A DNA stretch of 64,000 nt, taken from Gammaproteobacteria bacterium (lineage in GTDB: Bacteria; Pseudomonadota; Gammaproteobacteria; Arenicellales; UBA868). The stretch covers positions 62,001 to 126,000 of the forward strand of contig JAKUQR010000002.1 of assembly GCA_022450155.1 (NCBI GenBank), given 5' to 3'. The position numbers and the translations under genes are program-made. The stretch's first letter is position 1. Every line of letters begins with the position of its first letter. The notes under the pieces are model-generated. The model ran no database searches, was not told the DNA's origin, and saw only the letters and a program-made list of their open reading frames with translations. Below are positions 1 to 64,000 of the stretch, one piece after another.

Positions 1-1
1 G

Positions 2-343
2 ATTTACCGTCTAGCTCAGAGAATGCCCACGCTCGGGATTCCCAACAGTCCCAGTGGGATCGTTGACTTATGGGATGTCAGCGATGATTGGATTCCAATC
101 TACGATCGCTCGGACCTATCGGGGTTCTACCTGGCCATCGGCACCAGCGGTAACCAGTTCAAAACAGCACCGGCCGTCGGTGAACTGATGGCCGAGCTCG
201 TCATTGCCTGTGAAGCAGGCCAGGACCATGAACGTGACCCGGTCCAGTTTCACCTCTCACGTATCGGCCGCACGATCGGCCTGGATTTTTTCTCACGTAA
301 TCGCGCAGTCAATTCGACCAGCAGCTTTTCGGTTCTGGCCTGA
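2..343 (+). CDS. FAD-dependent oxidoreductase (DAO family), C-terminal end, partial
   Basis: The frame is open from the first bases of the window, so only the last ~114 residues are present. The segment DVSDDWIPIYD, followed by GFYLAIGTSGNQFKTAPAVG, matches the C-terminal FAD-binding part of DAO/glycine-oxidase/sarcosine-oxidase-like flavoproteins, where the G-x-S-G-x-x-F-K stretch closes over the flavin. These enzymes oxidise amino or methylamino groups. The substrate cannot be read from this fragment. It ends 76 bases before xdhC and could share its transcript. Confidence 0.8.
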   Translation: MYRLAQRMPTLGIPNSPSGIVDLWDVSDDWIPIYDRSDLSGFYLAIGTSGNQFKTAPAVGELMAELVIACEAGQDHERDPVQFHLSRIGRTIGLDFFSRNRAVNSTSSFSVLA

Positions 344-419
344 AACAAGCAGAACTATTGTTATCCAGCCAGATGACTGTTGAATAGTGATCGACGTGAA
401 GCACGATTAATTAAACAGT

Positions 420-1439
420 ATGCTTAATGACGATAAACGGTTACTTAAAACCATGGCTGCATGGTCCAGCGACAGTCACACGCTGGCACTGGCGTTTACC
501 CTCAGGACCTGGGGGTCAGCGCCCCGCCCCGTCGGTAGCATGCTCGCAATTTCGGACAACGGAGAATTCGAAGGATCAGTCTCGGGGGGCTGTGTTGAGA
601 ACTCGGTGATCGAAGAATCCAAAGAAGTAATCAGCACGGGTGATCCTAAACGCCTCACCTACGGGGTAACCGATGACACAGCCTGGAGCCTCGGCCTGCC
701 GTGTGGAGGTACCATCGAACTCCTGCTGATCAGACTGAATGATCAGGCCTTTGCCCAGAATCTACTTCAGCAGTCACCCACAACACTGTACATCCAGCTT
801 TCGACCGGGAAGATGGCAATTGGGCACAGCGGACACTGGTCGGGCGAGCTGGCTCAGGACACTGGGTTTTCACAGATCAGTGAGAAACTCATCGATTCCG
901 CACATGTGGACGCACAAGTCAACGAGGAATTAGATGTCTTTGTTCGGCCTTTTGCCGACCCCTGGCGACTGCTGATTGTCGGTGCAGTACACATTGCCCA
1001 GCCACTGTCAGCCATGGCTTCGCTGGCCGGCTTCCAGGTTACGATCATCGACCCCAGATCGGCTTACCTGACACCGGACCGGTTTCCTGAGTTGCCACTG
1101 GTCAACGACTGGCCAGATGTAGCACTCGCCGAACTCAAGCCGGATGAGCGAACTGCGGTCGTAGTACTGTCTCATGATCACAAAATCGATGATCCCGCAC
1201 TAGAGGCTGCCCTTTTATCACCCGCCTTTTACATTGGTGCACTCGGCAGCCGTCGCAACCACAACCGGCGGGTCGAGCGCCTGCTGCAAAACGATGTGAC
1301 GGACGATCAGGTTAAACGTATCCATGCGCCGATTGGGCTGGATATCGGCGGTAGCAGCGCCGGAGAAATTGCAGTTTCTGTCGTTGCACAACTGATCGGC
1401 ATCCGAAACCAGAGATTTTCAGGTGGGACCGCAGATTGA
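420..1439 (+). CDS. xdhC: XdhC/CoxI family molybdenum-enzyme maturation protein
   Basis: 339 residues, a full-length XdhC-type protein. The N-terminal XdhC/CoxI domain carries the family signature GSVSGGCVE at residues 52-60. The C-terminal Rossmann-like domain begins near residue 183 (LLIVGAVHIA) and contains YIGALGSRRN (271-280) and IGLDIGG (305-311). XdhC proteins bind molybdenum cofactor and help its sulfuration and insertion into xanthine-dehydrogenase-type enzymes. The next gene is a MocA-like cytidylyltransferase overlapping by 17 bases, the usual pairing. No hydroxylase is adjacent. The three-subunit enzyme at 44.0-47.8 kb has no such factors beside it and is a plausible client, which is inference. 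Confidence 0.9.
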   Translation: MLNDDKRLLKTMAAWSSDSHTLALAFTLRTWGSAPRPVGSMLAISDNGEFEGSVSGGCVENSVIEESKEVISTGDPKRLTYGVTDDTAWSLGLPCGGTIELLLIRLNDQAFAQNLLQQSPTTLYIQLSTGKMAIGHSGHWSGELAQDTGFSQISEKLIDSAHVDAQVNEELDVFVRPFADPWRLLIVGAVHIAQPLSAMASLAGFQVTIIDPRSAYLTPDRFPELPLVNDWPDVALAELKPDERTAVVVLSHDHKIDDPALEAALLSPAFYIGALGSRRNHNRRVERLLQNDVTDDQVKRIHAPIGLDIGGSSAGEIAVSVVAQLIGIRNQRFSGGTAD

Positions 1440-1992
1440 TGCTATCGTGCTGGCGGCGGGTCTTTCGACCCGCGCCAGGGAACGCAACAAGCTGTTGCTG
1501 CCCCTGGCCGGAAAACCACTGATCGCCCATGCAGCAGATGCCGCCCTGGGTTCGTTGGCACGTAAGGTGCACATCGTCACTGGCCATCAGTCCAATGAGG
1601 TAACGGCCGTACTGAATGACCGCACAGTGAATTTTGTCCACAATCCAGATTATGCAGAAGGTATGAGCAGTTCGATCAAGTCGGGGATCAGAGCATTGCC
1701 TGCGGATCTAGACGCCGTGGTTCTTTGTCTGGGCGACATGCCGCTGGTGGTTTCGGCTCATCTCGATCTATTAATCAACAATTTTTCTGCCGATGTTGCT
1801 TGTGCGCCGTATTGCAGAGGGCGCCGTGGTCACCCGGTACAGTTCCCAAGGTCGATGTTTCCTGACTTACTGCAGCTCAGTGGTGACACTGGCGCACGTG
1901 AACTGCTGGAAAAAATTGAATCGACTATCTTGCAGATCGATGTAAACGACGAGGGTATTTTCTTTAACGTCAACCGACCTGCAGATCTGTAA
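1423..1992 (+). CDS. MocA-like molybdenum cofactor cytidylyltransferase
   Basis: 189 residues with a GTG start inside the end of xdhC. The N-terminus has the nucleotidyltransferase signature LAAGLSTRARERNKLLLPL (residues 10-28), in which the lysine and the N-K-L-L pattern bind NTP. A CLGDMPLV segment near residue 103 gives the metal-binding Asp. MocA converts molybdopterin-Mo to the cytosine dinucleotide form used by xanthine-dehydrogenase-family enzymes. MobA (GTP-specific) is less likely, given the pairing with XdhC and the overall pattern. Confidence 0.85.
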   Translation: MGPQIDAIVLAAGLSTRARERNKLLLPLAGKPLIAHAADAALGSLARKVHIVTGHQSNEVTAVLNDRTVNFVHNPDYAEGMSSSIKSGIRALPADLDAVVLCLGDMPLVVSAHLDLLINNFSADVACAPYCRGRRGHPVQFPRSMFPDLLQLSGDTGARELLEKIESTILQIDVNDEGIFFNVNRPADL

Positions 1993-2113
1993 TCCAGAAC
2001 AATAACTTTTTCCTCGAGTGATCGGAATAGCACAACCCCAGGTGGCACTACGACTTACGCCTCGAGACCACTAGACGCCAAAATGCAACCCCTTAGGGAA
2101 TCTGCAGTATGCT

Positions 2114-2843
2114 TTATTGGACTTCCTTTGAATCGCGCGTGCGATAGCTCAGTTTTGACCCGTACAAATAACAAGCGACCGCAATGCCGGACGATCCGAA
2201 AAGCATACACATCACCAGAATCTGGTAACACACAGCGATCAGCGGTGAAATGCCGGCCAGCACCTGACCTGTCATCGCCTGGCAGTGAAACCAGCCCAAC
2301 GGCCAGTAGAGAGTTAATCAGCGGAATCAAAGCCGCTTCAAAAGTCTTACGCCGCGCGTCTACATGATCGAGGCCACTACTGAACTCAGAGACATAGCGT
2401 TCAGCAGCGATGCTGACAGAATTCATGGCAGTGGCGAAGATCATTCCAGCCAGTGGGATCATATAACGCGGTGCATACCACGGCGTGATGTCCAATACCC
2501 ATTGCGTAGTCAGGAACAAAACCGGTAACCCAGCCACAGCGATTGCCATGAGTGTGACCGGATACAGCCGCCGGCGCTGAGCCGCGATCGGGCGGAGTGC
2601 AATCCAGCTTGAGACAATAATCATGACCACCAGCACCAACGAGACCAGAACGACATGTTCTGATTCGAACAGAATCAACAGCACATAACCGATCAGCAAC
2701 AGTTGCAACAGCATTCTGCCCATCGCGTACAGTGATGTCCGGGCGGACAGTGCCCAGCGTATCTAAATCACCACCACTATCAGGACGGGCACAAACAGCC
2801 ATACCAGGCGCTGTAACGGAATTGGCTCTACAGATGCATCCAT
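2114..2843 (-). pseudogene. FetB/YbbM-type (UPF0014) permease, broken by a stop and a frameshift
   Basis: Reading from an ATG at 2843, 26 codons encode a first membrane helix (VWLFVPVLIVVVI), then an in-frame TAG occurs at 2765-2763. The frame continues (IRWALSARTS, MGRMLLQLLLIGYVL) through IPLAGMIFATAMN and ALIPLINSLLAVGLVSLPG, all typical of the FetB metal-export permease family. Near 2290 the homology jumps frame: the motif that should read LPG-x-MTGQVLAG continues one frame over to a stop at 2114. A 1-base insertion or 2-base deletion in the gene explains this. No FetA ATPase lies nearby. Two independent lesions indicate a true pseudogene. Confidence 0.8.
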
Positions 2844-2876
2844 ACGATGGCGTCTTTTTGTCGACCTGAACCGCGC

Positions 2877-4055
2877 TCAATAGGACTTGGGCAACCCCAT
2901 GATATGCTGTCCAATATAAGCCAGAACCAGATTGGTCGACACCGGTGCCGTGAGGTAAAGCCTTGCCTCGCGCCACTTGCGTTCGATGTCGTACTCTCGC
3001 GCAAAAGCAAAACCACCAAAAGTCTGCATACAGGCCTCAGCCGCATGCCAGGCCGCATCACCACACAGCAATTTAGCCATGTTTGCCTCAGCACCGCAGG
3101 GTTCGCCAGCATCAAACAGTACTGCTGCCTTGCGGGCCATGAGTTCCGCGGCCTCCGTCTCTGCGTAAGCACGGGCCAGAGGAAACTGTATACCCTGATT
3201 ACGTCCGATCGGACCGCCGAAGATTTCGCGCTCGTTTGCGTAGTCACTGGCCCGGCGTAGAAAGAACCGTGCATCACCAATGCTTTCACCCGAGATCAGC
3301 GTGCGTTCAGCATTCATGCCATCGAGAATGTAGCGAAAACCCTGCCCCTCTTCCCCGATGAGCGTATCGGCGGGTATTCTCGCCTCGCTGAAAAACACTT
3401 CAGTGGTGTTATGGTTAATCATGGTTTCGATCGGTTGAATTTCAACGCCGTTATCTCGTAACTCGCGCAGATCAATCAGGAACACCGACAGACCTTCAGT
3501 GGGCCGACTCACTTCTTCTTTGGGTGTAGTCCGGGCCAGTAACAGCATCAGGTCGGAGTACAGTGCCCGACTGGTCCAGACTTTCTGGCCATTCACTACG
3601 TAGTGATCTCCATCCCGTACCGCCCGGGTGCGTAGACTGGTGGTATCAGATCCCGAAGCGGGTTCTGTAACCCCAAAGGCCTGCAGGCGCAAGCTGCCTT
3701 CGGCAATCTGTGGCAGATACTTCTGTTTCTGCTCGTCGCTGCCATGTCTAAGCACAGTACCCATGGTATACATCTGCGCATGGCACGCTGCGGCGCTGCC
3801 GCCCGATGCGTGAATGGTTTCCAGGATGATCGCTGCGGCCCGCAGCGGCAGACCTGAGCCCCCATAGGATTCTGGAATCAGGGCAGACAACCAGCCTGAC
3901 TCGGTCAGGGTACTGACAAACGCCTCAGGATAAGCGCTCTTAGCATCCATCTCACGCCAGTATTCTCCGGGAAAATCATCACATATCCGACCCACTGCCT
4001 CCCGTATCTCCGGGAAATCCTCTCCCAGGTCCATCTGCCTCAGTGTGTCTTCCAT
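2877..4055 (-). CDS. Acyl-CoA dehydrogenase
   Basis: 392 residues from the ATG at 4055, preceded by AAGGGAGAG at good spacing; a longer frame upstream would run into the previous gene. Acyl-CoA dehydrogenase features are in order: N-terminal helical domain (PESYGGSGLP), middle beta domain (QAFGVTEPASGSD, NGQKVWTSRALYSD) and C-terminal helical domain (REIFGGPIGRNQGIQFPLA, QTFGGFAFA). The usual W/Y-E-G-T catalytic segment near the C-terminus is replaced by LTAPVSTNLV, so the base may sit on another helix, as in some subfamilies. It is the last intact gene of a run with CaiB and enoyl-CoA hydratase, 4 bases after the hydratase stop. Confidence 0.9.
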   Translation of the reverse strand: MEDTLRQMDLGEDFPEIREAVGRICDDFPGEYWREMDAKSAYPEAFVSTLTESGWLSALIPESYGGSGLPLRAAAIILETIHASGGSAAACHAQMYTMGTVLRHGSDEQKQKYLPQIAEGSLRLQAFGVTEPASGSDTTSLRTRAVRDGDHYVVNGQKVWTSRALYSDLMLLLARTTPKEEVSRPTEGLSVFLIDLRELRDNGVEIQPIETMINHNTTEVFFSEARIPADTLIGEEGQGFRYILDGMNAERTLISGESIGDARFFLRRASDYANEREIFGGPIGRNQGIQFPLARAYAETEAAELMARKAAVLFDAGEPCGAEANMAKLLCGDAAWHAAEACMQTFGGFAFAREYDIERKWREARLYLTAPVSTNLVLAYIGQHIMGLPKSY

Positions 4056-4059
4056 AACA

Positions 4060-4890
4060 CTACTCTCCCTTGAATTGTGGTTTTCGCTTCTCGTTGAAAG
4101 CGAGAATACCTTCACGTCGATCAGCAGTGGGTACCACCCGGCTGTAGGCGTCTAGTTCTATCCGGTAGCCTGCTTTGATACCGCTGCGGCCCGCATGGTT
4201 CAGTGATCGCTTGGCTTCCCGCACCGCAATCGGCCCGTTGGCCGCGATCGCGGCAGCAGTATCAAAAACATGATCAAGTAATCGGTCCGGTTCACACACT
4301 CGATTGATGAGACCCCACTCTAGACCTTGCTGCGCACTGAACGGACGGCCGGTCAGAATAATCTCCTTGGCACGCCGAATCCCGACGGCTCCCGGCAGAT
4401 ACTGTGTACCGCACATGCCCGGTAGAATTCCCAGCGTAGTCTCGGTCAGCGCAAACCGGGCCGTGTTGACGGCATACACAAAGTCACAGGCCAAAGTCAT
4501 CTCCATTCCGCCACCGAATGCCGCACCGTTAATCGCTCCAATCAAAGGTACATGAAGATCCATCAGCGCCAAACCGAGCGTTTCAAATACCGCATGCTGT
4601 TGAATCCAAATCGCATCAGTCATTCCTTTCCGTTCCTTAAGATCCGCACCAGCACAGAACGCTCGGCCACCGGCACCGGTCAGGACAATACACCGTGCGG
4701 CTGCAACTAGCGCCTCGGGACCGGTCAGTACGGCCAGTATTTCCTCGGCCATTTGCGTATTCATTGCGTTCGCTGAATCCGGTCGATTCAGGGTTAACTG
4801 CGCAATATCGTCTTTGATCGACAACTCGATAGTGTGGAATTCAGGCACGGCTGTCTTGCTCGTCAGAAAGCTCATCCGAATAAGTATCAT
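4060..4890 (-). CDS. Enoyl-CoA hydratase/isomerase (crotonase) family protein
   Basis: Crotonase fold with oxyanion-hole segments FCAGADLKER and NGAAFGGGMEM, then LTETTLGILPGMCGTQYLP, where the second acidic residue lies. Likely hydrates or isomerises an acyl-CoA made by the CoA-transferase upstream. The frame overlaps the end of the CaiB gene, so the start is uncertain: the ATG at 4890 follows GGGTGA, an ATG at 4875 is weaker, and a GTG at 4848 would nearly remove the overlap. The gene lies between CaiB and the acyl-CoA dehydrogenase in one transcription unit. Confidence 0.88.
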   Translation of the reverse strand: MILIRMSFLTSKTAVPEFHTIELSIKDDIAQLTLNRPDSANAMNTQMAEEILAVLTGPEALVAAARCIVLTGAGGRAFCAGADLKERKGMTDAIWIQQHAVFETLGLALMDLHVPLIGAINGAAFGGGMEMTLACDFVYAVNTARFALTETTLGILPGMCGTQYLPGAVGIRRAKEIILTGRPFSAQQGLEWGLINRVCEPDRLLDHVFDTAAAIAANGPIAVREAKRSLNHAGRSGIKAGYRIELDAYSRVVPTADRREGILAFNEKRKPQFKGE

Positions 4891-6028
4891 TGTACTCACC
4901 CAACTCCGGTGCCCGCTGTCGGGCGGGCGGGCGGTGACCGTCAAAGCTTATAGGCGGCCCCATGAGTGGCATCGCGCCTTCATCGGCGCGTTGAATAATA
5001 CCCAGCGCCTCGACCTGCTCGTGTGCCAGTACCTCATCGAGCTGCTGCAGCGGAGCACAGGGAATCCCAAGTTCGTTAAACATCGTCTGCCAGTGTTCGC
5101 GGTTGGCATTGCGAAACAACGGTTCAATCAACTCGTTGAGCTGAACAAGATTGCCGAACCTGTCGGGGTTGGTTGCAAACCGCTCGTCCTCAGGCCATTC
5201 TGGATGCCCCAGCGCTTCGGCCAGTTTCCTGAACAATCGGTCATTGGCTGCACCGACAACAAGGTAGCCATCAGCACATTCATAGGCCTGGTAGGGCGCA
5301 ATTCCACGCACACCGGACCCCTGCGGTTTGGGCACTTCCCCGGTTGCACGAAAATCAGCGACATGAAAGCCCATCCACGCCAGTGCAGTTTCGAGCAACG
5401 ACGTATCGACGATACCACCTCGACCCGTCTGCTGCCGGACATTCAACATGGACAACACACCGATTACACACCACATTCCGGCACCCTTATCAACTATTGA
5501 GGTACCCACGCGCACAGGTTTGCGGCCCTGTTCACCACTGACACTCATCAACCCTGAAAAAGCCTGCATCAGAGGATCGTACCCAGGCTGTTCCCGCATC
5601 GGACCGGTAGCCCCAAACGCTCGAATATTGCAATAGATCAGCCTAGGCAGTTCTGCCGTCAACTGTTCGTCACCTAGACCTACGCTGTCGGCAACACCTG
5701 CTCTGAGATTCTGGACCACCACATCGACCCCGTCGGCAATGAAACGGCGCAATTTTTTCACCTGTTCCGGATCCTTCAGGTCCACTTCTAACGAACGTTT
5801 TTCCCGATTGTAGGTATGAAACATGGTTGAGGTCTCTTCCCAGAATGGTGGCCCCCAGTAGCGTGCATCATCTCCTTTGCCAGGACGTTCCACCTTGACG
5901 ACTTCTGCGCCGAGGCTCGCCAGGATCCAGGTTCCGTACGGTGCGGCAACACTGGTGCCCAGTTCCACAACCCGGATGCCCTGCAGCGGTAATGCTGCGG
6001 GATCAATCTGTTTCTGCTGATTGTTCAT
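4841..6028 (-). CDS. CaiB/BaiF family (class III) CoA-transferase
   Basis: 395 residues, normal for the family. Typical blocks are GIRVVELGTSVAAPYGTWIL (residues 17-36), ASLGAEVVKVERPGKGD and the catalytic region with Asp180 in TSIVDKGAGM, matching the essential aspartate of formyl-CoA transferase and CaiB. The enzyme moves CoA between carboxylates and so activates an acid for the dehydrogenase and hydratase encoded after it. The substrate is unknown; carnitine-, succinate- or mesaconate-type acids are possible. It starts 38 bases after the serine hydrolase stop, within the minus-strand operon. Confidence 0.92.
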   Translation of the reverse strand: MNNQQKQIDPAALPLQGIRVVELGTSVAAPYGTWILASLGAEVVKVERPGKGDDARYWGPPFWEETSTMFHTYNREKRSLEVDLKDPEQVKKLRRFIADGVDVVVQNLRAGVADSVGLGDEQLTAELPRLIYCNIRAFGATGPMREQPGYDPLMQAFSGLMSVSGEQGRKPVRVGTSIVDKGAGMWCVIGVLSMLNVRQQTGRGGIVDTSLLETALAWMGFHVADFRATGEVPKPQGSGVRGIAPYQAYECADGYLVVGAANDRLFRKLAEALGHPEWPEDERFATNPDRFGNLVQLNELIEPLFRNANREHWQTMFNELGIPCAPLQQLDEVLAHEQVEALGIIQRADEGAMPLMGPPISFDGHRPPARQRAPELGEYNDTYSDELSDEQDSRA

Positions 6029-6065
6029 CGTTGGTCTCTTGTGCTCGAACTAACCTACGTACTGA

Positions 6066-7316
6066 TCAAATCCTTAAGCTCCTGTCGACCAGGGCCTGAT
6101 AGGTCAGTACCCGAAGCTCGCGCCGCAATTTATAAGTACTCGAAGGTGTCAGCTGGGTCAGAAACATCGCGGTGATGTCTTCCGTGGGATCGACCCAAAA
6201 CACGGTACTGGCTATGCCACCCCAGGAGAATTCTCCCACAGAGCACAGTGTACGTGCCCGGACTGGATCAAGTACGACAGAAAACCCCAGGCCGAACCCT
6301 ACACCTTCACCGGCAATACTCCAGCCATCGAAGTCTTTATCACCCATCTGCGCCAGGTCGCCGGGCAGATGATTCTGGGTCATAAAATCTACAGTCCTTG
6401 AGCCCAGAAGACGCCCGCCTTTGAACTCACCCCTGCACCGGAGCATTTCTGTAAATCGCAGGTAGTCCGCTGGTGTCGACAGTAATCCGCCGCCGCCTGA
6501 AAACGTGGTGACGTTGTCTGCAGCGTAAAGTGTTGATCCCGGGGCATCGACTCGGGCCAGGGTATTGCCATCGCCCTTTGCTTCATAGAGCGTCGTCAAA
6601 CGATCCAGCTTGTCAGGGGTGATTGAGAACCCGGTGTCGGTCATCCCTAAGGGTTCAAACACTCGCTGGCGCATGAAGACATCCAGCGGCTGTTCTGATA
6701 TCACCTCGACGAACCGGCCTAATACGTCGGTTGAAATCCCGTATCCGAAGCGGCTCCCCGGCTCAAACAGCAACGGCAACTCCGAGGCCTTTTCCACAAC
6801 CTCGGCGAGCATGCCGCTATTTGGCCAAAAATCTACGCCGGCCCGTTGGTACATTTCACCCAGTGAAAATTCTTCGTTCCAGCCGTAGGTAAATCCTGCG
6901 GTATGCGTCAACAGTTGCTTGATTGTAATTGGACCGTTTGCCGGGCGAGTCTGTAACCCTCCATCGGCGTTTGAAACCATCACCGTGGGATTGGCGAGGC
7001 ACGGAATGAATCGGGATATCGGGTCATCGAGCTGAAAAATTCCTTCCTCATACAGCATCATCACAGCGACCGAGGTGAGTGGTTTGGACATCGAGAAAAT
7101 CCGAAAGATTGAATCCATCTCGATCGGTCCGCCTGATTCCAAGTCTCTCTGGCCAACAGCCCGGGCGAACACAACCTCACCATGACGACAAATCAGCGTC
7201 AACGCACAGGGCAGCTTACCGGCATCAACATAACGATCCATCCAGGCACTGATACGTTCCAGCCTTTCTTGTGAAAACCCAAGCGAGGCCGGATCTGCAG
7301 TGACTACAGTCTTCAC
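6066..7316 (-). CDS. Serine hydrolase, beta-lactamase class C / EstB-like family
   Basis: 416 residues from a GTG start. The SxxK nucleophile motif is Ser75-Met-Ser-Lys78 (FRIFSMSKPLTS), and the second-motif tyrosine is probably Tyr192 in RFGYGIS. There is no clear signal peptide, so a cytoplasmic esterase of the EstB type is more likely than a periplasmic beta-lactamase. It sits between the carboxymuconolactone-decarboxylase-like gene (14-base gap) and the CoA-transferase, suggesting it cleaves an ester or amide to release the acid activated downstream. That role is inference. Confidence 0.88.
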   Translation of the reverse strand: MKTVVTADPASLGFSQERLERISAWMDRYVDAGKLPCALTLICRHGEVVFARAVGQRDLESGGPIEMDSIFRIFSMSKPLTSVAVMMLYEEGIFQLDDPISRFIPCLANPTVMVSNADGGLQTRPANGPITIKQLLTHTAGFTYGWNEEFSLGEMYQRAGVDFWPNSGMLAEVVEKASELPLLFEPGSRFGYGISTDVLGRFVEVISEQPLDVFMRQRVFEPLGMTDTGFSITPDKLDRLTTLYEAKGDGNTLARVDAPGSTLYAADNVTTFSGGGGLLSTPADYLRFTEMLRCRGEFKGGRLLGSRTVDFMTQNHLPGDLAQMGDKDFDGWSIAGEGVGFGLGFSVVLDPVRARTLCSVGEFSWGGIASTVFWVDPTEDITAMFLTQLTPSSTYKLRRELRVLTYQALVDRSLRI

Positions 7317-7330
7317 GCTAGCGTGGCTCG

Positions 7331-7711
7331 TCAGTCACCATCGAGCTCGGAAAAAATACGCTTAGCGATTCGATGACATTCAACTGAAGCCGGCACTCCG
7401 CAATAAATGGCGATCTGATTCAATATGGCCTTGAGTTCGTCACGTGACACACCGTTGACGATGGCGCCGCGAAAATGGAGTTCCCACTCATGCATTCGGT
7501 TAAGCGCTGCGAGCATCACCACGTTAAGCATGCTGCGCGTCTTTCGATCAAGCGTTTCATCGCCCCATACAGCTCCCCAACAGTATTCCGTGAGAAGTTC
7601 CTGAAACTCCTGGGCAAATTCACCGGCGTTCGCCAGTGCATTGTCAACGTATTCTTTGCCGAGAACATCCCGACGTGTGGCCAGCCCTTTATCAAATAAC
7701 GCTTTATCCAT
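7331..7711 (-). CDS. Carboxymuconolactone decarboxylase (CMD) family protein
   Basis: 126 residues, the length of PcaC-type 4-carboxymuconolactone decarboxylase. Conserved blocks are LDRKTRSMLNVVMLAALNR, ELHFRGAIVNGVSRDEL and IYCGVPASVEC. The AhpD-type CxxC pair is absent, which favours the decarboxylase-like branch over peroxidase. An AGGAGG ribosome-binding site precedes the ATG. The gene follows an enol-lactonase-like hydrolase, the same order as PcaC/PcaD partners, although the rest of the protocatechuate pathway is absent. It may act on another ring-cleavage or lactone intermediate. Confidence 0.88.
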   Translation of the reverse strand: MDKALFDKGLATRRDVLGKEYVDNALANAGEFAQEFQELLTEYCWGAVWGDETLDRKTRSMLNVVMLAALNRMHEWELHFRGAIVNGVSRDELKAILNQIAIYCGVPASVECHRIAKRIFSELDGD

Positions 7712-7750
7712 ATCTGCCTCCTGTTGGCGTTGTGATGGAGTTAAAACTAT

Positions 7751-8560
7751 TCAGCTATGCACTAAATCAGTACCGAGAAACTCTAGTAACACCCGGTTGA
7801 CCTGGGACGGATCTTCAAGGGGTGCCAAATGGCGCAACCCGGGCAAAATGACGACCTGTGCGTCGCGCAGATCCTCGGCCATTCTGTAAGCCAGTTCCGG
7901 CGTCGAACCCGTGTCGAGCTCACCCGTCATCACCAATGTGGGGCATCGCACCTGCTTAAGCGCTGCACCGATTTCCCGGTCCGCTTCCACAAATATCTTG
8001 TAGGCCGTGGAGTAAGCCGTAAGGTCGTTGGATATCAAGCGATTTCGTATCCTGTTCACAACATCCGGGTTGGCCTGCCTGAATGCATCATCAAACCAGC
8101 GATCAAGTGCCAGATCGGCAATGGGTTCGAGTCCTTTGTCGAGCGTCATCTTCAGGCGGCTGCGAACCCCCTTAAGTTCCGCATCCGTTCGCCGGTACAC
8201 GGTGTTCATCAGTATCAGCTTTTCAAGCCGCTCGGGTGCATCAATCGCAAACCCCTGTGCAATGATCCCACCCATCGACAACCCGGCAAGGGTCAGTTTC
8301 CCAATGTCGAGAAAATCCAGCAATTCCTTCAACTGAACAACAAAATCGCCTATTGCCGTAACGTCCGGACGCGCCGCTGTATGACCGTGTCCAAGCATAT
8401 CGTAACGCACGACCCGAAAATTCGGTGCCAAAGCCGTGACCTGCTTGTCCCACATCGTGAGGTCAAGACCGACACCGTGACAAAGCACGATCACCTGATC
8501 GCCCTCGCCTACCTCCTCAAAGAAGGTCCCGCCAGCTGTGTAGTTTGTTGTTCGATTCAA
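7751..8560 (-). CDS. Alpha/beta hydrolase, 3-oxoadipate enol-lactonase-like
   Basis: About 269 residues with a full catalytic triad: Ser95 in LAGLSMGG, Asp216 in TGELDTG and His244 in GLRHLAPLEDP. The HG oxyanion motif is near residue 28 (VLCHGVGLDL). The fold and length match PcaD-type enol-lactonases and related esterases. No ATG start is available; I chose the TTG at 8560 because the family N-terminus aligns there and AGGCGG lies upstream, but the frame stays open to a TTG at 8608. It is the first gene of the minus-strand catabolic operon and is divergent from ridA-like 8674. Confidence 0.85.
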   Translation of the reverse strand: MNRTTNYTAGGTFFEEVGEGDQVIVLCHGVGLDLTMWDKQVTALAPNFRVVRYDMLGHGHTAARPDVTAIGDFVVQLKELLDFLDIGKLTLAGLSMGGIIAQGFAIDAPERLEKLILMNTVYRRTDAELKGVRSRLKMTLDKGLEPIADLALDRWFDDAFRQANPDVVNRIRNRLISNDLTAYSTAYKIFVEADREIGAALKQVRCPTLVMTGELDTGSTPELAYRMAEDLRDAQVVILPGLRHLAPLEDPSQVNRVLLEFLGTDLVHS

Positions 8561-8673
8561 AATATATAAAACCGCCTGAATCACAAGCAGGTTCACAGAA
8601 AAACCCAACTGAAATGTAAGCTATGATACTTTATTGCCTGCTGTCTACTGTCCACTGACCGAAGACGAGTCTC

Positions 8674-9066
8674 ATGTCCGCCTCTGCAAAACAGATTATC
8701 GGTGAACCGTTGATTATCAATGGCCGTCAATTGTCGTTGTCGCGGGCTGTACGCGCCGGCGACTTTGTATTTCTAACCGGCCAGATTCCCATGCAGGACG
8801 GAATTCCCATGACCAGCGGCACAATTGAAGAACAGACCCGAGCCTGCCTGGACGCCATCAGTGAGACGCTTGCACTCGCCGGCTGTAATCTAGGAGACGT
8901 CGTAAAATCCATGGTCTGGCTTAAATCCCGTGAGGACTTCCCCGGCTTCGATACCGTTTACGCAGAATATTTTCCAGAGTCGCCACCGGCACGGTCCGGC
9001 CTGATCAGCGATTTTCTGGTTGACATTCGCGTTGAAATCGAATGCATCGCTTACAAACCCCTATAA
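8674..9066 (+). CDS. RidA/YjgF family protein (enamine/imine deaminase-like)
   Basis: 130 residues, standard Rid length. The arginine that binds the carboxylate of imine substrates is present as Arg107 in SPPARSGL, after FLTGQIPMQDG and SMVWLKSREDFPGFDTVYAEYF. Rid proteins hydrolyse reactive enamines or imines from amino-acid metabolism, and several subfamilies sit in catabolic operons. It is 15 bases upstream of an aldehyde dehydrogenase and divergent from the hydrolase operon, so it probably serves the same catabolic locus. Confidence 0.9.
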   Translation: MSASAKQIIGEPLIINGRQLSLSRAVRAGDFVFLTGQIPMQDGIPMTSGTIEEQTRACLDAISETLALAGCNLGDVVKSMVWLKSREDFPGFDTVYAEYFPESPPARSGLISDFLVDIRVEIECIAYKPL

Positions 9067-9081
9067 ACCAAGGAACCCCAG

Positions 9082-10566
9082 ATGGCTGAGCTCAAGAATT
9101 ATCAGATGTACATCAATGGAGAGTGGCTAGCAGCTCAAAGTGGCAAGACTTTTGAGAGCATCAATCCTTCAGACGGAAAACCCTGGGCGGTGATCCCTGA
9201 GGCAGATGAAGCCGATGTCGACGTTGCAGTCAAGGCCGCACACCGTGCATTTACTGAAGGTCCCTGGTCAACAATGACCGCCACGGAACGGGGCAAGCTG
9301 ATACACCGACTTGGCGATGTCCTGGCCGAACACTCCGAATCGCTCGGCCATTGCGAAACCGTGGACACGGGTAAACTGTTCAAAGAAACCCGCTGGCAGG
9401 CGCGTTATATATCGGACTACTTTTACTACTATGCCGGCCTGGCCGACAAGGTCAGTGGAGAAACGCTTCCCATAGACAAACCCAATATGTGGACTATGAC
9501 AATACGCGAGCCACTGGGGGTCGTTGCCGCTGTAGTCCCTTGGAATTCCCAACTTTTTCTGGTTGCCGTCAAAATCGGACCAGCCCTCGCCGCCGGCAAC
9601 ACAGTCGTACTCAAAGCATCCGAACATGCCTCGGCGCCGATGCTGGAATTCGCCAAGGTATTCGAAGAGGCTGGTTTCCCGCCCGGGGTTTTCAACGTGA
9701 TTTCAGGTCACGGTGAACCCTGCGGCCGTGCGCTCACTACGCACCCGCTGGTTGATAGGATCAGTTTTACCGGTGGCTCTGAAACGGCCCGCCATGTGAT
9801 CAGAAATTCTGCTGAAAATTTCGCACAAGTTTCACTGGAGTTAGGAGGCAAATCACCTGTGGTGGTTTTCGATGATGCTGACCTTGAAAGTGCAACCAAC
9901 GGTGTGCTGCTGAGCATATTCAGTGCCAGCGGTCAGAGCTGTGTTGCCGGTTCAAGGCTGCTTCTGCAAGAGTCTATTCACGACGAAGTCCTTGCGCGGG
10001 TCGCAGAAAAAGCAAGCAAGATCCGGATCGGGGATCCTCTTGACGAGAACAGCCAGATGGGCCCGCTGGCGACGCGTGCACAGCTCGACAATATCGACTC
10101 CATGGTCGCTGATGCCATAGCCAACGGCGCGACCCTTGTGCATGGAGGCCAACAGCCTGCCGGCATGGGAGACGGTTGGTACTACGAACCCACGGTCGTG
10201 GCATGTCCGGACCAGCGGATCGGTATCGTCCAGCGCGAGCTCTTCGGACCGGTCGTCAGTGCACTGCGCTTTACCGATGAAGCCCACGCTCTCCAGCTCG
10301 CCAACGACACTCGTTTTGGGCTCGCTGCAGGCGTCTTCACAGCAGATATCGGGCGTGCTCTGCGAATAACCAAGGGCCTTCGCAGTGGCATTGTCTGGGT
10401 CAACACTTACCGGATGGTCTCACCACTTGCCCCATTCGGCGGTTATAAGGACAGTGGCTACGGCCGCGAATCCGGCCGCGAGGCGATCTATGACTACACT
10501 CGACCCAAAACGGTCTGGCTGAACACTTCGCCCGATCCCATCACCGATCCCTTTGTCATGCAGTGA
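9082..10566 (+). CDS. NAD(P)-dependent aldehyde dehydrogenase
   Basis: 494 residues with the full aldehyde dehydrogenase set: Asn154 (VPWNSQ), Lys178 (VLKASE), FTGGSETAR at 229-237, catalytic Glu253 (SLELGGKSP) and Cys287 (SGQSCVAGSR). The C-terminus carries PFGGYKDSGYGRE. It oxidises an aldehyde to an acid. Resemblance is to betaine- or gamma-aminobutyraldehyde-type class enzymes, but the substrate is not fixed by sequence. It is co-directional with ridA and probably co-transcribed with it. Confidence 0.93.
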   Translation: MAELKNYQMYINGEWLAAQSGKTFESINPSDGKPWAVIPEADEADVDVAVKAAHRAFTEGPWSTMTATERGKLIHRLGDVLAEHSESLGHCETVDTGKLFKETRWQARYISDYFYYYAGLADKVSGETLPIDKPNMWTMTIREPLGVVAAVVPWNSQLFLVAVKIGPALAAGNTVVLKASEHASAPMLEFAKVFEEAGFPPGVFNVISGHGEPCGRALTTHPLVDRISFTGGSETARHVIRNSAENFAQVSLELGGKSPVVVFDDADLESATNGVLLSIFSASGQSCVAGSRLLLQESIHDEVLARVAEKASKIRIGDPLDENSQMGPLATRAQLDNIDSMVADAIANGATLVHGGQQPAGMGDGWYYEPTVVACPDQRIGIVQRELFGPVVSALRFTDEAHALQLANDTRFGLAAGVFTADIGRALRITKGLRSGIVWVNTYRMVSPLAPFGGYKDSGYGRESGREAIYDYTRPKTVWLNTSPDPITDPFVMQ

Positions 10567-10720
10567 TCCCTGGCAGACCGAACAGAGGAAAGTAACCACC
10601 CTGACCTGGGTCAGGATAACAAGGACTACTCGATCCGTTGGTATTGATCGATAGTGCTAGACTTCAGGTAGATACGGCCTGCCTTTTGCAAGCTTTGAGC
10701 GTAAGGAAACGGCGTTAATC

Positions 10721-11797
10721 ATGAAATTTCAACTCGTCATCAACATGGCGCGCTTGTCGGCTAAAACCGACATGAAAGATATGGCCCGGCACACGTTGGA
10801 GATGGTACAGATGGCAGATAAGGCAGGTTTTGAAAGCGCCTGGGCCGCCGAACACCACGCGCTGGAGATGACCATCGCACCCAATCCCTTCCAGATCCTG
10901 ACCTGGTGGGCCGCACACACCAGCCGAATCCGACTTGGAACTGCAGTGGTTGTCGCACCCTACTGGCACCCAATCGATGTGGCCGGAGAAGCTGCTCTGC
11001 TCGACCTGTACAGTGGGGGACGACTTGAATTTGGCATCGGATCAGGTGCCTACCAGCGTGAATTCGACCGCATACGGCCTGGTCTCAAACAATCTGAGGG
11101 TTACAAGTACGTACAGGAAATGCTGCCCGCTGTTAAAGCACTCTGGGCCGGTGACTATGCCCACGACGGTGAGTTCTGGTCGTTCCCAACCGCCACCTCT
11201 GTGCCCAAACCGCTGCAACAGCCCCATCCGCCCATATGGATTGCCGCACGGGCACCGGTGACCTACGAATTCGCGATAAAGAATAATTGCAACATCATGT
11301 CGTGGGCTCTCACCCGCCCGTTCTCGGAGGTGGAAACCTACATGGAACGTTTCGAGACCGCACTTCGGGACAACCCTGGCACAACTCGACCCATTTTCTC
11401 GACGATGCGTTACGCCGCTGTGGTAGAAAATAAGAACCAGATCGATGAGGCCGTCACCTCCGTCTACCGGCAGCTGGGTCAGTTCGAAAACCTGTTTAAG
11501 AACCTAGGGAACGTTAACGATGGTTTTCCACAGGAAATCGACCTTGCTGATCTTAGCAGTCGCAAAGAATTCAATCGGGATGAACTGGTGAAAAACCTGA
11601 TTTTCGGCACGCCCGATCAGGTTATTTCCAAACTCAAACAGTATCAGGACATCGGTGTCGATCAATTCACCTACTGTGCGAGTTTCGGCCTCAGTCAGGC
11701 TGCACAGAAACGCTCGCTGAAAATGTTCATCAACGAAGTGATGCCCGCATTTGACCAAAGTGCGGCCGGTGCTGCCGAACAACAAATAGCCAGCTGA
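10721..11797 (+). CDS. LLM class flavin-dependent oxidoreductase (luciferase-like)
   Basis: 358 residues. The bacterial-luciferase-like TIM barrel is recognised by WAAEHHALEM (residues 41-50), IRLGTAVVVAPYWHPIDVA, the LDLYSGGRLEFGIGSGAY segment and HPPIWIAARAP. These enzymes use FMNH2 or F420 to oxygenate small molecules such as sulfonates, amines or alkanes. A flavin reductase partner is not seen here. It lies 150 bases after the aldehyde dehydrogenase with its own GTAAGGAAAC ribosome-binding region. Confidence 0.92.
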   Translation: MKFQLVINMARLSAKTDMKDMARHTLEMVQMADKAGFESAWAAEHHALEMTIAPNPFQILTWWAAHTSRIRLGTAVVVAPYWHPIDVAGEAALLDLYSGGRLEFGIGSGAYQREFDRIRPGLKQSEGYKYVQEMLPAVKALWAGDYAHDGEFWSFPTATSVPKPLQQPHPPIWIAARAPVTYEFAIKNNCNIMSWALTRPFSEVETYMERFETALRDNPGTTRPIFSTMRYAAVVENKNQIDEAVTSVYRQLGQFENLFKNLGNVNDGFPQEIDLADLSSRKEFNRDELVKNLIFGTPDQVISKLKQYQDIGVDQFTYCASFGLSQAAQKRSLKMFINEVMPAFDQSAAGAAEQQIAS

Positions 11798-11840
11798 ACT
11801 GTTCACCGGGGACCCGGGTCGCCCGAACTTGCAACGAGTC

Positions 11841-12725
11841 CTACTTTATCCCCAGCTTAGCCCGGGTTTCATCTGCGCTGCAAGGTCGACCGCCCAGCTC
11901 ACGAATTATCCGAACTGCTTTATCGACCAATTCGCCATTGCTCGCGAATACACCTTTTTCCAGATACAGATTGTCTTCCAAACCGACCCGCACGTTGCCA
12001 CCAAGCAGCATCGCCTGCGCCACCATCGGCATCTGGGCACGGCTGATACCGAATCCAGACCAGAATACGTCGGGCGGTAGCTGTCCAACCATCGCGCTCA
12101 TAGTTGCTGGATCAGCCCCCGCACCCCAAGGAATACCCAGACATACCTGATACATGGCCGGCGAATCGATCAAGCCCTCACTGACCAATTGATTGGCAAA
12201 CCTCAGATGACCGAGATCGAATACCTCCATTTCAGTTTTAACACCAATTTCCTGGTAACGCGCGGCCATGCTGCGGAGCATGTTGGGGGTCTGCACATAG
12301 ATAAGGTTGCTATCGCTAAAATTGATAGTGCCACAATCAAGCGAGGCAATATCTGGCCGCAGTAGTTCGACATGAGCCATTCTTGTTTCCGCGTTGACCA
12401 TATCAGAACCCTCACCTGCAATGGTTGGATCATCGTCGTCGACCACAAGATCCCCTCCCATACCCGCTGTCAGATTGATCAATACATCTCGCCCACTGTT
12501 TCGAACCCGTTCCACCGTATCTTTGAACAGGTCGATGTCACGGCTGCCAATACCCGTTTCCGGGTCGCGCACGTGGATGTGGACGATCGCGGCCCCGGCA
12601 TCCGCCGCCTCTATTGCCGCATTAGCAATCTGTTCCGGCGTGACAGGCACGTCGGGATGCTTGCCGACGGTATCACCTGCTCCAGTCACCGCACAGGTGA
12701 CGACCACTTCTCTGTTCATCTCCAT
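11841..12725 (-). CDS. BKACE family (DUF849) beta-keto acid cleavage enzyme
   Basis: 294 residues from the ATG at 12725, which follows AAGGAGAACACC. Zn-binding His49 and His51 are in [11 protein letters not shown] (residues 48-58), with [12 protein letters not shown] next. BKACE enzymes condense a beta-keto acid with acetyl-CoA and release acetoacetate. In carnitine degradation the substrate is 3-dehydrocarnitine and the product betainyl-CoA. The neighbouring carnitine-3-dehydrogenase-like gene makes exactly this kind of beta-keto substrate, so a 3-dehydrocarnitine-like substrate is the best guess. The thioesterase of the pseudomonad operon is not found here. Confidence 0.9.
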
Positions 12726-12792
12726 GGTGTTCTCCTTATTACTGCTTTCAGTTCCGCCTCTCTCCATTCACAACACTTATTTCTGCATCTTC

Positions 12793-13764
12793 TTAACTCA
12801 TCTCAGGCCAACCATCTTGCCCGGGTGGGTACCAGTATTTATCCAGCACTTTCTGGATTTCCACCAGACACCGGTCACGTCGTTGCTCCAGTTCATTGAA
12901 ATCCCGATCACCCGATTCGACCTCGCAACCGTCTACAATCCTGTTCTTGAGTTCCTCGGTCAACTCGGGGGCTTTCATATGCGACCAGGGTAATTCAAGC
13001 GCCGGTCCGAACTGCTCGATAGTATGGCGCATACCACCTGGCCCCCCAGCCAGATGCCACGCCATAAAAGTGCCCATGAACGCCCATCTTAAACCTGGGC
13101 CTCCAGTGACAGCAGCGTCGATCTCAGATACTGTCGCAATCCCATCATTTATAAGATGAAGCGCTTCCCGGTAGAGCGATTCCTGCAATCTGTCCGCAAT
13201 GTAAGCTTCAACCTCTTTTCTAACATGAAGTGGGCGCATGCCGATCTGGCGATAAAACGCACCGGCGGCACGCACAAACTCGAGGCTGGTCTGCTCACCG
13301 CCCACGACTTCAACCAGCGGCAAAAGATAAACTGGGGCAAAGGGATGACCGATTACCAGTCGCTCCGGTCTCCGGCAGCGAGACTGGAGACGGCTGGGCA
13401 GTAACCCCGATGAACTCGAGGCAACCACAATGTCGCCTTTGGCGTGTCGTCCGATCTCTTCGTGCACAGCAATCTTGAGATCCTCGCGCTCCGGTACGTT
13501 TTCCTGAACAAAATCCGCACCCGCGACAGCAGTCTTAATGTCAGGGACAAATTCCAGTTTGCTGCGATCGGCTTTTTCGTCGAGGCCAGCCTGTTCGAGT
13601 ATCGGCCAGGCGCTGTCAACAGTCTTCAAGACCATCTCAGCCGCAGCAGGGGAAGGATCTGTCACGACCACCGACAGCCCGTGGGCAAGACACCGTGTTG
13701 CCCATCCACTACCGATAACCCCGCCCCCGACCAGCGCTACACGTTGTATTTTTTTAGTTTTCAT
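12793..13764 (-). CDS. 3-hydroxyacyl-CoA dehydrogenase family protein, carnitine 3-dehydrogenase-like
   Basis: 323 residues with an N-terminal Rossmann motif GGGVIGSGWA (13-22) and Asp36 for NAD. The core has QENVPEREDLK, ASSSSGLLPS and GHPFAPVYLLPLVEVVGG. The asparagine/proline pattern in GHPFAPVYLLPLVE and the length near 320 are those of L-carnitine dehydrogenases rather than fatty-acid hydroxyacyl-CoA dehydrogenases. It is 67 bases upstream of the BKACE start and 13 bases after the CaiD-like gene, which supports oxidation of a 3-hydroxy betaine-like acid. Confidence 0.85.
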   Translation of the reverse strand: MKTKKIQRVALVGGGVIGSGWATRCLAHGLSVVVTDPSPAAAEMVLKTVDSAWPILEQAGLDEKADRSKLEFVPDIKTAVAGADFVQENVPEREDLKIAVHEEIGRHAKGDIVVASSSSGLLPSRLQSRCRRPERLVIGHPFAPVYLLPLVEVVGGEQTSLEFVRAAGAFYRQIGMRPLHVRKEVEAYIADRLQESLYREALHLINDGIATVSEIDAAVTGGPGLRWAFMGTFMAWHLAGGPGGMRHTIEQFGPALELPWSHMKAPELTEELKNRIVDGCEVESGDRDFNELEQRRDRCLVEIQKVLDKYWYPPGQDGWPEMS

Positions 13765-13777
13765 GTGTCATCGATTC

Positions 13778-14590
13778 CTATTCACCGCGAAAAACCGGTT
13801 TTCGCTTCTCTACGAAAGCCCGTACCCCCTCTTTCGCATCCTCTGACCTGAGCATTTTGCGATAAACCGGCAGGTCTTCGGTACGCATCGTCTGAAAGGC
13901 TTTCTCCACCGTATCACCTTCGATTGCGCGCAACACTTCTTTTACGGTCTGAACAGCCAGTGGCGCCGAATTGGCAATCTGATCAGCCCATTCACGCGCA
14001 CGTATCATCAGTGTATCTGCCGGTACCACTGCATTGACCAACCCGTGCCGGGCCGCCTCCTCAGCCGGCATCCGGCGACCCAGAAGCAACATCTCCATCG
14101 CTATGTTGTAAGGGAGTCGGCGCGGCAGGCGCTGTATGGCCCCTGCATCCGGTACTATACCCAGCGGCATCTCAGGCAATGCGAACTCGACGTGATCAGC
14201 AGCAATAATCAGGTCGCATGCCATCGCCAGTTCAAACCCGCCGCCTATGGTCAATCCGTTCAGGGCCACGATCACCGGTTTGTTGAGATCCCACATTTCT
14301 GTGAGGCCGGCAAAACCGCCTGGTAGATCAACGTCAGCCTCCCACCAGTTATCCAGTTGCTGCTCACCACTGTCTACTGCTTTCAAGTCCCAGCCGGCTG
14401 AAAAAACCCGATCACCCGTTGCGGTCAGTAAACCTACGCGCAGGGCCGGATCATCGCGCAAAGTCACGATTGCATCATTGAGCATCCGGCTAAGGGTAAA
14501 ATCTATTGCGTTAACTTTGGGCCTGTTCAACGTGATCTCAAGAACCGCACCACGTCGCTCTACCATCAGTTCTTCACTTCGGTCCGTCAT
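13778..14590 (-). CDS. Crotonase, carnitinyl-CoA dehydratase (CaiD)-like
   Basis: 270 residues. Strong CaiD-like features are LEITLNRPKVNAID, FSAGWDLKAVD and GGFAGLTEMWDLNKPVI, together with two acidic residues, Glu120 (GGGFELAMACD) and Glu140 (FALPEMPLGIVPD), spaced as in the E. coli dehydratase. It also ends in the AEKR-type tail FVEKRKPVFRGE. Expected reaction: reversible hydration of a crotonobetainyl-CoA-like thioester. It heads the minus-strand unit followed by the carnitine-dehydrogenase-like and BKACE genes, and is divergent from the acyl-CoA dehydrogenase at 14846. Confidence 0.86.
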   Translation of the reverse strand: MTDRSEELMVERRGAVLEITLNRPKVNAIDFTLSRMLNDAIVTLRDDPALRVGLLTATGDRVFSAGWDLKAVDSGEQQLDNWWEADVDLPGGFAGLTEMWDLNKPVIVALNGLTIGGGFELAMACDLIIAADHVEFALPEMPLGIVPDAGAIQRLPRRLPYNIAMEMLLLGRRMPAEEAARHGLVNAVVPADTLMIRAREWADQIANSAPLAVQTVKEVLRAIEGDTVEKAFQTMRTEDLPVYRKMLRSEDAKEGVRAFVEKRKPVFRGE

Positions 14591-14845
14591 TTTTTCCTCA
14601 CTGCGACCAATCGTCAGGGGTCGCTAAGCCTGGTATCTCTGGTCTAAAGCTGGCGCGATAATAGCGCCTGGACCCAATCTATCGGGCAGGTGATTCTAGG
14701 ACATCGGCGTAAAATCGTCTGTACTTCGATGGAAATTCACGCTACCCCACAATAAGATGATGTACTGAACAAAACGCTCAAGCGCTGCTGTCCGCCGATT
14801 CCGAGGCGGTTTTCAACAGCGCCGTACCATCAAGGCGGGAAGCAA

Positions 14846-16006
14846 ATGGATCTTGAACTCACTGAAGAACAGCGCATGCTGGCCAATTCCGCACGAGCTT
14901 TTGTCTCTGAGGAACTTCTGCCCCACGAAAACGAAGTCGAAAAACAAGGCGAAGTAGCCCCTGAGCTTGGGCAACAGATCACCCGTAAAGCAATCGAGAT
15001 GGGCTTCTATGCTGCTAACCTGCCTGAATCGGTCGGAGGCGGTGGTCTTGACTACACCAGCCTGGCCGTTCTTGAACGGGAATTCGGCAAGGTCTCACAC
15101 GCCCTCAACGGCTTTGCGTGGCGTCCGACGGAACTGCTGATGGCCTGCGAGGGCGACCAGATAGAGCTTTATCTGGACCCCTGCGTTCGAGCGGAAAAAA
15201 CCGAATGTTTTGCCATCACCGAACCCGGTGCCGGATCCGACATCTACTCCATGGCAACCCGGGCAGAAAAGGTCGGGAACGACTGGGTCATCAATGGCTC
15301 CAAACATTTCGTCAGCAGTCACGTCCTGCCGGATTTTGCCATTGTTTTTGCAGTGACTGGGATCGATGAAACCGATCGAGGCCCACGTAAACGGGTCACG
15401 GCGTTTCTGGTTGACCGCGGACATCCGGGTTTTGAGATCGTACGCGGACCCCGCTGTGTCAGCCAGCGCGCCTACCTGAACTTTGTACTGTCTTTCAATG
15501 ACTGCCGTGTCGGACCCGGTCAAGTACTGGGAGAAGAAGGCGAAGGTCTCATCCTGGCAGATAAGTGGATCAAGATGGGGCGGGTCTGGGTGGGTGCCGG
15601 TTGCTGCGGACGGGCGGAACGTCTGCTGGATCTGTCGATCGACTGGGCGGCCAATCGTAAACAGTTCGGCCAGAGCATTGGCAAATTCCAGGGCACATCT
15701 TTCAAACTGGCAGATATGGCGACTGAACTGCAGGCCGCAGACCTGCTGGTCATGCACGCGGCGCACAAGGCAGATCAGAGCCGGATGACCCCTACAGATG
15801 CGGCCATGTGCAAGCTGTATGCGTCTGAAATGCTGCAACGCCTGGCCGACCATGCCGTTCAGATTTTTGGCGGCATGGGTCTGATGGAAGAGCTGCCGGT
15901 TGAACGACTGTGGCGGGATTCTCGTCTGGAGCGCATCTGGGAGGGCACCTCTGAGATTCAGCGACATATCATCAGCCGTGCTCTATTGCGCCCGCTTGGA
16001 GCATGA
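14846..16006 (+). CDS. Acyl-CoA dehydrogenase
   Basis: 386 residues. Family landmarks are CFAITEPGAGSD, NGSKHFVSSHVLPD, NRKQFGQSIGKFQGTSFKLADM and IFGGMGLMEELPVERLWRDSR. The catalytic Glu366 is in the standard RIWEGTSEIQ segment, unlike the other dehydrogenase at 2877. It shares an ATGA overlap with the ADP-forming synthetase downstream, so the two are translationally coupled: acid activation followed by alpha,beta-dehydrogenation, then hydration by the divergent CaiD-like enzyme. Confidence 0.93.
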   Translation: MDLELTEEQRMLANSARAFVSEELLPHENEVEKQGEVAPELGQQITRKAIEMGFYAANLPESVGGGGLDYTSLAVLEREFGKVSHALNGFAWRPTELLMACEGDQIELYLDPCVRAEKTECFAITEPGAGSDIYSMATRAEKVGNDWVINGSKHFVSSHVLPDFAIVFAVTGIDETDRGPRKRVTAFLVDRGHPGFEIVRGPRCVSQRAYLNFVLSFNDCRVGPGQVLGEEGEGLILADKWIKMGRVWVGAGCCGRAERLLDLSIDWAANRKQFGQSIGKFQGTSFKLADMATELQAADLLVMHAAHKADQSRMTPTDAAMCKLYASEMLQRLADHAVQIFGGMGLMEELPVERLWRDSRLERIWEGTSEIQRHIISRALLRPLGA

Positions 16007-18105
16007 CACCCAACCAGAAAGAAAATCTGCAGCGGCTGCTCGCCCCCAGGCACATTGCTTTTGTCGGTGGGAACGAAGCGCTGTATGCTTCACGCCAGTG
16101 TGCAGCCGGTGGCTTCAACGGTCAGATTTGGGGTGTCAACCCAAAGCGCCATCAACTGGACGAACATCCCTGTTTCGCCAGTGTGGATGACCTTCCGGAA
16201 GCACCCGATGCCGCATTTGTTGCAGTGCCGGCGCCCGTGGTCCCCACTGTAGTCGACCAGCTGCGCAAGCGCGGTGCAGGCGGTGTCGTCTGCTACAGCG
16301 CGGGCTTCGGAGAACTGGGCGCCGACGGTGAAGCATTGGAGCAGAAATTGATCGAAGTGTCCGGTGACCTTGCTCTCGTTGGGCCCAATGTGTTTGGCCT
16401 GCTCAATTACATTCAGGGCGCTCATCTGTGGCCTTACAGCCACGGTGGTCAGCGTGTGACCCAAGGTCCGGCAATCATCTCGCAGTCTGGAATGCTGTCG
16501 GGATATCTGCTCACCAATCGGCGATCGGTAAATTTTTCCTACGTGATTGGTGCGGGCAACCAGTCTGTCCTGGGTGTCGAAGACTACCTTGAAGCATTAC
16601 TGACCCGGTCAGAAGTCACCGCCTTCGGCATCTATCTCGAATCGCTTCGAGACATTCCGCGGTTCGCAAAAGCTGCCCTGACCGCGCTGGACCAAAATAG
16701 ACCACTCGTCGTAATCAAGGTCGGGCGCTCTGAGCTTGCCGCCCGCACCACACTGACCCACACCGCATCCCTCGCCGGCAGCGATACCCTTTACCAAGCA
16801 CTGTTTGACCGGCTGGGTGTGGTTCGGGTGTCTACACCCAGCCTGATGCTGGAAACACTCAACCTGCTGACGATCGCGGGGGCACCAGCTGGTCGGAGAC
16901 TGGCCGCTTTTACCTGCTCCGGAGGTGACGTTGCCATGTTGGCTGACCAGGGAGAAGAGTGCGGAATCGACTTCAAAGCCCCTTCGCCTGCAGCCAGGCA
17001 CACTCTCACGACCCTACTGCCGGCCATCGCAACCGTCTCCAATCCGCTGGATTACACCACCCCGATGTGGGGCCACGAGGAAAAGCTCAAACCGGTCTTC
17101 AGCGCACTGGTCGAAGATGATTACGATGCAGCATTACTGGTCCAGGATTATCCCCCACCTCATCTTGAAGAAGACCGCCACCTGTACCAGGCCGACGCGC
17201 GCGCATTTATTCGGGCGACACGTGAAGCAGGCATTCCGGGCGCGGTATGTAGCAGCCTGCCAGAGAACCTTGATGCCCAGATCCAGCAATTCCTGAAAGA
17301 CCACAATACGGCCCCGCTGCAGGGAATCGGTGAGTCCGTACAGGCAATTGCCGCGGCAACCGTGTTTGGTAGGCAGCGCAAAAAACATCTGGCTCAGGCC
17401 CGATCGATCTCATTTGAATTCGCGGGGCGGACTGCCAACAGCGTCACACTCGATGAATGGCAGGGCAAGAAACTGCTGGAAAGCATCGGCATCCCGATTC
17501 CGGCTGGAGAATTGGTCACAGTTGCCGGTGTCTCGGCTGCGGCTGATCAACTGGGCTATCCTGTGGCCCTGAAACTGGTCAGTGCAGACCTGCCGCATAA
17601 GACCGAAGCGGGCGCGGTGAGACTAAACCTTGAGTCGGCAATCCAGGTGAGCGATGCTGCAAAGGCAATCCAGCAGGCGGTGCGAGACTATTCACCAAAC
17701 CTACCGAAAGAGTGCTTCCTGGTTGAAAAGATGGTGGCCAATTCAATCGCTGAACTGCTGGTTGGTATCCGCAATGATGAGCAATTCGGTCACACCCTGA
17801 CACTGGCTAGCGGCGGCGCACTGGTAGAACTGGTAGCCGACAGTGTGACCGTACTTCTACCGACCCCGCGCGAAGAGATCGCTGCAGCGTTGCACTCGCT
17901 GCAGGTGGCCAAACTGCTGCGAGGGTTCCGGAATCGACCCGCCGCAGACGTTGACCGGCTTGTCGACACCATCTGTACCGTCGTTGACTTTGCCCACCGG
18001 CTTGGTGCCAAACTCCATGAACTCGACATCAACCCATTGATTGTCCACCCGGACGGCTGTACCGCGGCCGATGTGCTGCTTCGCGTGGATCCAGAAGCGC
18101 TTTAG
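16003..18105 (+). CDS. ADP-forming acyl-CoA synthetase (acetate-CoA ligase, ADP-forming family)
   Basis: 700 residues in the fused alpha-beta arrangement. A CoA-binding Rossmann domain covers about 10-135 (IAFVGGNEALY), ligase domains cover about 150-450, and the phosphorelay histidine is probably His253 in LTHTASLAGSD. A C-terminal ATP-grasp domain (about 455-700) has PVALKLVSADLPHKTEAGAV and the ending LHELDINPLIVHPDG. The enzyme makes an acyl-CoA from acid, CoA and ATP, giving ADP and phosphate. Coupling to an acyl-CoA dehydrogenase and proximity to CaiD-like and carnitine-dehydrogenase-like genes suggest a carnitine- or dimethylsulfoniopropionate-like acid. That substrate is inference. 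Confidence 0.9.
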   Translation: MTPNQKENLQRLLAPRHIAFVGGNEALYASRQCAAGGFNGQIWGVNPKRHQLDEHPCFASVDDLPEAPDAAFVAVPAPVVPTVVDQLRKRGAGGVVCYSAGFGELGADGEALEQKLIEVSGDLALVGPNVFGLLNYIQGAHLWPYSHGGQRVTQGPAIISQSGMLSGYLLTNRRSVNFSYVIGAGNQSVLGVEDYLEALLTRSEVTAFGIYLESLRDIPRFAKAALTALDQNRPLVVIKVGRSELAARTTLTHTASLAGSDTLYQALFDRLGVVRVSTPSLMLETLNLLTIAGAPAGRRLAAFTCSGGDVAMLADQGEECGIDFKAPSPAARHTLTTLLPAIATVSNPLDYTTPMWGHEEKLKPVFSALVEDDYDAALLVQDYPPPHLEEDRHLYQADARAFIRATREAGIPGAVCSSLPENLDAQIQQFLKDHNTAPLQGIGESVQAIAAATVFGRQRKKHLAQARSISFEFAGRTANSVTLDEWQGKKLLESIGIPIPAGELVTVAGVSAAADQLGYPVALKLVSADLPHKTEAGAVRLNLESAIQVSDAAKAIQQAVRDYSPNLPKECFLVEKMVANSIAELLVGIRNDEQFGHTLTLASGGALVELVADSVTVLLPTPREEIAAALHSLQVAKLLRGFRNRPAADVDRLVDTICTVVDFAHRLGAKLHELDINPLIVHPDGCTAADVLLRVDPEAL

Positions 18106-18109
18106 TCTT

Positions 18110-18277
18110 TTTGTGAATTCCGCGGCATCCAACAGGCCGTTGGCCTGCACTGTGGTAACCGTAATCCAGGCCCACCTCAGGTAACCGCACACGCACGCTC
18201 TATTCCCTCGCGATCAGTCCAGCCAGTGCCACACCGGCAGATCCGCCTCCACCAATGATCAAGTCTGTGCCGTTCAC
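18110..18277 (-). pseudogene. GMC oxidoreductase N-terminal remnant
   Basis: A GTG at 18277, directly after the stop of the 2OG oxygenase, opens NGTDLIIGGGGSAGVALAGL, the Rossmann FAD-binding start of GMC flavoenzymes. An in-frame TAG at 18202-18200 interrupts it. After the stop the same frame continues SVRVRLPEVGLDYGYHSAGQ, corresponding to the family segment SVRVLLLEAGPDYG. Homology then disappears near the end of the synthetase gene, so at most ~55 codons remain of a ~530-codon gene. The junction suggests deletion of the rest. Confidence 0.6.
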
Positions 18278-18278
18278 C

Positions 18279-19079
18279 TCAACCGGCCCGACCCCAGAAA
18301 TAAGTCCGTACGGCTTCGCTGTTGCACGTACCCGGCCGGGTACTGAAACACAATACGGGTACCAGCCGAGAACGGGTTCCGCTGACATCAGTCACACGGT
18401 GCAGAGAACGTGAACCATTGAAAATCAGCAGGGTCCCCTCCGTAAATGGCAGTTGCTCCACCTCACTGCGTTCTCCTTGACACACGCGTTTAATGATCTT
18501 TGCTTCGTCTGCACGCCCACGAAGACCAGGGATGTACTCAAACGTACCGCCTTTATCCGGCGCCTGAAGCATCAGTGTCACGCTGAACTCCGATTCGTCG
18601 AAGTGCCAACCATGCCGACCACCGTCCCGAAAAACATTGATGGAACACGCCCCCAGTGGATCCTCAAATCGATACAGTTCAGGAGCACCGAGTACACCTC
18701 GTATAAAAGCCTTAAACGGGTCCCAGTCATAGATCTGCCTGAGCGGGCCTCCTAATGGAATACAGTCGAAAGGCACAGAACCGACGCTGGTCTGCTCCTG
18801 CCAGGTCGCAGGATCGTCAGCCGGCAGACCGTCCGGCGTGTCCGTCAGGTAAACATTGTGGGTACTGTCAACAAAGTAGGCATGTGGCTCAACCATTAAC
18901 GCTTCGCGTTTCATCAGTGTCAGCGCTGAGTCACGTATGAAACCGTGCAGCACCAATAGACCGGACTGTGCAAAACGTGCCCTGCTTCGGGCAATGAACA
19001 GCTGGTCCTCGACAGAAAATGGTTCGTCCAGCGGGTATCGTCCAGTATCGATCAGGCAAGATGGGTCGGTCGAAGTCAT
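18279..19079 (-). CDS. 2-oxoglutarate/Fe(II) oxygenase
   Basis: 266 residues with a jelly-roll dioxygenase core. The iron ligands are His159 and Asp161 in HGWHFDESEF, with distal His227 in SRSLHRVTDV and a following arginine in TRSRLVP for 2-oxoglutarate. The block TLMLQAPDKGGTFEY matches that in the oxygenase at 35865, so both belong to one subfamily. The substrate is unknown; a soluble small molecule is likely. The gene is followed by a truncated GMC oxidoreductase, which looks like a lost pathway partner. Confidence 0.85.
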   Translation of the reverse strand: MTSTDPSCLIDTGRYPLDEPFSVEDQLFIARSRARFAQSGLLVLHGFIRDSALTLMKREALMVEPHAYFVDSTHNVYLTDTPDGLPADDPATWQEQTSVGSVPFDCIPLGGPLRQIYDWDPFKAFIRGVLGAPELYRFEDPLGACSINVFRDGGRHGWHFDESEFSVTLMLQAPDKGGTFEYIPGLRGRADEAKIIKRVCQGERSEVEQLPFTEGTLLIFNGSRSLHRVTDVSGTRSRLVPVLCFSTRPGTCNSEAVRTYFWGRAG

Positions 19080-19202
19080 CTGTTGTACAGGTCTATTCGG
19101 AAATCTGCCACCAGATTATGCACCGATCGATTGCCAGTAATGCGACAATGACCGCCAGAATGTTTAACTTGGCTCGCTAACGAACGATGGGGAGATACCC
19201 TG

Positions 19203-19892
19203 TTGAATTCAACATCGCCCCGGAATCGGGGCCTGCTCTTATTCGACTACGACGGTGTACTGGCTGACTCTCTGAATACGCTCAGTGAATATACGACCAT
19301 CTTCTGTCGTGAGCACGGACTCGGAGAAGGGCTTAAGACAACCGATGTCGATGCGATGGAATCGGCGACGCTGGCGGGCCTCATTGAGGCCGCAGGCATC
19401 AGTCAAGCCTACGTTAGGGACTACGCACGGTATCTGTTCCAGGCCCTGAACCGCGATCCACTGAAAGTACCGCTGTTTAAAGGAATACCCAAAATGCTAA
19501 CCGACCTGGCCCGACACTACACGCTCTGTGTTGTTACAGCCAATCATTCGGCGATTGTTCGGCAACGACTCGATGCTGCACAACTAACCAGCTTGATGGG
19601 TTGTATCTATGGAAACGAACAGCCCGGCGGTAAAGTTGACCACATTATCAACGCTCTTGAAACGAACCATGCACAGCCTGCCTCCACCTGGATGATTGGC
19701 GATACCGTAGGCGACATTGAAGCCGCGCAGAACGCCGGTGTCAACGCGGTAGCTGTAACCTGGGGCTGGCAATCTTCTATAAGACTCAAAAGCAAAGCAC
19801 CTGACCTTATGTTCGAAAAACCGCAGGCGCTGCACCACTACTTCAAGAATACCTGGCAACAGACAACAGCCAAGGCGGGTATTCCGCGGTGA
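19203..19892 (+). CDS. HAD family hydrolase, phosphoglycolate phosphatase-like
   Basis: 229 residues from a TTG start that follows GGGGAG. HAD motif I is LLFDYDGVLADS with Asp15 and Asp17, motif II is CVVTANHS, the lysine is in PGGKVDHI, and motif IV is MIGDTVGDIEAAQNAGV. An alpha-helical cap lies between residues 25 and 95. Expected activity is a phosphatase on a small phosphate ester. It overlaps the next gene by four bases, so both are translated together. Confidence 0.9.
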   Translation: MNSTSPRNRGLLLFDYDGVLADSLNTLSEYTTIFCREHGLGEGLKTTDVDAMESATLAGLIEAAGISQAYVRDYARYLFQALNRDPLKVPLFKGIPKMLTDLARHYTLCVVTANHSAIVRQRLDAAQLTSLMGCIYGNEQPGGKVDHIINALETNHAQPASTWMIGDTVGDIEAAQNAGVNAVAVTWGWQSSIRLKSKAPDLMFEKPQALHHYFKNTWQQTTAKAGIPR

Positions 19893-20485
19893 ACTATCTG
19901 GCGCATCTTTATCTGTCGGGCGATATCGAAGACCTGGTGATCGGCAATTTCATCGGCGATGCAGTCCGCGGAGACCAGTACAGACGATTAAAACCTGCTG
20001 TTCAGGCCGGTGTCCGCTTACACCGGGAAATCGACCGTTTTACCGATACCCACGACACTGTACGCCGCTCCAAAAAACGGATGTGGCATGTGTTTGGCCG
20101 ATACTCAAGTGTCGTGGCAGATGTTTTCCTCGATCATTTCCTGGCCCGAGATTGGGACACGTATCATCCACAGTCTCTTGAGGCCTACGCGGGCTCGGTC
20201 GAGTCAATGCTGCGACCCCGGCTGGCTGAATTCCCCGAACGCGCTCGCCGGTTTTTCGATTACATGACCCAAAACCGGGTGTTGTTGAGCTACGCCAGCA
20301 TAATCGGCACGGGGAAAGTCCTGACACAGATGGCCCAGCGAGCCCGATTCGAATCACACATGGAACACGGTGCGGCCGAACTCAGTCGATGCTACGAAGC
20401 CTACCGTCAGGATTTCCGGTCGTTCTTCCCCGAGTTGTGCACTTTCGTTCAGACCCGGCAGGTGGAGATCACACAGGAAGAATAA
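19889..20485 (+). CDS. acpH: Acyl-carrier-protein phosphodiesterase (AcpH family)
   Basis: 198 residues, the AcpH length, with a GTG start overlapping the HAD stop. The signature start MNYLAHLYLS is followed by VIGNFIGDAVRG and the HREIDRFTDTH segment holding the HD-like metal ligands, then VVADVFLDHFLARDW. AcpH removes the 4'-phosphopantetheine arm from holo-ACP, in the cytoplasm. The family is most common in gammaproteobacteria, which supports the assignment of the host. Confidence 0.92.
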   Translation: MNYLAHLYLSGDIEDLVIGNFIGDAVRGDQYRRLKPAVQAGVRLHREIDRFTDTHDTVRRSKKRMWHVFGRYSSVVADVFLDHFLARDWDTYHPQSLEAYAGSVESMLRPRLAEFPERARRFFDYMTQNRVLLSYASIIGTGKVLTQMAQRARFESHMEHGAAELSRCYEAYRQDFRSFFPELCTFVQTRQVEITQEE

Positions 20486-20502
20486 CCATTTCGCCCGGGC
20501 GC

Positions 20503-20808
20503 CTAAGCCGATCCTGCATCGGCATCCAGCGGGGTGTGAAAATACTCACTTTCCTGGGCAAAACGGCTGGCTTCCTCAATCAACTGCCGCACACGTTTGT
20601 CCGCAGTATCGATATCGGCACAACTCTCACAGTACGGCTCTCCGCAGGGTTGGCGCGTGTAGAGCCAAAAATGCACGGCACCGGCTAAAAGACCAGACGC
20701 CACCTCCCAGCGGTCCGACTCATCATCTGCATCAATTAATCGGTTACCAAGCTCAATCATACGTTCAGCCGCGTCGTCAAACTCCAGGGGGGTTTCATCT
20801 AGTTCCAT
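20503..20808 (-). CDS. Small acidic protein, function unknown
   Basis: About 101 residues from the ATG at 20808, chosen because GGAG lies seven bases upstream; a longer frame reaches 20826. It is acidic and helical (DDAAERMIELGNRLIDADDE), with a central segment ASGLLAGAVHFWLYTRQPCG and a possible metal-binding C-x4-C-x2-C cluster in PCGEPYCESC. I do not recognise a family. It is convergent with acpH and stands alone. Confidence 0.6.
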   Translation of the reverse strand: MELDETPLEFDDAAERMIELGNRLIDADDESDRWEVASGLLAGAVHFWLYTRQPCGEPYCESCADIDTADKRVRQLIEEASRFAQESEYFHTPLDADAGSA

Positions 20809-20912
20809 GAATAACTCCAAGACCATTCACTGTGTTGAATCGAGGCTAGCCCAGGCATTTTAAATGTAACGAGATTCTTGTGTAGTGGAACAATCTAATT
20901 ACCGGTGTGTTC

Positions 20913-22415
20913 TCAGGGAGCCGATAGATGTCGTGCCTGTTTGTGCAAATCGGTTAATGCTGCATCGATCCGAGCACATCGTTCAACGAGCCATTGCTGA
21001 TGAACCGCGAGATCGCTAGCCACTTGATCAGCCTGGCGGACCACCTCCATTGGGTTAGCGCTACCAATTGTGACACGGGACTGAATAAACGACTCTGCAT
21101 TTAACATTTTACGGAGTTCAGCATCACCAATCTCTAACGAGCGTCCTGCAATTGCCAACGCCGCCTCGTCGAGCCGGGTTGATGAAGCTTTAGACACCGG
21201 CTCACCGGCTTCAATTGACGCTTTAACGAATGCACCTACGACGTGATGTGCGACTCTGAACGGAAAATCAAAGCGACGTACAATCTCATCTGCCACGTGA
21301 CTTGCTGTACTCCAGTAAACATCGGCGCGCTCTCGCATTGTCGACTCATGCAGAATCAATGTACGCACACATTCTGTCATCAATTCCAGCGCATCCCGGC
21401 AAGCATCGGTGGCGTTCGAAACGATATCCTCACCGTACACCATATCCAGATCGGTCGATAGCACGCCGCGTTGACAACTCATTACCGCCGGTAACCAGCC
21501 TGCAGACTGTCCGGCCAATGATTTAATTCGCTCGAGCGCATGCGGGTTTTTCTTTTGCGGCATGATGCTGCTGGTACCCGCCAACCCATCGTCAATTTCC
21601 AATAAGGAAAATTCCCACGAGCTCCAAACGTAAAGATCCGTTGCGAATCGACCAAGATTGCTCATCATAATACTAAGTACAGCTATTGCCTCTTCAATAT
21701 GATCACGGGCGAACTCTCCAGCATCGTTGGCGTTGACGACAAGACCTTCGTGCCCTAGCAAAGCAGCCGTGCGTTCTCGATCTAATGGCCAAGAGGTGCC
21801 AACTTGAGCAGCGCCGCCTAACGAGCTCAGATTTGTCCGTGCATACAATCCCTGCATACGCTGCAGATCCCGCTCGAAGATGAAAGCTTCACGCATCAAA
21901 TAGTGTCCGAAAGTCCATGGCTGTGCATGTTGGAGGTGTGTATAGCCCGGCATTATTAAATCTGCATGGCGAATTGAGCGCTCGATGATTTGCCGCTCCA
22001 AGTTACTGAGTAGCGTAAACAACTCCAACAACAGATCACGAAAGTAGAGCCTTTCCACAGCTGCTTCTTGGTCATTACGACTTCTGCCTGTCTGTAATCG
22101 ACCAGCGATGTCCTCCCCGCAGTGCTCTGTGATAAAGCCTTCAAACTGGACGAGGCATGAACCCGACTCGGCGACCCACGGGAAGCCCCCTGCACCGAGC
22201 TCCTGGATTTCGAGCAGTGCGCCAAGCAAACGTCTACCGCGCTGTGTGTCCAAAATATCGCGCTCGACCAACATCACAACATGCGCAAGATCGACGTGTA
22301 TATATGCTTTGAAGCGTCTTTTGATTCCAGGCAAGTGGCGTTTTTCATCGTGTTCGACAAGCACTTTATTACGTGGGCCCAATCGGGCCTTTTCAAGAAA
22401 GATGTCAGATTTCAT
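20913..22415 (-). CDS. Argininosuccinate lyase family protein (C-N lyase)
   Basis: 500 residues, longer than biosynthetic ArgH (about 460). The superfamily signature is GTSSIMPQKKNPHALE (280-295), with the mobile-loop catalytic serine at 282/283 and Lys288/289. His160 lies in YTHLQHAQP, and RLQTGRSRNDQ (106-116) binds substrate. These enzymes eliminate fumarate or a related acid from an N-substituted aspartate. The extra length, the absence of other arg genes and the VOC neighbour suggest a catabolic relative, for example of EDDS-lyase type, rather than the arginine pathway enzyme. That is inference. Confidence 0.85.
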   Translation of the reverse strand: MKSDIFLEKARLGPRNKVLVEHDEKRHLPGIKRRFKAYIHVDLAHVVMLVERDILDTQRGRRLLGALLEIQELGAGGFPWVAESGSCLVQFEGFITEHCGEDIAGRLQTGRSRNDQEAAVERLYFRDLLLELFTLLSNLERQIIERSIRHADLIMPGYTHLQHAQPWTFGHYLMREAFIFERDLQRMQGLYARTNLSSLGGAAQVGTSWPLDRERTAALLGHEGLVVNANDAGEFARDHIEEAIAVLSIMMSNLGRFATDLYVWSSWEFSLLEIDDGLAGTSSIMPQKKNPHALERIKSLAGQSAGWLPAVMSCQRGVLSTDLDMVYGEDIVSNATDACRDALELMTECVRTLILHESTMRERADVYWSTASHVADEIVRRFDFPFRVAHHVVGAFVKASIEAGEPVSKASSTRLDEAALAIAGRSLEIGDAELRKMLNAESFIQSRVTIGSANPMEVVRQADQVASDLAVHQQWLVERCARIDAALTDLHKQARHLSAP

Positions 22416-22499
22416 TTCACTCCACTTCGGACGATTACTCGAGTTTGTGCTGACTCTATCCAGAATAAAAAAGTCGGATGAGACTGATCTAAAGCCTGC

Positions 22500-22880
22500 T
22501 TACACTGGCGAGTCTGACACGTGACTGGAATTCACAGTGATTGCGTAACCGGATGGGTCACAAAGTGTGAATGACCGGTGAAACGCATCGTCCTGAATAG
22601 TAGATGGCGATAGTTTAAGCGCTTCAAATTTCTCGTGACTGGTCTCCAGGTTGTCCACCATGAGATCGAAAGGTGCCACAGTACCTGGCGTAATCGGATC
22701 GGAGGCAGGTCGAAGCAATAAATGCGTACCGCCGCGTAGTTCGAGAACAGCAATATTGTCTGCTTGGAAAATCTCCCGCATCCCGAGTTTGCACATGAAC
22801 GCGGCAGATTGATTGACGTCCGTCACCGGCATGAATACGTGCCCGATCCATACTGGTGGGCGTTCATCGATCCTAGTCAT
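22500..22880 (-). CDS. VOC (glyoxalase/bleomycin-resistance fold) family protein
   Basis: About 126 residues. The paired beta-alpha-beta-beta-beta modules are visible: HVFMPVTDVNQSAAFMCKLG and LELRGGTHLLLR, then FDLMVDNLETSHEKFEAL and FTLCDPSGYAITV. His in the first strand and an acidic residue in the second could hold a metal. Starts at 22886 and 22880 are possible; the latter has better spacing to AGGGAGAA. It lies upstream of the argininosuccinate-lyase-like gene on the same strand, 84 bases away, and may share its function. Confidence 0.82.
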   Translation of the reverse strand: MTRIDERPPVWIGHVFMPVTDVNQSAAFMCKLGMREIFQADNIAVLELRGGTHLLLRPASDPITPGTVAPFDLMVDNLETSHEKFEALKLSPSTIQDDAFHRSFTLCDPSGYAITVNSSHVSDSPV

Positions 22881-23155
22881 CACCATTTCTCCCTATGTCC
22901 GATTTTGAGTAGCGACACCACACATTGAAACGTGCTTATGATTGTTGGCCACTTCGATAGAAAAAACAACAAAGTCTTTGCTTGATCAGGACGAGTTGAT
23001 TGAAAATCGGCGCAGTAAACTGAACCGAGCTCATTCTGGCAATAATCGGTGGGGACTGTTTATGGGCGTAAAATAATGACTTATCGTTTAATCGCATCCG
23101 AGCATGTGACCGTCCGCACCTAAAACACAGAGAAATTTCTATAGATGATCTAACG

Positions 23156-24757
23156 ATGAATGTAACCCACACTTTTGATTTCATCATTGTCGGCGCTGGC
23201 TCGGCTGGCTGTGTACTGGCAAACCACTTGAGCGCGGATCGACGCTTCACTGTGCTACTAATCGAAGCGGGGAAAATAAGTCATCCCCTCACACCAGTGC
23301 CGATCAGCTTCAGCCGCTTCATCGACAATCCGAAAGTCAATTGGTGCTATGCGTCCGAACCCGAACCGGTAATGGCCAATCGGCCAATACCGGTTCCCCG
23401 CGGCCGGATACTTGGCGGTTCGAGTGCTATCAACGGTTTAGTATATGTACGCGGTCAGCCCTTGGATTACAACACTTGGGCACAATTAGGCAATCGGGGC
23501 TGGAGCTTCGACGATGTTCTGCCGATCTTCCAGCGCATGGAGAACTACGAACCGGGGGCAGATGAATGGCGTAGGCAAGGTGGGCCACTGCATGTCAGCG
23601 AAGTTGCCGATCAGAATCCGCTGTACGATGCCTTGGTTGCCGCCGGCGAAGAGATCGGTTTACCGAACAATCCAGACTACAACGGTGCTGACCAGACCGG
23701 CCTGTGCAAAACCCAGACCACCATTCGCGGCGGGAAACGCATGAGCTCGGCGGTGGCCTATCTGGCACCGGCGAGGTCTCGTCCGAACCTAACCATTGTG
23801 ACCGAGGCCTTGGCCCGCCGTCTGACGTTAAACGGGAAACAATGCACAGGCATCAGCTATTCGGTAGACGGTCGTACTATCGATGCCCAGGCGCGTACGG
23901 AGGTGATCCTATGCTGCGGGTCGATCAATTCGCCGCAGCTTCTGGAGCTATCTGGAATTGGACAACCTGCCCTGTTGAAATCTCAGGGGATTGAGGTGTG
24001 CCATGCTTTGCCGGGCGTTGGCGAGAGTTTGCGCGATCACATCGCTCCACGCATGGGCTGGACAATCAGCAAACGTGGTGTAACGTTCAACGATCGGGCA
24101 CGCGGTCTTGGGCTCCTGTGGCAAGTTGCCAAATACGCAATCAATAAGGATGGCTTTTTGAGTCTTCCGTCGGCCCCGCTTGTCGCTTTCATTAAAACTC
24201 ATGCCGACCTGGAGAGCCCCGACGCCCAGCTCCATCTCGTCCCGTATGCGTTTTCCCCCACCACACGCCAATTGCTTGACGAACCTGGTATGACGATTAC
24301 CGTTTACCAGTTGCGCCCGGAAAGTCTGGGGTCAATTCACATCAAGTCCACGGACCCACATGAAGCGCCGGCTATTCGTTTCAATTTCTTGTCCAACCCG
24401 CTTGACCGCCAGACCCTGGTAGAGGCCGTGCGTTTCACCAGGCGTCTGATGCAGGCGCCGGCGATGGATCAGTTTCGCGGTATCGAGTTCAAGCCTGGGC
24501 CCGACGTGCAAAGTGATGGCGAGATAATCGAGTGGATCGGTAAAACCGCAGAAACGGCCTATCATCCGGTCGGCACCTGCCGCATGGGCAATGATGAGAA
24601 CGCCGTAGTCAACGACCGATTACAGGTACACGGTATCGAAGGGTTACGCATCGCTGACGGTTCTATCATGCCGACACTAGTCTCCGGCAACACGAATGCC
24701 GCCTGCATTATGATCGGTGAAAAAGCCGCGGACATGATTCTCGCCGAACAGGGGTAA
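23156..24757 (+). CDS. GMC family oxidoreductase, choline-dehydrogenase-like
   Basis: 533 residues. FAD-binding N-terminus FIIVGAGSAGCVLANHLS (11-28), GMC signature GRILGGSSAINGLVYVRGQ and the second signature GSINSPQLLELSGIG are present. The active-site pair is His470 (AYHPVGTCRMG) and Asn512-Asn514 (SGNTN). It oxidises a primary alcohol with FAD. The closest type is choline dehydrogenase/alcohol dehydrogenase AlkJ; the exact alcohol is open. A 270-base gap upstream contains no recognisable gene. A homologue is at 52270 and a remnant at 18110. Confidence 0.93.
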   Translation: MNVTHTFDFIIVGAGSAGCVLANHLSADRRFTVLLIEAGKISHPLTPVPISFSRFIDNPKVNWCYASEPEPVMANRPIPVPRGRILGGSSAINGLVYVRGQPLDYNTWAQLGNRGWSFDDVLPIFQRMENYEPGADEWRRQGGPLHVSEVADQNPLYDALVAAGEEIGLPNNPDYNGADQTGLCKTQTTIRGGKRMSSAVAYLAPARSRPNLTIVTEALARRLTLNGKQCTGISYSVDGRTIDAQARTEVILCCGSINSPQLLELSGIGQPALLKSQGIEVCHALPGVGESLRDHIAPRMGWTISKRGVTFNDRARGLGLLWQVAKYAINKDGFLSLPSAPLVAFIKTHADLESPDAQLHLVPYAFSPTTRQLLDEPGMTITVYQLRPESLGSIHIKSTDPHEAPAIRFNFLSNPLDRQTLVEAVRFTRRLMQAPAMDQFRGIEFKPGPDVQSDGEIIEWIGKTAETAYHPVGTCRMGNDENAVVNDRLQVHGIEGLRIADGSIMPTLVSGNTNAACIMIGEKAADMILAEQG

Positions 24758-24876
24758 TCGTTCGGTGAAATGTTGACGCTATTCTTGATGAGATTCCATC
24801 TTTATGATGAGTATTTAACAGTATCCGGTACACCGTCTGTTGGCGGGACTTGAACAAAATATAGATTCGATCGTTT

Positions 24877-25437
24877 TCAGCGTGTTTCTCCATCCAGTGT
24901 CACCCCAAGACCCAGGACGACCCGATTTGCGTAAGCGAAGTACCCGGCAACCTGGTTAACCTCCAAGATCTCACCATCACTGGCTCCGGCTTCTCGCAGC
25001 GTTTCGATCGATTCAGCCGTCAGTGTCGCCGGGTCAAGGGTCAAGGCCCGTACATAGCCCAGCAGGGCCAATTCCTTACCACCGAATACTTCCTCTAAGC
25101 GATCACCCATCAGCGCATCGGCAATGGCCGACCATGCCTCCGGCTTTCCGGCATACGCCAGCCCGCCTGCATGGTTATGATGATCTATGCAATAGGTACA
25201 CTGGTTGAGGATACTGACATAAAGACCCACTGCCTCTAAATACCACAGTGCCAGTACATTACCAGTATGTCCGAGAACAGCCCGGTAGAGTGCCGTATGG
25301 CCTTCTAGGGTATGCGGGCGTAGCGAGTGGGCACTGTAGATGTTGGCAATGGTGCCGTTCGGTCGCTGATATTTCTCGTACAGGGTTTTCAAGCGGCCAG
25401 CTGCCTTTGCCCGTGATATCGATTCAATCCAGGTCAT
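24877..25437 (-). CDS. AhpD-like / peroxidase-related CMD family protein
   Basis: 186 residues. The AhpD redox motif CxxCxxxH is present: Cys80, Cys83 and His87 in NQCTYCIDHHNH. The protein thus resembles alkylhydroperoxidase-like members of the carboxymuconolactone decarboxylase family, with a likely disulfide-based peroxidase activity. It is convergent with the GMC oxidoreductase and may detoxify peroxide made by such flavin oxidases, which is inference. Confidence 0.87.
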   Translation of the reverse strand: MTWIESISRAKAAGRLKTLYEKYQRPNGTIANIYSAHSLRPHTLEGHTALYRAVLGHTGNVLALWYLEAVGLYVSILNQCTYCIDHHNHAGGLAYAGKPEAWSAIADALMGDRLEEVFGGKELALLGYVRALTLDPATLTAESIETLREAGASDGEILEVNQVAGYFAYANRVVLGLGVTLDGETR

Positions 25438-25503
25438 TGTCCGTTTTCTTCAATGATGTATTCTCTATAGCTTTTGCCGCTAGTAATCTTTATCAACCAA
25501 TAG

Positions 25504-25800
25504 ATGTCGTTCCCCATGATCGTCGGCTCTAGAATTTCTGTGTTCTTGATTGTCGCACTTGTATTACTCATGCCAGTGTTTTTGCCAGGATGTTCACCTA
25601 CTGCATATGGTATTCAGGTAGAACGTTGGGACATGCTCTCTGAGAAAGAGAGAATTGCAGTAATTCAGGCTTATCAAGAGAAACAGAATCGACTTCGAAT
25701 TTAAGCAGAGGCGCGTCAAGCGGAGGCAAAACTTCGATTAAAGGAGATAGAAAAAAAGATAAAGGACATTTATAACGGCGATAGGTTGTCTGGAGTGTAG
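25504..25800 (+). pseudogene. Small lipoprotein gene interrupted by an in-frame TAA
   Basis: The first 66 codons encode a signal segment (VFLIVALVLLMPVF) with lipobox LPGC, then YGIQVERWDMLSEKERIAVI and a charged helix ending QNRLRI. A TAA follows at 25702-25704, but the same frame continues without a break for another 31 codons (AEARQAEAKLRLKEIEKKIK) to TAG at 25800. The continuation extends the same coiled-coil pattern. So the gene is either a nonsense pseudogene or a shorter lipoprotein still made. ATG at 25516 is an alternative start. It overlaps the TerB-like gene tail to tail. Confidence 0.6.
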
Positions 25801-26348
25801 AGAACCGATTCCAATTGTTCGATAATCTTCTTCTCGGGTTCGGAAATCGTAGCAAGTCCCAGGAAACCACCAGCGCTTTGTGCGATATCTCGCGCACGAC
25901 CCACAATTTGAGTCTTGATTACCTCGTTTTGTTCGTCACTCAGGTGCTCTTTAAGAGTAGCGATGTATTCAGACCAGGCATCTAACAGACTCGCTGGGGG
26001 TTTGAAGTCGAGCCAACCGTTCAGAAGCTCATAGGCAACGCTATCTTTTTCAACTCCGTAGGCCTTTGCACCTTTCAAAATCGCTTCGCGTTCCTTCGCA
26101 TGCAGTTCGTCATCGGCCCAGGCTACAGCGACCATTGGAACTAAACGAATTGCACAAAGCGTCTCTTCGCTTATGCCCAAGTCAATCATCTTGCCGAGTA
26201 GTTTTTCATCACTGATTCCTGATACTTTTCGCAGGGACCCTAACTTTTCCCTCGCACTCGCCTCCGCGCGCAATTTCTCAATATTCTCATTATCCTTCGT
26301 GCGGAAAAACTCATCTTCGAGGGCTTTTCGTCGTTCGTCCAGAGACAT
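25770..26348 (-). CDS. TerB-like (tellurite-resistance fold) domain protein
   Basis: 192 residues, soluble. A charged N-terminal helix is followed by the helical region LCAIRLVPMVAVAWADDELH, which resembles the TerB/DjlA-type helix with AWADG and acidic residues that can bind metal, then AKEREAILKGAKAYGV. The C-terminus is helical. The cellular role of single-domain TerB proteins is unclear, and no ter operon genes are nearby. It ends inside the lipoprotein remnant on the other strand. Confidence 0.65.
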   Translation of the reverse strand: MSLDERRKALEDEFFRTKDNENIEKLRAEASAREKLGSLRKVSGISDEKLLGKMIDLGISEETLCAIRLVPMVAVAWADDELHAKEREAILKGAKAYGVEKDSVAYELLNGWLDFKPPASLLDAWSEYIATLKEHLSDEQNEVIKTQIVGRARDIAQSAGGFLGLATISEPEKKIIEQLESVLYTPDNLSPL

Positions 26349-26641
26349 TGTAGCTCCTAAGTTTTAGGTTAAGGCAGTGCCATCCTAACTGAAAAGTAAC
26401 CACCTTTGTTACTGAATACTTTAACCACCTTCGCTTCTACAAACTGATGGTAACTCCCAATAGATACAACAGACTGTCACATACCATTTATGTCCAGACC
26501 CCTCCGACTGGGCTATAGATAGGCCGTTGGTGGAAAACAACATCCCGCAGACAAAACTGTACCCCGTCAGCGGAAGTTGGACAGAATAGTCTGATTGCCT
26601 AAGAGGGGGTTTTAGCTCATCGTTAACTCAAAGAGGAGACG

Positions 26642-26896
26642 ATGATGACAGGCAAAAGAAGCGCAGAGAAGACGGTTCGAGACATCCGTAGAGTCACCCG
26701 GCGTCATTATTCTGCCGAAGAGAAGATTCGTGTTGTACTGGAGGGCCTTCCAGGTGAGGACAGTATTGCTGAACTGTGCCCTCGCGAAGGCATCAACAGC
26801 AATGTCTATTACCGCTGGTCGAAGGAGTTTCTTGAGGCAGGCGTGAAGCGACCTCCGAGGAAGTCAAAGATTTACGTGCAGAATCAGCCGCCTTAA
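26642..26896 (+). pseudogene. IS3-type OrfA transposase, frameshifted
   Basis: Starts with an ATG after AAGAGGAG. It encodes the helix-turn-helix YSAEEKIRVVLEGLPGEDSI and NSNVYYRWSKEFLEAG. From codon ~62 the frame is lost; the true continuation (REATSEEVKDLRAESAALKE and the end KKSVITDGEDDT) is in the +1 frame from about 26842 to 26976. The deletion removed about nine codons that intact relatives carry at this position. Confidence 0.7.
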
Positions 26897-26976
26897 AGGA
26901 GGCTCTGGCGGAACAGGTCATGGAAAACCGCCTGCTCAAAAAAAGTGTGATCACAGATGGGGAGGACGATACCTGA

Positions 26977-27623
26977 GATATTCGGCCTCAGAGAAATACC
27001 AAATGATCCGTCTGCTCGAGTCATCCAGCCTATCCTTCAGACGGCTTGATATTCACCGCTCTACTTTCTGCCACTGGTTACAGCGTTACCAGGATAACGG
27101 AGTTGACGGCCTTGAGGATCGCAAGCCGACCCCAACGGTGGCCTGGTGGCTGTGCACTTCGATGAGTGCCAGCGATGTGTCTGACACACTGGGTGATGCG
27201 TTGTGCTTTGCCGGACTGGACCAGGTTAAGGTCAGGCACAAACCAAGATTGCTAAGCGACAACGGCCCGTGTTAGATCTCGGCCGAACTATCCGGGTATT
27301 TGCAAGAAAACGGAATGACCCATACCCGGGGCAGGCCCTATCATCCGCAGACCCAGGGCAAGATCGAGCGCTGGCATCGGTCCATGAAAAACCAGATTCT
27401 GCTGAACAACTCCTATCTGCCCGCTGAGCTACAGGAACATCTGCAGCGATTTATCAGTTACTACAACCATCAGCGCTATCATGAATCACTGGATAACCTG
27501 ACCCCCGCTGAGTGTATTATGGACGGGGGCAGGAAATACTGGACCAGAGGCATACCATTAAATTGGACACCTTGGCCATACGCCGAAAGATGCATTACGA
27601 TAACCAAAACAATTTACACCTGA
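26977..27623 (+). pseudogene. IS3-type OrfB (rve integrase) transposase, deleted and stopped
   Basis: Follows OrfA with the usual overlap-like junction (RYSASEKYQMIRLLE). It reads to GLEDRKPTPT, then jumps directly to AWWLCTSMSASDVSDTL, so roughly 100 codons containing the first catalytic Asp are missing. A TAG after LLSDNGPC near 27273 interrupts it. The third catalytic residue remains in QGKIERWHRSMKNQILL. The C-terminal tail after CIMDGGR is also unlike normal copies. Confidence 0.75.
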
Positions 27624-27852
27624 TGAGCTGAACTGCCTCTTACATCAGGGCGCCATCTGTCCAATTTAGTTTGACGACATACAGATGCTAGCCACTGCAT
27701 CGTGCAGGTGATCCGGTGCCAAATGGACATATCGCACTGTCATCTAATACCGCCCACGCGTGACCCGAGCATACATCGAGTTAAAGAGATAGATCCAAAG
27801 CAGATGAGCAGGTACCGTGCAGGCCCCAAGTTGGTGGGCGGTTAGTTGTGCC

Positions 27853-29046
27853 ATGAGCGAGCTGTCTCCCCAGCAAAGAATTCGCTGCATGATCGCGCTC
27901 GTCGCTGCGCTAGCGGTGGTGTCGATCACCAGTTCTTTGAATTGGCCGATTTTGTCCGAAGCTCTGCGCAATCAGGGCTATAGCGAATCCATGATCGGCA
28001 TTAATGCAGCTGCCCAGTTTGCCGGCATTATCGTGGTGGCACTGGCCACACCGCGCATCATCCCAGCTCTGGGATTCTTCAAGGCCATTGTGCTCGGCCT
28101 GGTGGTGGTCGCGGTAACGTTAATTGCTTTACCGGCGTTTCGCAGTTTCGAGACCTGGCTGGTGATCCGGTTCCTGCTTGGTATGGGTAATTCGCTGTTG
28201 TTTACCACTGGTGATACGTGGATAAACCACATCGTCAATGACCGGGTGCGCGGACGTTGGATGGGCATCTATGTCACGGTCGGCATGGCTGGTTGGGCCG
28301 TCGGTCCGGTGCTTGGTGCTTATCTGGACCCAGACACTTACTGGCCGTTTGTTTGGGGGTTGCTGGCAATCGTGGTTGCGGCTGGTTTTCTGCTGCCCAC
28401 CCGGAAACTTGATGTCAGGTTGGGTGTTCCCGAACAGGGAGTCGCTCTGGGCTTGGCGGCGGTGTTTTTTGCCGCACCCACGGTACTGCTGGCATCAGCC
28501 ATGTTTGGTGTCGTCGAAGGCGCGATGCAATCTTTCGCCCATCTCTACACCATGGATGTACTGGGCGCACAATTCCGTCAGACCGGGTATGCAGTAATCT
28601 GGGTCGGTTCGGTAGCAGCTGTTTTTTTTCAATACCCTATCGGTTGGTTGGCTGACAAAGTTAACCGTAGCTGGCTGCTGATTGTCTGTGTTCTGGCACT
28701 GATGCTTTCGATCTTTCTGTTTCCGCTGCTTGTCGAAGGCGGACGCGATGCCTGGTGGCAACCACAGGCACTGGCGCTATGGGCCGTGGTCAGTGTCTGG
28801 GGTGGTTCCATGGGGGGGATTTTCACCGTTGGCATTACTCTGCTGGGCGAACGTTTTCGTGATGCAGAACTGGTTTCCGCCAACGCTGTGTTTTCCGTGC
28901 TGTTTGGTGTCGGCGGTCTGCTTGGTCCGTTCCTGACCGGTACTGCAATGAGCGTATTCGGTCCCGCTGGCTTCCCGTTGTCGCTACTTGCAGCTGTCGT
29001 GATCTACGCGTTGTTTGCGCTCTATCGGCAATTTACCCGCAGATAG
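27853..29046 (+). CDS. MFS transporter, YcaD-like
   Basis: About 397 residues with 12 hydrophobic segments. Typical features are the paired halves, NQGYSESMIGINAAAQFAG near TM2, RGRWMGIYVTVGMAGWAVGP after TM4 and WLADKVNRSWLL between TM6/7-equivalent helices. The pattern is that of the YcaD/sugar-phosphate-like MFS branch. I chose the ATG at 27853; a longer frame from 27817 lacks support. It stands alone between the IS remnant and the pilin remnant. Substrate unknown. Confidence 0.87.
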   Translation: MSELSPQQRIRCMIALVAALAVVSITSSLNWPILSEALRNQGYSESMIGINAAAQFAGIIVVALATPRIIPALGFFKAIVLGLVVVAVTLIALPAFRSFETWLVIRFLLGMGNSLLFTTGDTWINHIVNDRVRGRWMGIYVTVGMAGWAVGPVLGAYLDPDTYWPFVWGLLAIVVAAGFLLPTRKLDVRLGVPEQGVALGLAAVFFAAPTVLLASAMFGVVEGAMQSFAHLYTMDVLGAQFRQTGYAVIWVGSVAAVFFQYPIGWLADKVNRSWLLIVCVLALMLSIFLFPLLVEGGRDAWWQPQALALWAVVSVWGGSMGGIFTVGITLLGERFRDAELVSANAVFSVLFGVGGLLGPFLTGTAMSVFGPAGFPLSLLAAVVIYALFALYRQFTRR

Positions 29047-29054
29047 CATCTTCC

Positions 29055-29319
29055 TTGACTGTACCCACAGTGGATGCAGCAATACCAAGAGCCTTGTGTC
29101 GGTCGTCAATGCTCATACTTTTGGCGGAAATGCACCATTAGTATTGTAGTACTCGGCCATTACGGTCTTAATACCAGAGGCAAGGCTTAACCCCTCAGCC
29201 ATCTGCGCACGAGCGACATAGTTCTAATATTGCGGTATCGCTATAGCTGTCCGTATTCCAATGATCGCTACCACGATCATCGGCTCTATCAAGGTGAAGC
29301 CGAAATGAATGCGTTTCAT
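29055..29319 (-). pseudogene. Type IV pilin (PilA/PilE) remnant
   Basis: An ATG at 29319 with GGGAG upstream opens MKRIHFG-FTLIEP, a short prepilin leader with Gly at -1 and Glu at +5, followed by MIVVAIIGIRTAIAIPQY. Codon 32 is TAG (29226-29224) where functional pilins have Gln, and the same frame goes on with NYVARAQMAEGLSLASGI, KTVMAEYYNTNGAFPPK. A second stop follows at 29115-29113 and weak similarity continues in another frame (ALGIAASTVGT) to the MFS gene end. Two stops and truncation make this a dead major-pilin gene. Confidence 0.8.
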
Positions 29320-29586
29320 GTTGTTGATGTTACTCCCAACACCCCACTAACACCGTAAACCTTTCTGCCTTCTCAGCAATGTCTGTAATTTTTAGTTTCT
29401 TGCGCATTTAAGGACAGAGGATTTGGTGGGGAGGTTGGGTTAGGTCTGATTCATATCATGAATGTACAAACTGATATGCTAAAACAACTGGAGCTGCCCG
29501 ATAATCTAGTCCAGTTGATGTGAGAGTATCTGAGTTTGTTTCAGGAGCGCTGGGCTGAACCTGGGCGATGCGGCGGCCGCCAGGCC
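29320..29586. other. Intergenic stretch without a recognised gene
   Basis: Between the pilin remnant and the stop of the spermidine-synthase-like gene. I see no convincing coding frame, RNA or repeat here; a 21-codon frame at 29458 has no support. Confidence 0.5.
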
Positions 29587-32058
29587 TCAGGCCCGGACCT
29601 GCGCTGCACGCGCATCGCCCGGAAATGTCAGGGCGGCCAGCGCGTAAAACAACAGGGCCAGGATCAGCACCAGTGTGAACCCGAACTGAATGGCGAGTAG
29701 GACCGCCAGTACCGCACTCACCACCGATGCGCAGCCGTTGATCGCCCAGGCCCAGGGCACGAATGCGGGTTGACTGGCCGCCACCCGCGCGAGGGCGAGT
29801 GGCAACGGCAGGCCCATGCAGAACGCGAGCGGCGCGATCAGCATGATCGCCATCACCAGCTTGACCACGAGGGTGCGATCGGCCAACAGCTCGAATAGGG
29901 TCTCGAGCACCGCGAAGTGGATTAGCGCAACTAGGCCGATTCCAATCACCGCAAAGACCATACCCGCAAAACTTTGGCCTTTGTGGACGAGGCGGTTGGC
30001 CAGTAGGCTGCCGAGCCCGGCAAAGACCAGGAACGCACTCAGCACCGCGACGGCGGCATAGAGCGGATGGTGCAGGAACAGGATAAAACGCTGGATGAAC
30101 GCCATTTCGATAAACAGAAAGGCCAGCCCGATAGCACCGAAACAGGTCACCAGCTTCAGTCGGCTGAGTACCACCTGTTCCGGTCGCGCACGGCGCAAGA
30201 GGGTCAGCGGCACCAATACCAGCAGCGCACTGCCCACGAGTGCCTGCAGCAGCGTCGCCGCCAGCACGAGATAGCCCCACTCCAGCAGGGCGGCGCCGCC
30301 CTGGCCGCGCAGCGACAGTACCTCGGGTATGGTCTTCCACTTGAGGAAGTGCGCGAAGTAGGGCCGGTCGTCGGTCGCCGGAGTGAGATCAAACTTGTAG
30401 CGGTCAAGAAAATCGTCACGATCGCTGCCGAGCAGCGCCGCTGCCCCTTCGAAGAACCAGGGCTGGCGCAGCACGTTGTAGCGATTGGCTTCCTCGGCCC
30501 GAATCGACGGGTAATAGACCAGATCGAATCCCCGCCCGGCACAAAAGCGGCGTAGGCTCCGGATCTCGTTTGGGGTCACCGCTGTTTTCTTGACCAGCAG
30601 TGTGCTCGTGGCCCAGCCGCGGATCAGGATGATGCGTTGCCCGGGGTCTGAACTGCCCGTGGTGCGCAGTGCCTCGGCGGCGGTCGCCAGGAGCTTCAAC
30701 GCGTCCCGCGGCGGTACCCGGACCCAGCGCGTGATCGCCAGGAAGCCGTCAGGTGACAGCCGCCTTAGATAGTCCGCCATCGCTTCAACCGTGAAGAGGT
30801 AGTTCTCACCCAGGGCATTGAGCCCCGCCGCCGAGGCTCCCAGCGCCTCGATCAGGTCGAGTTGGATCAGGTCATAAGCACCGCGGCCCGTTGTGACAAA
30901 CCCACGGGCATCACCAGTGTGCAGCCGTACCCTCGAGTTCCGGAACAAATCGCCGGCAAACGCGCCGAAGCGATCGCGAACCAAGGCGGTGACCTGTGGA
31001 TTCAGTTCCACCGCATCGACCTGGTCGGCCCCCAGCGCCAGTGCCTGCAGCACCGAGCTGCCGCCACCCGCGCCGAGGACCAGAACCCGGCCCGGGTGGG
31101 CCAGATAATAGGGCAGTGCCGAGGTCAACTGGCCGAAGTGACCCGGTCCTGATGTTGTGTCCCAGGCGGTGATCGGCGACACGGCACCGGCGTCGATGTA
31201 CAGACCCAGTTGCGGTGGCGGGCCGACCGGGGCGTACAGGCTGAGTCCTGGTGCATGGCGCAGCGGAACGACCTTGTTGCCGACGACCGTCAACAGGCCA
31301 AGTGGGCCAGTGCGCTGCTCGAGCACCTTGGCACCTGCGGTTTGCAGCGCCAGGCTGAGCGGCTTGTAGGGTGAGACCACCAGTTCTGCCCGCCATGGCC
31401 ATGCCAGTGCCGGCAGTGCAATCAGGGCAAAAATCAGGGCAGGGGTGGGACGCCATCGCAGGCGAAGCTCCCACAGCCCGACGATTAATGCGCACGTCCC
31501 GACCAGTGCGACCAGTGACAGCGCCTGCAGTGGAAATACCACTGTCAGTGCGATCATCAGCGCGAGGCTGCCAATGCCGGCGCCGGCGAGGTCGGCGCTG
31601 TACAGGCGCGGTATGTTCTCGCTCCAGCCCATCAACGCAATGCCGATGGCACAGCCGGATAAGAAAAACGGTACGGCCAGCAATAAATAGATGATCACCA
31701 AGTTCAGCAGTTGCCCGAGGTCCCAGAAGATCTCCTCGGCGTTGAAGCCGACCTGCTGCGCCAGTGCATAGCAGCCGACCGCAGCGGGGCCGAACAGTGC
31801 CAGGCAGGTGACGTAGACCTGGGCGATCCGGGGCAGCAGTCGGTCGCGCATCAACGCCAGGAAAGTACCGCTGGCCCCGAGTCCGATCAGCGCCAGGCTG
31901 ATCACCATGTAGGCGAAGTGGTGCCACTGGATGATCGAGAACAGGCGCAGCAGCAGCAGTTCGTAGGCCAGTGCGGCGCACGAGACCAGCGCCACCGAGG
32001 CGAACGGGGATCGACCCATCGCCGGGTCGCCTGCTGTCCTGGCCGGGACTGTGGTCAC
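29587..32058 (-). CDS. Membrane-embedded spermidine-synthase-like protein (Rossmann methyltransferase fold fused to membrane domains)
   Basis: 823 residues from a GTG start four bases after the upstream stop. The N-terminal third has about seven membrane helices (MVISLALIGLGASGTFLAL). The centre, about 330-480, is a class I SAM-type domain with VLVLGAGGGSSVLQALAL, VDAVELNPQVTALV and GDARGFV, as in spermidine synthases. The C-terminus has about six further helices from residue ~590. The polyamine-specific active site is not obvious, so real aminopropyl transfer is doubtful. Third gene of a GC-rich operon with an exported PCMT-like protein and a polytopic protein. Confidence 0.82.
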   Translation of the reverse strand: MTTVPARTAGDPAMGRSPFASVALVSCAALAYELLLLRLFSIIQWHHFAYMVISLALIGLGASGTFLALMRDRLLPRIAQVYVTCLALFGPAAVGCYALAQQVGFNAEEIFWDLGQLLNLVIIYLLLAVPFFLSGCAIGIALMGWSENIPRLYSADLAGAGIGSLALMIALTVVFPLQALSLVALVGTCALIVGLWELRLRWRPTPALIFALIALPALAWPWRAELVVSPYKPLSLALQTAGAKVLEQRTGPLGLLTVVGNKVVPLRHAPGLSLYAPVGPPPQLGLYIDAGAVSPITAWDTTSGPGHFGQLTSALPYYLAHPGRVLVLGAGGGSSVLQALALGADQVDAVELNPQVTALVRDRFGAFAGDLFRNSRVRLHTGDARGFVTTGRGAYDLIQLDLIEALGASAAGLNALGENYLFTVEAMADYLRRLSPDGFLAITRWVRVPPRDALKLLATAAEALRTTGSSDPGQRIILIRGWATSTLLVKKTAVTPNEIRSLRRFCAGRGFDLVYYPSIRAEEANRYNVLRQPWFFEGAAALLGSDRDDFLDRYKFDLTPATDDRPYFAHFLKWKTIPEVLSLRGQGGAALLEWGYLVLAATLLQALVGSALLVLVPLTLLRRARPEQVVLSRLKLVTCFGAIGLAFLFIEMAFIQRFILFLHHPLYAAVAVLSAFLVFAGLGSLLANRLVHKGQSFAGMVFAVIGIGLVALIHFAVLETLFELLADRTLVVKLVMAIMLIAPLAFCMGLPLPLALARVAASQPAFVPWAWAINGCASVVSAVLAVLLAIQFGFTLVLILALLFYALAALTFPGDARAAQVRA

Positions 32059-32064
32059 CGAGCT

Positions 32065-32862
32065 TCAGTGGCTGCCGGTGAGCGGCACGAAGCGAACCGG
32101 CAGAATTTGCCGGACGGAAAATTCGCCAGCGGAGCTTTTCTCGATCAGCAGCAGGTCCTGGACCATGAAACGCGAACCGATGGGGATGATCATCCGCCCC
32201 GTGGGGCGCAGTTGCTTGAGCAGAGGCGGGGGCACGTGGCTGGCGGCGGCGGTGACGATGATGGCATCGAAAGGCGCACCTTCCTCCCAACCGTAGTAGC
32301 CGTCCCCGACGCGGCCGTGAATATTGGTGTAACCGAGCCGTGCCAGCCTGGCCGTGGCCGCGCGGCCCAACGGTTCGATGATCTCGATCGTGTAGACCAC
32401 GCGGGTGAGTTCTGCAAGCACGGCAGCCTGGTAGCCCGAACCGGTGCCAACTTCCAGCACCTGGTCGTCCGCATCCAGCGCCAGCAGATCCGTCATCAGG
32501 GCCACGATATACGGCTGGGAGATGGTTTGCCCGTAACCGATGGGCAGGGGGTGGTTCGCGTAGGCCCGGGCGCGTTCGGCCTCGGGAACAAATTCGTGCC
32601 GCGGTACCCGGCCCATCACCAGCATCACCGCCGGGTCGAGCTGCTCCCTGCCGATGTGGCGGCGGGTATCAATGACGTCCTGGCGAATGAGCTGGACCAT
32701 CCCGGCCCGCTGGGTCGCGTAGCGATCGGCATGAGCGTTCGGCGCAAAGCAGAGCACCAACGCTGTGACCAGCGTGACGGCACCGGCAAGCAAGCGGCCA
32801 GATGAGACTGGCTGGCAGAAGGTGCTCCGTGACAGGGCCGGGGAAACCGTCAGGTCGGTCAT
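32065..32862 (-). CDS. Exported protein-L-isoaspartate O-methyltransferase (PCMT) homologue
   Basis: 265 residues from the ATG at 32862, which overlaps the upstream stop as ATGA. The first ~45 residues form a signal peptide (LLAGAVTLVTALVLCF then NAHA-DR). The rest is PCMT-like: MLVMGRVPRHEFVPEAERA, the long conserved HPLPIGYGQTISQPYIVALM, SAM motif VLEVGTGSGYQAAVLAEL and GDGYYGW. PCMTs repair isoaspartyl residues using SAM and are normally cytoplasmic. An exported copy raises the question of how SAM reaches it, or whether it binds something else. Lies between two membrane-protein genes of the same operon. Confidence 0.85.
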   Translation of the reverse strand: MTDLTVSPALSRSTFCQPVSSGRLLAGAVTLVTALVLCFAPNAHADRYATQRAGMVQLIRQDVIDTRRHIGREQLDPAVMLVMGRVPRHEFVPEAERARAYANHPLPIGYGQTISQPYIVALMTDLLALDADDQVLEVGTGSGYQAAVLAELTRVVYTIEIIEPLGRAATARLARLGYTNIHGRVGDGYYGWEEGAPFDAIIVTAAASHVPPPLLKQLRPTGRMIIPIGSRFMVQDLLLIEKSSAGEFSVRQILPVRFVPLTGSH

Positions 32863-33782
32863 GTGCCCATCCAGATCACGGTCATGCGGTCGATGCCAGC
32901 GAAGACCAGCACACAGTAGATGACGGTCAAGGCAGCGACCGTCACTGGGGTCTGCCAGCCCGTTCCGGCCCAGGCGTTGCGTATGATGTTGAACAGTTGC
33001 CAGAACAGGTAGCACTCAAGTGCGAACGGCATGAACCCGAGATAACCGAGTAGCGGCATCTCAAACACGTGCCAGAAGTCAACCAGCGGGACCGAGTACA
33101 CCCACTTGGCATCGGACCAGAAATTCCAGCTTTCCCAGAGGACTCCGCAGAGCAAGCCTGCCAGCATCAGCCGTGCAAGCCGCTGGTAGGCACCGCGCCG
33201 AGCCTGCCCGAGGAACGAGGCCTCGCGGTCGTAGTGATAGAGCAGCGGGTCCAGGATGAACACGATACCCACCCACAGCAGTGGAAAACAGTAACGCGGC
33301 AGCAGCACGACCAGGACCATCATGACAAAGCCGACAATCACACAGCCATATAGAAGCCGGGGGGAGACCCTGAGTGTCGGACCGCGCAGGCGCCTGATGG
33401 CTCCGAAATTTTTCAACAGCAACTCGGTCTCGAGTATCGCAGGGATGACTGTCGCAAACGACAGGGTGTAGGCGGCCCACCGAAGCCAGGTGACCTCAAT
33501 GATCCCGTAGTACAGCCAGTTTCGCAGATGGAAATTCCAGGCCTCGAAAAACAGCCATACCACGATCGAACAACCGACCATCCAAAAAAACCGGGGACCG
33601 TCACCGAAGACCAGCGACTCGCCGGTCTTCAGGCGGTTGATCGCCCCGATCACCGGGATGAAAGTCCACCAGGTGAATAGGTAGAAAAAGGTATGGAATG
33701 GTTCGACGCTGGCGAGCATGAGCGCGAAAAAGGTCGCGTGGGCGGCAACACCCAGGGCAAGGATAATTTTTTCTCGGATCAT
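32859..33782 (-). CDS. Polytopic membrane protein, function unknown
   Basis: 307 residues with about eight hydrophobic segments, for example LALGVAAHATFFALML, TFFYLFTWWTFIPVIGAI and FVMMVLVVLLP. Two similar motifs, FFEAWNFHLRNWLYYGI and LWESWNFWSDAKWVYSVP, suggest internal duplication with a conserved E-x-W-N-F in each half. Not a family I recognise. First gene of the GC-rich three-gene operon, overlapping the PCMT-like gene by four bases, so it is likely part of the same complex or pathway. Confidence 0.75.
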   Translation of the reverse strand: MIREKIILALGVAAHATFFALMLASVEPFHTFFYLFTWWTFIPVIGAINRLKTGESLVFGDGPRFFWMVGCSIVVWLFFEAWNFHLRNWLYYGIIEVTWLRWAAYTLSFATVIPAILETELLLKNFGAIRRLRGPTLRVSPRLLYGCVIVGFVMMVLVVLLPRYCFPLLWVGIVFILDPLLYHYDREASFLGQARRGAYQRLARLMLAGLLCGVLWESWNFWSDAKWVYSVPLVDFWHVFEMPLLGYLGFMPFALECYLFWQLFNIIRNAWAGTGWQTPVTVAALTVIYCVLVFAGIDRMTVIWMGT

Positions 33783-33960
33783 GAGTCTGCGTCTGAGTCA
33801 GTGTGAGGCTTGCTCGTTTTTTCGGTCAAGCGCCCACAGACTTCACGGAGAATATTTTACCGCGGGCCGGAAATATCTCGGTTCCCCTCAATATTTCATG
33901 AGAACACAAATGAGCGATCAAGCTCGCAACGAGTGGCTTGCGCTGACCAGCCCCATTGAC

Positions 33961-34015
33961 TGGTCCAGTTTGAAGGGGGAACGTCACTATACTGGTGGAC
34001 CAATTCAAAGGGGGA
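33961..34015 (+). repeat. Imperfect 20-bp direct repeat
   Basis: TGGTCCAGTTTGAAGGGGGA at 33961-33980 and TGGACCAATTCAAAGGGGGA at 33996-34015 match at 16 of 20 positions, 35 bases apart. The composition recalls insertion-sequence ends, but no transposase is present. A 45-codon frame (33910-34047) crosses the repeat and is not recognised. Confidence 0.4.
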
Positions 34016-34050
34016 GAATCAGAGCCCAGGTTGAGAGTGCGCTCTAGTTG

Positions 34051-34521
34051 TCACGCCTGGTCAACGGGGCTTTCGAGAGCAGTTGTCGTCAATAGAACAT
34101 TTCCTTGTGACCCAAAAACTTTGACAGTGCCACCTTCCGCACAATCATCACCTTCTGCTATCCACAGAGTATCCCCCACGCTAATTCTTCCCTTCCCATT
34201 TTCTATGGCTTCGATTACTACAAAGGTTTTCCCGATATAGGCTTCTGCCCGCTCATGCAGGATCGGTCGCGCCGATTGGCCTCTACCTTTCCTGAGCCAG
34301 TACCCGAGAGCAACAGTTGGAATGCTAATAACCGCAAATGCAATTAATTCAATTGAAAGTGTCAACGTGAATACCAAATCCAGGATACCTACTACCAGCG
34401 CGGCTAAAGCAAACCAAATAAGGAAGGTGCCGGGTAGAAGAATTTCCAGAATAGCCAGAACGACGCCAACAGCTATCCAAGTCCAAGGACCAAGTAGTGC
34501 ATAGAGTTCACTAGCATTCAT
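34051..34521 (-). CDS. NfeD family membrane protein
   Basis: 156 residues. Three or four membrane segments in the N-terminal half (WTWIAVGVVLAILEILLPGT, LIWFALAALVVGILDLV) are followed by a C-terminal OB-fold domain (GKTFVVIEAIENGKGRISVGDTLW). This is the short NfeD1b type that pairs with SPFH/stomatin proteins in the membrane. It is 12 bases downstream of the SPFH gene and belongs to the same operon. Probable role: membrane microdomain organisation or quality control. Confidence 0.9.
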   Translation of the reverse strand: MNASELYALLGPWTWIAVGVVLAILEILLPGTFLIWFALAALVVGILDLVFTLTLSIELIAFAVISIPTVALGYWLRKGRGQSARPILHERAEAYIGKTFVVIEAIENGKGRISVGDTLWIAEGDDCAEGGTVKVFGSQGNVLLTTTALESPVDQA

Positions 34522-34533
34522 AACAATGCCTCG

Positions 34534-35454
34534 TCACCCAGTTTTGTTAAAAGCACTTTTCGCTATTTCAGCCACCCCAGCCAGTGAGCCAATTACGCTT
34601 GCGGCTTCAAGGGGCATGAGGACAACTTTTTCGTTATCAGCAGATGCAATTTCCTTAAGAGCCTGTATATAGTCCTTTGCTACAAAGTAATTAATAGCCT
34701 GAATGTCGCCGTTAGCAATCGCACGGCTTACCGATTCCGTCGCTTTTGCTTCGGCCTCCGCAAGACGCTCCCGCGCCTCTGCATTTCGAAAAGCAGCCTC
34801 CTTCGCTCCCTCAGCCTTGAGAATTTCTCCCTGCTTTAATCCTTCTGCTTCTAAAATCTCAGCTTGACGCTTCCCTTCGGACTCTAATATTAAGGCGCGC
34901 TTTTCTCGTTCTGCTTTCATCTGCCGGGCCATCGAGTCAACTAGATCCTTTGGTGGATCAATATCTTTTATCTCGCAACGCGTAACTTTAACGCCCCAAG
35001 GGGTGGTAGCTTCATCGATTACATGCAACAGCTGATTATTGATCACTTCGCGCTGCGAAAGAAGTTCATCGAGATCCATACTACCCATAACGGTTCTAAT
35101 GTTCGTCATGGCTAGATTGATCGTTGCTCGAATTAAATCAGTGACTGCATAGGCCGCTTTCTCAGCAACAAGCACCTGATAGAACAAAATTGCATCAACC
35201 GCAACGCGTGCATTGTCTTTCGTAATTACTTCCTGAGTTGGTATATCCAGAACGCTCTCCATCATGTTGACTTTCTCGCCAACCTTTTCGATGAATGGCA
35301 CAAGAATATTAAGCCCGGGATTTAATGTTCCCGAATATCGCCCAAATCTAGTTTTCGTATAATTGAAGCCTTGGGGTACGAATTTGACTGTCGACGTAAT
35401 GACAAATATCACCAGAACCACAATAACAATAGGTAAAATCAGATCAGCGTACAC
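34534..35454 (-). CDS. SPFH domain (stomatin/QmcA-like) protein
   Basis: 306 residues from a GTG that follows AGAGGAGTATTAAC. One N-terminal membrane helix ([19 protein letters not shown]) is followed by the SPFH domain ([55 protein letters not shown]). A coiled-coil region rich in Ala and Glu covers about 200-265 ([20 protein letters not shown]). Such proteins form ring-like assemblies on the membrane and interact with NfeD partners. Gene composition is lower in G+C than the neighbouring operon at 29.6-33.8 kb. Confidence 0.92.
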
Positions 35455-35629
35455 GTTAATACTCCTCTTTTGATGTTTGGTGAGTGCGAAACATAACGTA
35501 GGACGTTGAACATCGCCACTATTTGTACGGCGGAGCCATATTCCGACACTAGAACGTCTGTATTTCTTGTGTTTACAGGGTTCTCAGACGGTGCCTAGTA
35601 TTCATACATCCACGCGCTCTTACCGCTGG

Positions 35630-35661
35630 CTGCACGGCCCACCAATAAATCAACGACTTAG
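35630..35661 (+). repeat. tRNA-Lys 3'-tip direct repeat, left copy (att-like)
   Basis: These 32 bases include CTGCACGGCCCACCA, the end of a tRNA-Lys with CCA, and 17 flanking bases (ATAAATCAACGACTTAG). The stretch matches 52178-52209 at 31 of 32 positions, on the same strand. The sequence before it is not tRNA. This is the form expected for an attachment site left by a tRNA-targeting tyrosine recombinase. The rest of the 35455-35864 gap holds nothing else I can identify. Confidence 0.75.
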
Positions 35662-35864
35662 CGTCGTATAAAAAATGTGGTTTTCCTATAACTACCGGAT
35701 TGTCCTATCACTCCGGTATCTAGCTCTTTCTGAGCAACTAAAAATCCAAAACGCAAGTGGCAACAGTAGCGTAGGGAACTGAAGACTACGTACCATATCG
35801 TAGCTAAAATATGATCAGATCAATCGGCAATTAAATTTGTTTTTTCAGTGGCGTGGAGGCTAAC

Positions 35865-36692
35865 GTGAGCGCGAGCAATTTGGTTAATCTGAAAGCCTAC
35901 CCGATCCAGGATATCGAAACACCAGCTGCCCAGGCGCTTGTCGCAAGGTGTCGACAGGACCTTGATGAAAGCGCATTGTCCAGGTTAGATGCTTTCATTC
36001 GGCCCGATGCAATTGTGGCTATGACTAATGAGATAGACAGTCTCGTGAATTGTGCTTACCGTGCAGAACATCAGCGAACACCCTACTCTTGGCGGTACAA
36101 CTTGGACTTTCCAGATGGGCATCCCCGCCGCGCCTTGCACATGAACCGCTATGGATATCTGTTGTACAACCAACTCGAAAACAAATCGCTGATCAGTCAA
36201 CTCTACGAATGGAAACCATTGACTGAATTTGTACGTCAAATCCTAAGTTTCGAAACACTATATCGTACTGCTGATCCTTATCTCTCTATAGTAATCAATA
36301 TAATGAAGAGTGGAGATGAATTAGCCTGGCATTTTGATACCAACGATGGTGTAGTTTCCTTGATGTTGCAAACGGCTGACGACGGTGGAGAATTCGAGTA
36401 CGCACCCTATATACGAAATGAACTTGACGAGAATTATGGTGGAATTAATGAATTGTTTGAGGGGCGTGCTCAAGTTGCAGATCGACCTAAAATTTATCCC
36501 GGAACCTTCGTATTATTTAAAGGCAGACGCTCTTGTCATAGAGTGACGCCGATAGGCCGAAGTAGGCAACCGCGACTGAATATCCTTTACAGCTACGATG
36601 AGCAACCCAACATGGTCTTTTCAGACGCGAGCCAACTAGAAAAAACCCAGCCCACATCAGGAGCAAATGTTGGATTGAAGGCTCCTACCTAG
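35865..36692 (+). CDS. 2-oxoglutarate/Fe(II) oxygenase
   Basis: 275 residues from the GTG at 35865, five bases after GGAGG; an upstream GTG at 35853 lies on the ribosome-binding site. Iron ligands are His156 and Asp158 (LAWHFDTNDGVV) and His225 (RRSCHRVTPI), with Arg237 in RQPRLNI for 2-oxoglutarate. SLMLQTADDGGEFEYAPYIR is close to the equivalent segment of the 18279 oxygenase. It is the first gene inside the tRNA-bounded island and runs with a TauD-like oxygenase. Substrate unknown. Confidence 0.87.
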   Translation: MSASNLVNLKAYPIQDIETPAAQALVARCRQDLDESALSRLDAFIRPDAIVAMTNEIDSLVNCAYRAEHQRTPYSWRYNLDFPDGHPRRALHMNRYGYLLYNQLENKSLISQLYEWKPLTEFVRQILSFETLYRTADPYLSIVINIMKSGDELAWHFDTNDGVVSLMLQTADDGGEFEYAPYIRNELDENYGGINELFEGRAQVADRPKIYPGTFVLFKGRRSCHRVTPIGRSRQPRLNILYSYDEQPNMVFSDASQLEKTQPTSGANVGLKAPT

Positions 36693-36843
36693 GTAGGTTC
36701 CAGATCGGGACGACTTACAGACTGCATCCGAAAGGTTAGGTTATGCGTCTACAGATACAACGAGTAAGCACTATCGCTCTAACGTTAAGAGAGTGATGCC
36801 GTTGAGTTCCTATAAAAAATAACAAAATAAGGGTATAAAACAC

Positions 36844-37902
36844 ATGACAGACATCTTCTCCACACGACGTATCCCCGATTCGTGCTTCGGCTCGATAATT
36901 GAATTCAACCAGCCCAATCTCGAACTCGCACTTAAGTCGCTTGAAACAAAACCAGACTCACTACTCTCGGCACTAATCGCAGCAAAAGGTTTGTTGGTTT
37001 TACCCAAGGTTGGGGCTATTACGGAACAGCCCGAGTTACTGCTGCGACTAAGTCGCTTGTTTGGTACAGAAGTCGAAAACTATCACCACACATTGAGTAC
37101 TCGAAATCTGGTTCACCCGACTGTGCCTCAGATTCTAGTGCTTGCCAACCAGCCGCCCAGCAACCGACAACCACCAAAGCGCCCCGAGCCAGCCTTGACT
37201 ATGAACGGCGAGTTGCCGGTACAGTTTCCACATCGAAGTGGCTGGCATACTGACCAGAGTTTTCGACGCCCACCACCTGATGTCTCACTATTCTATGCAG
37301 TCACTCCCTCACCTAAGGGCACCGGTCAAACACTCTATGCGAGTGGCACTGCTGCTTATAAAGCATTGCCCAACGACCTCAAGACACAAATAAGCAATCT
37401 GTGCGGCATACATGCTCTACCGTGGACCGGTCGATCCGAGACAGCTGTTAGAAGTGGTGATCCACCCGTCGAGTTGCTCGCGCATCAGAGACCGCAGCAC
37501 CAACCCGTGGTACGCGATCACCCGGTTACCGGCGAGCCATCATTATTCCTCTGCGAAGACGGGCAGATGGATTGGGTCGACGGACCAATCGCAGGCATGG
37601 AGCCAGGCCCGGATGGTGAAGGGGCTGCCTTACTCTATAAACTGATGAGTCATTTCACTAAACGTAGATTCGTCTACGTGCATGATTGGGATAGAGGTGA
37701 TCTGGTCATCAACGATAATCGCAACGTAATTCATTCAGCTACCTGGTTCGACACGAAATACGAGATTCGCGACATGTGGCGAACAACAGTCATGGGCAAT
37801 CCGGGCAGAGAGTACGAAGGTGAAGCACCAAGCTGGATACCCGCGCCGGGCATGGAACCAACCCAGGGTCTGGCTGACCAGACTAATGCGAGTGGAAAGT
37901 GA
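36844..37902 (+). CDS. TauD/TfdA family 2-oxoglutarate dioxygenase
   Basis: 352 residues. The iron triad is His135, Asp137 (RSGWHTDQSFRRPPP) and His297 (DNRNVIHSATWFD), followed by Arg313 (DMWRTTVMG). GTGQTLYASGTAAYKALP is the usual TauD-fold segment. Members hydroxylate substrates next to a heteroatom, often releasing sulfite, amine or aldehyde. It is 150 bases downstream of another 2OG oxygenase on the same strand; two successive oxidations of one compound are plausible but unproven. Confidence 0.9.
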   Translation: MTDIFSTRRIPDSCFGSIIEFNQPNLELALKSLETKPDSLLSALIAAKGLLVLPKVGAITEQPELLLRLSRLFGTEVENYHHTLSTRNLVHPTVPQILVLANQPPSNRQPPKRPEPALTMNGELPVQFPHRSGWHTDQSFRRPPPDVSLFYAVTPSPKGTGQTLYASGTAAYKALPNDLKTQISNLCGIHALPWTGRSETAVRSGDPPVELLAHQRPQHQPVVRDHPVTGEPSLFLCEDGQMDWVDGPIAGMEPGPDGEGAALLYKLMSHFTKRRFVYVHDWDRGDLVINDNRNVIHSATWFDTKYEIRDMWRTTVMGNPGREYEGEAPSWIPAPGMEPTQGLADQTNASGK

Positions 37903-38078
37903 GGTCATGACTTTCTCGACTTAAAACCTCTACCACCGAATAGTGCTTGCCCGACTCACGTCATTAACGTACATATGAATGATGTGACGAGTAGCCTATT
38001 CACTGTGACTCCAATTGATCGGATTCGTCATCAGTCAATTTTCATGGATTATTTTTACTATCGCAGTATATCTTCTGT

Positions 38079-39533
38079 TTATGTTAGTTCTCCCATAGGC
38101 GGGACTTTTCCATGACGTGGATCGATTGGTACCTTTTCAGCTAGGCCGCTCTCTGCTTCGAATAGTGCACCGGCGGCTAATAAGGCAGCCTCGCCTCGTG
38201 GCCGACCGATGAGTTGCAGACCGATTGGACGACCATACTGGTCAAAACCACAGGGCAGCGAAAGGGCGGGGGATGCGCTGATGGTTACCGCCGCGGTCAA
38301 AGTGGAGGCTGCCATATAGTGCTCCAGTTTGATACCGTCTATAGCCTCGGGATAACGTAGTTCGACATCAAAAGCCGGTGTGTTGGCGCCTGGAGTTACG
38401 ATTAGATCGTACTGCGAAAACAAGTCGTTAAATTGCGTATATAACGCAGCACGGGCTCGTTCTGCCTTCGCCAGAGTAGGGATAGACTGCTCTAAACCTA
38501 GTTCGGTATTCCAAATAATATCCGGCTTTATTTGATCGCGATAGCGTTCCAGTTGTAATTCTCTATCAATGACGAATTCTTGCGAACGCAAGGCCAAAAA
38601 CGTATCTTCCAGATCTTCCAAATCAATAGTAATTTCCTCTACCTTCGAACCTACGTTTTTAAAATGTCGCATGCTGTCACGACATATATTTTCAGTCTCT
38701 TGATCTACAGGTGAGCCTCCAATGGTTGCTGCAAAGGCTACCCTGTGAGGCCGCTGTGGTGCTGCCACAGCGCTACTGAACGATAAACGGGGCGCATCAA
38801 AGGTCATGGGATCCAGGTGGCAATATCCGGCCATGGTGTCCAAAAATAGTGCAACATCGGGGACATTACGTGCCATAGGCCCCTGTACCGACAAAGGCGA
38901 GAATAGTGTATCTACCGTACCTCTGGTAACCCTGCCCGGTGATGGGCGTAGGCCAACTACAGAACAATAGGTGGCCGGGCGCCTAAGGCTGCCACCATGA
39001 TCGCTTCCTTGCGCCAACCACACTTCACCTGATGCTAGCGCGGCTGCCCCTCCGCCGGTAGAACCTGCAGGGGTCAGGGATGAATTCCACGGGTTGCGAG
39101 TCTTTCCGAACACCTCGTTAAAGGTAGAGCCGCCAGCGCCAAATTCTGGCGTGTTCGATTTGCCTAGGACGATTCCTCCCATATGTTCAATCCGTTCCAC
39201 CAAAGGATGTGATCTTTCGGGGACATGATTTGCGAAAATTGGAGAACCATAGGTTGTGCGTACGCCTGCAACATCCACAAGATCCTTGATTGCAATGGGG
39301 AGACCGGCTAGCCAGCCAGCTTTGTGCTGTGCCTCACCACCAATTCCCGTCATCAGACGCTTGGCATCCGCCCGGGCGCGATCCAAGCATAGAGTAGGTA
39401 GGGCATTGATGGATGGTTCCACTTCGGCAATCCGAGCCTCAGCCGCGTCAATTAGATCCAACGGGGATAATTCCCCTGATTTCAAACGCTGGACTGCTTC
39501 ACAAGCAGTTAAACGAAAGAGATCTTCCCTCAA
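38079..39533 (-). CDS. Amidase signature family enzyme
   Basis: 484 residues. The Ser-cisSer-Lys triad is Lys83 (LPIAIKDLVDVAG), Ser158 (TPAGSTGGGAAALASG) and Ser182 (GSDHGGSLRRPA). It hydrolyses an amide to acid and ammonia. The start is a TTG at 39533. An ATG with an excellent GGGAGGA site exists ten bases upstream but is in another frame, so either the TTG is used or a small frameshift sits at the 5' end. A related but broken amidase lies at 59467. Confidence 0.88.
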   Translation of the reverse strand: MREDLFRLTACEAVQRLKSGELSPLDLIDAAEARIAEVEPSINALPTLCLDRARADAKRLMTGIGGEAQHKAGWLAGLPIAIKDLVDVAGVRTTYGSPIFANHVPERSHPLVERIEHMGGIVLGKSNTPEFGAGGSTFNEVFGKTRNPWNSSLTPAGSTGGGAAALASGEVWLAQGSDHGGSLRRPATYCSVVGLRPSPGRVTRGTVDTLFSPLSVQGPMARNVPDVALFLDTMAGYCHLDPMTFDAPRLSFSSAVAAPQRPHRVAFAATIGGSPVDQETENICRDSMRHFKNVGSKVEEITIDLEDLEDTFLALRSQEFVIDRELQLERYRDQIKPDIIWNTELGLEQSIPTLAKAERARAALYTQFNDLFSQYDLIVTPGANTPAFDVELRYPEAIDGIKLEHYMAASTLTAAVTISASPALSLPCGFDQYGRPIGLQLIGRPRGEAALLAAGALFEAESGLAEKVPIDPRHGKVPPMGELT

Positions 39534-39655
39534 TTCGTTCCATTCCTCCCATCAAAACATATCGGACTCTACTACACCCCGACCAGCCCTACCGCTTGTG
39601 ATAGAAGATAAATGGGAATATCTGTTCTACACTTACGGGAGCAATTGTTGAGTAC

Positions 39656-40070
39656 TTAAGATGGTCTCGATCTTTCGTAAGCGATTATCTCGGGGTCGAC
39701 CGGCGTATGCGGTAATTTCCTGCAGGTATATAAGTAAGCGTCTGGTTTAAACCAACTGGCATCATCGATGATTCCCACTCTTATTCCTCGCCGTTCCGGA
39801 AAGTGGGTGTTCAACGAAAACATCTGTGATCCACACGTTGGGCAAAACTCTTTGGTCATAGTGCTGCCCCGGTCACTCTTATGCTGATAGGAATGTGTCT
39901 GACCACTGATAGTTATGGTTTCTGCCAGAACAAAAACGAACGAACCATAGAGACTGCCACTCGAGCGGCGACAATCATCACAATGACAAGAGCCTTGGAA
40001 TATAGGTTCAGCACTGCATTCAAAACTGACCGAGCCACACAAACAAATGACCGGTGATATTTAGCGTCAT
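39656..40070 (-). pseudogene. GFA (glutathione-dependent formaldehyde-activating/CENP-V) family gene with N-terminal frameshift
   Basis: From an ATG at 40070 behind AGGAGG the frame reads MTLNITGH, then would stop. Removing one T gives GHCLCGSVSFECSAEP, the normal GFA start with its CxC zinc site. As it stands, only a TTG start at 40042 yields a protein of 128 residues that lacks the first cysteine but keeps CHCDDC (GSCHCDDCRRSSG) and FCPTCGSQ. One-base insertion near 40047 is the simplest reading. Sequencing error cannot be excluded. Confidence 0.65.
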
Positions 40071-40095
40071 AACGGCCTCCTGTTCCCTTCCCGAG

Positions 40096-40875
40096 TTACG
40101 CTGTAATTCCGCCATCCACGGGAAACGCGGCGCCAGTGACGAAGGACGCCTCGTCCGACAGCAGGAACAACGCTGCGTTAGCGATTTCCTCGGGCCTGCC
40201 GGGCCGGCCCATCGGGGTCATGCCGCCCCGGGTGCGCACGAGCTCTTCCTTGTCCATGCCCTGAGTGCTCTGCTGATCTGGGCGTGCGACGAAGACCCGC
40301 AGCATTGGCGTGTCGATCGGACCTGGACAGACCGCGTTGATCCGGATGTTTTCCTGGGCATAACGCTTGGCCATGGCCTTTACGAAGCCGACGACGCCGA
40401 ACTTGGCCATGGAATAGACTGGGCTAAACATCGAGCCGGTAAGGCCCGAGGATGAGGCGGTGAACAACAGGCTACCGCCGCCGCGTGCCCGCAGCTCTGG
40501 CAAAGCCGTCTCTGTAGTGATGAACACAGTGCGCAGATTGAGATCGACTGCCTGGTCCCAGTCCTTCATGTCAAGATCCTCGACCGCCGCCGGACCAGGA
40601 TGACCAACATGGTTCCAGACGAAATCCAGTCCGTAGAAATGGTTGACAGTATTGCGGACGATCCGGCGTGAGTCTTCGTCCTTTGAAAGATCCGCGGTGA
40701 TCCCCAGCGCCTTGCCACCGGCAGCTTCGATCTCCGCGACCACCGCTGCCACCGCGTCGGCGTCAATATCCACAACGCCGACCGATGCGCCTTCCTTGGC
40801 GAAGCGAATGGCGCCGGCCCGTCCCATGCCCGACCCCGCCGCCGTAACTAACCCGATCTTGCCTTCCATTCGCAT
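40096..40875 (-). CDS. SDR family oxidoreductase
   Basis: 259 residues, classical short-chain dehydrogenase. The cofactor motif is TAAGSGMG (11-18) with Asp36 (VGVVDIDAD), suggesting NAD preference. The catalytic residues are Ser142 region (TASSSGLTG), Tyr154 and Lys158 (PVYSMAKFG). NHVG replaces the usual NNAG at 88-91. Ends with FVTGAAFPVDGGITA. Preceded by GGGAGAACGTC. Substrate unknown; in the island it could oxidise an alcohol made by the oxygenases. Confidence 0.92.
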   Translation of the reverse strand: MRMEGKIGLVTAAGSGMGRAGAIRFAKEGASVGVVDIDADAVAAVVAEIEAAGGKALGITADLSKDEDSRRIVRNTVNHFYGLDFVWNHVGHPGPAAVEDLDMKDWDQAVDLNLRTVFITTETALPELRARGGGSLLFTASSSGLTGSMFSPVYSMAKFGVVGFVKAMAKRYAQENIRINAVCPGPIDTPMLRVFVARPDQQSTQGMDKEELVRTRGGMTPMGRPGRPEEIANAALFLLSDEASFVTGAAFPVDGGITA

Positions 40876-41236
40876 GACGTTCTCCCAATTAAGTTTGTTG
40901 ATTTTGTTAGTTAGCCCGCTAACCGGTCAACGCACATCCGAAAAAGGCTAATTTACAGCGCATTCTTACATCCAAACCCACCGCGCAGGGTTATTGTATT
41001 ACCGCCCCCACGCACGCTTTTCAGACACCGAAATCCACCTTTGTACGTCCTATATTAGAGTTCTCTTATTCCCAACAGATCAGTGATGGCACTCAGGTTT
41101 GGTGTTTTCGAGTGTTGGATAATCGCCACATAACGTGTCCCATACCATTCTCTGGGGAAACCCAACGCGTCCTGCCCACTCTCAGCGATAATCCTTTGTC
41201 GGGACAACCATCCGGACTTAGTCCCCCCCATTTTTG
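40876..41236. other. Intergenic region upstream of the transporter gene
   Basis: Divergent spacer between the SDR and the ABC binding protein. No gene recognised. I looked for a guanidine (ykkC) riboswitch because of the ureohydrolase downstream and did not see the conserved core. Confidence 0.5.
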
Positions 41237-41266
41237 TTGACAAACAACGAGAAACACTTGAATAAT
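41237..41266 (+). promoter_or_regulatory. Probable sigma-70 promoter of the ABC binding protein gene
   Basis: TTGACA at 41237-41242 and AATAAT at 41261-41266 with an 18-base spacer, about 100 bases before the ATG at 41371. The -35 is a consensus match and the -10 differs at one position. Confidence 0.5.
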
Positions 41267-41370
41267 CTGACCACTAGGTAGAATTAATAGAGCCAATTTT
41301 CAATTGGCTTAAATGAAGATTTGTACTGAATTCGTCGAATTAAAAGCTAACGTTTACAAGGAGGATATTC

Positions 41371-42546
41371 ATGGCTATAACTAATTCTCGCTCCAATAAG
41401 TTTTTGTCCAGTTTGGGGGTGGCCGCCGTACTACTGCTCACACAGCTTTTGTTCACTACCAACACTGCCCTTGCAAAGGAGAAAGTCACTATAGCGATTA
41501 TTTCGTTTTCTCCATATGCGCCCTGGTACATTGTCAAAGAAAAGGATTTGGCAAAGAATATTGAGATCGACGTTCAGATCATCGACGACATCTCAGCAAA
41601 GAATGCGGGGTTAACCACAGGCTCTCTTCAATGCATGTTGAATACACTTGACACCGTAGTCGTGGCACGATCAGCTGGTCTTCCAATTAAACATATTGCC
41701 ATACCCGCGATGTCCTATGGTCTTGACGAGATGGTTGTGACAAAAGAAATTTCCAGCATAGATGACTTTCCAGGAAAAACTTTTGGTGCCGACTACGGGT
41801 TCCTCAATCATATGTGGATGCTCCTGAATCTAAAAAGAGCGGGGATTGGATTTGACGAGTTGACTCACTCAATTATGATGCCCTGGGACAGTGCGGCTGC
41901 ATTCGTTAGCGGCGGGTTAGATATCGACGTTAACTACATTCCTTTTTCAAAGCAGTCCCTGGAACTGCCCGGATCTCATGTACTGAAAACCAGTCTGTCG
42001 GACCGTACATGGGAAAGAGGGCTGATATCTGAGTCTATGGCATGCAATGAAGATTGGCTGGCGTCAAAGCCTGAGGTTGCTAAAGAGGTGCTTAGAGCCT
42101 GGTTTGAAGCCGTCAACTGGTGGAAAGCAAACCCAGAGGAAGGAAATGCGATCATAGCCAAAGCTCTTGACTGGCCAATTTCCGATGTGCAGCTGACCCA
42201 GTATGGCGCAGTCATGTTAAATCTTGATCAGAATCTCGGTGCCTTTGGTATTGGTGCTGGAAAACCTGTATGTGCTAGTCTTCCTGATGGCGCTGAAGTT
42301 CGCGAAATCCCCGCTGACTCGAGCGGCTGGGGTCAGGAATTATTTGGAGGTGCACCCGACTGTGTAGCGGGCTACGTCTACCCAACTTGGGATGTGTTCG
42401 GCAATATTTATAAAGAAGCTGGCGTAATAGATACCGCGGCTTCGACTGATATTGGAATCGACACCAGCATCCTTAAGGCACTTGATAGTGCGGGTTATAC
42501 AGACACCTATAGTTCCAATCAATGGATTGGTCGCCTGGGCGAATAA
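41371..42546 (+). CDS. ABC transporter substrate-binding protein, NitT/TauT type
   Basis: 391 residues after an AAGGAGG site. A signal peptide (VAAVLLLTQLLFTTNTALA-KE, cleavage near residue 35) gives a periplasmic protein. The fold is SsuA/TauA-like: PWYIVKEKDLAKNIEIDVQI, the TTGSLQCMLNTLDTVVVA segment, AWFEAVNWWKANPEEGNAII and DWPISDVQLTQYG. Such proteins bind sulfonates, nitrate, pyrimidine precursors or guanidinium-like cations. The matching permease and ATPase are 5.7 kb away at 48282-49978, with a hydroxylase cluster in between. Confidence 0.9.
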   Translation: MAITNSRSNKFLSSLGVAAVLLLTQLLFTTNTALAKEKVTIAIISFSPYAPWYIVKEKDLAKNIEIDVQIIDDISAKNAGLTTGSLQCMLNTLDTVVVARSAGLPIKHIAIPAMSYGLDEMVVTKEISSIDDFPGKTFGADYGFLNHMWMLLNLKRAGIGFDELTHSIMMPWDSAAAFVSGGLDIDVNYIPFSKQSLELPGSHVLKTSLSDRTWERGLISESMACNEDWLASKPEVAKEVLRAWFEAVNWWKANPEEGNAIIAKALDWPISDVQLTQYGAVMLNLDQNLGAFGIGAGKPVCASLPDGAEVREIPADSSGWGQELFGGAPDCVAGYVYPTWDVFGNIYKEAGVIDTAASTDIGIDTSILKALDSAGYTDTYSSNQWIGRLGE

Positions 42547-42573
42547 CACTCGTATCTGATTATTTGTTGTTTC

Positions 42574-42622
42574 AGACAGCAGGCTCCGGAGAATTACGCT
42601 CCGGAGTCCCTGCTGTCTTTTA
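42574..42622 (+). terminator. Rho-independent terminator after the binding-protein gene
   Basis: AGACAGCAGGCTCCGGAG pairs with CTCCGGAGTCCCTGCTGTCT around a short AATTACG loop, followed by TTTTA. The long stem lies 28 bases after the stop at 42546. It may reduce expression of the ureohydrolase downstream relative to the binding protein. Confidence 0.8.
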
Positions 42623-42752
42623 CAGCGGTTACTATGGAGTGTAGCGATTTCAACAATCGCTGAACTTTTCCTTCAGGAAATATTTGATCAAGTCTGAAAA
42701 ATTAGCCAAAAAGATTTGTTAAGGCAATTTACCTATTAAACGGGAGTTGATT

Positions 42753-43940
42753 GTGTCAAATTCAAGTAAGGATGAATTTCGTGGTACAAGAAATCTCAGG
42801 CATTTGCAGCGAATTTCTCAGACAAAACAGGAAGAAGAGATTCAGCGCAATCTTGAACTTGGACTGGAAGCTGCTGAGTCAATTAATGATCGGAGTATCT
42901 CACTGTTTAGCCGCGGTCATCAGCCGGCGTTTGCAGGCATTAACACGTTTATGAAGGAACCCTACTGCGAAGACATCCGGCAAGTTGGGAACTTTGAGGC
43001 AGCATTTGTAGGAATACCATTTGACACAGGAACCACCTATCGACCCGGGACACGATTTGGCCCCCAGGCGGTGAGACGAATTTCAGCAGTCTACGATGGT
43101 TATTCCGTCGATGGGGGCATTGACCTGCCCGAAGAGCTTGATCTTTGTGATGCGGGAGACGTTTTTGTGATCCCTGGCAATATCGAAAAAACCTTCGACC
43201 AAGTTAGCAAAGCTGTATCCCATGTCTATACCTCTGGGGCTTTTCCTATACTCTGCGGCGGCGATCACAGTCTTGGTTATCCAAATGTTAGGGGGATTGC
43301 ACCTCACATAGACGGTAACGTCGGCATCATACATATCGACCGGCATATAGATATGCAGGACATGGATATGGATGAACGGATGCATACGACGCCGTGGTTT
43401 TGGACAACGAATCATCATGAAAGTGTGGACCTTAGCTCATCTCATCATAACCACAGTCATATGCACGACGTTGGGCTTTCGAACTGTCCGCCAAAAAATC
43501 TAGTCCAGATGGGCATTGGAGGGTGGTATGGGTCCCGACCCGGTTCCAAGGTCGCTCATGAACGAGGCAGCAGCGTCCTGACGATGACCGATATAGAGCA
43601 GCTCGGCGCCAAAGGGGCTGCAGAAAGAGCTCTCGAGATCGCCTGGAAGAATGCAAAAGCTGTCTACCTGTCATTCGACATTGATTCCATAGACCCCGGC
43701 TTTGCACCCGGTACTGGTACACCGGAACCCGGTGGCCTGTATCCCCGAGAAGCATTGGAAATGGTACGACTGATCGCGCGTGAGGGCCTTTGTGGTATGG
43801 AAGTCGTTGAGGTCTCACCACCCTATGACGTAAATGACAACACTGCCCAACTTGCTTGCCGATTGATTCTCGATGTCCTCGGGACTATGGTCGTTGAGGG
43901 AAAACTGGGTCACCGAGACCGTGCGATGAAAGACCGTTGA
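42753..43940 (+). CDS. Ureohydrolase family enzyme, guanidine-hydrolase/agmatinase-like, with histidine-rich loop
   Basis: 395 residues from the GTG at 42753, six bases after GGGAG. The binuclear metal site is complete: His172 (CGGDHSLG), Asp196, His198 and Asp200 (HIDRHIDMQ), Asp309 and Asp311 (SFDIDSIDPGFAPG). The ~80-residue N-terminal extension, the DMDMDERMHTTPWF segment and the length fit the long branch that includes nickel-dependent guanidine hydrolase rather than the ~310-residue agmatinase. Residues 221-238 hold seven histidines (HH at 221-222, then HHNHSHMH), an unusual insertion that could bind or deliver metal. It lies beside a NitT/TauT binding protein. Product would be urea plus an amine or ammonia. 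Confidence 0.85.
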   Translation: MSNSSKDEFRGTRNLRHLQRISQTKQEEEIQRNLELGLEAAESINDRSISLFSRGHQPAFAGINTFMKEPYCEDIRQVGNFEAAFVGIPFDTGTTYRPGTRFGPQAVRRISAVYDGYSVDGGIDLPEELDLCDAGDVFVIPGNIEKTFDQVSKAVSHVYTSGAFPILCGGDHSLGYPNVRGIAPHIDGNVGIIHIDRHIDMQDMDMDERMHTTPWFWTTNHHESVDLSSSHHNHSHMHDVGLSNCPPKNLVQMGIGGWYGSRPGSKVAHERGSSVLTMTDIEQLGAKGAAERALEIAWKNAKAVYLSFDIDSIDPGFAPGTGTPEPGGLYPREALEMVRLIAREGLCGMEVVEVSPPYDVNDNTAQLACRLILDVLGTMVVEGKLGHRDRAMKDR

Positions 43941-44013
43941 TGGAGACGTGCCGATGACAACCTTCATTTCCCTTCGGTCGAGCGCCGACGAAATGCGACT
44001 CTTATCTGGAGTA

Positions 44014-46389
44014 TCAGGAATCTTTGTGTAAGGCCGTAATAATATTTTCCGGTGTCATAGGCATATCGACCCACATGCCGATGGCGTTATAAACCGCTTG
44101 TGCAATCGCAGGACCTGCTGCTGCTGCCGGCGCTTCACCAGCGCCGCGCGCACCAAACGGCCCAACGGGATCATAAGAATCGCCGTAAATGACTTCTCCA
44201 TTCACCGGAAAATCCGCAGCACGGAGTAACTTGTAATCCAACAGATTGGCATTTTTGATCCGCCCAGTTTCTTCATCGAATACAAGACTTTCATAGATGG
44301 CAAAGCCTGCACCACAAATGGCGCCACCGATCATCTGATTTTTCATGACCTGAGGATTCATAATAGTCCCACTGTCTTGAGTGGCTAACCAGTCCAGTAG
44401 TTTGATCTCTCCGGTTTCTATATCGACTTCGAGATCGACAAAGTGGGCAGCAAAATGTCTCGCAAATGCACTGGATGGAGGCATCGGATATGTGGGTCTG
44501 CCAGTGATCGAGGAAGCCTGACCGAGCGCGTCTGCACTGCGAAAATGATTCAGAACGTCCTCGATCGAAATTTGTGGATCTTTCTTGTTGTTGTCCTTAA
44601 AAAGGATCATCCCATCTTTAACATCCAGTTCGCCGGGGTCGGAGCCAAAAAATTCACGAGCAGCAATTTCCAATAATTGCCTTTTTGCGTCCTTGCTCGC
44701 AGCCTGCGTTGCCCAACCAACTCTAAACATGGTGTTGCTAGCAAGCGATCCGTGACTCCATGGACATGAATCCGTGTCTCCAGTTTCGATCTCCACTTTA
44801 TCAAAAGGAATTCCTAACTCTTCGGCGGCAACCTGCGCTTGTGTGGTCTCGCTACCTTGACCTTGCCGGCCAACTGCACAATAGACTTTTGCACTGCCGT
44901 CAGGGTTGATCCGGACGACTGCAGATACATTGCCCTCGAACTCAACACCACAAACGTGGGCGCCAGTTCCAACACCAACTGCGCGTCGCTTTGGTCCCTC
45001 TATGGAATATGGTTTCCCCCAACCATGCCATCTCCCCTCCCAGTTAAACGCTTGGGCGCCTTTGATTAGGATATCTTCTGTCGATCCACTCGAGAGATGA
45101 AACAGTTTTGGCCAGTCTTTTCTTTGCTCTTCCGGGATGCCGTCAAGATATTCGTCGATACTGCCTTTCAAATATCCTCTACTATGTTGCATCCTAAGCT
45201 CTTCCCCAGGCTTTATTTGGTTCTTGAGGCGAAACTCAACGGGATCCATATTTACCTGTATCGCACACATGTCAGCAAGGCGTTCGACACATGAACCTAG
45301 AGTAACGTCGCCAACGGCCCTCATACAACCAGCTGTAAGAAGGTTTGTATTGACACCGTGTATGGCGTAGTGCCCATGGTGCGCCCGGCCCCAGTTATCA
45401 ACACAAAAGAATCCAACATCATCTTTGAAGCCGTATCCGCCGTTATCGATAATATGGTCGAAATCGGCTAAGGTGAGAGTGCCATCTTTTTTGCATCCCA
45501 TGCGACCTCGAGAAATTTCCAAATGCCGCCGTTTGACAGTCGCCATGCACTCTTCATTGGTTAATTCGATCTTGACAGGTTTGCGTACTTTCTTCGCGAG
45601 CAGCACCGTAATCATCATGAAGTTCGCACTCCACCAGTTACCAAAAGAACTACCTGAGGGAAGTGCGTAAACACGAATCTTGCTCAACGGGATACCGAAC
45701 GCTTCGTGGATTCCGTCTCGCAACTCAGAAGGAGTCTGTGAGGCTGTCCACATCGTGACCCGATCGTCGTTCCATTCGGCAATACACGCGTTTCGTCCTA
45801 GGGGCGCCATTTGTTGACTGGCAAACTTGATCTCACAGTTGAGCACAAAATCCGCTTCTTGTTCACCTTTGGCCACATCACCCCACTCGACGATATAAGG
45901 ATCACGAACATTTCCCTCTTCTCGTATTTGAGGGGCATCCGGTTTCATCGCCTCTTCGGGATCAAATACGGAAGGTAATATTTCGTATTCAACTTCAATG
46001 AGTCCAAGTGCAGTTTCTGCTATCTCTTCGCTGGTTGCCGCTACAGCAGCCATGTCATCACCGAAAAAGCGTACGATTCCGTCTAACACTTTTCCGCGGT
46101 AGTTAAACCACGCGTTCTCCCAGTTTAGGTTGGGGGCATCGTTGTGGGTAACAACGCCAAGCACGCCTGGTAGCGCCTCGGCCTTACTGGTATTGATGTG
46201 TGTGATCCGGGCGTGTGCATGGGGACTTCTGAGTATCTTGCCGTGCACCATACCTTGCACTTTCACATCCACTGCAAACTTTAGTGTTCCAGTCACCTTC
46301 TCCCTGGCATCTTTGACTGGAACGCCTTTCCCAGCAATGGTAAAACTAGACGGATCTTTATAGCCAGTCTGTAGGGTTAAATTCTTCAC
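44014..46389 (-). CDS. Xanthine dehydrogenase family, molybdopterin-binding large subunit
   Basis: 791 residues. Two halves are visible: aldehyde-oxidase a/b hammerhead domain (PVKDAREKVTGTLKFAVDV, LRSPHAHARI) and the Mo-binding domains (GRQGQGSETTQAQVAAEELG, PVGPFGARGAGEAPAAAAGPA). The catalytic glutamate is Glu752 in the G-A-G-E-A-P loop. It hydroxylates an N-heterocycle, purine or aldehyde at the Mo centre. It is last in the order FAD, FeS, Mo subunits, transcribed from 47777. Residues that define xanthine specificity cannot be assigned with confidence. Confidence 0.93.
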   Translation of the reverse strand: MKNLTLQTGYKDPSSFTIAGKGVPVKDAREKVTGTLKFAVDVKVQGMVHGKILRSPHAHARITHINTSKAEALPGVLGVVTHNDAPNLNWENAWFNYRGKVLDGIVRFFGDDMAAVAATSEEIAETALGLIEVEYEILPSVFDPEEAMKPDAPQIREEGNVRDPYIVEWGDVAKGEQEADFVLNCEIKFASQQMAPLGRNACIAEWNDDRVTMWTASQTPSELRDGIHEAFGIPLSKIRVYALPSGSSFGNWWSANFMMITVLLAKKVRKPVKIELTNEECMATVKRRHLEISRGRMGCKKDGTLTLADFDHIIDNGGYGFKDDVGFFCVDNWGRAHHGHYAIHGVNTNLLTAGCMRAVGDVTLGSCVERLADMCAIQVNMDPVEFRLKNQIKPGEELRMQHSRGYLKGSIDEYLDGIPEEQRKDWPKLFHLSSGSTEDILIKGAQAFNWEGRWHGWGKPYSIEGPKRRAVGVGTGAHVCGVEFEGNVSAVVRINPDGSAKVYCAVGRQGQGSETTQAQVAAEELGIPFDKVEIETGDTDSCPWSHGSLASNTMFRVGWATQAASKDAKRQLLEIAAREFFGSDPGELDVKDGMILFKDNNKKDPQISIEDVLNHFRSADALGQASSITGRPTYPMPPSSAFARHFAAHFVDLEVDIETGEIKLLDWLATQDSGTIMNPQVMKNQMIGGAICGAGFAIYESLVFDEETGRIKNANLLDYKLLRAADFPVNGEVIYGDSYDPVGPFGARGAGEAPAAAAGPAIAQAVYNAIGMWVDMPMTPENIITALHKDS

Positions 46390-46422
46390 GCTCCTGCCTC
46401 TTTATGAAATAGAGCGAAGTGG

Positions 46423-46899
46423 TTAATTCGCACGTTTTTGCTCTCTCAATTTTTTCGCGGCGCTAACTACAGACTTCACGATATAAGGATATGCGCCACA
46501 TCGGCATATGTTACCGCTGATACCTATTGCTGCTTCCTCTTCAGTTGGATCTGGATTTTCATCCAGGAATGCTTTTGTTGCCATAATAAACCCTGGCGTG
46601 CAAAACGCACATTGGAATCCTTGCTCCTCGATATAAGCCTGTTGTATGGGGTGTAAATTATCAACCGTACCTAATCCTTCGATTGTAAGAACTTCTTTTC
46701 CCTCGGCCTGCATACCCAACACAAGACAAGCGGTTACTGGTTTACCGTCCATAATTACGGTGCATGATCCGCACTCGCCTTCATTGCAGGATACACGTAC
46801 CCCATACAGATCCAATTGATCCCTTAACACGTCAGCAAGACTTTCGTGTGGCTTTATCTCAACCTCGAATACTCCGCCGTTTACAGTAAGTGTGGTCAT
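46423..46899 (-). CDS. Xanthine dehydrogenase family, [2Fe-2S] small subunit
   Basis: 158 residues. The plant-type ferredoxin cluster ligands are Cys38, Cys43, Cys46 and Cys58 (SCNEGECGSCTVIMDG). The second helical-domain cluster uses Cys97, Cys100, Cys132 and Cys134 (QCAFCTPGF, NICRCGAYPYI). Electrons pass from the Mo site through these clusters to FAD. It overlaps the FAD subunit stop by four bases and is 33 bases from the large subunit, so one operon makes the trimeric enzyme. Confidence 0.95.
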   Translation of the reverse strand: MTTLTVNGGVFEVEIKPHESLADVLRDQLDLYGVRVSCNEGECGSCTVIMDGKPVTACLVLGMQAEGKEVLTIEGLGTVDNLHPIQQAYIEEQGFQCAFCTPGFIMATKAFLDENPDPTEEEAAIGISGNICRCGAYPYIVKSVVSAAKKLREQKRAN

Positions 46900-47777
46900 A
46901 GCTGTTTCCGACTCAACTTCTTGAGCGACTCTTCGACAGCGCGACGCGTCAATACATTACACATATCTCTACGGTACTCTTTGCCTGCACGAACATCAGA
47001 GATTGGCGAAGCATCAGAGGCGGCCAACTGCCCCACCTCTTCTAGTAGGTCGTCATTGATGTCTGAAAGTATAGAGCCGATCAACTTTTGTTCGGCAACT
47101 CTCGATCGGATCGGCGTGGGAGCAACAGACCCGAGAGATATTCTAGCATCCGCGACCACCCCATTATTAGAAGAAATTGATACCGCAGAACTTATCAAAG
47201 CGATGTCGACAAAAGTCCGTGCTACCCGCTTATAACAAGCCTCCTTTGGGTACTCCGGGACAGGCACTTTGATCTCGATTAGCAACTCCTCATCGTTCAG
47301 GATTGTTTCGTTTACGCCCTGGAAGAAATGTTCCATTAACACTGTACGACTTCCGCCGCTACCCATGATAGTCACCTCGGAGTCGAGCGCCACGAACAAT
47401 GGTGACAAATCGGCACCGGGAGAAGCATTACACATATTTCCACCAACGGTGCTGATGGTCCGGGTTTGTTTGGTACACATTAGGCGCGCTGTATACCCGA
47501 TCACCTCCATTAATTGGTTCATCTTTGCAGCATGATCGAGATCATCCAGAGAAGCCATCGCTCCGATTCGCACACCATCTTGTTCGTTTTCTATATAGTT
47601 AAATTTCGGCACATAAGTCAGATCTATGCAGTAGTCGATATCGACTTCCCCGGCACGCCATTGCAGCATTAAATCTGTACCACCAGCCCAATACTTAGCT
47701 CGGTTTTTGTGTTGCGCTTTAAGCGCTATGGCTTCTTCGAAAGTACTGGGTCTTAGGTACTCAAAGGGTTTTTTCAT
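46896..47777 (-). CDS. Xanthine dehydrogenase family, FAD-binding medium subunit
   Basis: 293 residues. CoxM/XdhB-type PCMH-FAD features are FEYLRPSTFEEAIALK, WAGGTDLMLQWR (FAD loop), RTISTVGGNMCNASPGADLSP and the C-terminal CO-dehydrogenase-flavoprotein domain (YKRVARTFVDIALISSA). First gene of the three-subunit operon, divergent from the permease at 48282. No maturation genes follow; xdhC and mocA at the left end of the window could serve it. Confidence 0.94.
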   Translation of the reverse strand: MKKPFEYLRPSTFEEAIALKAQHKNRAKYWAGGTDLMLQWRAGEVDIDYCIDLTYVPKFNYIENEQDGVRIGAMASLDDLDHAAKMNQLMEVIGYTARLMCTKQTRTISTVGGNMCNASPGADLSPLFVALDSEVTIMGSGGSRTVLMEHFFQGVNETILNDEELLIEIKVPVPEYPKEACYKRVARTFVDIALISSAVSISSNNGVVADARISLGSVAPTPIRSRVAEQKLIGSILSDINDDLLEEVGQLAASDASPISDVRAGKEYRRDMCNVLTRRAVEESLKKLSRKQL

Positions 47778-48281
47778 CGTTTGATCCAGTAAAACGGTTA
47801 AACGATTTGAAGTTGAACATTACTAGTGAATCGTGGTGGAATTTTGTCTAGATTCTATTGTAGCAGTCTATTTATTGTTGGTGAATTGATGACTCTAGTT
47901 GAACGTCGCCACCATTTTATGCTCCAGTAGCCTGGACAGGTGGGCGAGAACTGCTACGAACAACCACTTCAAGACATTGGAACCCCAATAATGTCACTTT
48001 TATTGGTACCCAGTGTAGTAGCCATCGTGTGCAGAGTGCGCAGAACACGGATCGCTCGATTCCTCTTAATCGTCGATCAACGGTTCGCGTAACATCCGAT
48101 TGGTGAGACTACGTCTTCTTAGGGTTAGGCGATAAATCAGCCACCAGTGGTACAGGTGTTAGCGAGTGTAATTGACGTGTCTTGTCGGGTAAACACCAAC
48201 AAATCCTAGTTAACATTTCTTGCTCACATCAAATTAATTTGATATACCGTTGCTTGATCGTGACCAGATCGGGAGGGCTGG
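47778..48281. other. Divergent intergenic region, 504 bp
   Basis: Lies between the hydroxylase operon and the ABC permease and must hold both promoters. I see no gene, strong hairpin or clear operator. Confidence 0.5.
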
Positions 48282-49151
48282 ATGCCTAATAGCGAAGAAA
48301 AGATCGATAAGCAAAACGATCTTACCAATTTAACTGGAACCCTACGCCAGCGGAAAAGTTCATTTTTTGAACTGCGCGGGAATGTATCCCGCCGAGCTAC
48401 TTTGGTACTCGGAATTTTGGGCGGTTTAGCCTTTTTTGGGATCTGGGAATTGGGCCATTTCCTTACCGCCGACGCGAGCAAGCGTTTCTTGCCATCCCCC
48501 CAAAAGGTAGTGTCCACGTTCTGGTATTTGTTGACGGAAAAGGGATACATCTACGATATTGTCAAGAGTTGTTATCGAATATACGGTAGCTTTTTTCTGG
48601 TCTGCGTCGTGGCGGTACCGCTAGGAATTTTGATGGGATGTTTTGCCAAGTTTCGCGCGTTGATCAATCCTACGATATCCGCTTCTCGATATCTCCCCGC
48701 GGCATCATTTATCCCGTTACTGCTCGTTTGGTTTGGTCCAACTGATACGCAGAAAATGGCCTTATTGTTTTTAGGGGTTATCTTCTTTCTTATTGCGTTG
48801 ATACTGGACAATACCAAGGCCGTCCAGATTGAATTGGTGGAGGCGGCATTGACAATGGGCGCTGGTCGTCGTCGGGTTGTTTTAGGTGTTGTCGTGCCTG
48901 CGGTTGCACCAGCGATCATAGATTCCATGCGAAACATGATCGCCGTTGGATGGACTTATTTAGTAATAGCGGAAATCGTAGCGGCGACTGACGGTATTGG
49001 CGCGGTCATGATGCGTGCGGGCAGATTTCTAAAAGTAGATATCATTATGGCTGGCATTCTCACCATTGGTATTCTTGGAGTACTGACAGACTTGGCCTTC
49101 AGATTGCTTGCGCACTACGCGTTCCCATGGAATCGTGAACGTCGGAGTTAA
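48282..49151 (+). CDS. ABC transporter permease, NitT/TauT type
   Basis: 289 residues after GGGAGG. Six membrane segments in the SsuC/TauC arrangement, with the EAA loop as ELVEAALTMGAGRRRVVLGV followed by PAVAPAIIDSMRN. The conserved AEIVAATDGIGAVMMRAGRF segment is typical. It forms an inner-membrane importer with the ATPase 14 bases downstream, and very probably with the binding protein at 41371, since no other permease is present. Confidence 0.92.
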   Translation: MPNSEEKIDKQNDLTNLTGTLRQRKSSFFELRGNVSRRATLVLGILGGLAFFGIWELGHFLTADASKRFLPSPQKVVSTFWYLLTEKGYIYDIVKSCYRIYGSFFLVCVVAVPLGILMGCFAKFRALINPTISASRYLPAASFIPLLLVWFGPTDTQKMALLFLGVIFFLIALILDNTKAVQIELVEAALTMGAGRRRVVLGVVVPAVAPAIIDSMRNMIAVGWTYLVIAEIVAATDGIGAVMMRAGRFLKVDIIMAGILTIGILGVLTDLAFRLLAHYAFPWNRERRS

Positions 49152-49165
49152 CAAACGTTTTCACC

Positions 49166-49978
49166 ATGCCTAATATGGTTCACAATCACCAAATTGATGA
49201 CAACGCCAATGCGGTCGTAATCCGTGTAAGTAATGTAACCCAACAGTATCTAAGCGGAAGTTTTACAGCTGTTGACAACATTTCACTAGAACTACGAAAA
49301 AACGAAATAGTGACTTTTATTGGACCATCGGGCTGTGGAAAAACGACGGTACTTCGAATGATTGCTGGGCTCGAATACCCAACTCAAGGAGAACTCTTTG
49401 CCTACGAGCAACCAATAGTTGGACCAGGACCAGATCGAGGAATGATATTTCAAGCCTATACGTCATTCCCATGGTTAACTACACGCCAGAACATCGAATA
49501 TGGCATGAAAATAATGGGCGTAACGAGAGATGACAGACAGACCAGGACACAAGAATTTCTTGAGCTAGTACATCTTGAGAAATTTGCGGAGTCATACCCC
49601 GCTAGTCTGTCTGGTGGCATGAAGCAACGTGTTGCCATCGCTAGAACGCTGGCACAAAACCCCCAAGTTCTCCTTATGGACGAACCGTTTGGCGCACTTG
49701 ACGCCCAGGTGCGTTGGGAAATGCAAGAAATGATGATTGACATTATCGGCCGGGAAAAAACAACGGTGATAACAGTCACTCACGATATTCAGGAGGCCAT
49801 TTTCCTTGCTGATCGAATAATTTTCTTCACACGTAATCCGGGTCGGATCAAAGCAGATATTCCAGTGGCTTTCAAGGGGGGAAAACGAATTCCCAGGAAA
49901 GAAGATATGTTGGCTCTGCCAGGTTATGTTGATCTGGAGATGCAATTATTTGCGATGATGCGAGAGGAAATACAGTAA
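49166..49978 (+). CDS. ABC transporter ATP-binding protein, NitT/TauT type
   Basis: 270 residues. Walker A GPSGCGKTT (53-61), signature LSGGM (148-152), Walker B LLMDEPFGALDA (169-180) and the switch histidine in ITVTHDIQEAIFLADRI. The pattern FTAVDNISLEL and FPWLTTRQNIEYG matches SsuB/TauB. Coupled to the permease. No strong ribosome-binding site precedes the ATG, so translation may depend on the permease. Confidence 0.93.
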   Translation: MPNMVHNHQIDDNANAVVIRVSNVTQQYLSGSFTAVDNISLELRKNEIVTFIGPSGCGKTTVLRMIAGLEYPTQGELFAYEQPIVGPGPDRGMIFQAYTSFPWLTTRQNIEYGMKIMGVTRDDRQTRTQEFLELVHLEKFAESYPASLSGGMKQRVAIARTLAQNPQVLLMDEPFGALDAQVRWEMQEMMIDIIGREKTTVITVTHDIQEAIFLADRIIFFTRNPGRIKADIPVAFKGGKRIPRKEDMLALPGYVDLEMQLFAMMREEIQ

Positions 49979-51086
49979 ATGACGTAAACGAGCCTGGGTT
50001 CGTTCAACCACGGAAAGTGCCGACCTTACCTACGTTGGAATTCGAGGACATGCTTAGATTGATGACACTTGCTGCAGTCTAAGTGACAATAGTTTAAAAG
50101 ATAAATGTCGGATTTAGGATGATGTGAATTCTGTGACCAGACTTGCAATCGTCTCAGCTATTCAGTCCAACCACGTAATTCAATTGTTTGCCAATCAGTT
50201 TGAGTCTTTCTGGGGCTACTTTCTCCGCGTTCAGAGTGACGTAACTCCTGGCAATCAAACAAAGAATACGACGTAAGCCACAGCGAGCAGAATCTGCACC
50301 CCAGACTGCTTGGTAGCAGGGATTTCTGGGTCTACCGGGCGATGCTCTAGACAATTCATTTTTTTCTACCAATCGAATCTCGTCATAGTGGGAAACAAAC
50401 TGGCCTTCCTGGCCGACTTATGAAGTCTTGTTAGGTGGAGTTAACCACCAGGGCCGGACACGAATTTGTCCGCAAAGGAGCGATCGTAGTCACCACTTCT
50501 CAATGCGCGCAATCGCTCTTTCCAGCTCTCCAAGAAATGTGATTTGTTGCCTTTGGCTTCCAGGCGCTTGATGCGGAACTCCAGCGCCCCATGGAGTCGT
50601 CAATTGGCTTTTGCATGGATGGCGCTTTCCTCGGCAAATGGTAACCAACAAGCTAGACAATTGTTTGAAGCAATGAGGCGCTCTATGAGCACGAGCGATA
50701 TTAATCGAGCATTACCCGTCTAGCGTCAAATCAGAAAGTTGTACGGGCAATGAATTTTGTCCTTACCCCTTACCCAAAGACGATTTCCGTTTAGTACCCT
50801 GTATCCAACTATTCTGCAAAATTTCCGAGCCACTCCCCACTACTAGAGACACTCCCCCTCGTTTTAAGGGGGTGGGGGTGCCGCATCCATCACGAGTGCT
50901 ATCCGTGAACAAACAAAGACAATCAACAAGGTTATTAAGCATCTTCATGGAATTCCACACAGTACTGTTCGAATTGAAGAAAGACTGCCGCGCTCTTAAC
51001 GCTTCTAGATAGGCGCGGCTATACTGTGCTGGCACCGAGTCCAAAACTGAATGCTCAATGCACTCACAATGAAATAGGGAGAAAGC
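49979..51086. other. 1.1-kb region with gene debris
   Basis: No intact gene. A 72-codon minus-strand frame (50372-50154, GRPRNPCYQAVWGADSARCG) is not recognised and may be chance. A better candidate remnant is listed at 50441. A G/C-rich palindrome near 50862-50878 has no T-tract. Confidence 0.45.
50441..50595 (-). pseudogene. C-terminal gene fragment, unknown family
   Basis: The minus frame ending with TAA at 50443-50441 reads ALEFRIKRLEAKGNKSHFLE and SWKERLRALRSGDYDRSFAD, a normal-looking soluble protein tail without a start; a stop lies just upstream of the readable part. Amphipathic and charged, unlike chance translation. Family not recognised. Confidence 0.4.
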
Positions 51087-51605
51087 ATGATTTACAAAGT
51101 AGTTGTTTCCCAGTTCACCAAAATGCTGGGAAATCTTCTGGCCATCCTGGATGAGACCGCAAAGTATGCGGACGAGAAGAAGTTCGATGTCGAAGATCTC
51201 CTGCAATTCCGCCTGGCACCAGACCAGTTCAACCTGATGCGTCAGTTGCAGATCGCCTGTGATACGGCAAAGTTCGGTGCCGCCCGCCTGACGGATACCG
51301 AAAAGAGCGCTCCGGAACATGTCGATTCCGAGAAGACTTTGAGCGAGATTAAGGCGCGCATCGAAAGCGTTATCTCATATCTGGGTGGCTTCTCACCCGA
51401 GGACTTTGCAGACTCTGTAGAGCAGCGGATCACCCAGCCTCGCTGGAAAGGAAAGTCGCTTTCGGGTCAGGAATACCTGATCCAGCATCTAGCCCCGAAC
51501 TTCTACTTCCACATAACAACGGCCTACGCGATCCTGCGTCACAACGGCGTCAACATCGGCAAGAAGATCTACCTGGGGGCCTTGCCCTATCGCGAGGCAA
51601 CGTGA
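51087..51605 (+). CDS. DUF1993 family protein
   Basis: 172 residues after AGGGAGAAAGC. The family pattern is visible: a helical bundle with FTKMLGNLLAILDETAKYAD, FRLAPDQFNLMRQLQIACD and the C-terminal HLAPNFYFHITTAYAILRHN segment near NIGKKIYLGALP. This belongs to a DinB/YfiT-like helical fold group; function unknown. It is a monocistronic gene near the right end of the tRNA-bounded island. Confidence 0.85.
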   Translation: MIYKVVVSQFTKMLGNLLAILDETAKYADEKKFDVEDLLQFRLAPDQFNLMRQLQIACDTAKFGAARLTDTEKSAPEHVDSEKTLSEIKARIESVISYLGGFSPEDFADSVEQRITQPRWKGKSLSGQEYLIQHLAPNFYFHITTAYAILRHNGVNIGKKIYLGALPYREAT

Positions 51606-51630
51606 CGGGGTCGATTGCCCTACTTCTTCT

Positions 51631-51880
51631 TTAGCCGCCTCTCATATCCTCGGCGATCTCCGATGTGTCGTGGCCGTCCCGGTTTAGCAGACTTCTGAGA
51701 TGCTCCCGTGTGGATTCGATGTCGTCCTGAATCACTTCGTGATCAGCCATTACCTTGCGCAGTGAAATCTGGTAGGCGACCCCTTGTTGGTGAGGTCGGA
51801 GTAGATGCGCTCCGCAATCTCCTGGGTATCGGGCCTGACGTAATCGGTGAAACTGGTGGCTATGGGTGGGATCGAACAAA
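51631..51880 (-). pseudogene. Frameshifted C-terminal gene fragment, unknown family
   Basis: One frame reads SFTDYVRPDTQEIAERIYSD and LTNKG. The next frame continues VAYQISLRKVMADHEVIQDD, then IESTREHLRSLLNRDGHDTS to a TAA at 51633-51631. Joining the two near 51788 gives a continuous helical protein end, so a one- or two-base indel is likely. Family not recognised. Confidence 0.45.
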
Positions 51881-52033
51881 TCTGTAAGAGATTGAAATAG
51901 TGAATGTAATCTTACGACGGCCATATTGTTACCGTCAAAGCTACCGTCTGAAGTGCGGGATTTAGTTGGTCGGGGTTGGACCAGAGCACATTAGAAGAGA
52001 TGATCTAGGTCAAATAGCGTGAGGATTGCCCAC

Positions 52034-52109
52034 CGATCCCGCGTGTATGTGACTGAATGAGACTCAGATGGACTGGAGAGAACTCTTGTCGGTCACATTC
52101 TGGTTACAC
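52034..52109 (-). repeat. Dispersed ~70-bp repeat, copy 1 (with 11-bp-phased TGTGACC motifs)
   Basis: Read on the minus strand it begins TGTAACCAGAATGTGACCGA, passes AGTCCATCTGAG and ends CACGCGGGATCG. Copies 2 and 3 at 56184 and 58069 share order and spacing. It sits 14 bases before the tRNA-Lys remnant in inverted orientation. Confidence 0.7.
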
Positions 52110-52123
52110 TGTTTGTGTCGAAA

Positions 52124-52192
52124 GGGCCCTCGATTTAGAGCATCTGACTTTTAATCAGGTGGTCGCAGGTTCGATCCCTGCACGGCCCACCA
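52124..52192 (+). tRNA. tRNA-Lys(UUU), 5'-degenerate, probably non-functional
   Basis: Anticodon arm with loop CTTTTAA, T-arm GCAGG-TTCGATC-CCTGC and acceptor end ACGGCCC-A-CCA are intact. The 5' part is short: GGGCCCT pairs with the acceptor except at position 6, and the D-arm is reduced to CTC-GATTTA-GAG with positions 8-9 missing, giving 69 instead of 76 bases. It looks like a 3' half carried on an attachment site next to decayed 5' sequence. A functional copy should exist elsewhere. Confidence 0.7.
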
Positions 52193-52209
52193 ATAAATCA
52201 AAGACTTAG
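52178..52209 (+). repeat. tRNA-Lys 3'-tip direct repeat, right copy (att-like)
   Basis: Matches 35630-35661 at 31 of 32 bases, the mismatch being A for C at 52202. The copies are in the same orientation and enclose about 16.5 kb. Confidence 0.75.
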
Positions 52210-52269
52210 GGAGTCTTTTAGAAAACTCATTGTCCAATTGAACCGTTCATAAAACTGGTACGGAAACCT

Positions 52270-53880
52270 GTGGACTTCAATTACATCATTATTGGCGGTG
52301 GCACAGCCGGCTGCGTGCTGGCCAATCGCCTATCGGCGGATTCGGATGTGTCAGTAGTGCTGCTGGAGGCGGGCGGTAAGGACGATTATTTCTGGATCGA
52401 TATTCCGGTCGGTTATCTCTACACCATCGGTAACCCACGTACCGATTGGTGCTATCAGACCGAACCTGCTCCGGGACTGAATGGCCGTGCTATCGGTTAC
52501 GCACGCGGCAAGGTTCTGGGTGGCTGCTCCTCGATCAACGCCATGATCTATATGCGTGGCCAGAGCAGCGATTACGATCACTGGGCGCAGTTAGGCAACC
52601 GGGGTTGGTCGTGGGATGACGTGCTACCGGTTTTCAAGCGCTCGGAAAACTATCAGCATGGTGCGGATGCGTTTCATGGCGACGGTGGAGAGCTGCGCGT
52701 CGAAGAGCGGCGTGTCGACTGGGAAATTCTTGACGCCTGGCGCGACGCGGCCGAGGCCTGCGGGATACCCAAGATCGACGAGTTCAACCGAGGAAACAAT
52801 TTCGGTAATGCTTACTTCCAGATGAACCAGCGGCGGGGAATTCGCTGGAGCGCCACCAAGGCATTCCTACGACCCGTACAGTCTAGATCGAACCTTACGG
52901 TGATCACCAATGCCCACGTGCGGCGGCTATTGATCGATGTCAGTAATGAAGGTAACCGTGCGACGGGTGTCGAAGTAGAGGTTACAGGCAACGGTGTCCA
53001 ACAAATTTACGCCCGCCACGAGGTCATTCTAGCTGCAGGCGCAATCGGATCACCGCAGATCCTACAGCTTTCCGGCATCGGTCCCGGCCCACTGTTACAG
53101 GATATCGGAATCCCGGTCGTACAGGACATTTCTGGTGTCGGCGAGGGCTTACACGACCACCTGCAGGTGCGAATGGTCTACAAGGTCGAAAACACGGTCA
53201 CGCTAAATCAGCGGGCGAACTCGCTGCTAGGAAAGATTGCCATGGGCCTCGAATACCTATTTCTAAAAACGGGACCTCTAACCATGCCCCCCTCACAACT
53301 TGGCGCTTTTGCAAAGAGCGATCCTGACCAGCGCTCAGCCAACATCGAGTGGCATGTGCAGCCCCTCTCGCTAGACAAGTTCGGTGATCCACTACATGAG
53401 TTCAATGCGATTACACCGTCGGTATGTAACCTGCGGCCCACTAGCCGGGGATACGTCCGGATCAAGACGACAGACCCTCACGACTATCCCGCGATTCAGT
53501 TGAACTATCTATCTACCGATGAAGATCGCGAAGTCACGATTGCCGGTATGCGTTACACCCGCCGCATAATGCACGCCGCGCCCTTGGCCGGGTTCAACCC
53601 ACAGGAATGGAAACCGGGTCCCAGCCTCGAATCCGATGATGAGCTCCTCCATGCGGCAGGTGACCTCGCGACGACGATCTTTCATCCGGTGGGTTCATGC
53701 AAGATGGGACACGACGAGATGGCGGTTGTGGACGATCGACTTGCCGTTCACGGTGTTCGAAACCTGCGCGTAGTCGACGCATCGGTCATGCCGCACATTA
53801 CTTCAGGTAACACCAACGCGCCCACCGTGATGATCGCCGAGAAAGGTGCCGAATTCATTCGAGAAGATGCTGGGCGTTAG
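52270..53880 (+). CDS. GMC family oxidoreductase, choline-dehydrogenase-like
   Basis: 536 residues from a GTG start. FAD motif YIIIGGGTAGCVLANRLS (5-22), GKVLGGCSSINAMIYMRGQ and GAIGSPQILQLSGIGP are the family signatures. The active-site pair is His472 (IFHPVGSCKMG) and Asn514 region (TSGNTNAPTVMIAEKGA). It is clearly related to the enzyme at 23156 but not a recent duplicate. It follows the tRNA-Lys remnant by 77 bases and is probably cargo of the next islet. Confidence 0.93.
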   Translation: MDFNYIIIGGGTAGCVLANRLSADSDVSVVLLEAGGKDDYFWIDIPVGYLYTIGNPRTDWCYQTEPAPGLNGRAIGYARGKVLGGCSSINAMIYMRGQSSDYDHWAQLGNRGWSWDDVLPVFKRSENYQHGADAFHGDGGELRVEERRVDWEILDAWRDAAEACGIPKIDEFNRGNNFGNAYFQMNQRRGIRWSATKAFLRPVQSRSNLTVITNAHVRRLLIDVSNEGNRATGVEVEVTGNGVQQIYARHEVILAAGAIGSPQILQLSGIGPGPLLQDIGIPVVQDISGVGEGLHDHLQVRMVYKVENTVTLNQRANSLLGKIAMGLEYLFLKTGPLTMPPSQLGAFAKSDPDQRSANIEWHVQPLSLDKFGDPLHEFNAITPSVCNLRPTSRGYVRIKTTDPHDYPAIQLNYLSTDEDREVTIAGMRYTRRIMHAAPLAGFNPQEWKPGPSLESDDELLHAAGDLATTIFHPVGSCKMGHDEMAVVDDRLAVHGVRNLRVVDASVMPHITSGNTNAPTVMIAEKGAEFIREDAGR

Positions 53881-53934
53881 GTCAGTTCCGCGACTTAAGA
53901 TCAATCATGGAAGGCCGAGTATCTCGTTGCAGGT

Positions 53935-54840
53935 GTGATTACTGAGATAAAGGCAGATGTATGTTATCCACTTATAGGTTGGGGCGATTACAGCACTGTT
54001 AAAGGTAAGGGATCGATTAAAGTCGAGTGGCAGATCTACTCTCGCTTGAATAGAGAAGTTGTACACCGAGTAACTACATTTGGTGCTAGCCAGATAAGCG
54101 CAAGCGACGATGCAGAGGCATATGACATCTTGCTAGGCGCATTCGCTCAGGCAACACATAACTTGTTGGCTGACCAAGGTTTTCATAACCTTGTCATGGG
54201 TCACGTCGAGAAGAAGGATGCTCAGATTGCCGACTCATCAATAGTTATAAGGTCTCCAGTAGTGTCTAAGAAGTCGATTCAAAACAAATTGAATGATATA
54301 CGGGCTGCGACTGTGGTTATTAATGCTGGCGAAGGTCATGGCAGTGGAGCTATTGTTGGTTCCGATGGATATGTTTTAACAAATGTACATGTAGTTCGCG
54401 GTGCAAAGTTCGTAAAGGTAGGAATTGCAACTGGCCGAGAGATATTGGGAGAAGTAATTCGTATTAATAAGCGACGAGATGTTGCGCTCGTCAAAGTGGA
54501 AGAGAAAAACTTACCCGCAATTGCTATTGAGTTTAGTGAGCCGGCTATTGGTCATGACGTGTATGCCATTGGAGCTCCGTTGGAGGGGAGTCTGAGTACA
54601 ACGGTGTCAAAAGGTATTGTTAGCGCGTATAGAGATCGCGATGGTCTTAAGCACATTCAGAGCGATGTCAATATTCAACTGGGTAGTAGTGGTGGACCAC
54701 TACTAAATCAGAACGGAAATTTGGTTGGAATAGCCCAATCTGGGATAGTTTTTGATGGAGCATCGACCGGGTTGAATTTTTTCATCCCAATCAGAGATGC
54801 ACTTCGATTTCTCAATATTCAGCTTAAGTACCAAAATTAA
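53935..54840 (+). CDS. Trypsin-like (S1C/DegP-type) serine protease, possibly 5'-truncated
   Basis: 301 residues from a GTG without a good ribosome-binding site. The same frame is open upstream for 12 further codons that fit the protein (WKAEYLVAG before VITEIKADVCYP), so the original start and signal peptide appear lost. The triad is His152 (LTNVHVVRG), Asp182 (RRDVALVKV) and Ser252 (GSSGGPLLNQNG). No PDZ domain. The N-terminal ~110 residues are an extra domain of unknown fold. Base composition is lower in G+C than the GMC gene before it. Likely role: envelope protease, if still exported. Confidence 0.75.
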   Translation: MITEIKADVCYPLIGWGDYSTVKGKGSIKVEWQIYSRLNREVVHRVTTFGASQISASDDAEAYDILLGAFAQATHNLLADQGFHNLVMGHVEKKDAQIADSSIVIRSPVVSKKSIQNKLNDIRAATVVINAGEGHGSGAIVGSDGYVLTNVHVVRGAKFVKVGIATGREILGEVIRINKRRDVALVKVEEKNLPAIAIEFSEPAIGHDVYAIGAPLEGSLSTTVSKGIVSAYRDRDGLKHIQSDVNIQLGSSGGPLLNQNGNLVGIAQSGIVFDGASTGLNFFIPIRDALRFLNIQLKYQN

Positions 54841-54949
54841 TATCTTCGAAACATATAGAGGTGCCTAGCCTTGTCACACTGTGTATAACTATTACGACAG
54901 AGGGAGCACCTCAGATAGCAATTGACGTTACGCAGATCGTTGATTGTTC

Positions 54950-55029
54950 ACCAGTTAGCGCATATCCATAGGGAGCGCTCTGCCTTCACACGGCATGGGT
55001 CGCTAGTTCAAATCCAGCCCCGCCCACCA
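54950..55029 (+). tRNA. tRNA-Val(CAC) remnant
   Basis: The anticodon arm TGCC-TTCACAC-GGCA gives anticodon CAC. The D-arm 3' strand GAGCGC precedes it. The T-arm GCTAG-TTCAAAT-CCAGC has an A-C mismatch, and the end is CCCGCCC-A-CCA. The expected 5' acceptor GGGCGGG is not found upstream and the D region is degenerate (GTTAGCGCATATCCATAGG). It is therefore a 3' half with decayed 5' part. Confidence 0.65.
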
Positions 55030-55250
55030 TATTTTCCTGTGTTTACAGGACTTTGTGCGGATTCTAACGTCTGCTTCAACTGTGACTCAGTGGTCAACGT
55101 GACCAAAAGGGCTTCGGCCTAAATAATCTCTGGTTTCTTCGTAAGCACCCTCCTACTCCGAACGTCTGAGGCAGTCAGTGTAGCCGTTAAGAGTTAATAT
55201 TCCGGTCACGCCCGTAGGGCATGATCAACACCATAACAGAGGCAGGTAGG

Positions 55251-56132
55251 ATGGGAAGTAAACCCAAACTCGGATTTCTTGGTCTTGGCCTGATGGGCTC
55301 ACAAATGACCAAACGCCTGATCAAGAACGGCTATCAGGTCACCGGCTTCGATCCAGACCCCGACAAGATGATCGGGGCTGTGGCGAATGGCGTAATCGCC
55401 GCCGCATCCCCTGCCGAAGTGGCGCGGGCCAGCGATATCGTCCAAGCCTGCGTCATCAACACGCCGGCCCTGACCGAGGCCATGTTCGGACCGGCCGGTA
55501 TCATTGAAGGTGGCGGTGCGGATAAAATCTTTCTCGATCACTCGACCACCATCGCTGATAAAACACGCGAACTGGCCGCTCGTTTAAGGGAAAAAACGGG
55601 TATGCGCTGGGTCGATGCACCGGTCTCGGGCGGACCGCCTGCTGCCGAAACGGGCGAGTTGGCAATCATGGTCGGAGGCAACGATGATGACGTAATTCAG
55701 GTCCAACCCGTGCTCGATACGCTGGGCCACAACACCCACATGGGGCCACTCGGCACAGGACAGGTGACCAAGATGGTCAATCAGGTTCTGGTGCTGAACA
55801 ATTTCACACTCCTGGCGGAGGCTGTGACCTTGGCGAAAAATGCCGGGATCGATCCGGCCAAGGTGCCGGAGGCACTCAAGGGCGGCTATGCTGACAGCCC
55901 GATGTTCCAGCGATTTTTCCCACGCATGATTGAGCGTGACTTCGACCCGGCGGGTTACGCACGCCAGGTCCTGAAGGATCTCGACATGGTCGTCGACTTG
56001 GCCCAACAAACCAACACCCCGGTACCGATGTCCAGCCAATCGGCTGCGCTGTACCGTGTTCTGATAGCCAAGGGCCACAGTGAACTCGACGCCACCGCCA
56101 TCCTCAAGATCTACGACGATCAGACGTTGTAG
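55251..56132 (+). CDS. NAD(P)-dependent beta-hydroxyacid dehydrogenase (3-hydroxyisobutyrate dehydrogenase family)
   Basis: About 293 residues from the ATG at 55251; an ATG at 55221 is an alternative. The Rossmann motif is GFLGLGLMGSQM, followed by the family signatures VDAPVSGGPPAAETGELAIM (substrate-binding SGG) and GTGQVTKMVNQVLV with the catalytic lysine. It oxidises a beta-hydroxy acid such as hydroxyisobutyrate, tartronate semialdehyde or a related compound. Monocistronic; a terminator lies 520 bases further on. Confidence 0.92.
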   Translation: MGSKPKLGFLGLGLMGSQMTKRLIKNGYQVTGFDPDPDKMIGAVANGVIAAASPAEVARASDIVQACVINTPALTEAMFGPAGIIEGGGADKIFLDHSTTIADKTRELAARLREKTGMRWVDAPVSGGPPAAETGELAIMVGGNDDDVIQVQPVLDTLGHNTHMGPLGTGQVTKMVNQVLVLNNFTLLAEAVTLAKNAGIDPAKVPEALKGGYADSPMFQRFFPRMIERDFDPAGYARQVLKDLDMVVDLAQQTNTPVPMSSQSAALYRVLIAKGHSELDATAILKIYDDQTL

Positions 56133-56183
56133 ACCTTAGAGGCGATAGATGCGCGTTGGTCGATGGACTGCATATAGGTTGAG

Positions 56184-56249
56184 TGTGACCAAAACGTGAC
56201 CGACACCAGTCCACTCGAGTCCATTCCAGTCACATTCGCGCGGGATCGG
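56184..56249 (+). repeat. Dispersed ~70-bp repeat, copy 2
   Basis: Begins TGTGACCAAAACGTGACCGA, continues CAGTCCACTCGAGTCCATT and ends CAGTCACATTCGCGCGGGAT. The tandem TGTGACC/CGTGACC motifs are 11 bp apart, as in copies 1 and 3. Confidence 0.75.
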
Positions 56250-56656
56250 TGTGCGTAAGTGACTGATCTAATGAAACGCAATCCTCCTGCTGAATTAGGC
56301 ATTCAGGGTGATAAAGGCACCACTTGCGCGGCGGTGCGGAGACTCCTTCTCTGCGGCTAGTGTTTCCCTACAAAAGGTTCTTATTCTCCCTCACAGTTTG
56401 GATTGGAAACTGCCGGGTGGGTCGGGTCAGGGTCTCATCAAAGGGTGCATCAATGGTCAAACCAAGCAGTTCTAGGATGCTTCCTCTATAACAACGACTC
56501 TCTATACTATGTGAGTGCAACAATCTCTTCATGTTGGTCGCGCCCGACAATTTATGGTCGGATTGTAGGTATCATTCCATCGATTTCAAGGTGATTCCTT
56601 AGGTGAGCGATGGCTCATGTTGCTCAATCCTCCCTCCGATGGAGTGGGTTAGTTTT
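56250..56656. other. Non-coding stretch before a terminator
   Basis: No convincing frame. A terminator at its right end without a gene directly before it could mean a decayed gene or an unrecognised small RNA. Confidence 0.35.
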
Positions 56657-56688
56657 GGGGCTACCGCCCTCCGGTAGCCCTATTTTTT
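56657..56688 (+). terminator. Rho-independent terminator
   Basis: GGGCTACCG (56657-56665) pairs perfectly with CGGTAGCCC (56671-56679) around a 5-base loop, followed by a run of seven T at 56682-56688. Confidence 0.85.
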
Positions 56689-56741
56689 TAACAATTTCAG
56701 TCCACTGCTTGAGTGAAATATTCCTGGAAACAATGTAACTT

Positions 56742-57809
56742 GTGAGTAAACACTACCAAATCGCGATTCTAGGTGCCACTTACGGATCGCTCCTTTCAAC
56801 CAAGTTGTTGTTGGGCGGTCACGATGTCACCTTGGTAGGCCTGCCAGATGAAGTTGAACTGATCAACCGTGAAGGCACGCGGGTACGTATTCCCGTCAAA
56901 GGCCAAGACCAGCTACTTGAAATCGACTCACGAGTGCTATCTGGGGAGCTTAGGGCTCTCGCTCCGGAGGCGGTTGCGGCTGTTGACTACGACCTTATTG
57001 TGCTCGCCATGCAAGAGCCACAGTACGCACAGGCGAGCATCCGAGCGTTACTCGAGAAAGTCGCCCATAGCGAAACACCGTGCTTGTCCATCATGAATAT
57101 GCCGCCGTTGCCTTATCTGGCTCGAATTCCAGGATTTCCGCTAGAAGCCTGCCGCCATTGTTACACTGACGCTTCGATATGGGACGCCTTCGATCCTGCT
57201 CTTATCACGCTGTGCAGTCCCGATCCCCAAGCCTATCGACCGCCTGATGTAGCACTGAACGTACTTCAAGTCGGTTTGCCGACTAATTTCAAAGCGGCGA
57301 GGTTTGATTCTGAACATCACACTGCCATTTTGCGACAACTTGAAGCTGATATCAGCACAGCCCGCTACGACACCGAGCATGGCCCAATAGAAGTACCTGT
57401 CAAATTAAAAGTTCACGATTCGGTCTTTGTGCCGCTGGCCAAGTGGTGCATGCTGTTGGCAGGAAACTATCGCTGCATCCAAAAGGAGAACATGCGGTCA
57501 ATTAAGGAGGCCGTTCATAATGACCTTGAAGAGTCCAGGCGGATTTATCAGTTAGTTATGGATCTTTGTATGACTCTCGGCGCCAAGGAAGAGGATCTCG
57601 TGCCTTTTGAAAAGTACGCCCACGCGGCAAAGTCACTCAAAAACCCCTCATCTGCTGCCAGAGCACTATTTAGCGGCGCACCCAATATCGAACGGGTCGA
57701 TCTCCTGGTTCAGACCATTGCAGCAAAACAAAACCGACACGATTTTGCTATCGACGAGATTGTGGAGTTCGTCAATCACCGTTTGGAAATCAATCGACAC
57801 GATGACTAA
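56742..57809 (+). CDS. Ketopantoate-reductase-like (ApbA/PanE fold) dehydrogenase
   Basis: 355 residues from a GTG. N-terminal nucleotide-binding motif ILGATYGSLLSTKLL (9-23) replaces the usual GxGxxG with GATYGS, so cofactor binding may differ. YDLIVLAMQEPQYAQ and the helical C-terminal domain with KLKVHDSVFVPLAKWCMLLAG (catalytic Lys region) fit the 6-phosphogluconate-dehydrogenase-like superfamily. It is not a canonical PanE; substrate unknown. Lies after the terminator and before a small membrane-peptide gene. Confidence 0.7.
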   Translation: MSKHYQIAILGATYGSLLSTKLLLGGHDVTLVGLPDEVELINREGTRVRIPVKGQDQLLEIDSRVLSGELRALAPEAVAAVDYDLIVLAMQEPQYAQASIRALLEKVAHSETPCLSIMNMPPLPYLARIPGFPLEACRHCYTDASIWDAFDPALITLCSPDPQAYRPPDVALNVLQVGLPTNFKAARFDSEHHTAILRQLEADISTARYDTEHGPIEVPVKLKVHDSVFVPLAKWCMLLAGNYRCIQKENMRSIKEAVHNDLEESRRIYQLVMDLCMTLGAKEEDLVPFEKYAHAAKSLKNPSSAARALFSGAPNIERVDLLVQTIAAKQNRHDFAIDEIVEFVNHRLEINRHDD

Positions 57810-57922
57810 TTCGATCTTGTGTATAGATGAATCTGGATTGATCAATATTGAACAAATGGAAGACAAACCTGGGTCGGGCCATTAGAAGATCCGGGGGGAT
57901 AGAGTTTCTTTGGGAAAGGCCA

Positions 57923-58018
57923 ATGACGCTGGCTCTGCTGATACTGGCACTGGTTCTGCTTCTTGCGCCCTACTTACTCGACAAACTGAAGATTCGTGAC
58001 CGATTGTTGTCGAACTAG
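57923..58018 (+). CDS. Predicted 31-residue single-pass membrane peptide
   Basis: ATG after GGGAAAGG. The sequence MTLALLILALVLLLAPYLLD is one membrane helix, followed by a basic tail KLKIRDRLLSN. Good ribosome-binding site and composition argue for a real small protein or for the remnant of a larger one. No family recognised. Confidence 0.4.
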   Translation: MTLALLILALVLLLAPYLLDKLKIRDRLLSN

Positions 58019-58068
58019 TTTTCTATTGATCTAAGTCGGACTAAGGATTCCTTTTCGATCAGATCACT

Positions 58069-58142
58069 GTGACCATAATGTGACCGAAAATTGTCCACTC
58101 GAGTCCATATGAGTTACTTCCAGTCACTTTCGCGTGGGATCG
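58069..58142 (+). repeat. Dispersed ~70-bp repeat, copy 3
   Basis: TGTGACCATAATGTGACCGA, then TTGTCCACTCGAGTCCATA and CAGTCACTTTCGCGTGGGAT. Same order as copy 2. It abuts the 3' end of the aminotransferase gene. A weaker fourth copy can be seen at 60120-60190. Confidence 0.75.
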
Positions 58143-58151
58143 TCATCTATA

Positions 58152-59417
58152 TCAGTTGGGCAAAGCACTCGCTGCATCTTCTACTATGCCCAAAGTTTTA
58201 GCTATATCGTCATCCGTCAGCGCGAGAGATATGTAGAACTTCCCAGGAATTTTGAGGATTCTGTTTTTCCTCAGAGTGGAATTAAAATGAGCTGCTTTGT
58301 CCTTGTTTCCCAACAACACCTCCCGATAATTCTCCACAGATCCAGAGGAAAACACTACGTCGAATAATGTAGGATGACCTATGCTTTGGGCCGAATGGCC
58401 CGCCGCTTTTAAACAACGAACAAAGCCTTGCATTAAAGTTTGGCCTGTTCTCTCTAGTTTCTCGTATTGGCCTGGGCGCTGTAGAATTTCAAGAGTTTTT
58501 AGCCCCGCAGCAACAGCCAGTGGATTACCACTTAGCGTTCCAACTTGCATAACAGATTGACCCGCACCAACTTTATTTTTATCGAAATGTGCCATGATGT
58601 CGGACCGACCAGCAATAGCCGCAAGTGGTAAACCACCCCCTATAATTTTCCCTAGAGTACATAAATCTGGTACTACATCATAAACCGATTGAGCACCGCC
58701 GTAAGAAAATCGAAAACCGGTCACAATTTCGTCGAAAATTAGAACAATGCCATACCGTGAACACTCCTCGCGGAGAGTCTCAAGAAAACCAGGGGCCGGT
58801 GGAATAATACGTTGGAAAGGTTCGACAATAATGCCGGCAATTTGGTCAGCATATTTCGATATTAACGAACGTGTGAATTCAGCATCATTAAATGGCGCTA
58901 TAAGCACCTCACGTCGCACAGATTCGGGAATACCCGCTGAGTCAGCTACTGCTACAGGAAAGTCGGCCAGACTTCTTGGCGCGAGACTCATCTGGGCCTC
59001 TGCGGACATACCATGGAACCCACCTTCAAATTTCACAATTTTGTCTCGGTGAGTAAAAGCACGGGCCAAGCGCATCGCGTACATGTCAGCTTCGGTGCCA
59101 GTTGAAACATATCTTACTTGTTCCGCGCAGGGAACAGCTTTACAAATTTCTTCTGCAAGTTCGATGCTAGCCGCATTCTGAGCAAAGAAAGTCATACCCT
59201 TTGAAAGCTGCTCAGCAACTGCTTCCAAGACTTCTGGATGTCCATGCCCAAGAATCATTGGTCCAGAGCCAATCAAATAATCTATGTACTCGTTACCATC
59301 TTCATCCCAAACTCTTGACCCCCGACCTTCTCGGATGACAACATCGGGATGAAAATCACCCAATCCACCACCCGGCATGACTTGGCGGGCACGAAAAAGA
59401 ATATCTTGTTGCTTCAT
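58152..59417 (-). CDS. Class III PLP aminotransferase (glutamate-1-semialdehyde aminomutase-like)
   Basis: 421 residues. PLP site: Asp229 (LIFDEIVTGFRFSYGG) and Schiff-base Lys257 (LCTLGKIIGGGLPLAAIAG). Other landmarks are STGTEADMYAMRLARAFT, KFEGGFHG and GTLSGNPLAVAAGL. It is of the HemL/beta-aminotransferase branch, but lacks hem context, so a catabolic omega- or beta-amino-acid transaminase is more likely. A decayed amidase gene precedes it on the same strand, 50 bases away. Confidence 0.9.
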   Translation of the reverse strand: MKQQDILFRARQVMPGGGLGDFHPDVVIREGRGSRVWDEDGNEYIDYLIGSGPMILGHGHPEVLEAVAEQLSKGMTFFAQNAASIELAEEICKAVPCAEQVRYVSTGTEADMYAMRLARAFTHRDKIVKFEGGFHGMSAEAQMSLAPRSLADFPVAVADSAGIPESVRREVLIAPFNDAEFTRSLISKYADQIAGIIVEPFQRIIPPAPGFLETLREECSRYGIVLIFDEIVTGFRFSYGGAQSVYDVVPDLCTLGKIIGGGLPLAAIAGRSDIMAHFDKNKVGAGQSVMQVGTLSGNPLAVAAGLKTLEILQRPGQYEKLERTGQTLMQGFVRCLKAAGHSAQSIGHPTLFDVVFSSGSVENYREVLLGNKDKAAHFNSTLRKNRILKIPGKFYISLALTDDDIAKTLGIVEDAASALPN

Positions 59418-59466
59418 AAATCCCTTCTATTCAATGCAATATCGTTGTAATTGCGACTGAAGAATT

Positions 59467-59810
59467 CTAATGTTCTTGGCTCCGGGAGAAGCCTGCCCAA
59501 ATTGGTGGTCGATAATCCTTCCAACCTAGTGCTTTTTCTATCAACGAAGACGATTGTAAAACTAAGTGATCATGGCATAGATGTCCAGCCAATTGAACTG
59601 CTGCTGGTAGTTCACCGTCAAAAACATTTACAGGTAACGAAGCAGCAGGTTGACCCGTAACGTTACAGACCTGAGAGAAAGGTGCAAAAATTCCACTATC
59701 GGCAGCCCAAGTTTCATAATCAAATGCTTCTGTTCTACTGTCTAATGATCCAATTGGAATTGGGTCGCAACCCGAGGAGCGCTGTCTTTAGGATACGATG
59801 CGGAAACGAA
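59467..59810 (-). pseudogene. Amidase signature family, C-terminal remnant
   Basis: The minus frame ending at TAG (59469-59467) reads GSLDSRTEAFDYETWAADSG, then FAPFSQVCNVTGQPAASLPV and GELPAAVQLAGHLCHDHLVL. N-x-T-G-Q-P-A-A-S-L-P followed by G-L-P-x-x-V-Q-L-x-G is the conserved C-terminal end of amidases. Upstream the frame breaks before DPIPIG and the catalytic triad region is absent. About 110 codons of ~480 remain. Confidence 0.75.
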
Positions 59811-59856
59811 TCTCTCGTATATGAGCAGTTGGAAGGAAATTTATCAGTTAGAAATC

Positions 59857-60093
59857 TCATGACCTAGAGCCTCTCATGTCTAACCGCTGAATATCCGTAA
59901 CTAAAGTGACAAAAGTTTGAAACATATGTGTCGAACTTGGGAGATGATGCGGTGCAGGAATCAATAATGAAATAGCTTCTCCGTCTGTGAGCGTGTGGGT
60001 CCCGATCGCAGGACTGGGACCAGTGGATCGTTCCACTGAAATCTGGGATTGATCTCTAGGAATTAGGGGTTCCTTTTCGATCCCTCCGATCAT
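59857..60093 (-). CDS. Possible small protein, unknown
   Basis: 78 codons from an ATG at 60093, without a ribosome-binding site. Contains GPSPAIGTHTLTDGEAISLL and PAPHHLPSSTHMFQTFVTLV. Composition is protein-like, but I recognise no family; it may be another remnant in this debris-rich stretch. Confidence 0.25.
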   Translation of the reverse strand: MIGGIEKEPLIPRDQSQISVERSTGPSPAIGTHTLTDGEAISLLIPAPHHLPSSTHMFQTFVTLVTDIQRLDMRGSRS

Positions 60094-60222
60094 GGTGGAA
60101 TGCGGGTTATAGGTGGTCGATAAAGTGGACGATTCAGTTGTCCTCTTGTGTCCTCTCTAGTCCATTTCAGTCAAGTTTGCGTGGGGACGAAGTGTAGTTT
60201 TGTTGAATTTCCTAGACTGATT

Positions 60223-60283
60223 CTGGTCGGTAACTGCCTTCGGGAGGCAGGGGCCGGAGGTTCAAATCCTCTCACCCCGACCA
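60223..60283 (+). tRNA. tRNA-Pro(CGG) 3' half
   Basis: Anticodon arm TGCC-TTCGGGA-GGCA gives CGG. The T-arm GGAGG-TTCAAAT-CCTCT and the end CACCCCG-A-CCA are as in proline tRNAs. The 5' acceptor CGGGGTG is absent and the D-arm is only partly readable (CTGGTCGGTAA). The CCA is followed by TTAAATCAAGTAGTTAG, which resembles the flank of the tRNA-Lys repeats. Confidence 0.65.
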
Positions 60284-60547
60284 TTAAATCAAGTAGTTAG
60301 CATCGTTGAGTTTTCAAAATCATGATTAGGAGGGCAGAATTACTGCTTTCTTGCTCGCCCTCTTTCTTGCCGCGTGAAATCAGTTGAGTCAACGGTCACA
60401 AAAATGCTGATCCGGAGTGTGCTTTTCGGAGCACAGAATTTGGTGGAGAGTTCTGGTTGGTTAAAGATTTTTTAGTAGGTATCCTCAAATTTCTAACCAG
60501 TATCCTGTAATCCATTTCATCGGCCAGGGTCAAGCCTCTTAAGGGTT

Positions 60548-61756
60548 ATGCGCACACTGTTTGAAAGAAAAATCAGCATTGCCCTGCCTGCGATGCTGGC
60601 GATTCAGTCCTTTGGCACGATGTGCTGTTTTGCCGGTGCTGTCGTGGCGGTACAGGCTGCCGTTGATCTTGGTGTTAAGTCCACCAGTATCGGTATCTAC
60701 ACGGCTGTCATATACGTCACTGGTATGTTGTCGGGTCTGATTGCTGGTAGTTTTCTTGCCCGTTACGGTGTCATTCGGACCTGCCAGGTTGCCTTGTTGG
60801 TGGGTGTGCTCGGTCTTGGGCTGGCCAGTGCTCTTCCTTTTTGGCCGGTAGCGATCGGGGCGGCCGTGCTGCTCGGCATGGGAACGGGGCCGCTCAACCC
60901 GGCAGGTTCGAGGATTTTGGCAAAGCACGCTCCGCCACAATGGCAGCCCTTTGTTTTCTCGGTCAAGCAGAGTGGAACGCCGCTCGGTGGCATGCTGGCT
61001 GGGCTCTTGTTGCCGCCGTTGATGGTGCTTTATGACTGGCGGGTAGCTGTTGTCGCGATCAGCGCGATACCGCTAGTCACGCTCTTTGGGCTTCAGCTTT
61101 TTCGCAGCGATCTGGACGACGATCGAGATCCAGCCTTTCGTATCAGTTTCACCGGTATCTTGACCTCACTGCGTCTAATTCTGACGAGTAAGCCGCTTGT
61201 GACGCTCGTTACAGCGGGTTATCTCTATACCTTCGCGCAGATGTCAATCCTGTCATTCATGGTGATCTACCTGCAAGAGGCAAATGGCCTTTCAGCTGAA
61301 TTCGCTGGCGGCATCTTCGCGATCATTCATGGTTCAGCCATTCCGGCGCGTATCGTATGGGGAGCCGTCGCGGGCCGTTTTCTCAGCAGCTGGGTATTAC
61401 TGGGCCTGCTCGGGGTCATGATGTCGGGCAGCATCGTTGCAATGAGTCTGTTTATACCCACCTGGCCATTCTGGCTCACTGCACTGATCGCCGTCATGCT
61501 GGGTGCGAGCACTAACGGGGTGCTCGGCCTGCTGATGTCCGAATTTGCCCGGCTCGCACCCGAGGATAAAGTGGGTGAGACCGTAGGTGGTGCCCAGTTC
61601 TTCCTGTTCTTCGGGATCGTCAGTGGCCCACCAATATTCGGTGCTATGGTTGAGTTCGGTGGCGGCTACGGTAACGCCTTTTATCTAATCGCCACTACGA
61701 CGCTCGCAGCCGGTTGTTTGCTGTTGCTCATCGCAAGGCACGGTCGCCCTGGATAA
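60548..61756 (+). CDS. MFS transporter
   Basis: 402 residues with 12 hydrophobic segments. Features include GVKSTSIGIYTAVIYVTGML (TM1-2), GSFLARYGVIRTCQVALL between TM2 and TM3 (loop motif with R-x-G), a long GTGPLNPAGSRILAKHAPPQ region and VKQSGTPLGGMLAGLLLPP typical of the CynX/NimT-like or NarK-like branches. Substrate unknown. It follows the tRNA-Pro remnant and has no partner gene. Confidence 0.87.
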   Translation: MRTLFERKISIALPAMLAIQSFGTMCCFAGAVVAVQAAVDLGVKSTSIGIYTAVIYVTGMLSGLIAGSFLARYGVIRTCQVALLVGVLGLGLASALPFWPVAIGAAVLLGMGTGPLNPAGSRILAKHAPPQWQPFVFSVKQSGTPLGGMLAGLLLPPLMVLYDWRVAVVAISAIPLVTLFGLQLFRSDLDDDRDPAFRISFTGILTSLRLILTSKPLVTLVTAGYLYTFAQMSILSFMVIYLQEANGLSAEFAGGIFAIIHGSAIPARIVWGAVAGRFLSSWVLLGLLGVMMSGSIVAMSLFIPTWPFWLTALIAVMLGASTNGVLGLLMSEFARLAPEDKVGETVGGAQFFLFFGIVSGPPIFGAMVEFGGGYGNAFYLIATTTLAAGCLLLLIARHGRPG

Positions 61757-61942
61757 GATCAGTAATTTCACAATCGAGTGACGGCCTCTATGGTTCGTTT
61801 GTTTTGTTTTAGCAGAAACCATAACTAGCGACACACTCCTATCAGAACAAAAGTAATCGGGTTATTTAATATTTCGTAAACATCAGAAGAAACGATAGCA
61901 AGATCTGACCAGAAAGAGGTTGGACCTAAGTAAGAAATACAA

Positions 61943-63196
61943 TTAAATAATTTCGTCCAACATCAATAACGAATCTGCAATTATTTGCGCACCCTTCGCC
62001 AGAGACTCGGGGCTGGCATACTCTTTCTCGTTGTGACTAATACCTTTATGACATGGTACGAAGACCATGCCACTGGGGCAGAAAGAATTCATATAACGAG
62101 CGTCATGGCCTGCGCCGGACGGAAGGTATTTGAAGGAGTAAGCTCTCTGCTTTGCACATTCTTCAACAACTTCTTGCACCATACCCTCAAACGATGTTGG
62201 TAGTGCGCTCCGAGTCTCCACTACCTCAGTGCTGCACCTTATCGCCGTCTTTTTACACACTTCTGCAACTTGGTCTCCTAATGTTTGCAAAACCGCGGTG
62301 TCGGGATGACGGAAATCGATCGTAAATAGCACTCGTCCGGGTACAACTGCTAGCGAACCTGGGGATACCTCAAAACGGCCGATTGTAAATCGCACTTTAT
62401 CCTCTGGGTCATAGAAAACCTCTCGCAATGCGTTGACAATATTGACCGCATCCATAAAAGCATCCTGACGATTCCTCTCTGGGGTCGTACCAGCATGGGC
62501 CTCCTCTCCGATAACCTGTATCTCAAACTTTCTTGTTCCCTGAATTCCGGTAACTATTCCAATATCGATATTTTCATTTTCAAGAATGGGCCCCTGCTCG
62601 ATGTGTAATTCTAAATATGCCGCGATAGGTGTTCCAAGCTGACGCACTGTCGCCCAATTAACTCTTGTTCTAAGCGCATCGACTGCTGTTTCTATCGACA
62701 CTCCTTCTCTATCTGTGGCCGCAAGCATACGTTCGATTGGCGTATCACCCACATAAACAGCAGATCCCATTTCAGACGGTCGAAATCGAGTCCCTTCCTC
62801 ATTGTTCCATATAACAACCTCAATGGGATGGCGAGTACAGATTTCAGCATCATCGATAACTTCCATCGCTTCGACTGCTGCTAAAACACCAGAAATACCA
62901 TCGAATCGCCCTCCTGTTGGCTGGGTATCACTGTGCGAACCACTTACTAAGGCCGGGCAATGGGGATCTGACCCGGCCCGCCGCATAAACTGATTACCGT
63001 AGTCGTCGATTTCTACTAAAAAGTTACGCTTGCGGGCCCATGATGCCAGTTGCCAATGGACCTCAACATCTGGGATTGTCAGTGCCGCTCTATTCACACC
63101 TCCTCTTTCGGTTGCCCCGAGCTTTGCCATATCTATATGCCGTTGCCATAAACGGTCGAGATCAACTCGCAGTAAATCATCCAGATTACATCCCAC
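61943..63196 (-). CDS. M20 family amidohydrolase (N-carbamoyl-L-amino acid hydrolase / allantoate amidohydrolase type)
   Basis: 417 residues. Metal ligands follow the hydantoinase/carbamoylase pattern: His88 (SGSHSDTQPTGGRFDG), Asp99, Glu134 (WNNEEGTRF), a later His in LELHIEQGP and the C-terminal His in PCHKGISHNEKEY. GxxGxxR-type substrate motif is VTGIQGTRKFEI. The dimer-domain lid is EEAHAGTTPERNRQDA. It cleaves a carbamoyl or ureido C-N bond, giving ammonia and CO2, and could act with ureido products. No hydantoinase gene adjoins it. Confidence 0.92.
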   Translation of the reverse strand: MGCNLDDLLRVDLDRLWQRHIDMAKLGATERGGVNRAALTIPDVEVHWQLASWARKRNFLVEIDDYGNQFMRRAGSDPHCPALVSGSHSDTQPTGGRFDGISGVLAAVEAMEVIDDAEICTRHPIEVVIWNNEEGTRFRPSEMGSAVYVGDTPIERMLAATDREGVSIETAVDALRTRVNWATVRQLGTPIAAYLELHIEQGPILENENIDIGIVTGIQGTRKFEIQVIGEEAHAGTTPERNRQDAFMDAVNIVNALREVFYDPEDKVRFTIGRFEVSPGSLAVVPGRVLFTIDFRHPDTAVLQTLGDQVAEVCKKTAIRCSTEVVETRSALPTSFEGMVQEVVEECAKQRAYSFKYLPSGAGHDARYMNSFCPSGMVFVPCHKGISHNEKEYASPESLAKGAQIIADSLLMLDEII

Positions 63197-63257
63197 ATTG
63201 ATACCCCTTCGGTGAATTACTGACTATATTACCCATCGAACAAAATCTGTTTTAGAC

Positions 63258-63275
63258 TGTAGCGAAAATGTAGCG
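63258..63275 (+). repeat. Tandem TGTAGCG motifs, 11 bp apart
   Basis: TGTAGCG at 63258-63264 and 63269-63275, about 90 bases upstream of a tRNA 3' half. Spacing equals one helical turn, as in the TGTGACC pairs of the 70-bp repeats. It may be a recombinase arm-type site. Confidence 0.4.
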
Positions 63276-63364
63276 CAAAGCTGTCAAAACATGTCAGTTA
63301 GAGTCGCATTTGCTAATTTTAAGGCTTGTAAGTGATTGAGTTTATTAGTGACATAGTAGGGTTG

Positions 63365-63414
63365 TTGCCTTCGGGAGGCAGGGGTCGCTGGTTCAACTCC
63401 AGCCGCGCCCACCA
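63365..63414 (+). tRNA. tRNA 3' half, chimaeric (Pro-type anticodon arm, Val-type 3' end)
   Basis: TGCCTTCGGGAGGCAGGGG is identical to the tRNA-Pro(CGG) half at 60234. The following 30 bases (T-arm GCTGG-TTCAACT-CCAGC and CGCGCCC-A-CCA) match the tRNA-Val remnant at 27 of 30 positions. No 5' half or D-arm precedes it. Not a functional tRNA. Confidence 0.6.
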
Positions 63415-63587
63415 TTTTCCACTGCTTTTAGGCAAATTTCGCTGGTCCATTCCTACTCCGAATTTGTCCTGTGCTGAACATTTTATGCTAGCCACTGCAT
63501 CAAGTTCCGAACTTTGTCCGAATCTCACTTTGATGCAGCGTTTATAATTTCTATTCTCTTACATACCTCCGCTACGAGGACTTCTGC

Positions 63588-64000
63588 ATGGCGATTACCA
63601 GTCTACCAACCCAGCCAATGATGTCAGATGCCGAATGGGAAACACGATGTGACCTTGCGGCGCTCTATCGCATATTTCATCACCTGCGTATGACCGACCT
63701 GATTTATACCCACATGACGGCTCGAATCCCGGGAGAGGACAACACGTTTTTAATCAATAATTATGGCGAGATGTTCGACGAGGTGACAGCATCTTCGTTA
63801 GTCAAAATGGATTTTGAAGGTAGCGTCATTGGTGATCAGGACAGTTACAATGAAGCCGGATTTACTATCCACAGTGGTGTCTACCAAGCGCGACCAGATG
63901 TTACGTGCGTGGCCCATACGCACACCAACGCAGGCGTCGCCATTTCCATCACTAAGCAAGGCTTGCTGCCCATTAGTCAGGACGCGGCAGTAGTAATAGA
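63588..64000 (+). CDS. Class II aldolase/adducin family protein, N-terminal part (runs off the window)
   Basis: An ATG after GAGGACTTCTGC opens 137 codons without a stop to the window end. AALYRIFHHLRMTDLIYTHM followed by TARIPGEDNTFLINNYGEMF and VAHTHTNAGVAIS is the aldolase II pattern; the two His of AHTHT would bind zinc. Family members are sugar-phosphate aldolases or decarboxylases of 3-oxo acids. Substrate not determinable from this part. Confidence 0.88.
   Translation, partial: MAITSLPTQPMMSDAEWETRCDLAALYRIFHHLRMTDLIYTHMTARIPGEDNTFLINNYGEMFDEVTASSLVKMDFEGSVIGDQDSYNEAGFTIHSGVYQARPDVTCVAHTHTNAGVAISITKQGLLPISQDAAVVI

Follow-up and report, generated by a model that had tools for sequence, protein, structure and literature searches.

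A possible catabolic module for guanidine-bearing nitrogen heterocycles around a molybdenum hydroxylase subfamily in a gammaproteobacterium

Guanidine metabolism is a young field, in which the question of where guanidine comes from in nature is still called a major gap (review PMC12186494). The GdmH guanidinase of Synechocystis is reported to have a linked ABC importer (PMC12186494), and Trp305 has been described as the specificity residue of GdmH (PMC11410670). The metformin/dimethylguanidine hydrolase MefH/DmgH is presented as a nickel-dependent ureohydrolase acting on substituted guanidines, an alpha/beta heteromer encoded by tandem genes (PMC11399263). Here, we analyse a locus of a marine gammaproteobacterium where a GdmH-like ureohydrolase and ABC importer genes are found together with a three-subunit molybdenum (Mo) hydroxylase. 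No paper on this gene combination was found among the literature matches listed, subscription papers being mostly outside the coverage.

Layout of the locus

The window is the whole 64,000-nucleotide stretch of DNA that was analysed. A first-pass annotation had described a binding protein, a permease and an ATPase surrounding a ureohydrolase and a three-subunit Mo enzyme. All seven ORFs were confirmed in place with Pfam. The features are as follows.

41371-42546, + strand: NitT/TauT-type periplasmic substrate-binding protein (SBP, P0001) with a signal-like N terminus; PF09084 NMT1, 47 bits
42747-43940, + strand: ureohydrolase (P0002) of a GdmH-like subfamily, specificity residue altered; PF00491, 257 bits
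43413-43475, + strand: His-rich insertion of P0002, 21 residues (residues 223-243)
43719-43721, + strand: Thr325 codon of P0002, at the position of GdmH Trp305 (alignments)
44014-46389, - strand: molybdopterin-binding large (Mo) subunit (P0003) of a xanthine-oxidase-family hydroxylase; PF02738/PF20256/PF01315
45790-45798, - strand: Gly198-Arg199-Asn200 signature of P0003 (subfamily alignment)
46423-46899, - strand: 2Fe-2S subunit (P0004); PF01799, PF00111
46896-47777, - strand: FAD-binding subunit (P0005); PF00941/PF03450
47778-48281, no strand: divergent intergenic region of 504 bp between the Mo trio and the permease/ATPase genes
48282-49151, + strand: ABC permease (P0006); PF00528
49166-49978, + strand: ABC ATPase (P0007); PF00005

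The gene of P0005 overlaps that of P0004 by 4 bp. The set is not a single operon, because its genes form three runs distributed over both strands, with a divergent gap of 504 bp. No Rfam match was obtained up to E=1 in region 40800-50100, which includes the divergent intergenic region. Comparison of the SBP profile with the PDB gave only three weak sulfonate/taurine binders and says little about the ligand; the predicted SBP model (pLDDT 41) is too poor for use.

An adjacent amidase (38079-39533) and SDR (40096-40875) had been named as genes that could complete the pathway. We did not retain them, as neither is conserved with the module. The amidase lies beside it only in the window, according to an ORF table that undercounts some genes, and the SDR gives only 116 bits to the SDR recurring in L039, L042, L051 and L052.

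Conservation of the neighbourhood and its guanidino-cleaving partners

Relatives of the Mo subunit were collected by a profile search of genome contigs with an alignment, and the best 80 of 379 stretches were kept; the same contig search with the P0003 sequence alone gave no relative. The P0003 subfamily comprises 30 Mo sequences (28 distinct) from 28 distinct loci. It is monophyletic with a FastTree support of 1.0, and record titles place its members in Proteobacteria, Actinomycetota and Desulfobacterales. No relative was found in the viral contigs searched, and a tblastn search with P0003 gave no copy at E<=1e-100 among 72,556 plasmid records. At E 1e-20, 701 plasmid records match P0003, all below 60% identity, with up to 35.5% among the 60 of 701 listed.

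The full set, with ureohydrolase, SBP, and ATPase and permease divergent from FAD-FeS-Mo, recurs in three further genomes, at loci L030, L031 and L032, so that the neighbourhood extends beyond this genome. At these loci, the Mo subunit is 82-83% identical to that of the window, the ureohydrolase 85-86% and the ATPase 77-79%. Permease P0006 shows 70-71% identity to the permeases of L022 and L030-L032, and the 2Fe-2S subunit 68-69% to those of L021-L023. Other genomes encode SBP relatives of 55-69% identity next to either the ureohydrolase or the Mo trio.

Association was evaluated against 54 control loci of other xanthine dehydrogenase (XDH)-family Mo subunits, taken from the same scan (best 80 of 379). 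A ureohydrolase is present at 12 of 26 subfamily loci (Fisher p ~2e-7), a PuuE-like gene at 11 of 26 (p ~7e-7; two of these matches, in L030 and L031, are weak at 130 bits) and a NitT-type SBP at 9 of 26 (p ~1e-5), each being absent from all 54 controls; these p-values are too small, given the relatedness of the loci and the choice of seeds from subfamily loci. AguA, creatinase and creatininase are likewise absent from the controls (0/54). The recurrence of the set in other genomes argues for an association that exceeds chance. Three independent transcription units could also have become adjacent by accident, with no common pathway. This would fit the three runs on two strands and the case of G704, where SBP plus ureohydrolase and importer plus Mo genes lie at separate loci, but recurrence in distant groups and the empty controls make it very improbable.

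A guanidino-cleaving gene is found beside the Mo trio at 17 of the 28 distinct loci (best 80 of 379 stretches), and the partners come from three protein families that are not related to one another: the ureohydrolases, the agmatine-deiminase/carbamoylase group, and creatinase. The ureohydrolases are P0002-type in the window and L030-L032, agmatinase-like in L037, L039, L042, L051 and L052, of an actinobacterial type in L038 and L040, and of a divergent arginase-family type in L048 and L055. The four full-length types share 22-33% pairwise identity. The arginase-family proteins of L055 and L048 lack the usual metal motifs, and L055 is counted through that protein alone. With the NCBIfam agmatinase model (TIGR01230, cut-off 174.3 bits), the proteins of L038 (193) and L051 (187) score above the cut-off, that of L037 (172) below it, and P0002 narrowly under it (165.7). 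AguA-like and/or AguB proteins occur in L048, L050 and L054; the NCBIfam cut-off for AguB, 410 bits, is exceeded by the proteins of L050 (442) and L054 (448), and the AguA-like proteins are under that of agmatine deiminase (344 and 350 vs 382). Creatinase is found in L044 and L045, and the L045 protein matches PDB 7yto with 812 bits. The creatininases of L045 and L044 are above the TIGR04448 cut-off (369 and 374 vs 235), with a match of the former to PDB 1q3k (383 bits). No guanidino-cleaving gene was seen at the remaining 11 of 28 loci, of which L033, L034, L047, L049 and L053 are contigs below 7 kb and L021, L022, L023 and L043 reach about 20 kb.

Since the partner swaps among ureohydrolases, agmatine-deiminase/carbamoylase enzymes and creatinase, the group to be split would be guanidino, not ureido. 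The first-pass annotation had allowed both; the guanidino half of that proposal is retained and the ureido half dropped. Judged from gene neighbourhoods, the link between guanidino cleavage and the Mo enzyme is well supported. The ureohydrolase itself does not need the Mo enzyme, because P0002-type loci L130, L132 and L133 lack the Mo trio: L130, from a genome (G688) with no Mo subfamily match, has P0002 with the importer, and L132 and L133 have the SBP-P0002 pair. Conversely, no ureohydrolase is linked to the Mo, PuuE-like and importer genes of G714 and G704.

The GdmH-like ureohydrolase

P0002 retains the metal-ligand motifs of ureohydrolases (GGDHS, DRHID and FDIDSID, for GGDH, DxHxD and DxD). 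Its nearest solved structures are guanidinases (7esr/7oi1 and 9fek; E ~1e-132) and five relatives are 83-87% identical to it. The predicted model has a pLDDT of 60.5, with residues 204-242 below 50. The position of Trp305 is occupied by Thr or Ser in all nine P0002-type proteins and by Trp at the seven Trp-type GdmH loci. A His-rich insertion of 21-23 residues is found in 9/9 P0002-type proteins and is absent at 6/7 Trp-type loci (L026 not shown). A guanidine riboswitch is present at all seven Trp-type loci; none was found in the window or at the eight other P0002-type loci, of which L032 starts within the ureohydrolase gene and L133 has only 211 bases before the SBP gene, so that the upstream sequence of these two is absent or short.

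P0002 could be an ordinary GdmH guanidinase that serves, with the ABC importer, in the use of free guanidine, the Mo hydroxylase being an unrelated insertion. The proximity to characterised guanidinases, the conserved Thr97 equivalent (in GTTYRPG) and the L130 arrangement agree with this view. Loss of Trp305, gain of the His-rich loop and absence of the riboswitch nevertheless make free guanidine an unlikely substrate of P0002. The Mo trio also recurs with P0002 in L030-L032 and with other guanidino-cleaving enzymes elsewhere, and we hold this explanation to be improbable. A GdmH-type guanidinase may instead have been retuned in this module.

P0002 is probably nickel-dependent. In L133, HypB (408 vs 385 bits) is encoded two genes past the P0002 ortholog, and genes resembling NicO transporters, under the Pfam cut-off, adjoin P0002 relatives in L130 and L131. 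Inspection by eye of the window ORFs between 36 and 56.5 kb (125 aa or longer) recognised neither HypA nor HypB. Such linkage is not decisive, since comammox guanidinase loci likewise lack HypA/HypB (PMC11410670).

The Mo hydroxylase subfamily and a proposed pathway

P0003 has the features of the xanthine oxidase superfamily, with catalytic Glu752 in a GxGE motif and domains PF02738 and PF20256. Its substrate pocket differs. At the pocket position, Gly-Arg-Asn is found in 30/30 subfamily sequences and Glu in 64 of 68 other family members; Gly198 of the window protein occupies the position of the substrate-binding bovine Glu802. Arg199, Lys286 and Arg287 are invariant across the subfamily, and Arg288 corresponds to bovine Arg880.

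The first-pass annotation had suggested a comparison with purine, nicotinate and isoquinoline enzymes. The purine part was carried out, in a tree with purine, nicotine and PaoC references. By its sequence, the Mo subunit is a clade of its own, apart from the references compared. PaoC (aldehyde) and NdhC (nicotine) both fall outside the subfamily clade of support 1.0. The PaoC model score is far below its cut-off and that of the CoxL model for aerobic CO dehydrogenase is 259.6 bits against 991. An affiliation with aldehyde or CO dehydrogenases, which would have refuted the initial proposal, was thus not observed. Assignment as a purine xanthine dehydrogenase was also rejected, with the pocket Glu replaced by Gly and NCBIfam scores of 428.6 vs 780 for XdhA and 328 vs 784 for pucD.

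Catabolism of purines, pterins or 2-aminopyrimidines, in which a fused or six-membered 2-amino ring is oxidised and its opening leaves a guanidino group, was considered. Among NCBIfam models, the Mo subunit matches those of XdhA best; L038 has a PucR-type regulator, the related L136 cluster contains a RidA-type gene, and SDR genes occur in L038, L039, L042 and L051-L053. Against these, the scores far under cut-off and the loss of the purine-binding Glu in the whole subfamily, together with creatininase and creatinase neighbours that better suit imidazolones, make such a route unlikely.

We favour, with hope and doubt about evenly balanced, a module dedicated to the catabolism of a nitrogen heterocycle that bears a guanidine group, with import, Mo hydroxylation, ring opening and urea release. 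The conserved neighbourhood and the guanidino-cleaving partners support the earlier view that the module couples import to degradation, with hydroxylation of a compound and splitting of a guanidino group. Conserved linkage suggests that the ABC importer would take up a cyclic guanidine. The Mo-FeS-FAD hydroxylase would then, by the chemistry of its family, oxygenate a ring carbon next to nitrogen to give a cyclic amide or lactam. An amidohydrolase would open this lactam to a guanidino acid, and the GdmH-like ureohydrolase would free urea from the guanidino compound. We infer both the substrate and the order of these steps.

Candidate ring openers (PuuE-like, creatininase, Amidohydro_2) are found at 15 of 28 loci (best 80 of 379). 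The window module has no ring-opening hydrolase, and the enzyme would have to be encoded elsewhere in this genome. No member of the close PuuE-like family was seen there (best 34% identity). An Amidohydro_2 homolog on contig C11, 54% identical, is a weak candidate and may be a general gene, because equals at 52-54% occur in G659, G680 and G687. Urease matches in this genome are partial and, at 30 and 28 bits, formally pass the Pfam threshold of 23 but are far weaker than elsewhere; those of G680, G687, G712 and G714 reach 155-188 bits.

Within this proposal, a 2-aminoimidazole-type compound, giving 2-amino-imidazol-4-ones of the glycocyamidine/creatinine type, is the most likely substrate class, preferred though unproven, because one branch of the Mo subfamily adjoins creatininase and creatinase. 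To our knowledge, Mo hydroxylases do not typically act at a position such as C4 of 2-aminoimidazole. An acyclic origin would have the Mo enzyme oxidise 4-guanidinobutanal or a cyclic aminal, derived from agmatine or arginine, to guanidinobutyrate or a lactam that hydrolases cleave. The two ureohydrolases above the agmatinase cut-off, the AguB proteins, PuuE-like enzymes that could open such a lactam and the invariant basic residues of the Mo subfamily are in keeping with it. We give it little credit, given that no recurring amine oxidase or decarboxylase was noticed among clustered neighbour genes (no dedicated search), that creatininase and creatinase at L044 and L045 suggest a chemistry of imidazolones, and that the Mo clade is distinct from PaoC.

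More tentatively, and leaning towards doubt, we suggest that the Gly-Arg-Asn Mo subfamily oxidises cyclic guanidines of the 2-aminoimidazole class to 2-amino-imidazolones that feed modular pathways, in which ring-opening and guanidino-cleaving enzymes would each have given way several times to non-homologous ones. If true, this would be an unknown organic-nitrogen recycling route across the three groups named by record titles. For guanidino compounds beyond free guanidine, the module offers a concrete and testable enzyme set that recurs across several groups of bacteria, and it marks a Mo-hydroxylase clade with a pocket unlike every reference compared here. Such a pathway would be hidden because general family models label its genes agmatinase-like or xanthine-dehydrogenase-like.

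Compared with the GdmH guanidinases of Synechocystis and Nitrospira inopinata, P0002 has the same family, metal ligands and Thr97 equivalent; as for Synechocystis GdmH, an ABC importer is linked to it, and nickel-related genes adjoin some of its relatives. Unlike GdmH, it has Thr/Ser for Trp305, the His-rich insertion and no guanidine-I riboswitch, and a Mo hydroxylase is linked in the window and in L030-L032. In contrast to MefH/DmgH, the window has one ureohydrolase gene, not a tandem pair. The three-subunit Mo/2Fe-2S/FAD architecture is shared with xanthine dehydrogenase and 4-hydroxybenzoyl-CoA reductase, but within the xanthine oxidase family P0003 has Gly-Arg-Asn for the pocket Glu and a loop ending in WW in place of the GGGFGxK loop. 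In the creatinine pathway, opening of a 2-amino-imidazolone ring precedes an amidino cleavage giving urea, as in the proposed module. We know of no Mo hydroxylase in that pathway. A Pfam scan of ten window proteins showed neither its creatininase nor its creatinase, and the window module has neither gene; both adjoin members of this Mo subfamily at L044 and L045.

The module and the Mo subfamily

ORF and family checks bore out the positions and families that the first-pass annotation had given for the seven genes of the module. They form three runs: a substrate-binding protein (SBP, P0001) and the ureohydrolase P0002 on the plus strand; the Mo (P0003), 2Fe-2S and FAD subunits of a xanthine-dehydrogenase (XDH)-type enzyme on the minus strand; and the permease and ATPase of an ABC importer on the plus strand. 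Upstream of the module, the stretch 35853-37902 encodes a TauD-family dioxygenase and a protein resembling HalD (PF23169, 37 bits), and a GFA-family (formaldehyde-activating type) protein (39656-40042) adjoins an SDR gene. The source genome is 3.2 Mb in 77 contigs, 95.5% complete.

Genome contigs were scanned with a profile of the Mo-subunit alignment A1. The best 80 of 379 relatives were retained: 26 loci at 57-83% identity (L030-L055), L061 at 41% and the remainder at 29-33%. The 26 loci, the window and L021-L023 make up a subfamily set of 30 sequences, corresponding to 28 distinct loci since L021/L035 and L023/L041 are the same. In a FastTree phylogeny of 98 Mo subunits, the 30 sequences are monophyletic (local support 1.0), L061 being their sister. 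All 30 have Gly198-Arg199-Asn200; at the Gly198 position, the others carry Glu (64/68), Gly (3) or Asp (1). The pair Trp252-Trp253, shared with L061, is likewise found in 30/30, and its first position is Lys in 62 of the 68 others. Catalytic Glu752 is retained in all 28 subfamily sequences extending that far. NCBIfam scores of P0003 are far under the XDH, 4-hydroxybenzoyl-CoA reductase, CODH and PaoC cut-offs.

Four genomes, recognized by shared record prefixes, have two Mo-subfamily paralogs each (L030/L045, L031/L043, L032/L046, L033/L044); identity to the window Mo subunit is about 82% for one paralog and 63% for the other. L164 (Sinorhizobium meliloti pSymB) and L165 (Ponticoccus alexandrii plasmid) carry XDH-family trios (34-36% identity to P0003) with amidohydrolase and UbiD/UbiX genes, probably another ring-degradation cluster.

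Gene content of the subfamily loci

The first-pass annotation called for a conservation check; the gene set of the window recurs in L030, L031 (records titled 'bacterium' only) and L032 (Alphaproteobacteria). Other loci combine the Mo genes with different partners.

Gene content of selected loci (P0002-type, ureohydrolase like that of the window, with Trp305 lost)
L030-L032: P0002-type ureohydrolase (793, 796 and 465 bits, the last for a gene cut at the contig end, L032), SBP, ATPase and permease, divergent from FAD-FeS-Mo; extra Amidohydro_2 gene in the ureohydrolase/SBP interval
L042, L051 (Ruegeria sp. EL01), L052: ureohydrolase, SDR, PuuE-like deacetylase, LysR, permease, ATPase, SBP, FAD, FeS, Mo
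L039: much of the L042/L051/L052 set
L037: ureohydrolase, LysR, Mo trio
L038 (record titled Thermoleophilia): ureohydrolase, two SDR, PucR-type regulator, Mo genes, PuuE-like gene
L050 (record titled Desulfobacterales): Mo, PuuE-like, AguA-like and AguB, consecutive
L045: creatinase, creatininase and LysR gene, all upstream of the Mo trio
L044: the same three genes, creatinase cut at the contig end

Both creatininases exceed the TIGR04448 cut-off, and the L045 protein also matches creatininases of known structure (383 bits); further cut-off and structure-match checks of this sort firm up the assignments of creatininase, HypB and AguB. In L030 (2757-2828) and L031 (3038-3109), a tRNA gene, possibly an integration site, ends 14 bases short of the earliest potential start codon of the P0002-type ureohydrolase. 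L039, on a contig titled Rhodobacteraceae bacterium, has an Rfam PYLIS_3 match (pyrrolysine insertion element, mttB; 21822-21921).

Within the stretches examined, a guanidino cleaver (ureohydrolase, AguA/AguB or creatinase type) is present in 17/28 distinct loci (window, L030-L032, L037-L040, L042, L044, L045, L048, L050-L052, L054, L055), or 16/28 excluding L055, which is counted solely for a diverged member of the arginase family in which the usual metal motifs are missing. It is missing in L021, L022, L023, L033, L034, L036, L043, L046, L047, L049 and L053 (11/28); L033, L034, L047, L049 and L053 are contigs under 7 kb. Candidate ring openers, putative lactam-opening amidohydrolases, occur in 15/28 (L021, L022, L030-L032, L038, L042, L044, L045, L048-L052, L055), together with a cleaver in 12/28; SBP orthologs occur in 11/28. 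As controls, the same scan supplied 54 loci with other Mo subunits of the XDH family and comparable flanks per locus. None (0/54) contained a ureohydrolase, PuuE-like, SBP, AguA, creatinase or creatininase match at E<=1e-6. Weak matches were limited to one permease (64 bits), one AguB (76, L061), one Amidohydro_2 (44) and two to the LysR of L045 (34-39). Fisher values overstate the enrichment because the loci have a common ancestry and because subfamily loci themselves supplied the seeds.

The arginase-family proteins of L048 (6438-7586) and L055 (12363-13445) lie directly downstream of the Mo subunit and have GQNSP for the canonical metal motif GGDHS; that of L055 had no PDB match at E<=1e-20.

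The ureohydrolase P0002

The solved structures nearest to P0002 are guanidinases. In the Synechocystis enzyme, guanidine specificity relies on Thr97 and Trp305 (PMC11410670). P0002 keeps the Thr97 equivalent and has Thr325 in place of Trp305; this position is Thr or Ser in five relatives 83-87% identical to P0002 and in L030-L032. All 9 P0002-type proteins carry a His-rich insertion, 21-23 residues long, with HMHD[VI]G at its end; it is absent in 6/7 loci of Trp-type, GdmH-like guanidinases (L026 gave no result). At least one guanidine-I riboswitch is found in each of the 7 Trp-type loci (L024-L029, L135), whereas Rfam found none in the 9 P0002-type loci.

In L133, the P0002 ortholog is followed by HypB (408 bits, cut-off 385), by an alpha/beta ureohydrolase pair and by a PuuE-like gene. 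NicO-like candidate genes adjoin it in L130 (below the Pfam cut-off) and L131. HypA/HypB together with nickel bring GdmH and MefH/DmgH into their active state (PMC11399263), although these chaperones are missing from comammox guanidinase loci (PMC11410670). Judged from sequence, the specificity-residue change, the riboswitch contrast, the HypB/NicO-like neighbours and the nickel activation of GdmH and MefH/DmgH make it likely that P0002 depends on nickel and that its substrate is a substituted guanidine.

L133 (G712:C5, 3690-17271) and L136 (G686:C40, 5493-18000) hold a related cluster without Mo enzyme, near NitT-type ABC genes: HypB (also HypA in L136), an alpha/beta ureohydrolase pair, PuuE-like and RidA-type genes and diiron monooxygenase subunits, presumably toluene-monooxygenase-like. 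PF02332 (diiron monooxygenase subunit) and RidA were confirmed in L136. The monooxygenase may replace the Mo hydroxylase. As read from sequence, L134 (G704:C45, 6576-15583) has two tandem ureohydrolase pairs with a HypB-like gene in between and a possible nickel transporter nearby.

A possible pathway

In several branches the Mo trio has a guanidino cleaver as well as a ring opener beside it, drawn from differing families. The cleavers come from three unrelated families (ureohydrolases, the AguA/AguB pair, creatinase), and the ring openers likewise from three: creatininase and, putatively, PuuE-like and Amidohydro_2 proteins. This replacement of non-homologous families is the strongest argument for a shared intermediate with a guanidino group. 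We prefer a 2-aminoimidazole-type substrate because, beside creatininase and creatinase, a Mo enzyme would have no task if it did not make the imidazolone. We infer that such a compound would be imported and its ring oxidized by the Mo enzyme to a 2-amino-imidazol-4-one, which would then be opened before the guanidino group is split off. Gene content, its conservation, the changed residues and the riboswitch contrast are observed, whereas the substrate, the order of the reactions, the metal and the import are inferred. The initial reading as an import and degradation module is partly supported, sharpened to a guanidino-splitting one by the cleaver replacement beside the Mo trio; the amidase and SDR, which it had suggested might complete the module, find no support as members.

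Several observations weigh against this pathway. No ring opener is linked to the window module. Elsewhere in the source genome, the Amidohydro_2 homolog on contig C11 (54%) has counterparts of similar identity in genomes that have no linked module, PuuE relatives are distant, and urease gave partial matches of low score (30 and 28 bits). L130, L132 and L133 carry the ureohydrolase unit and no Mo trio; L021 and L022 carry the Mo unit with no ureohydrolase linked to it. Genome G704 has both units, apart from each other and with SBPs that are paralogs (69% and 58% to P0001), so that two related substrates are possible. The L051 and L038 ureohydrolases exceed the agmatinase cut-off, which speaks for the rival reading with an agmatine-type substrate.

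The oxidation proposed for the 2-aminoimidazole ring has a counterpart among natural products from the sea: dispacamide A corresponds to oroidin with its 2-aminoimidazole oxidized to a glycocyamidine (PMC2810223). The enzyme kinds of the module are already known; their combination, the Mo subfamily and the presumably retuned guanidinase did not appear among the matches listed in the literature searched, most subscription papers being outside its scope.
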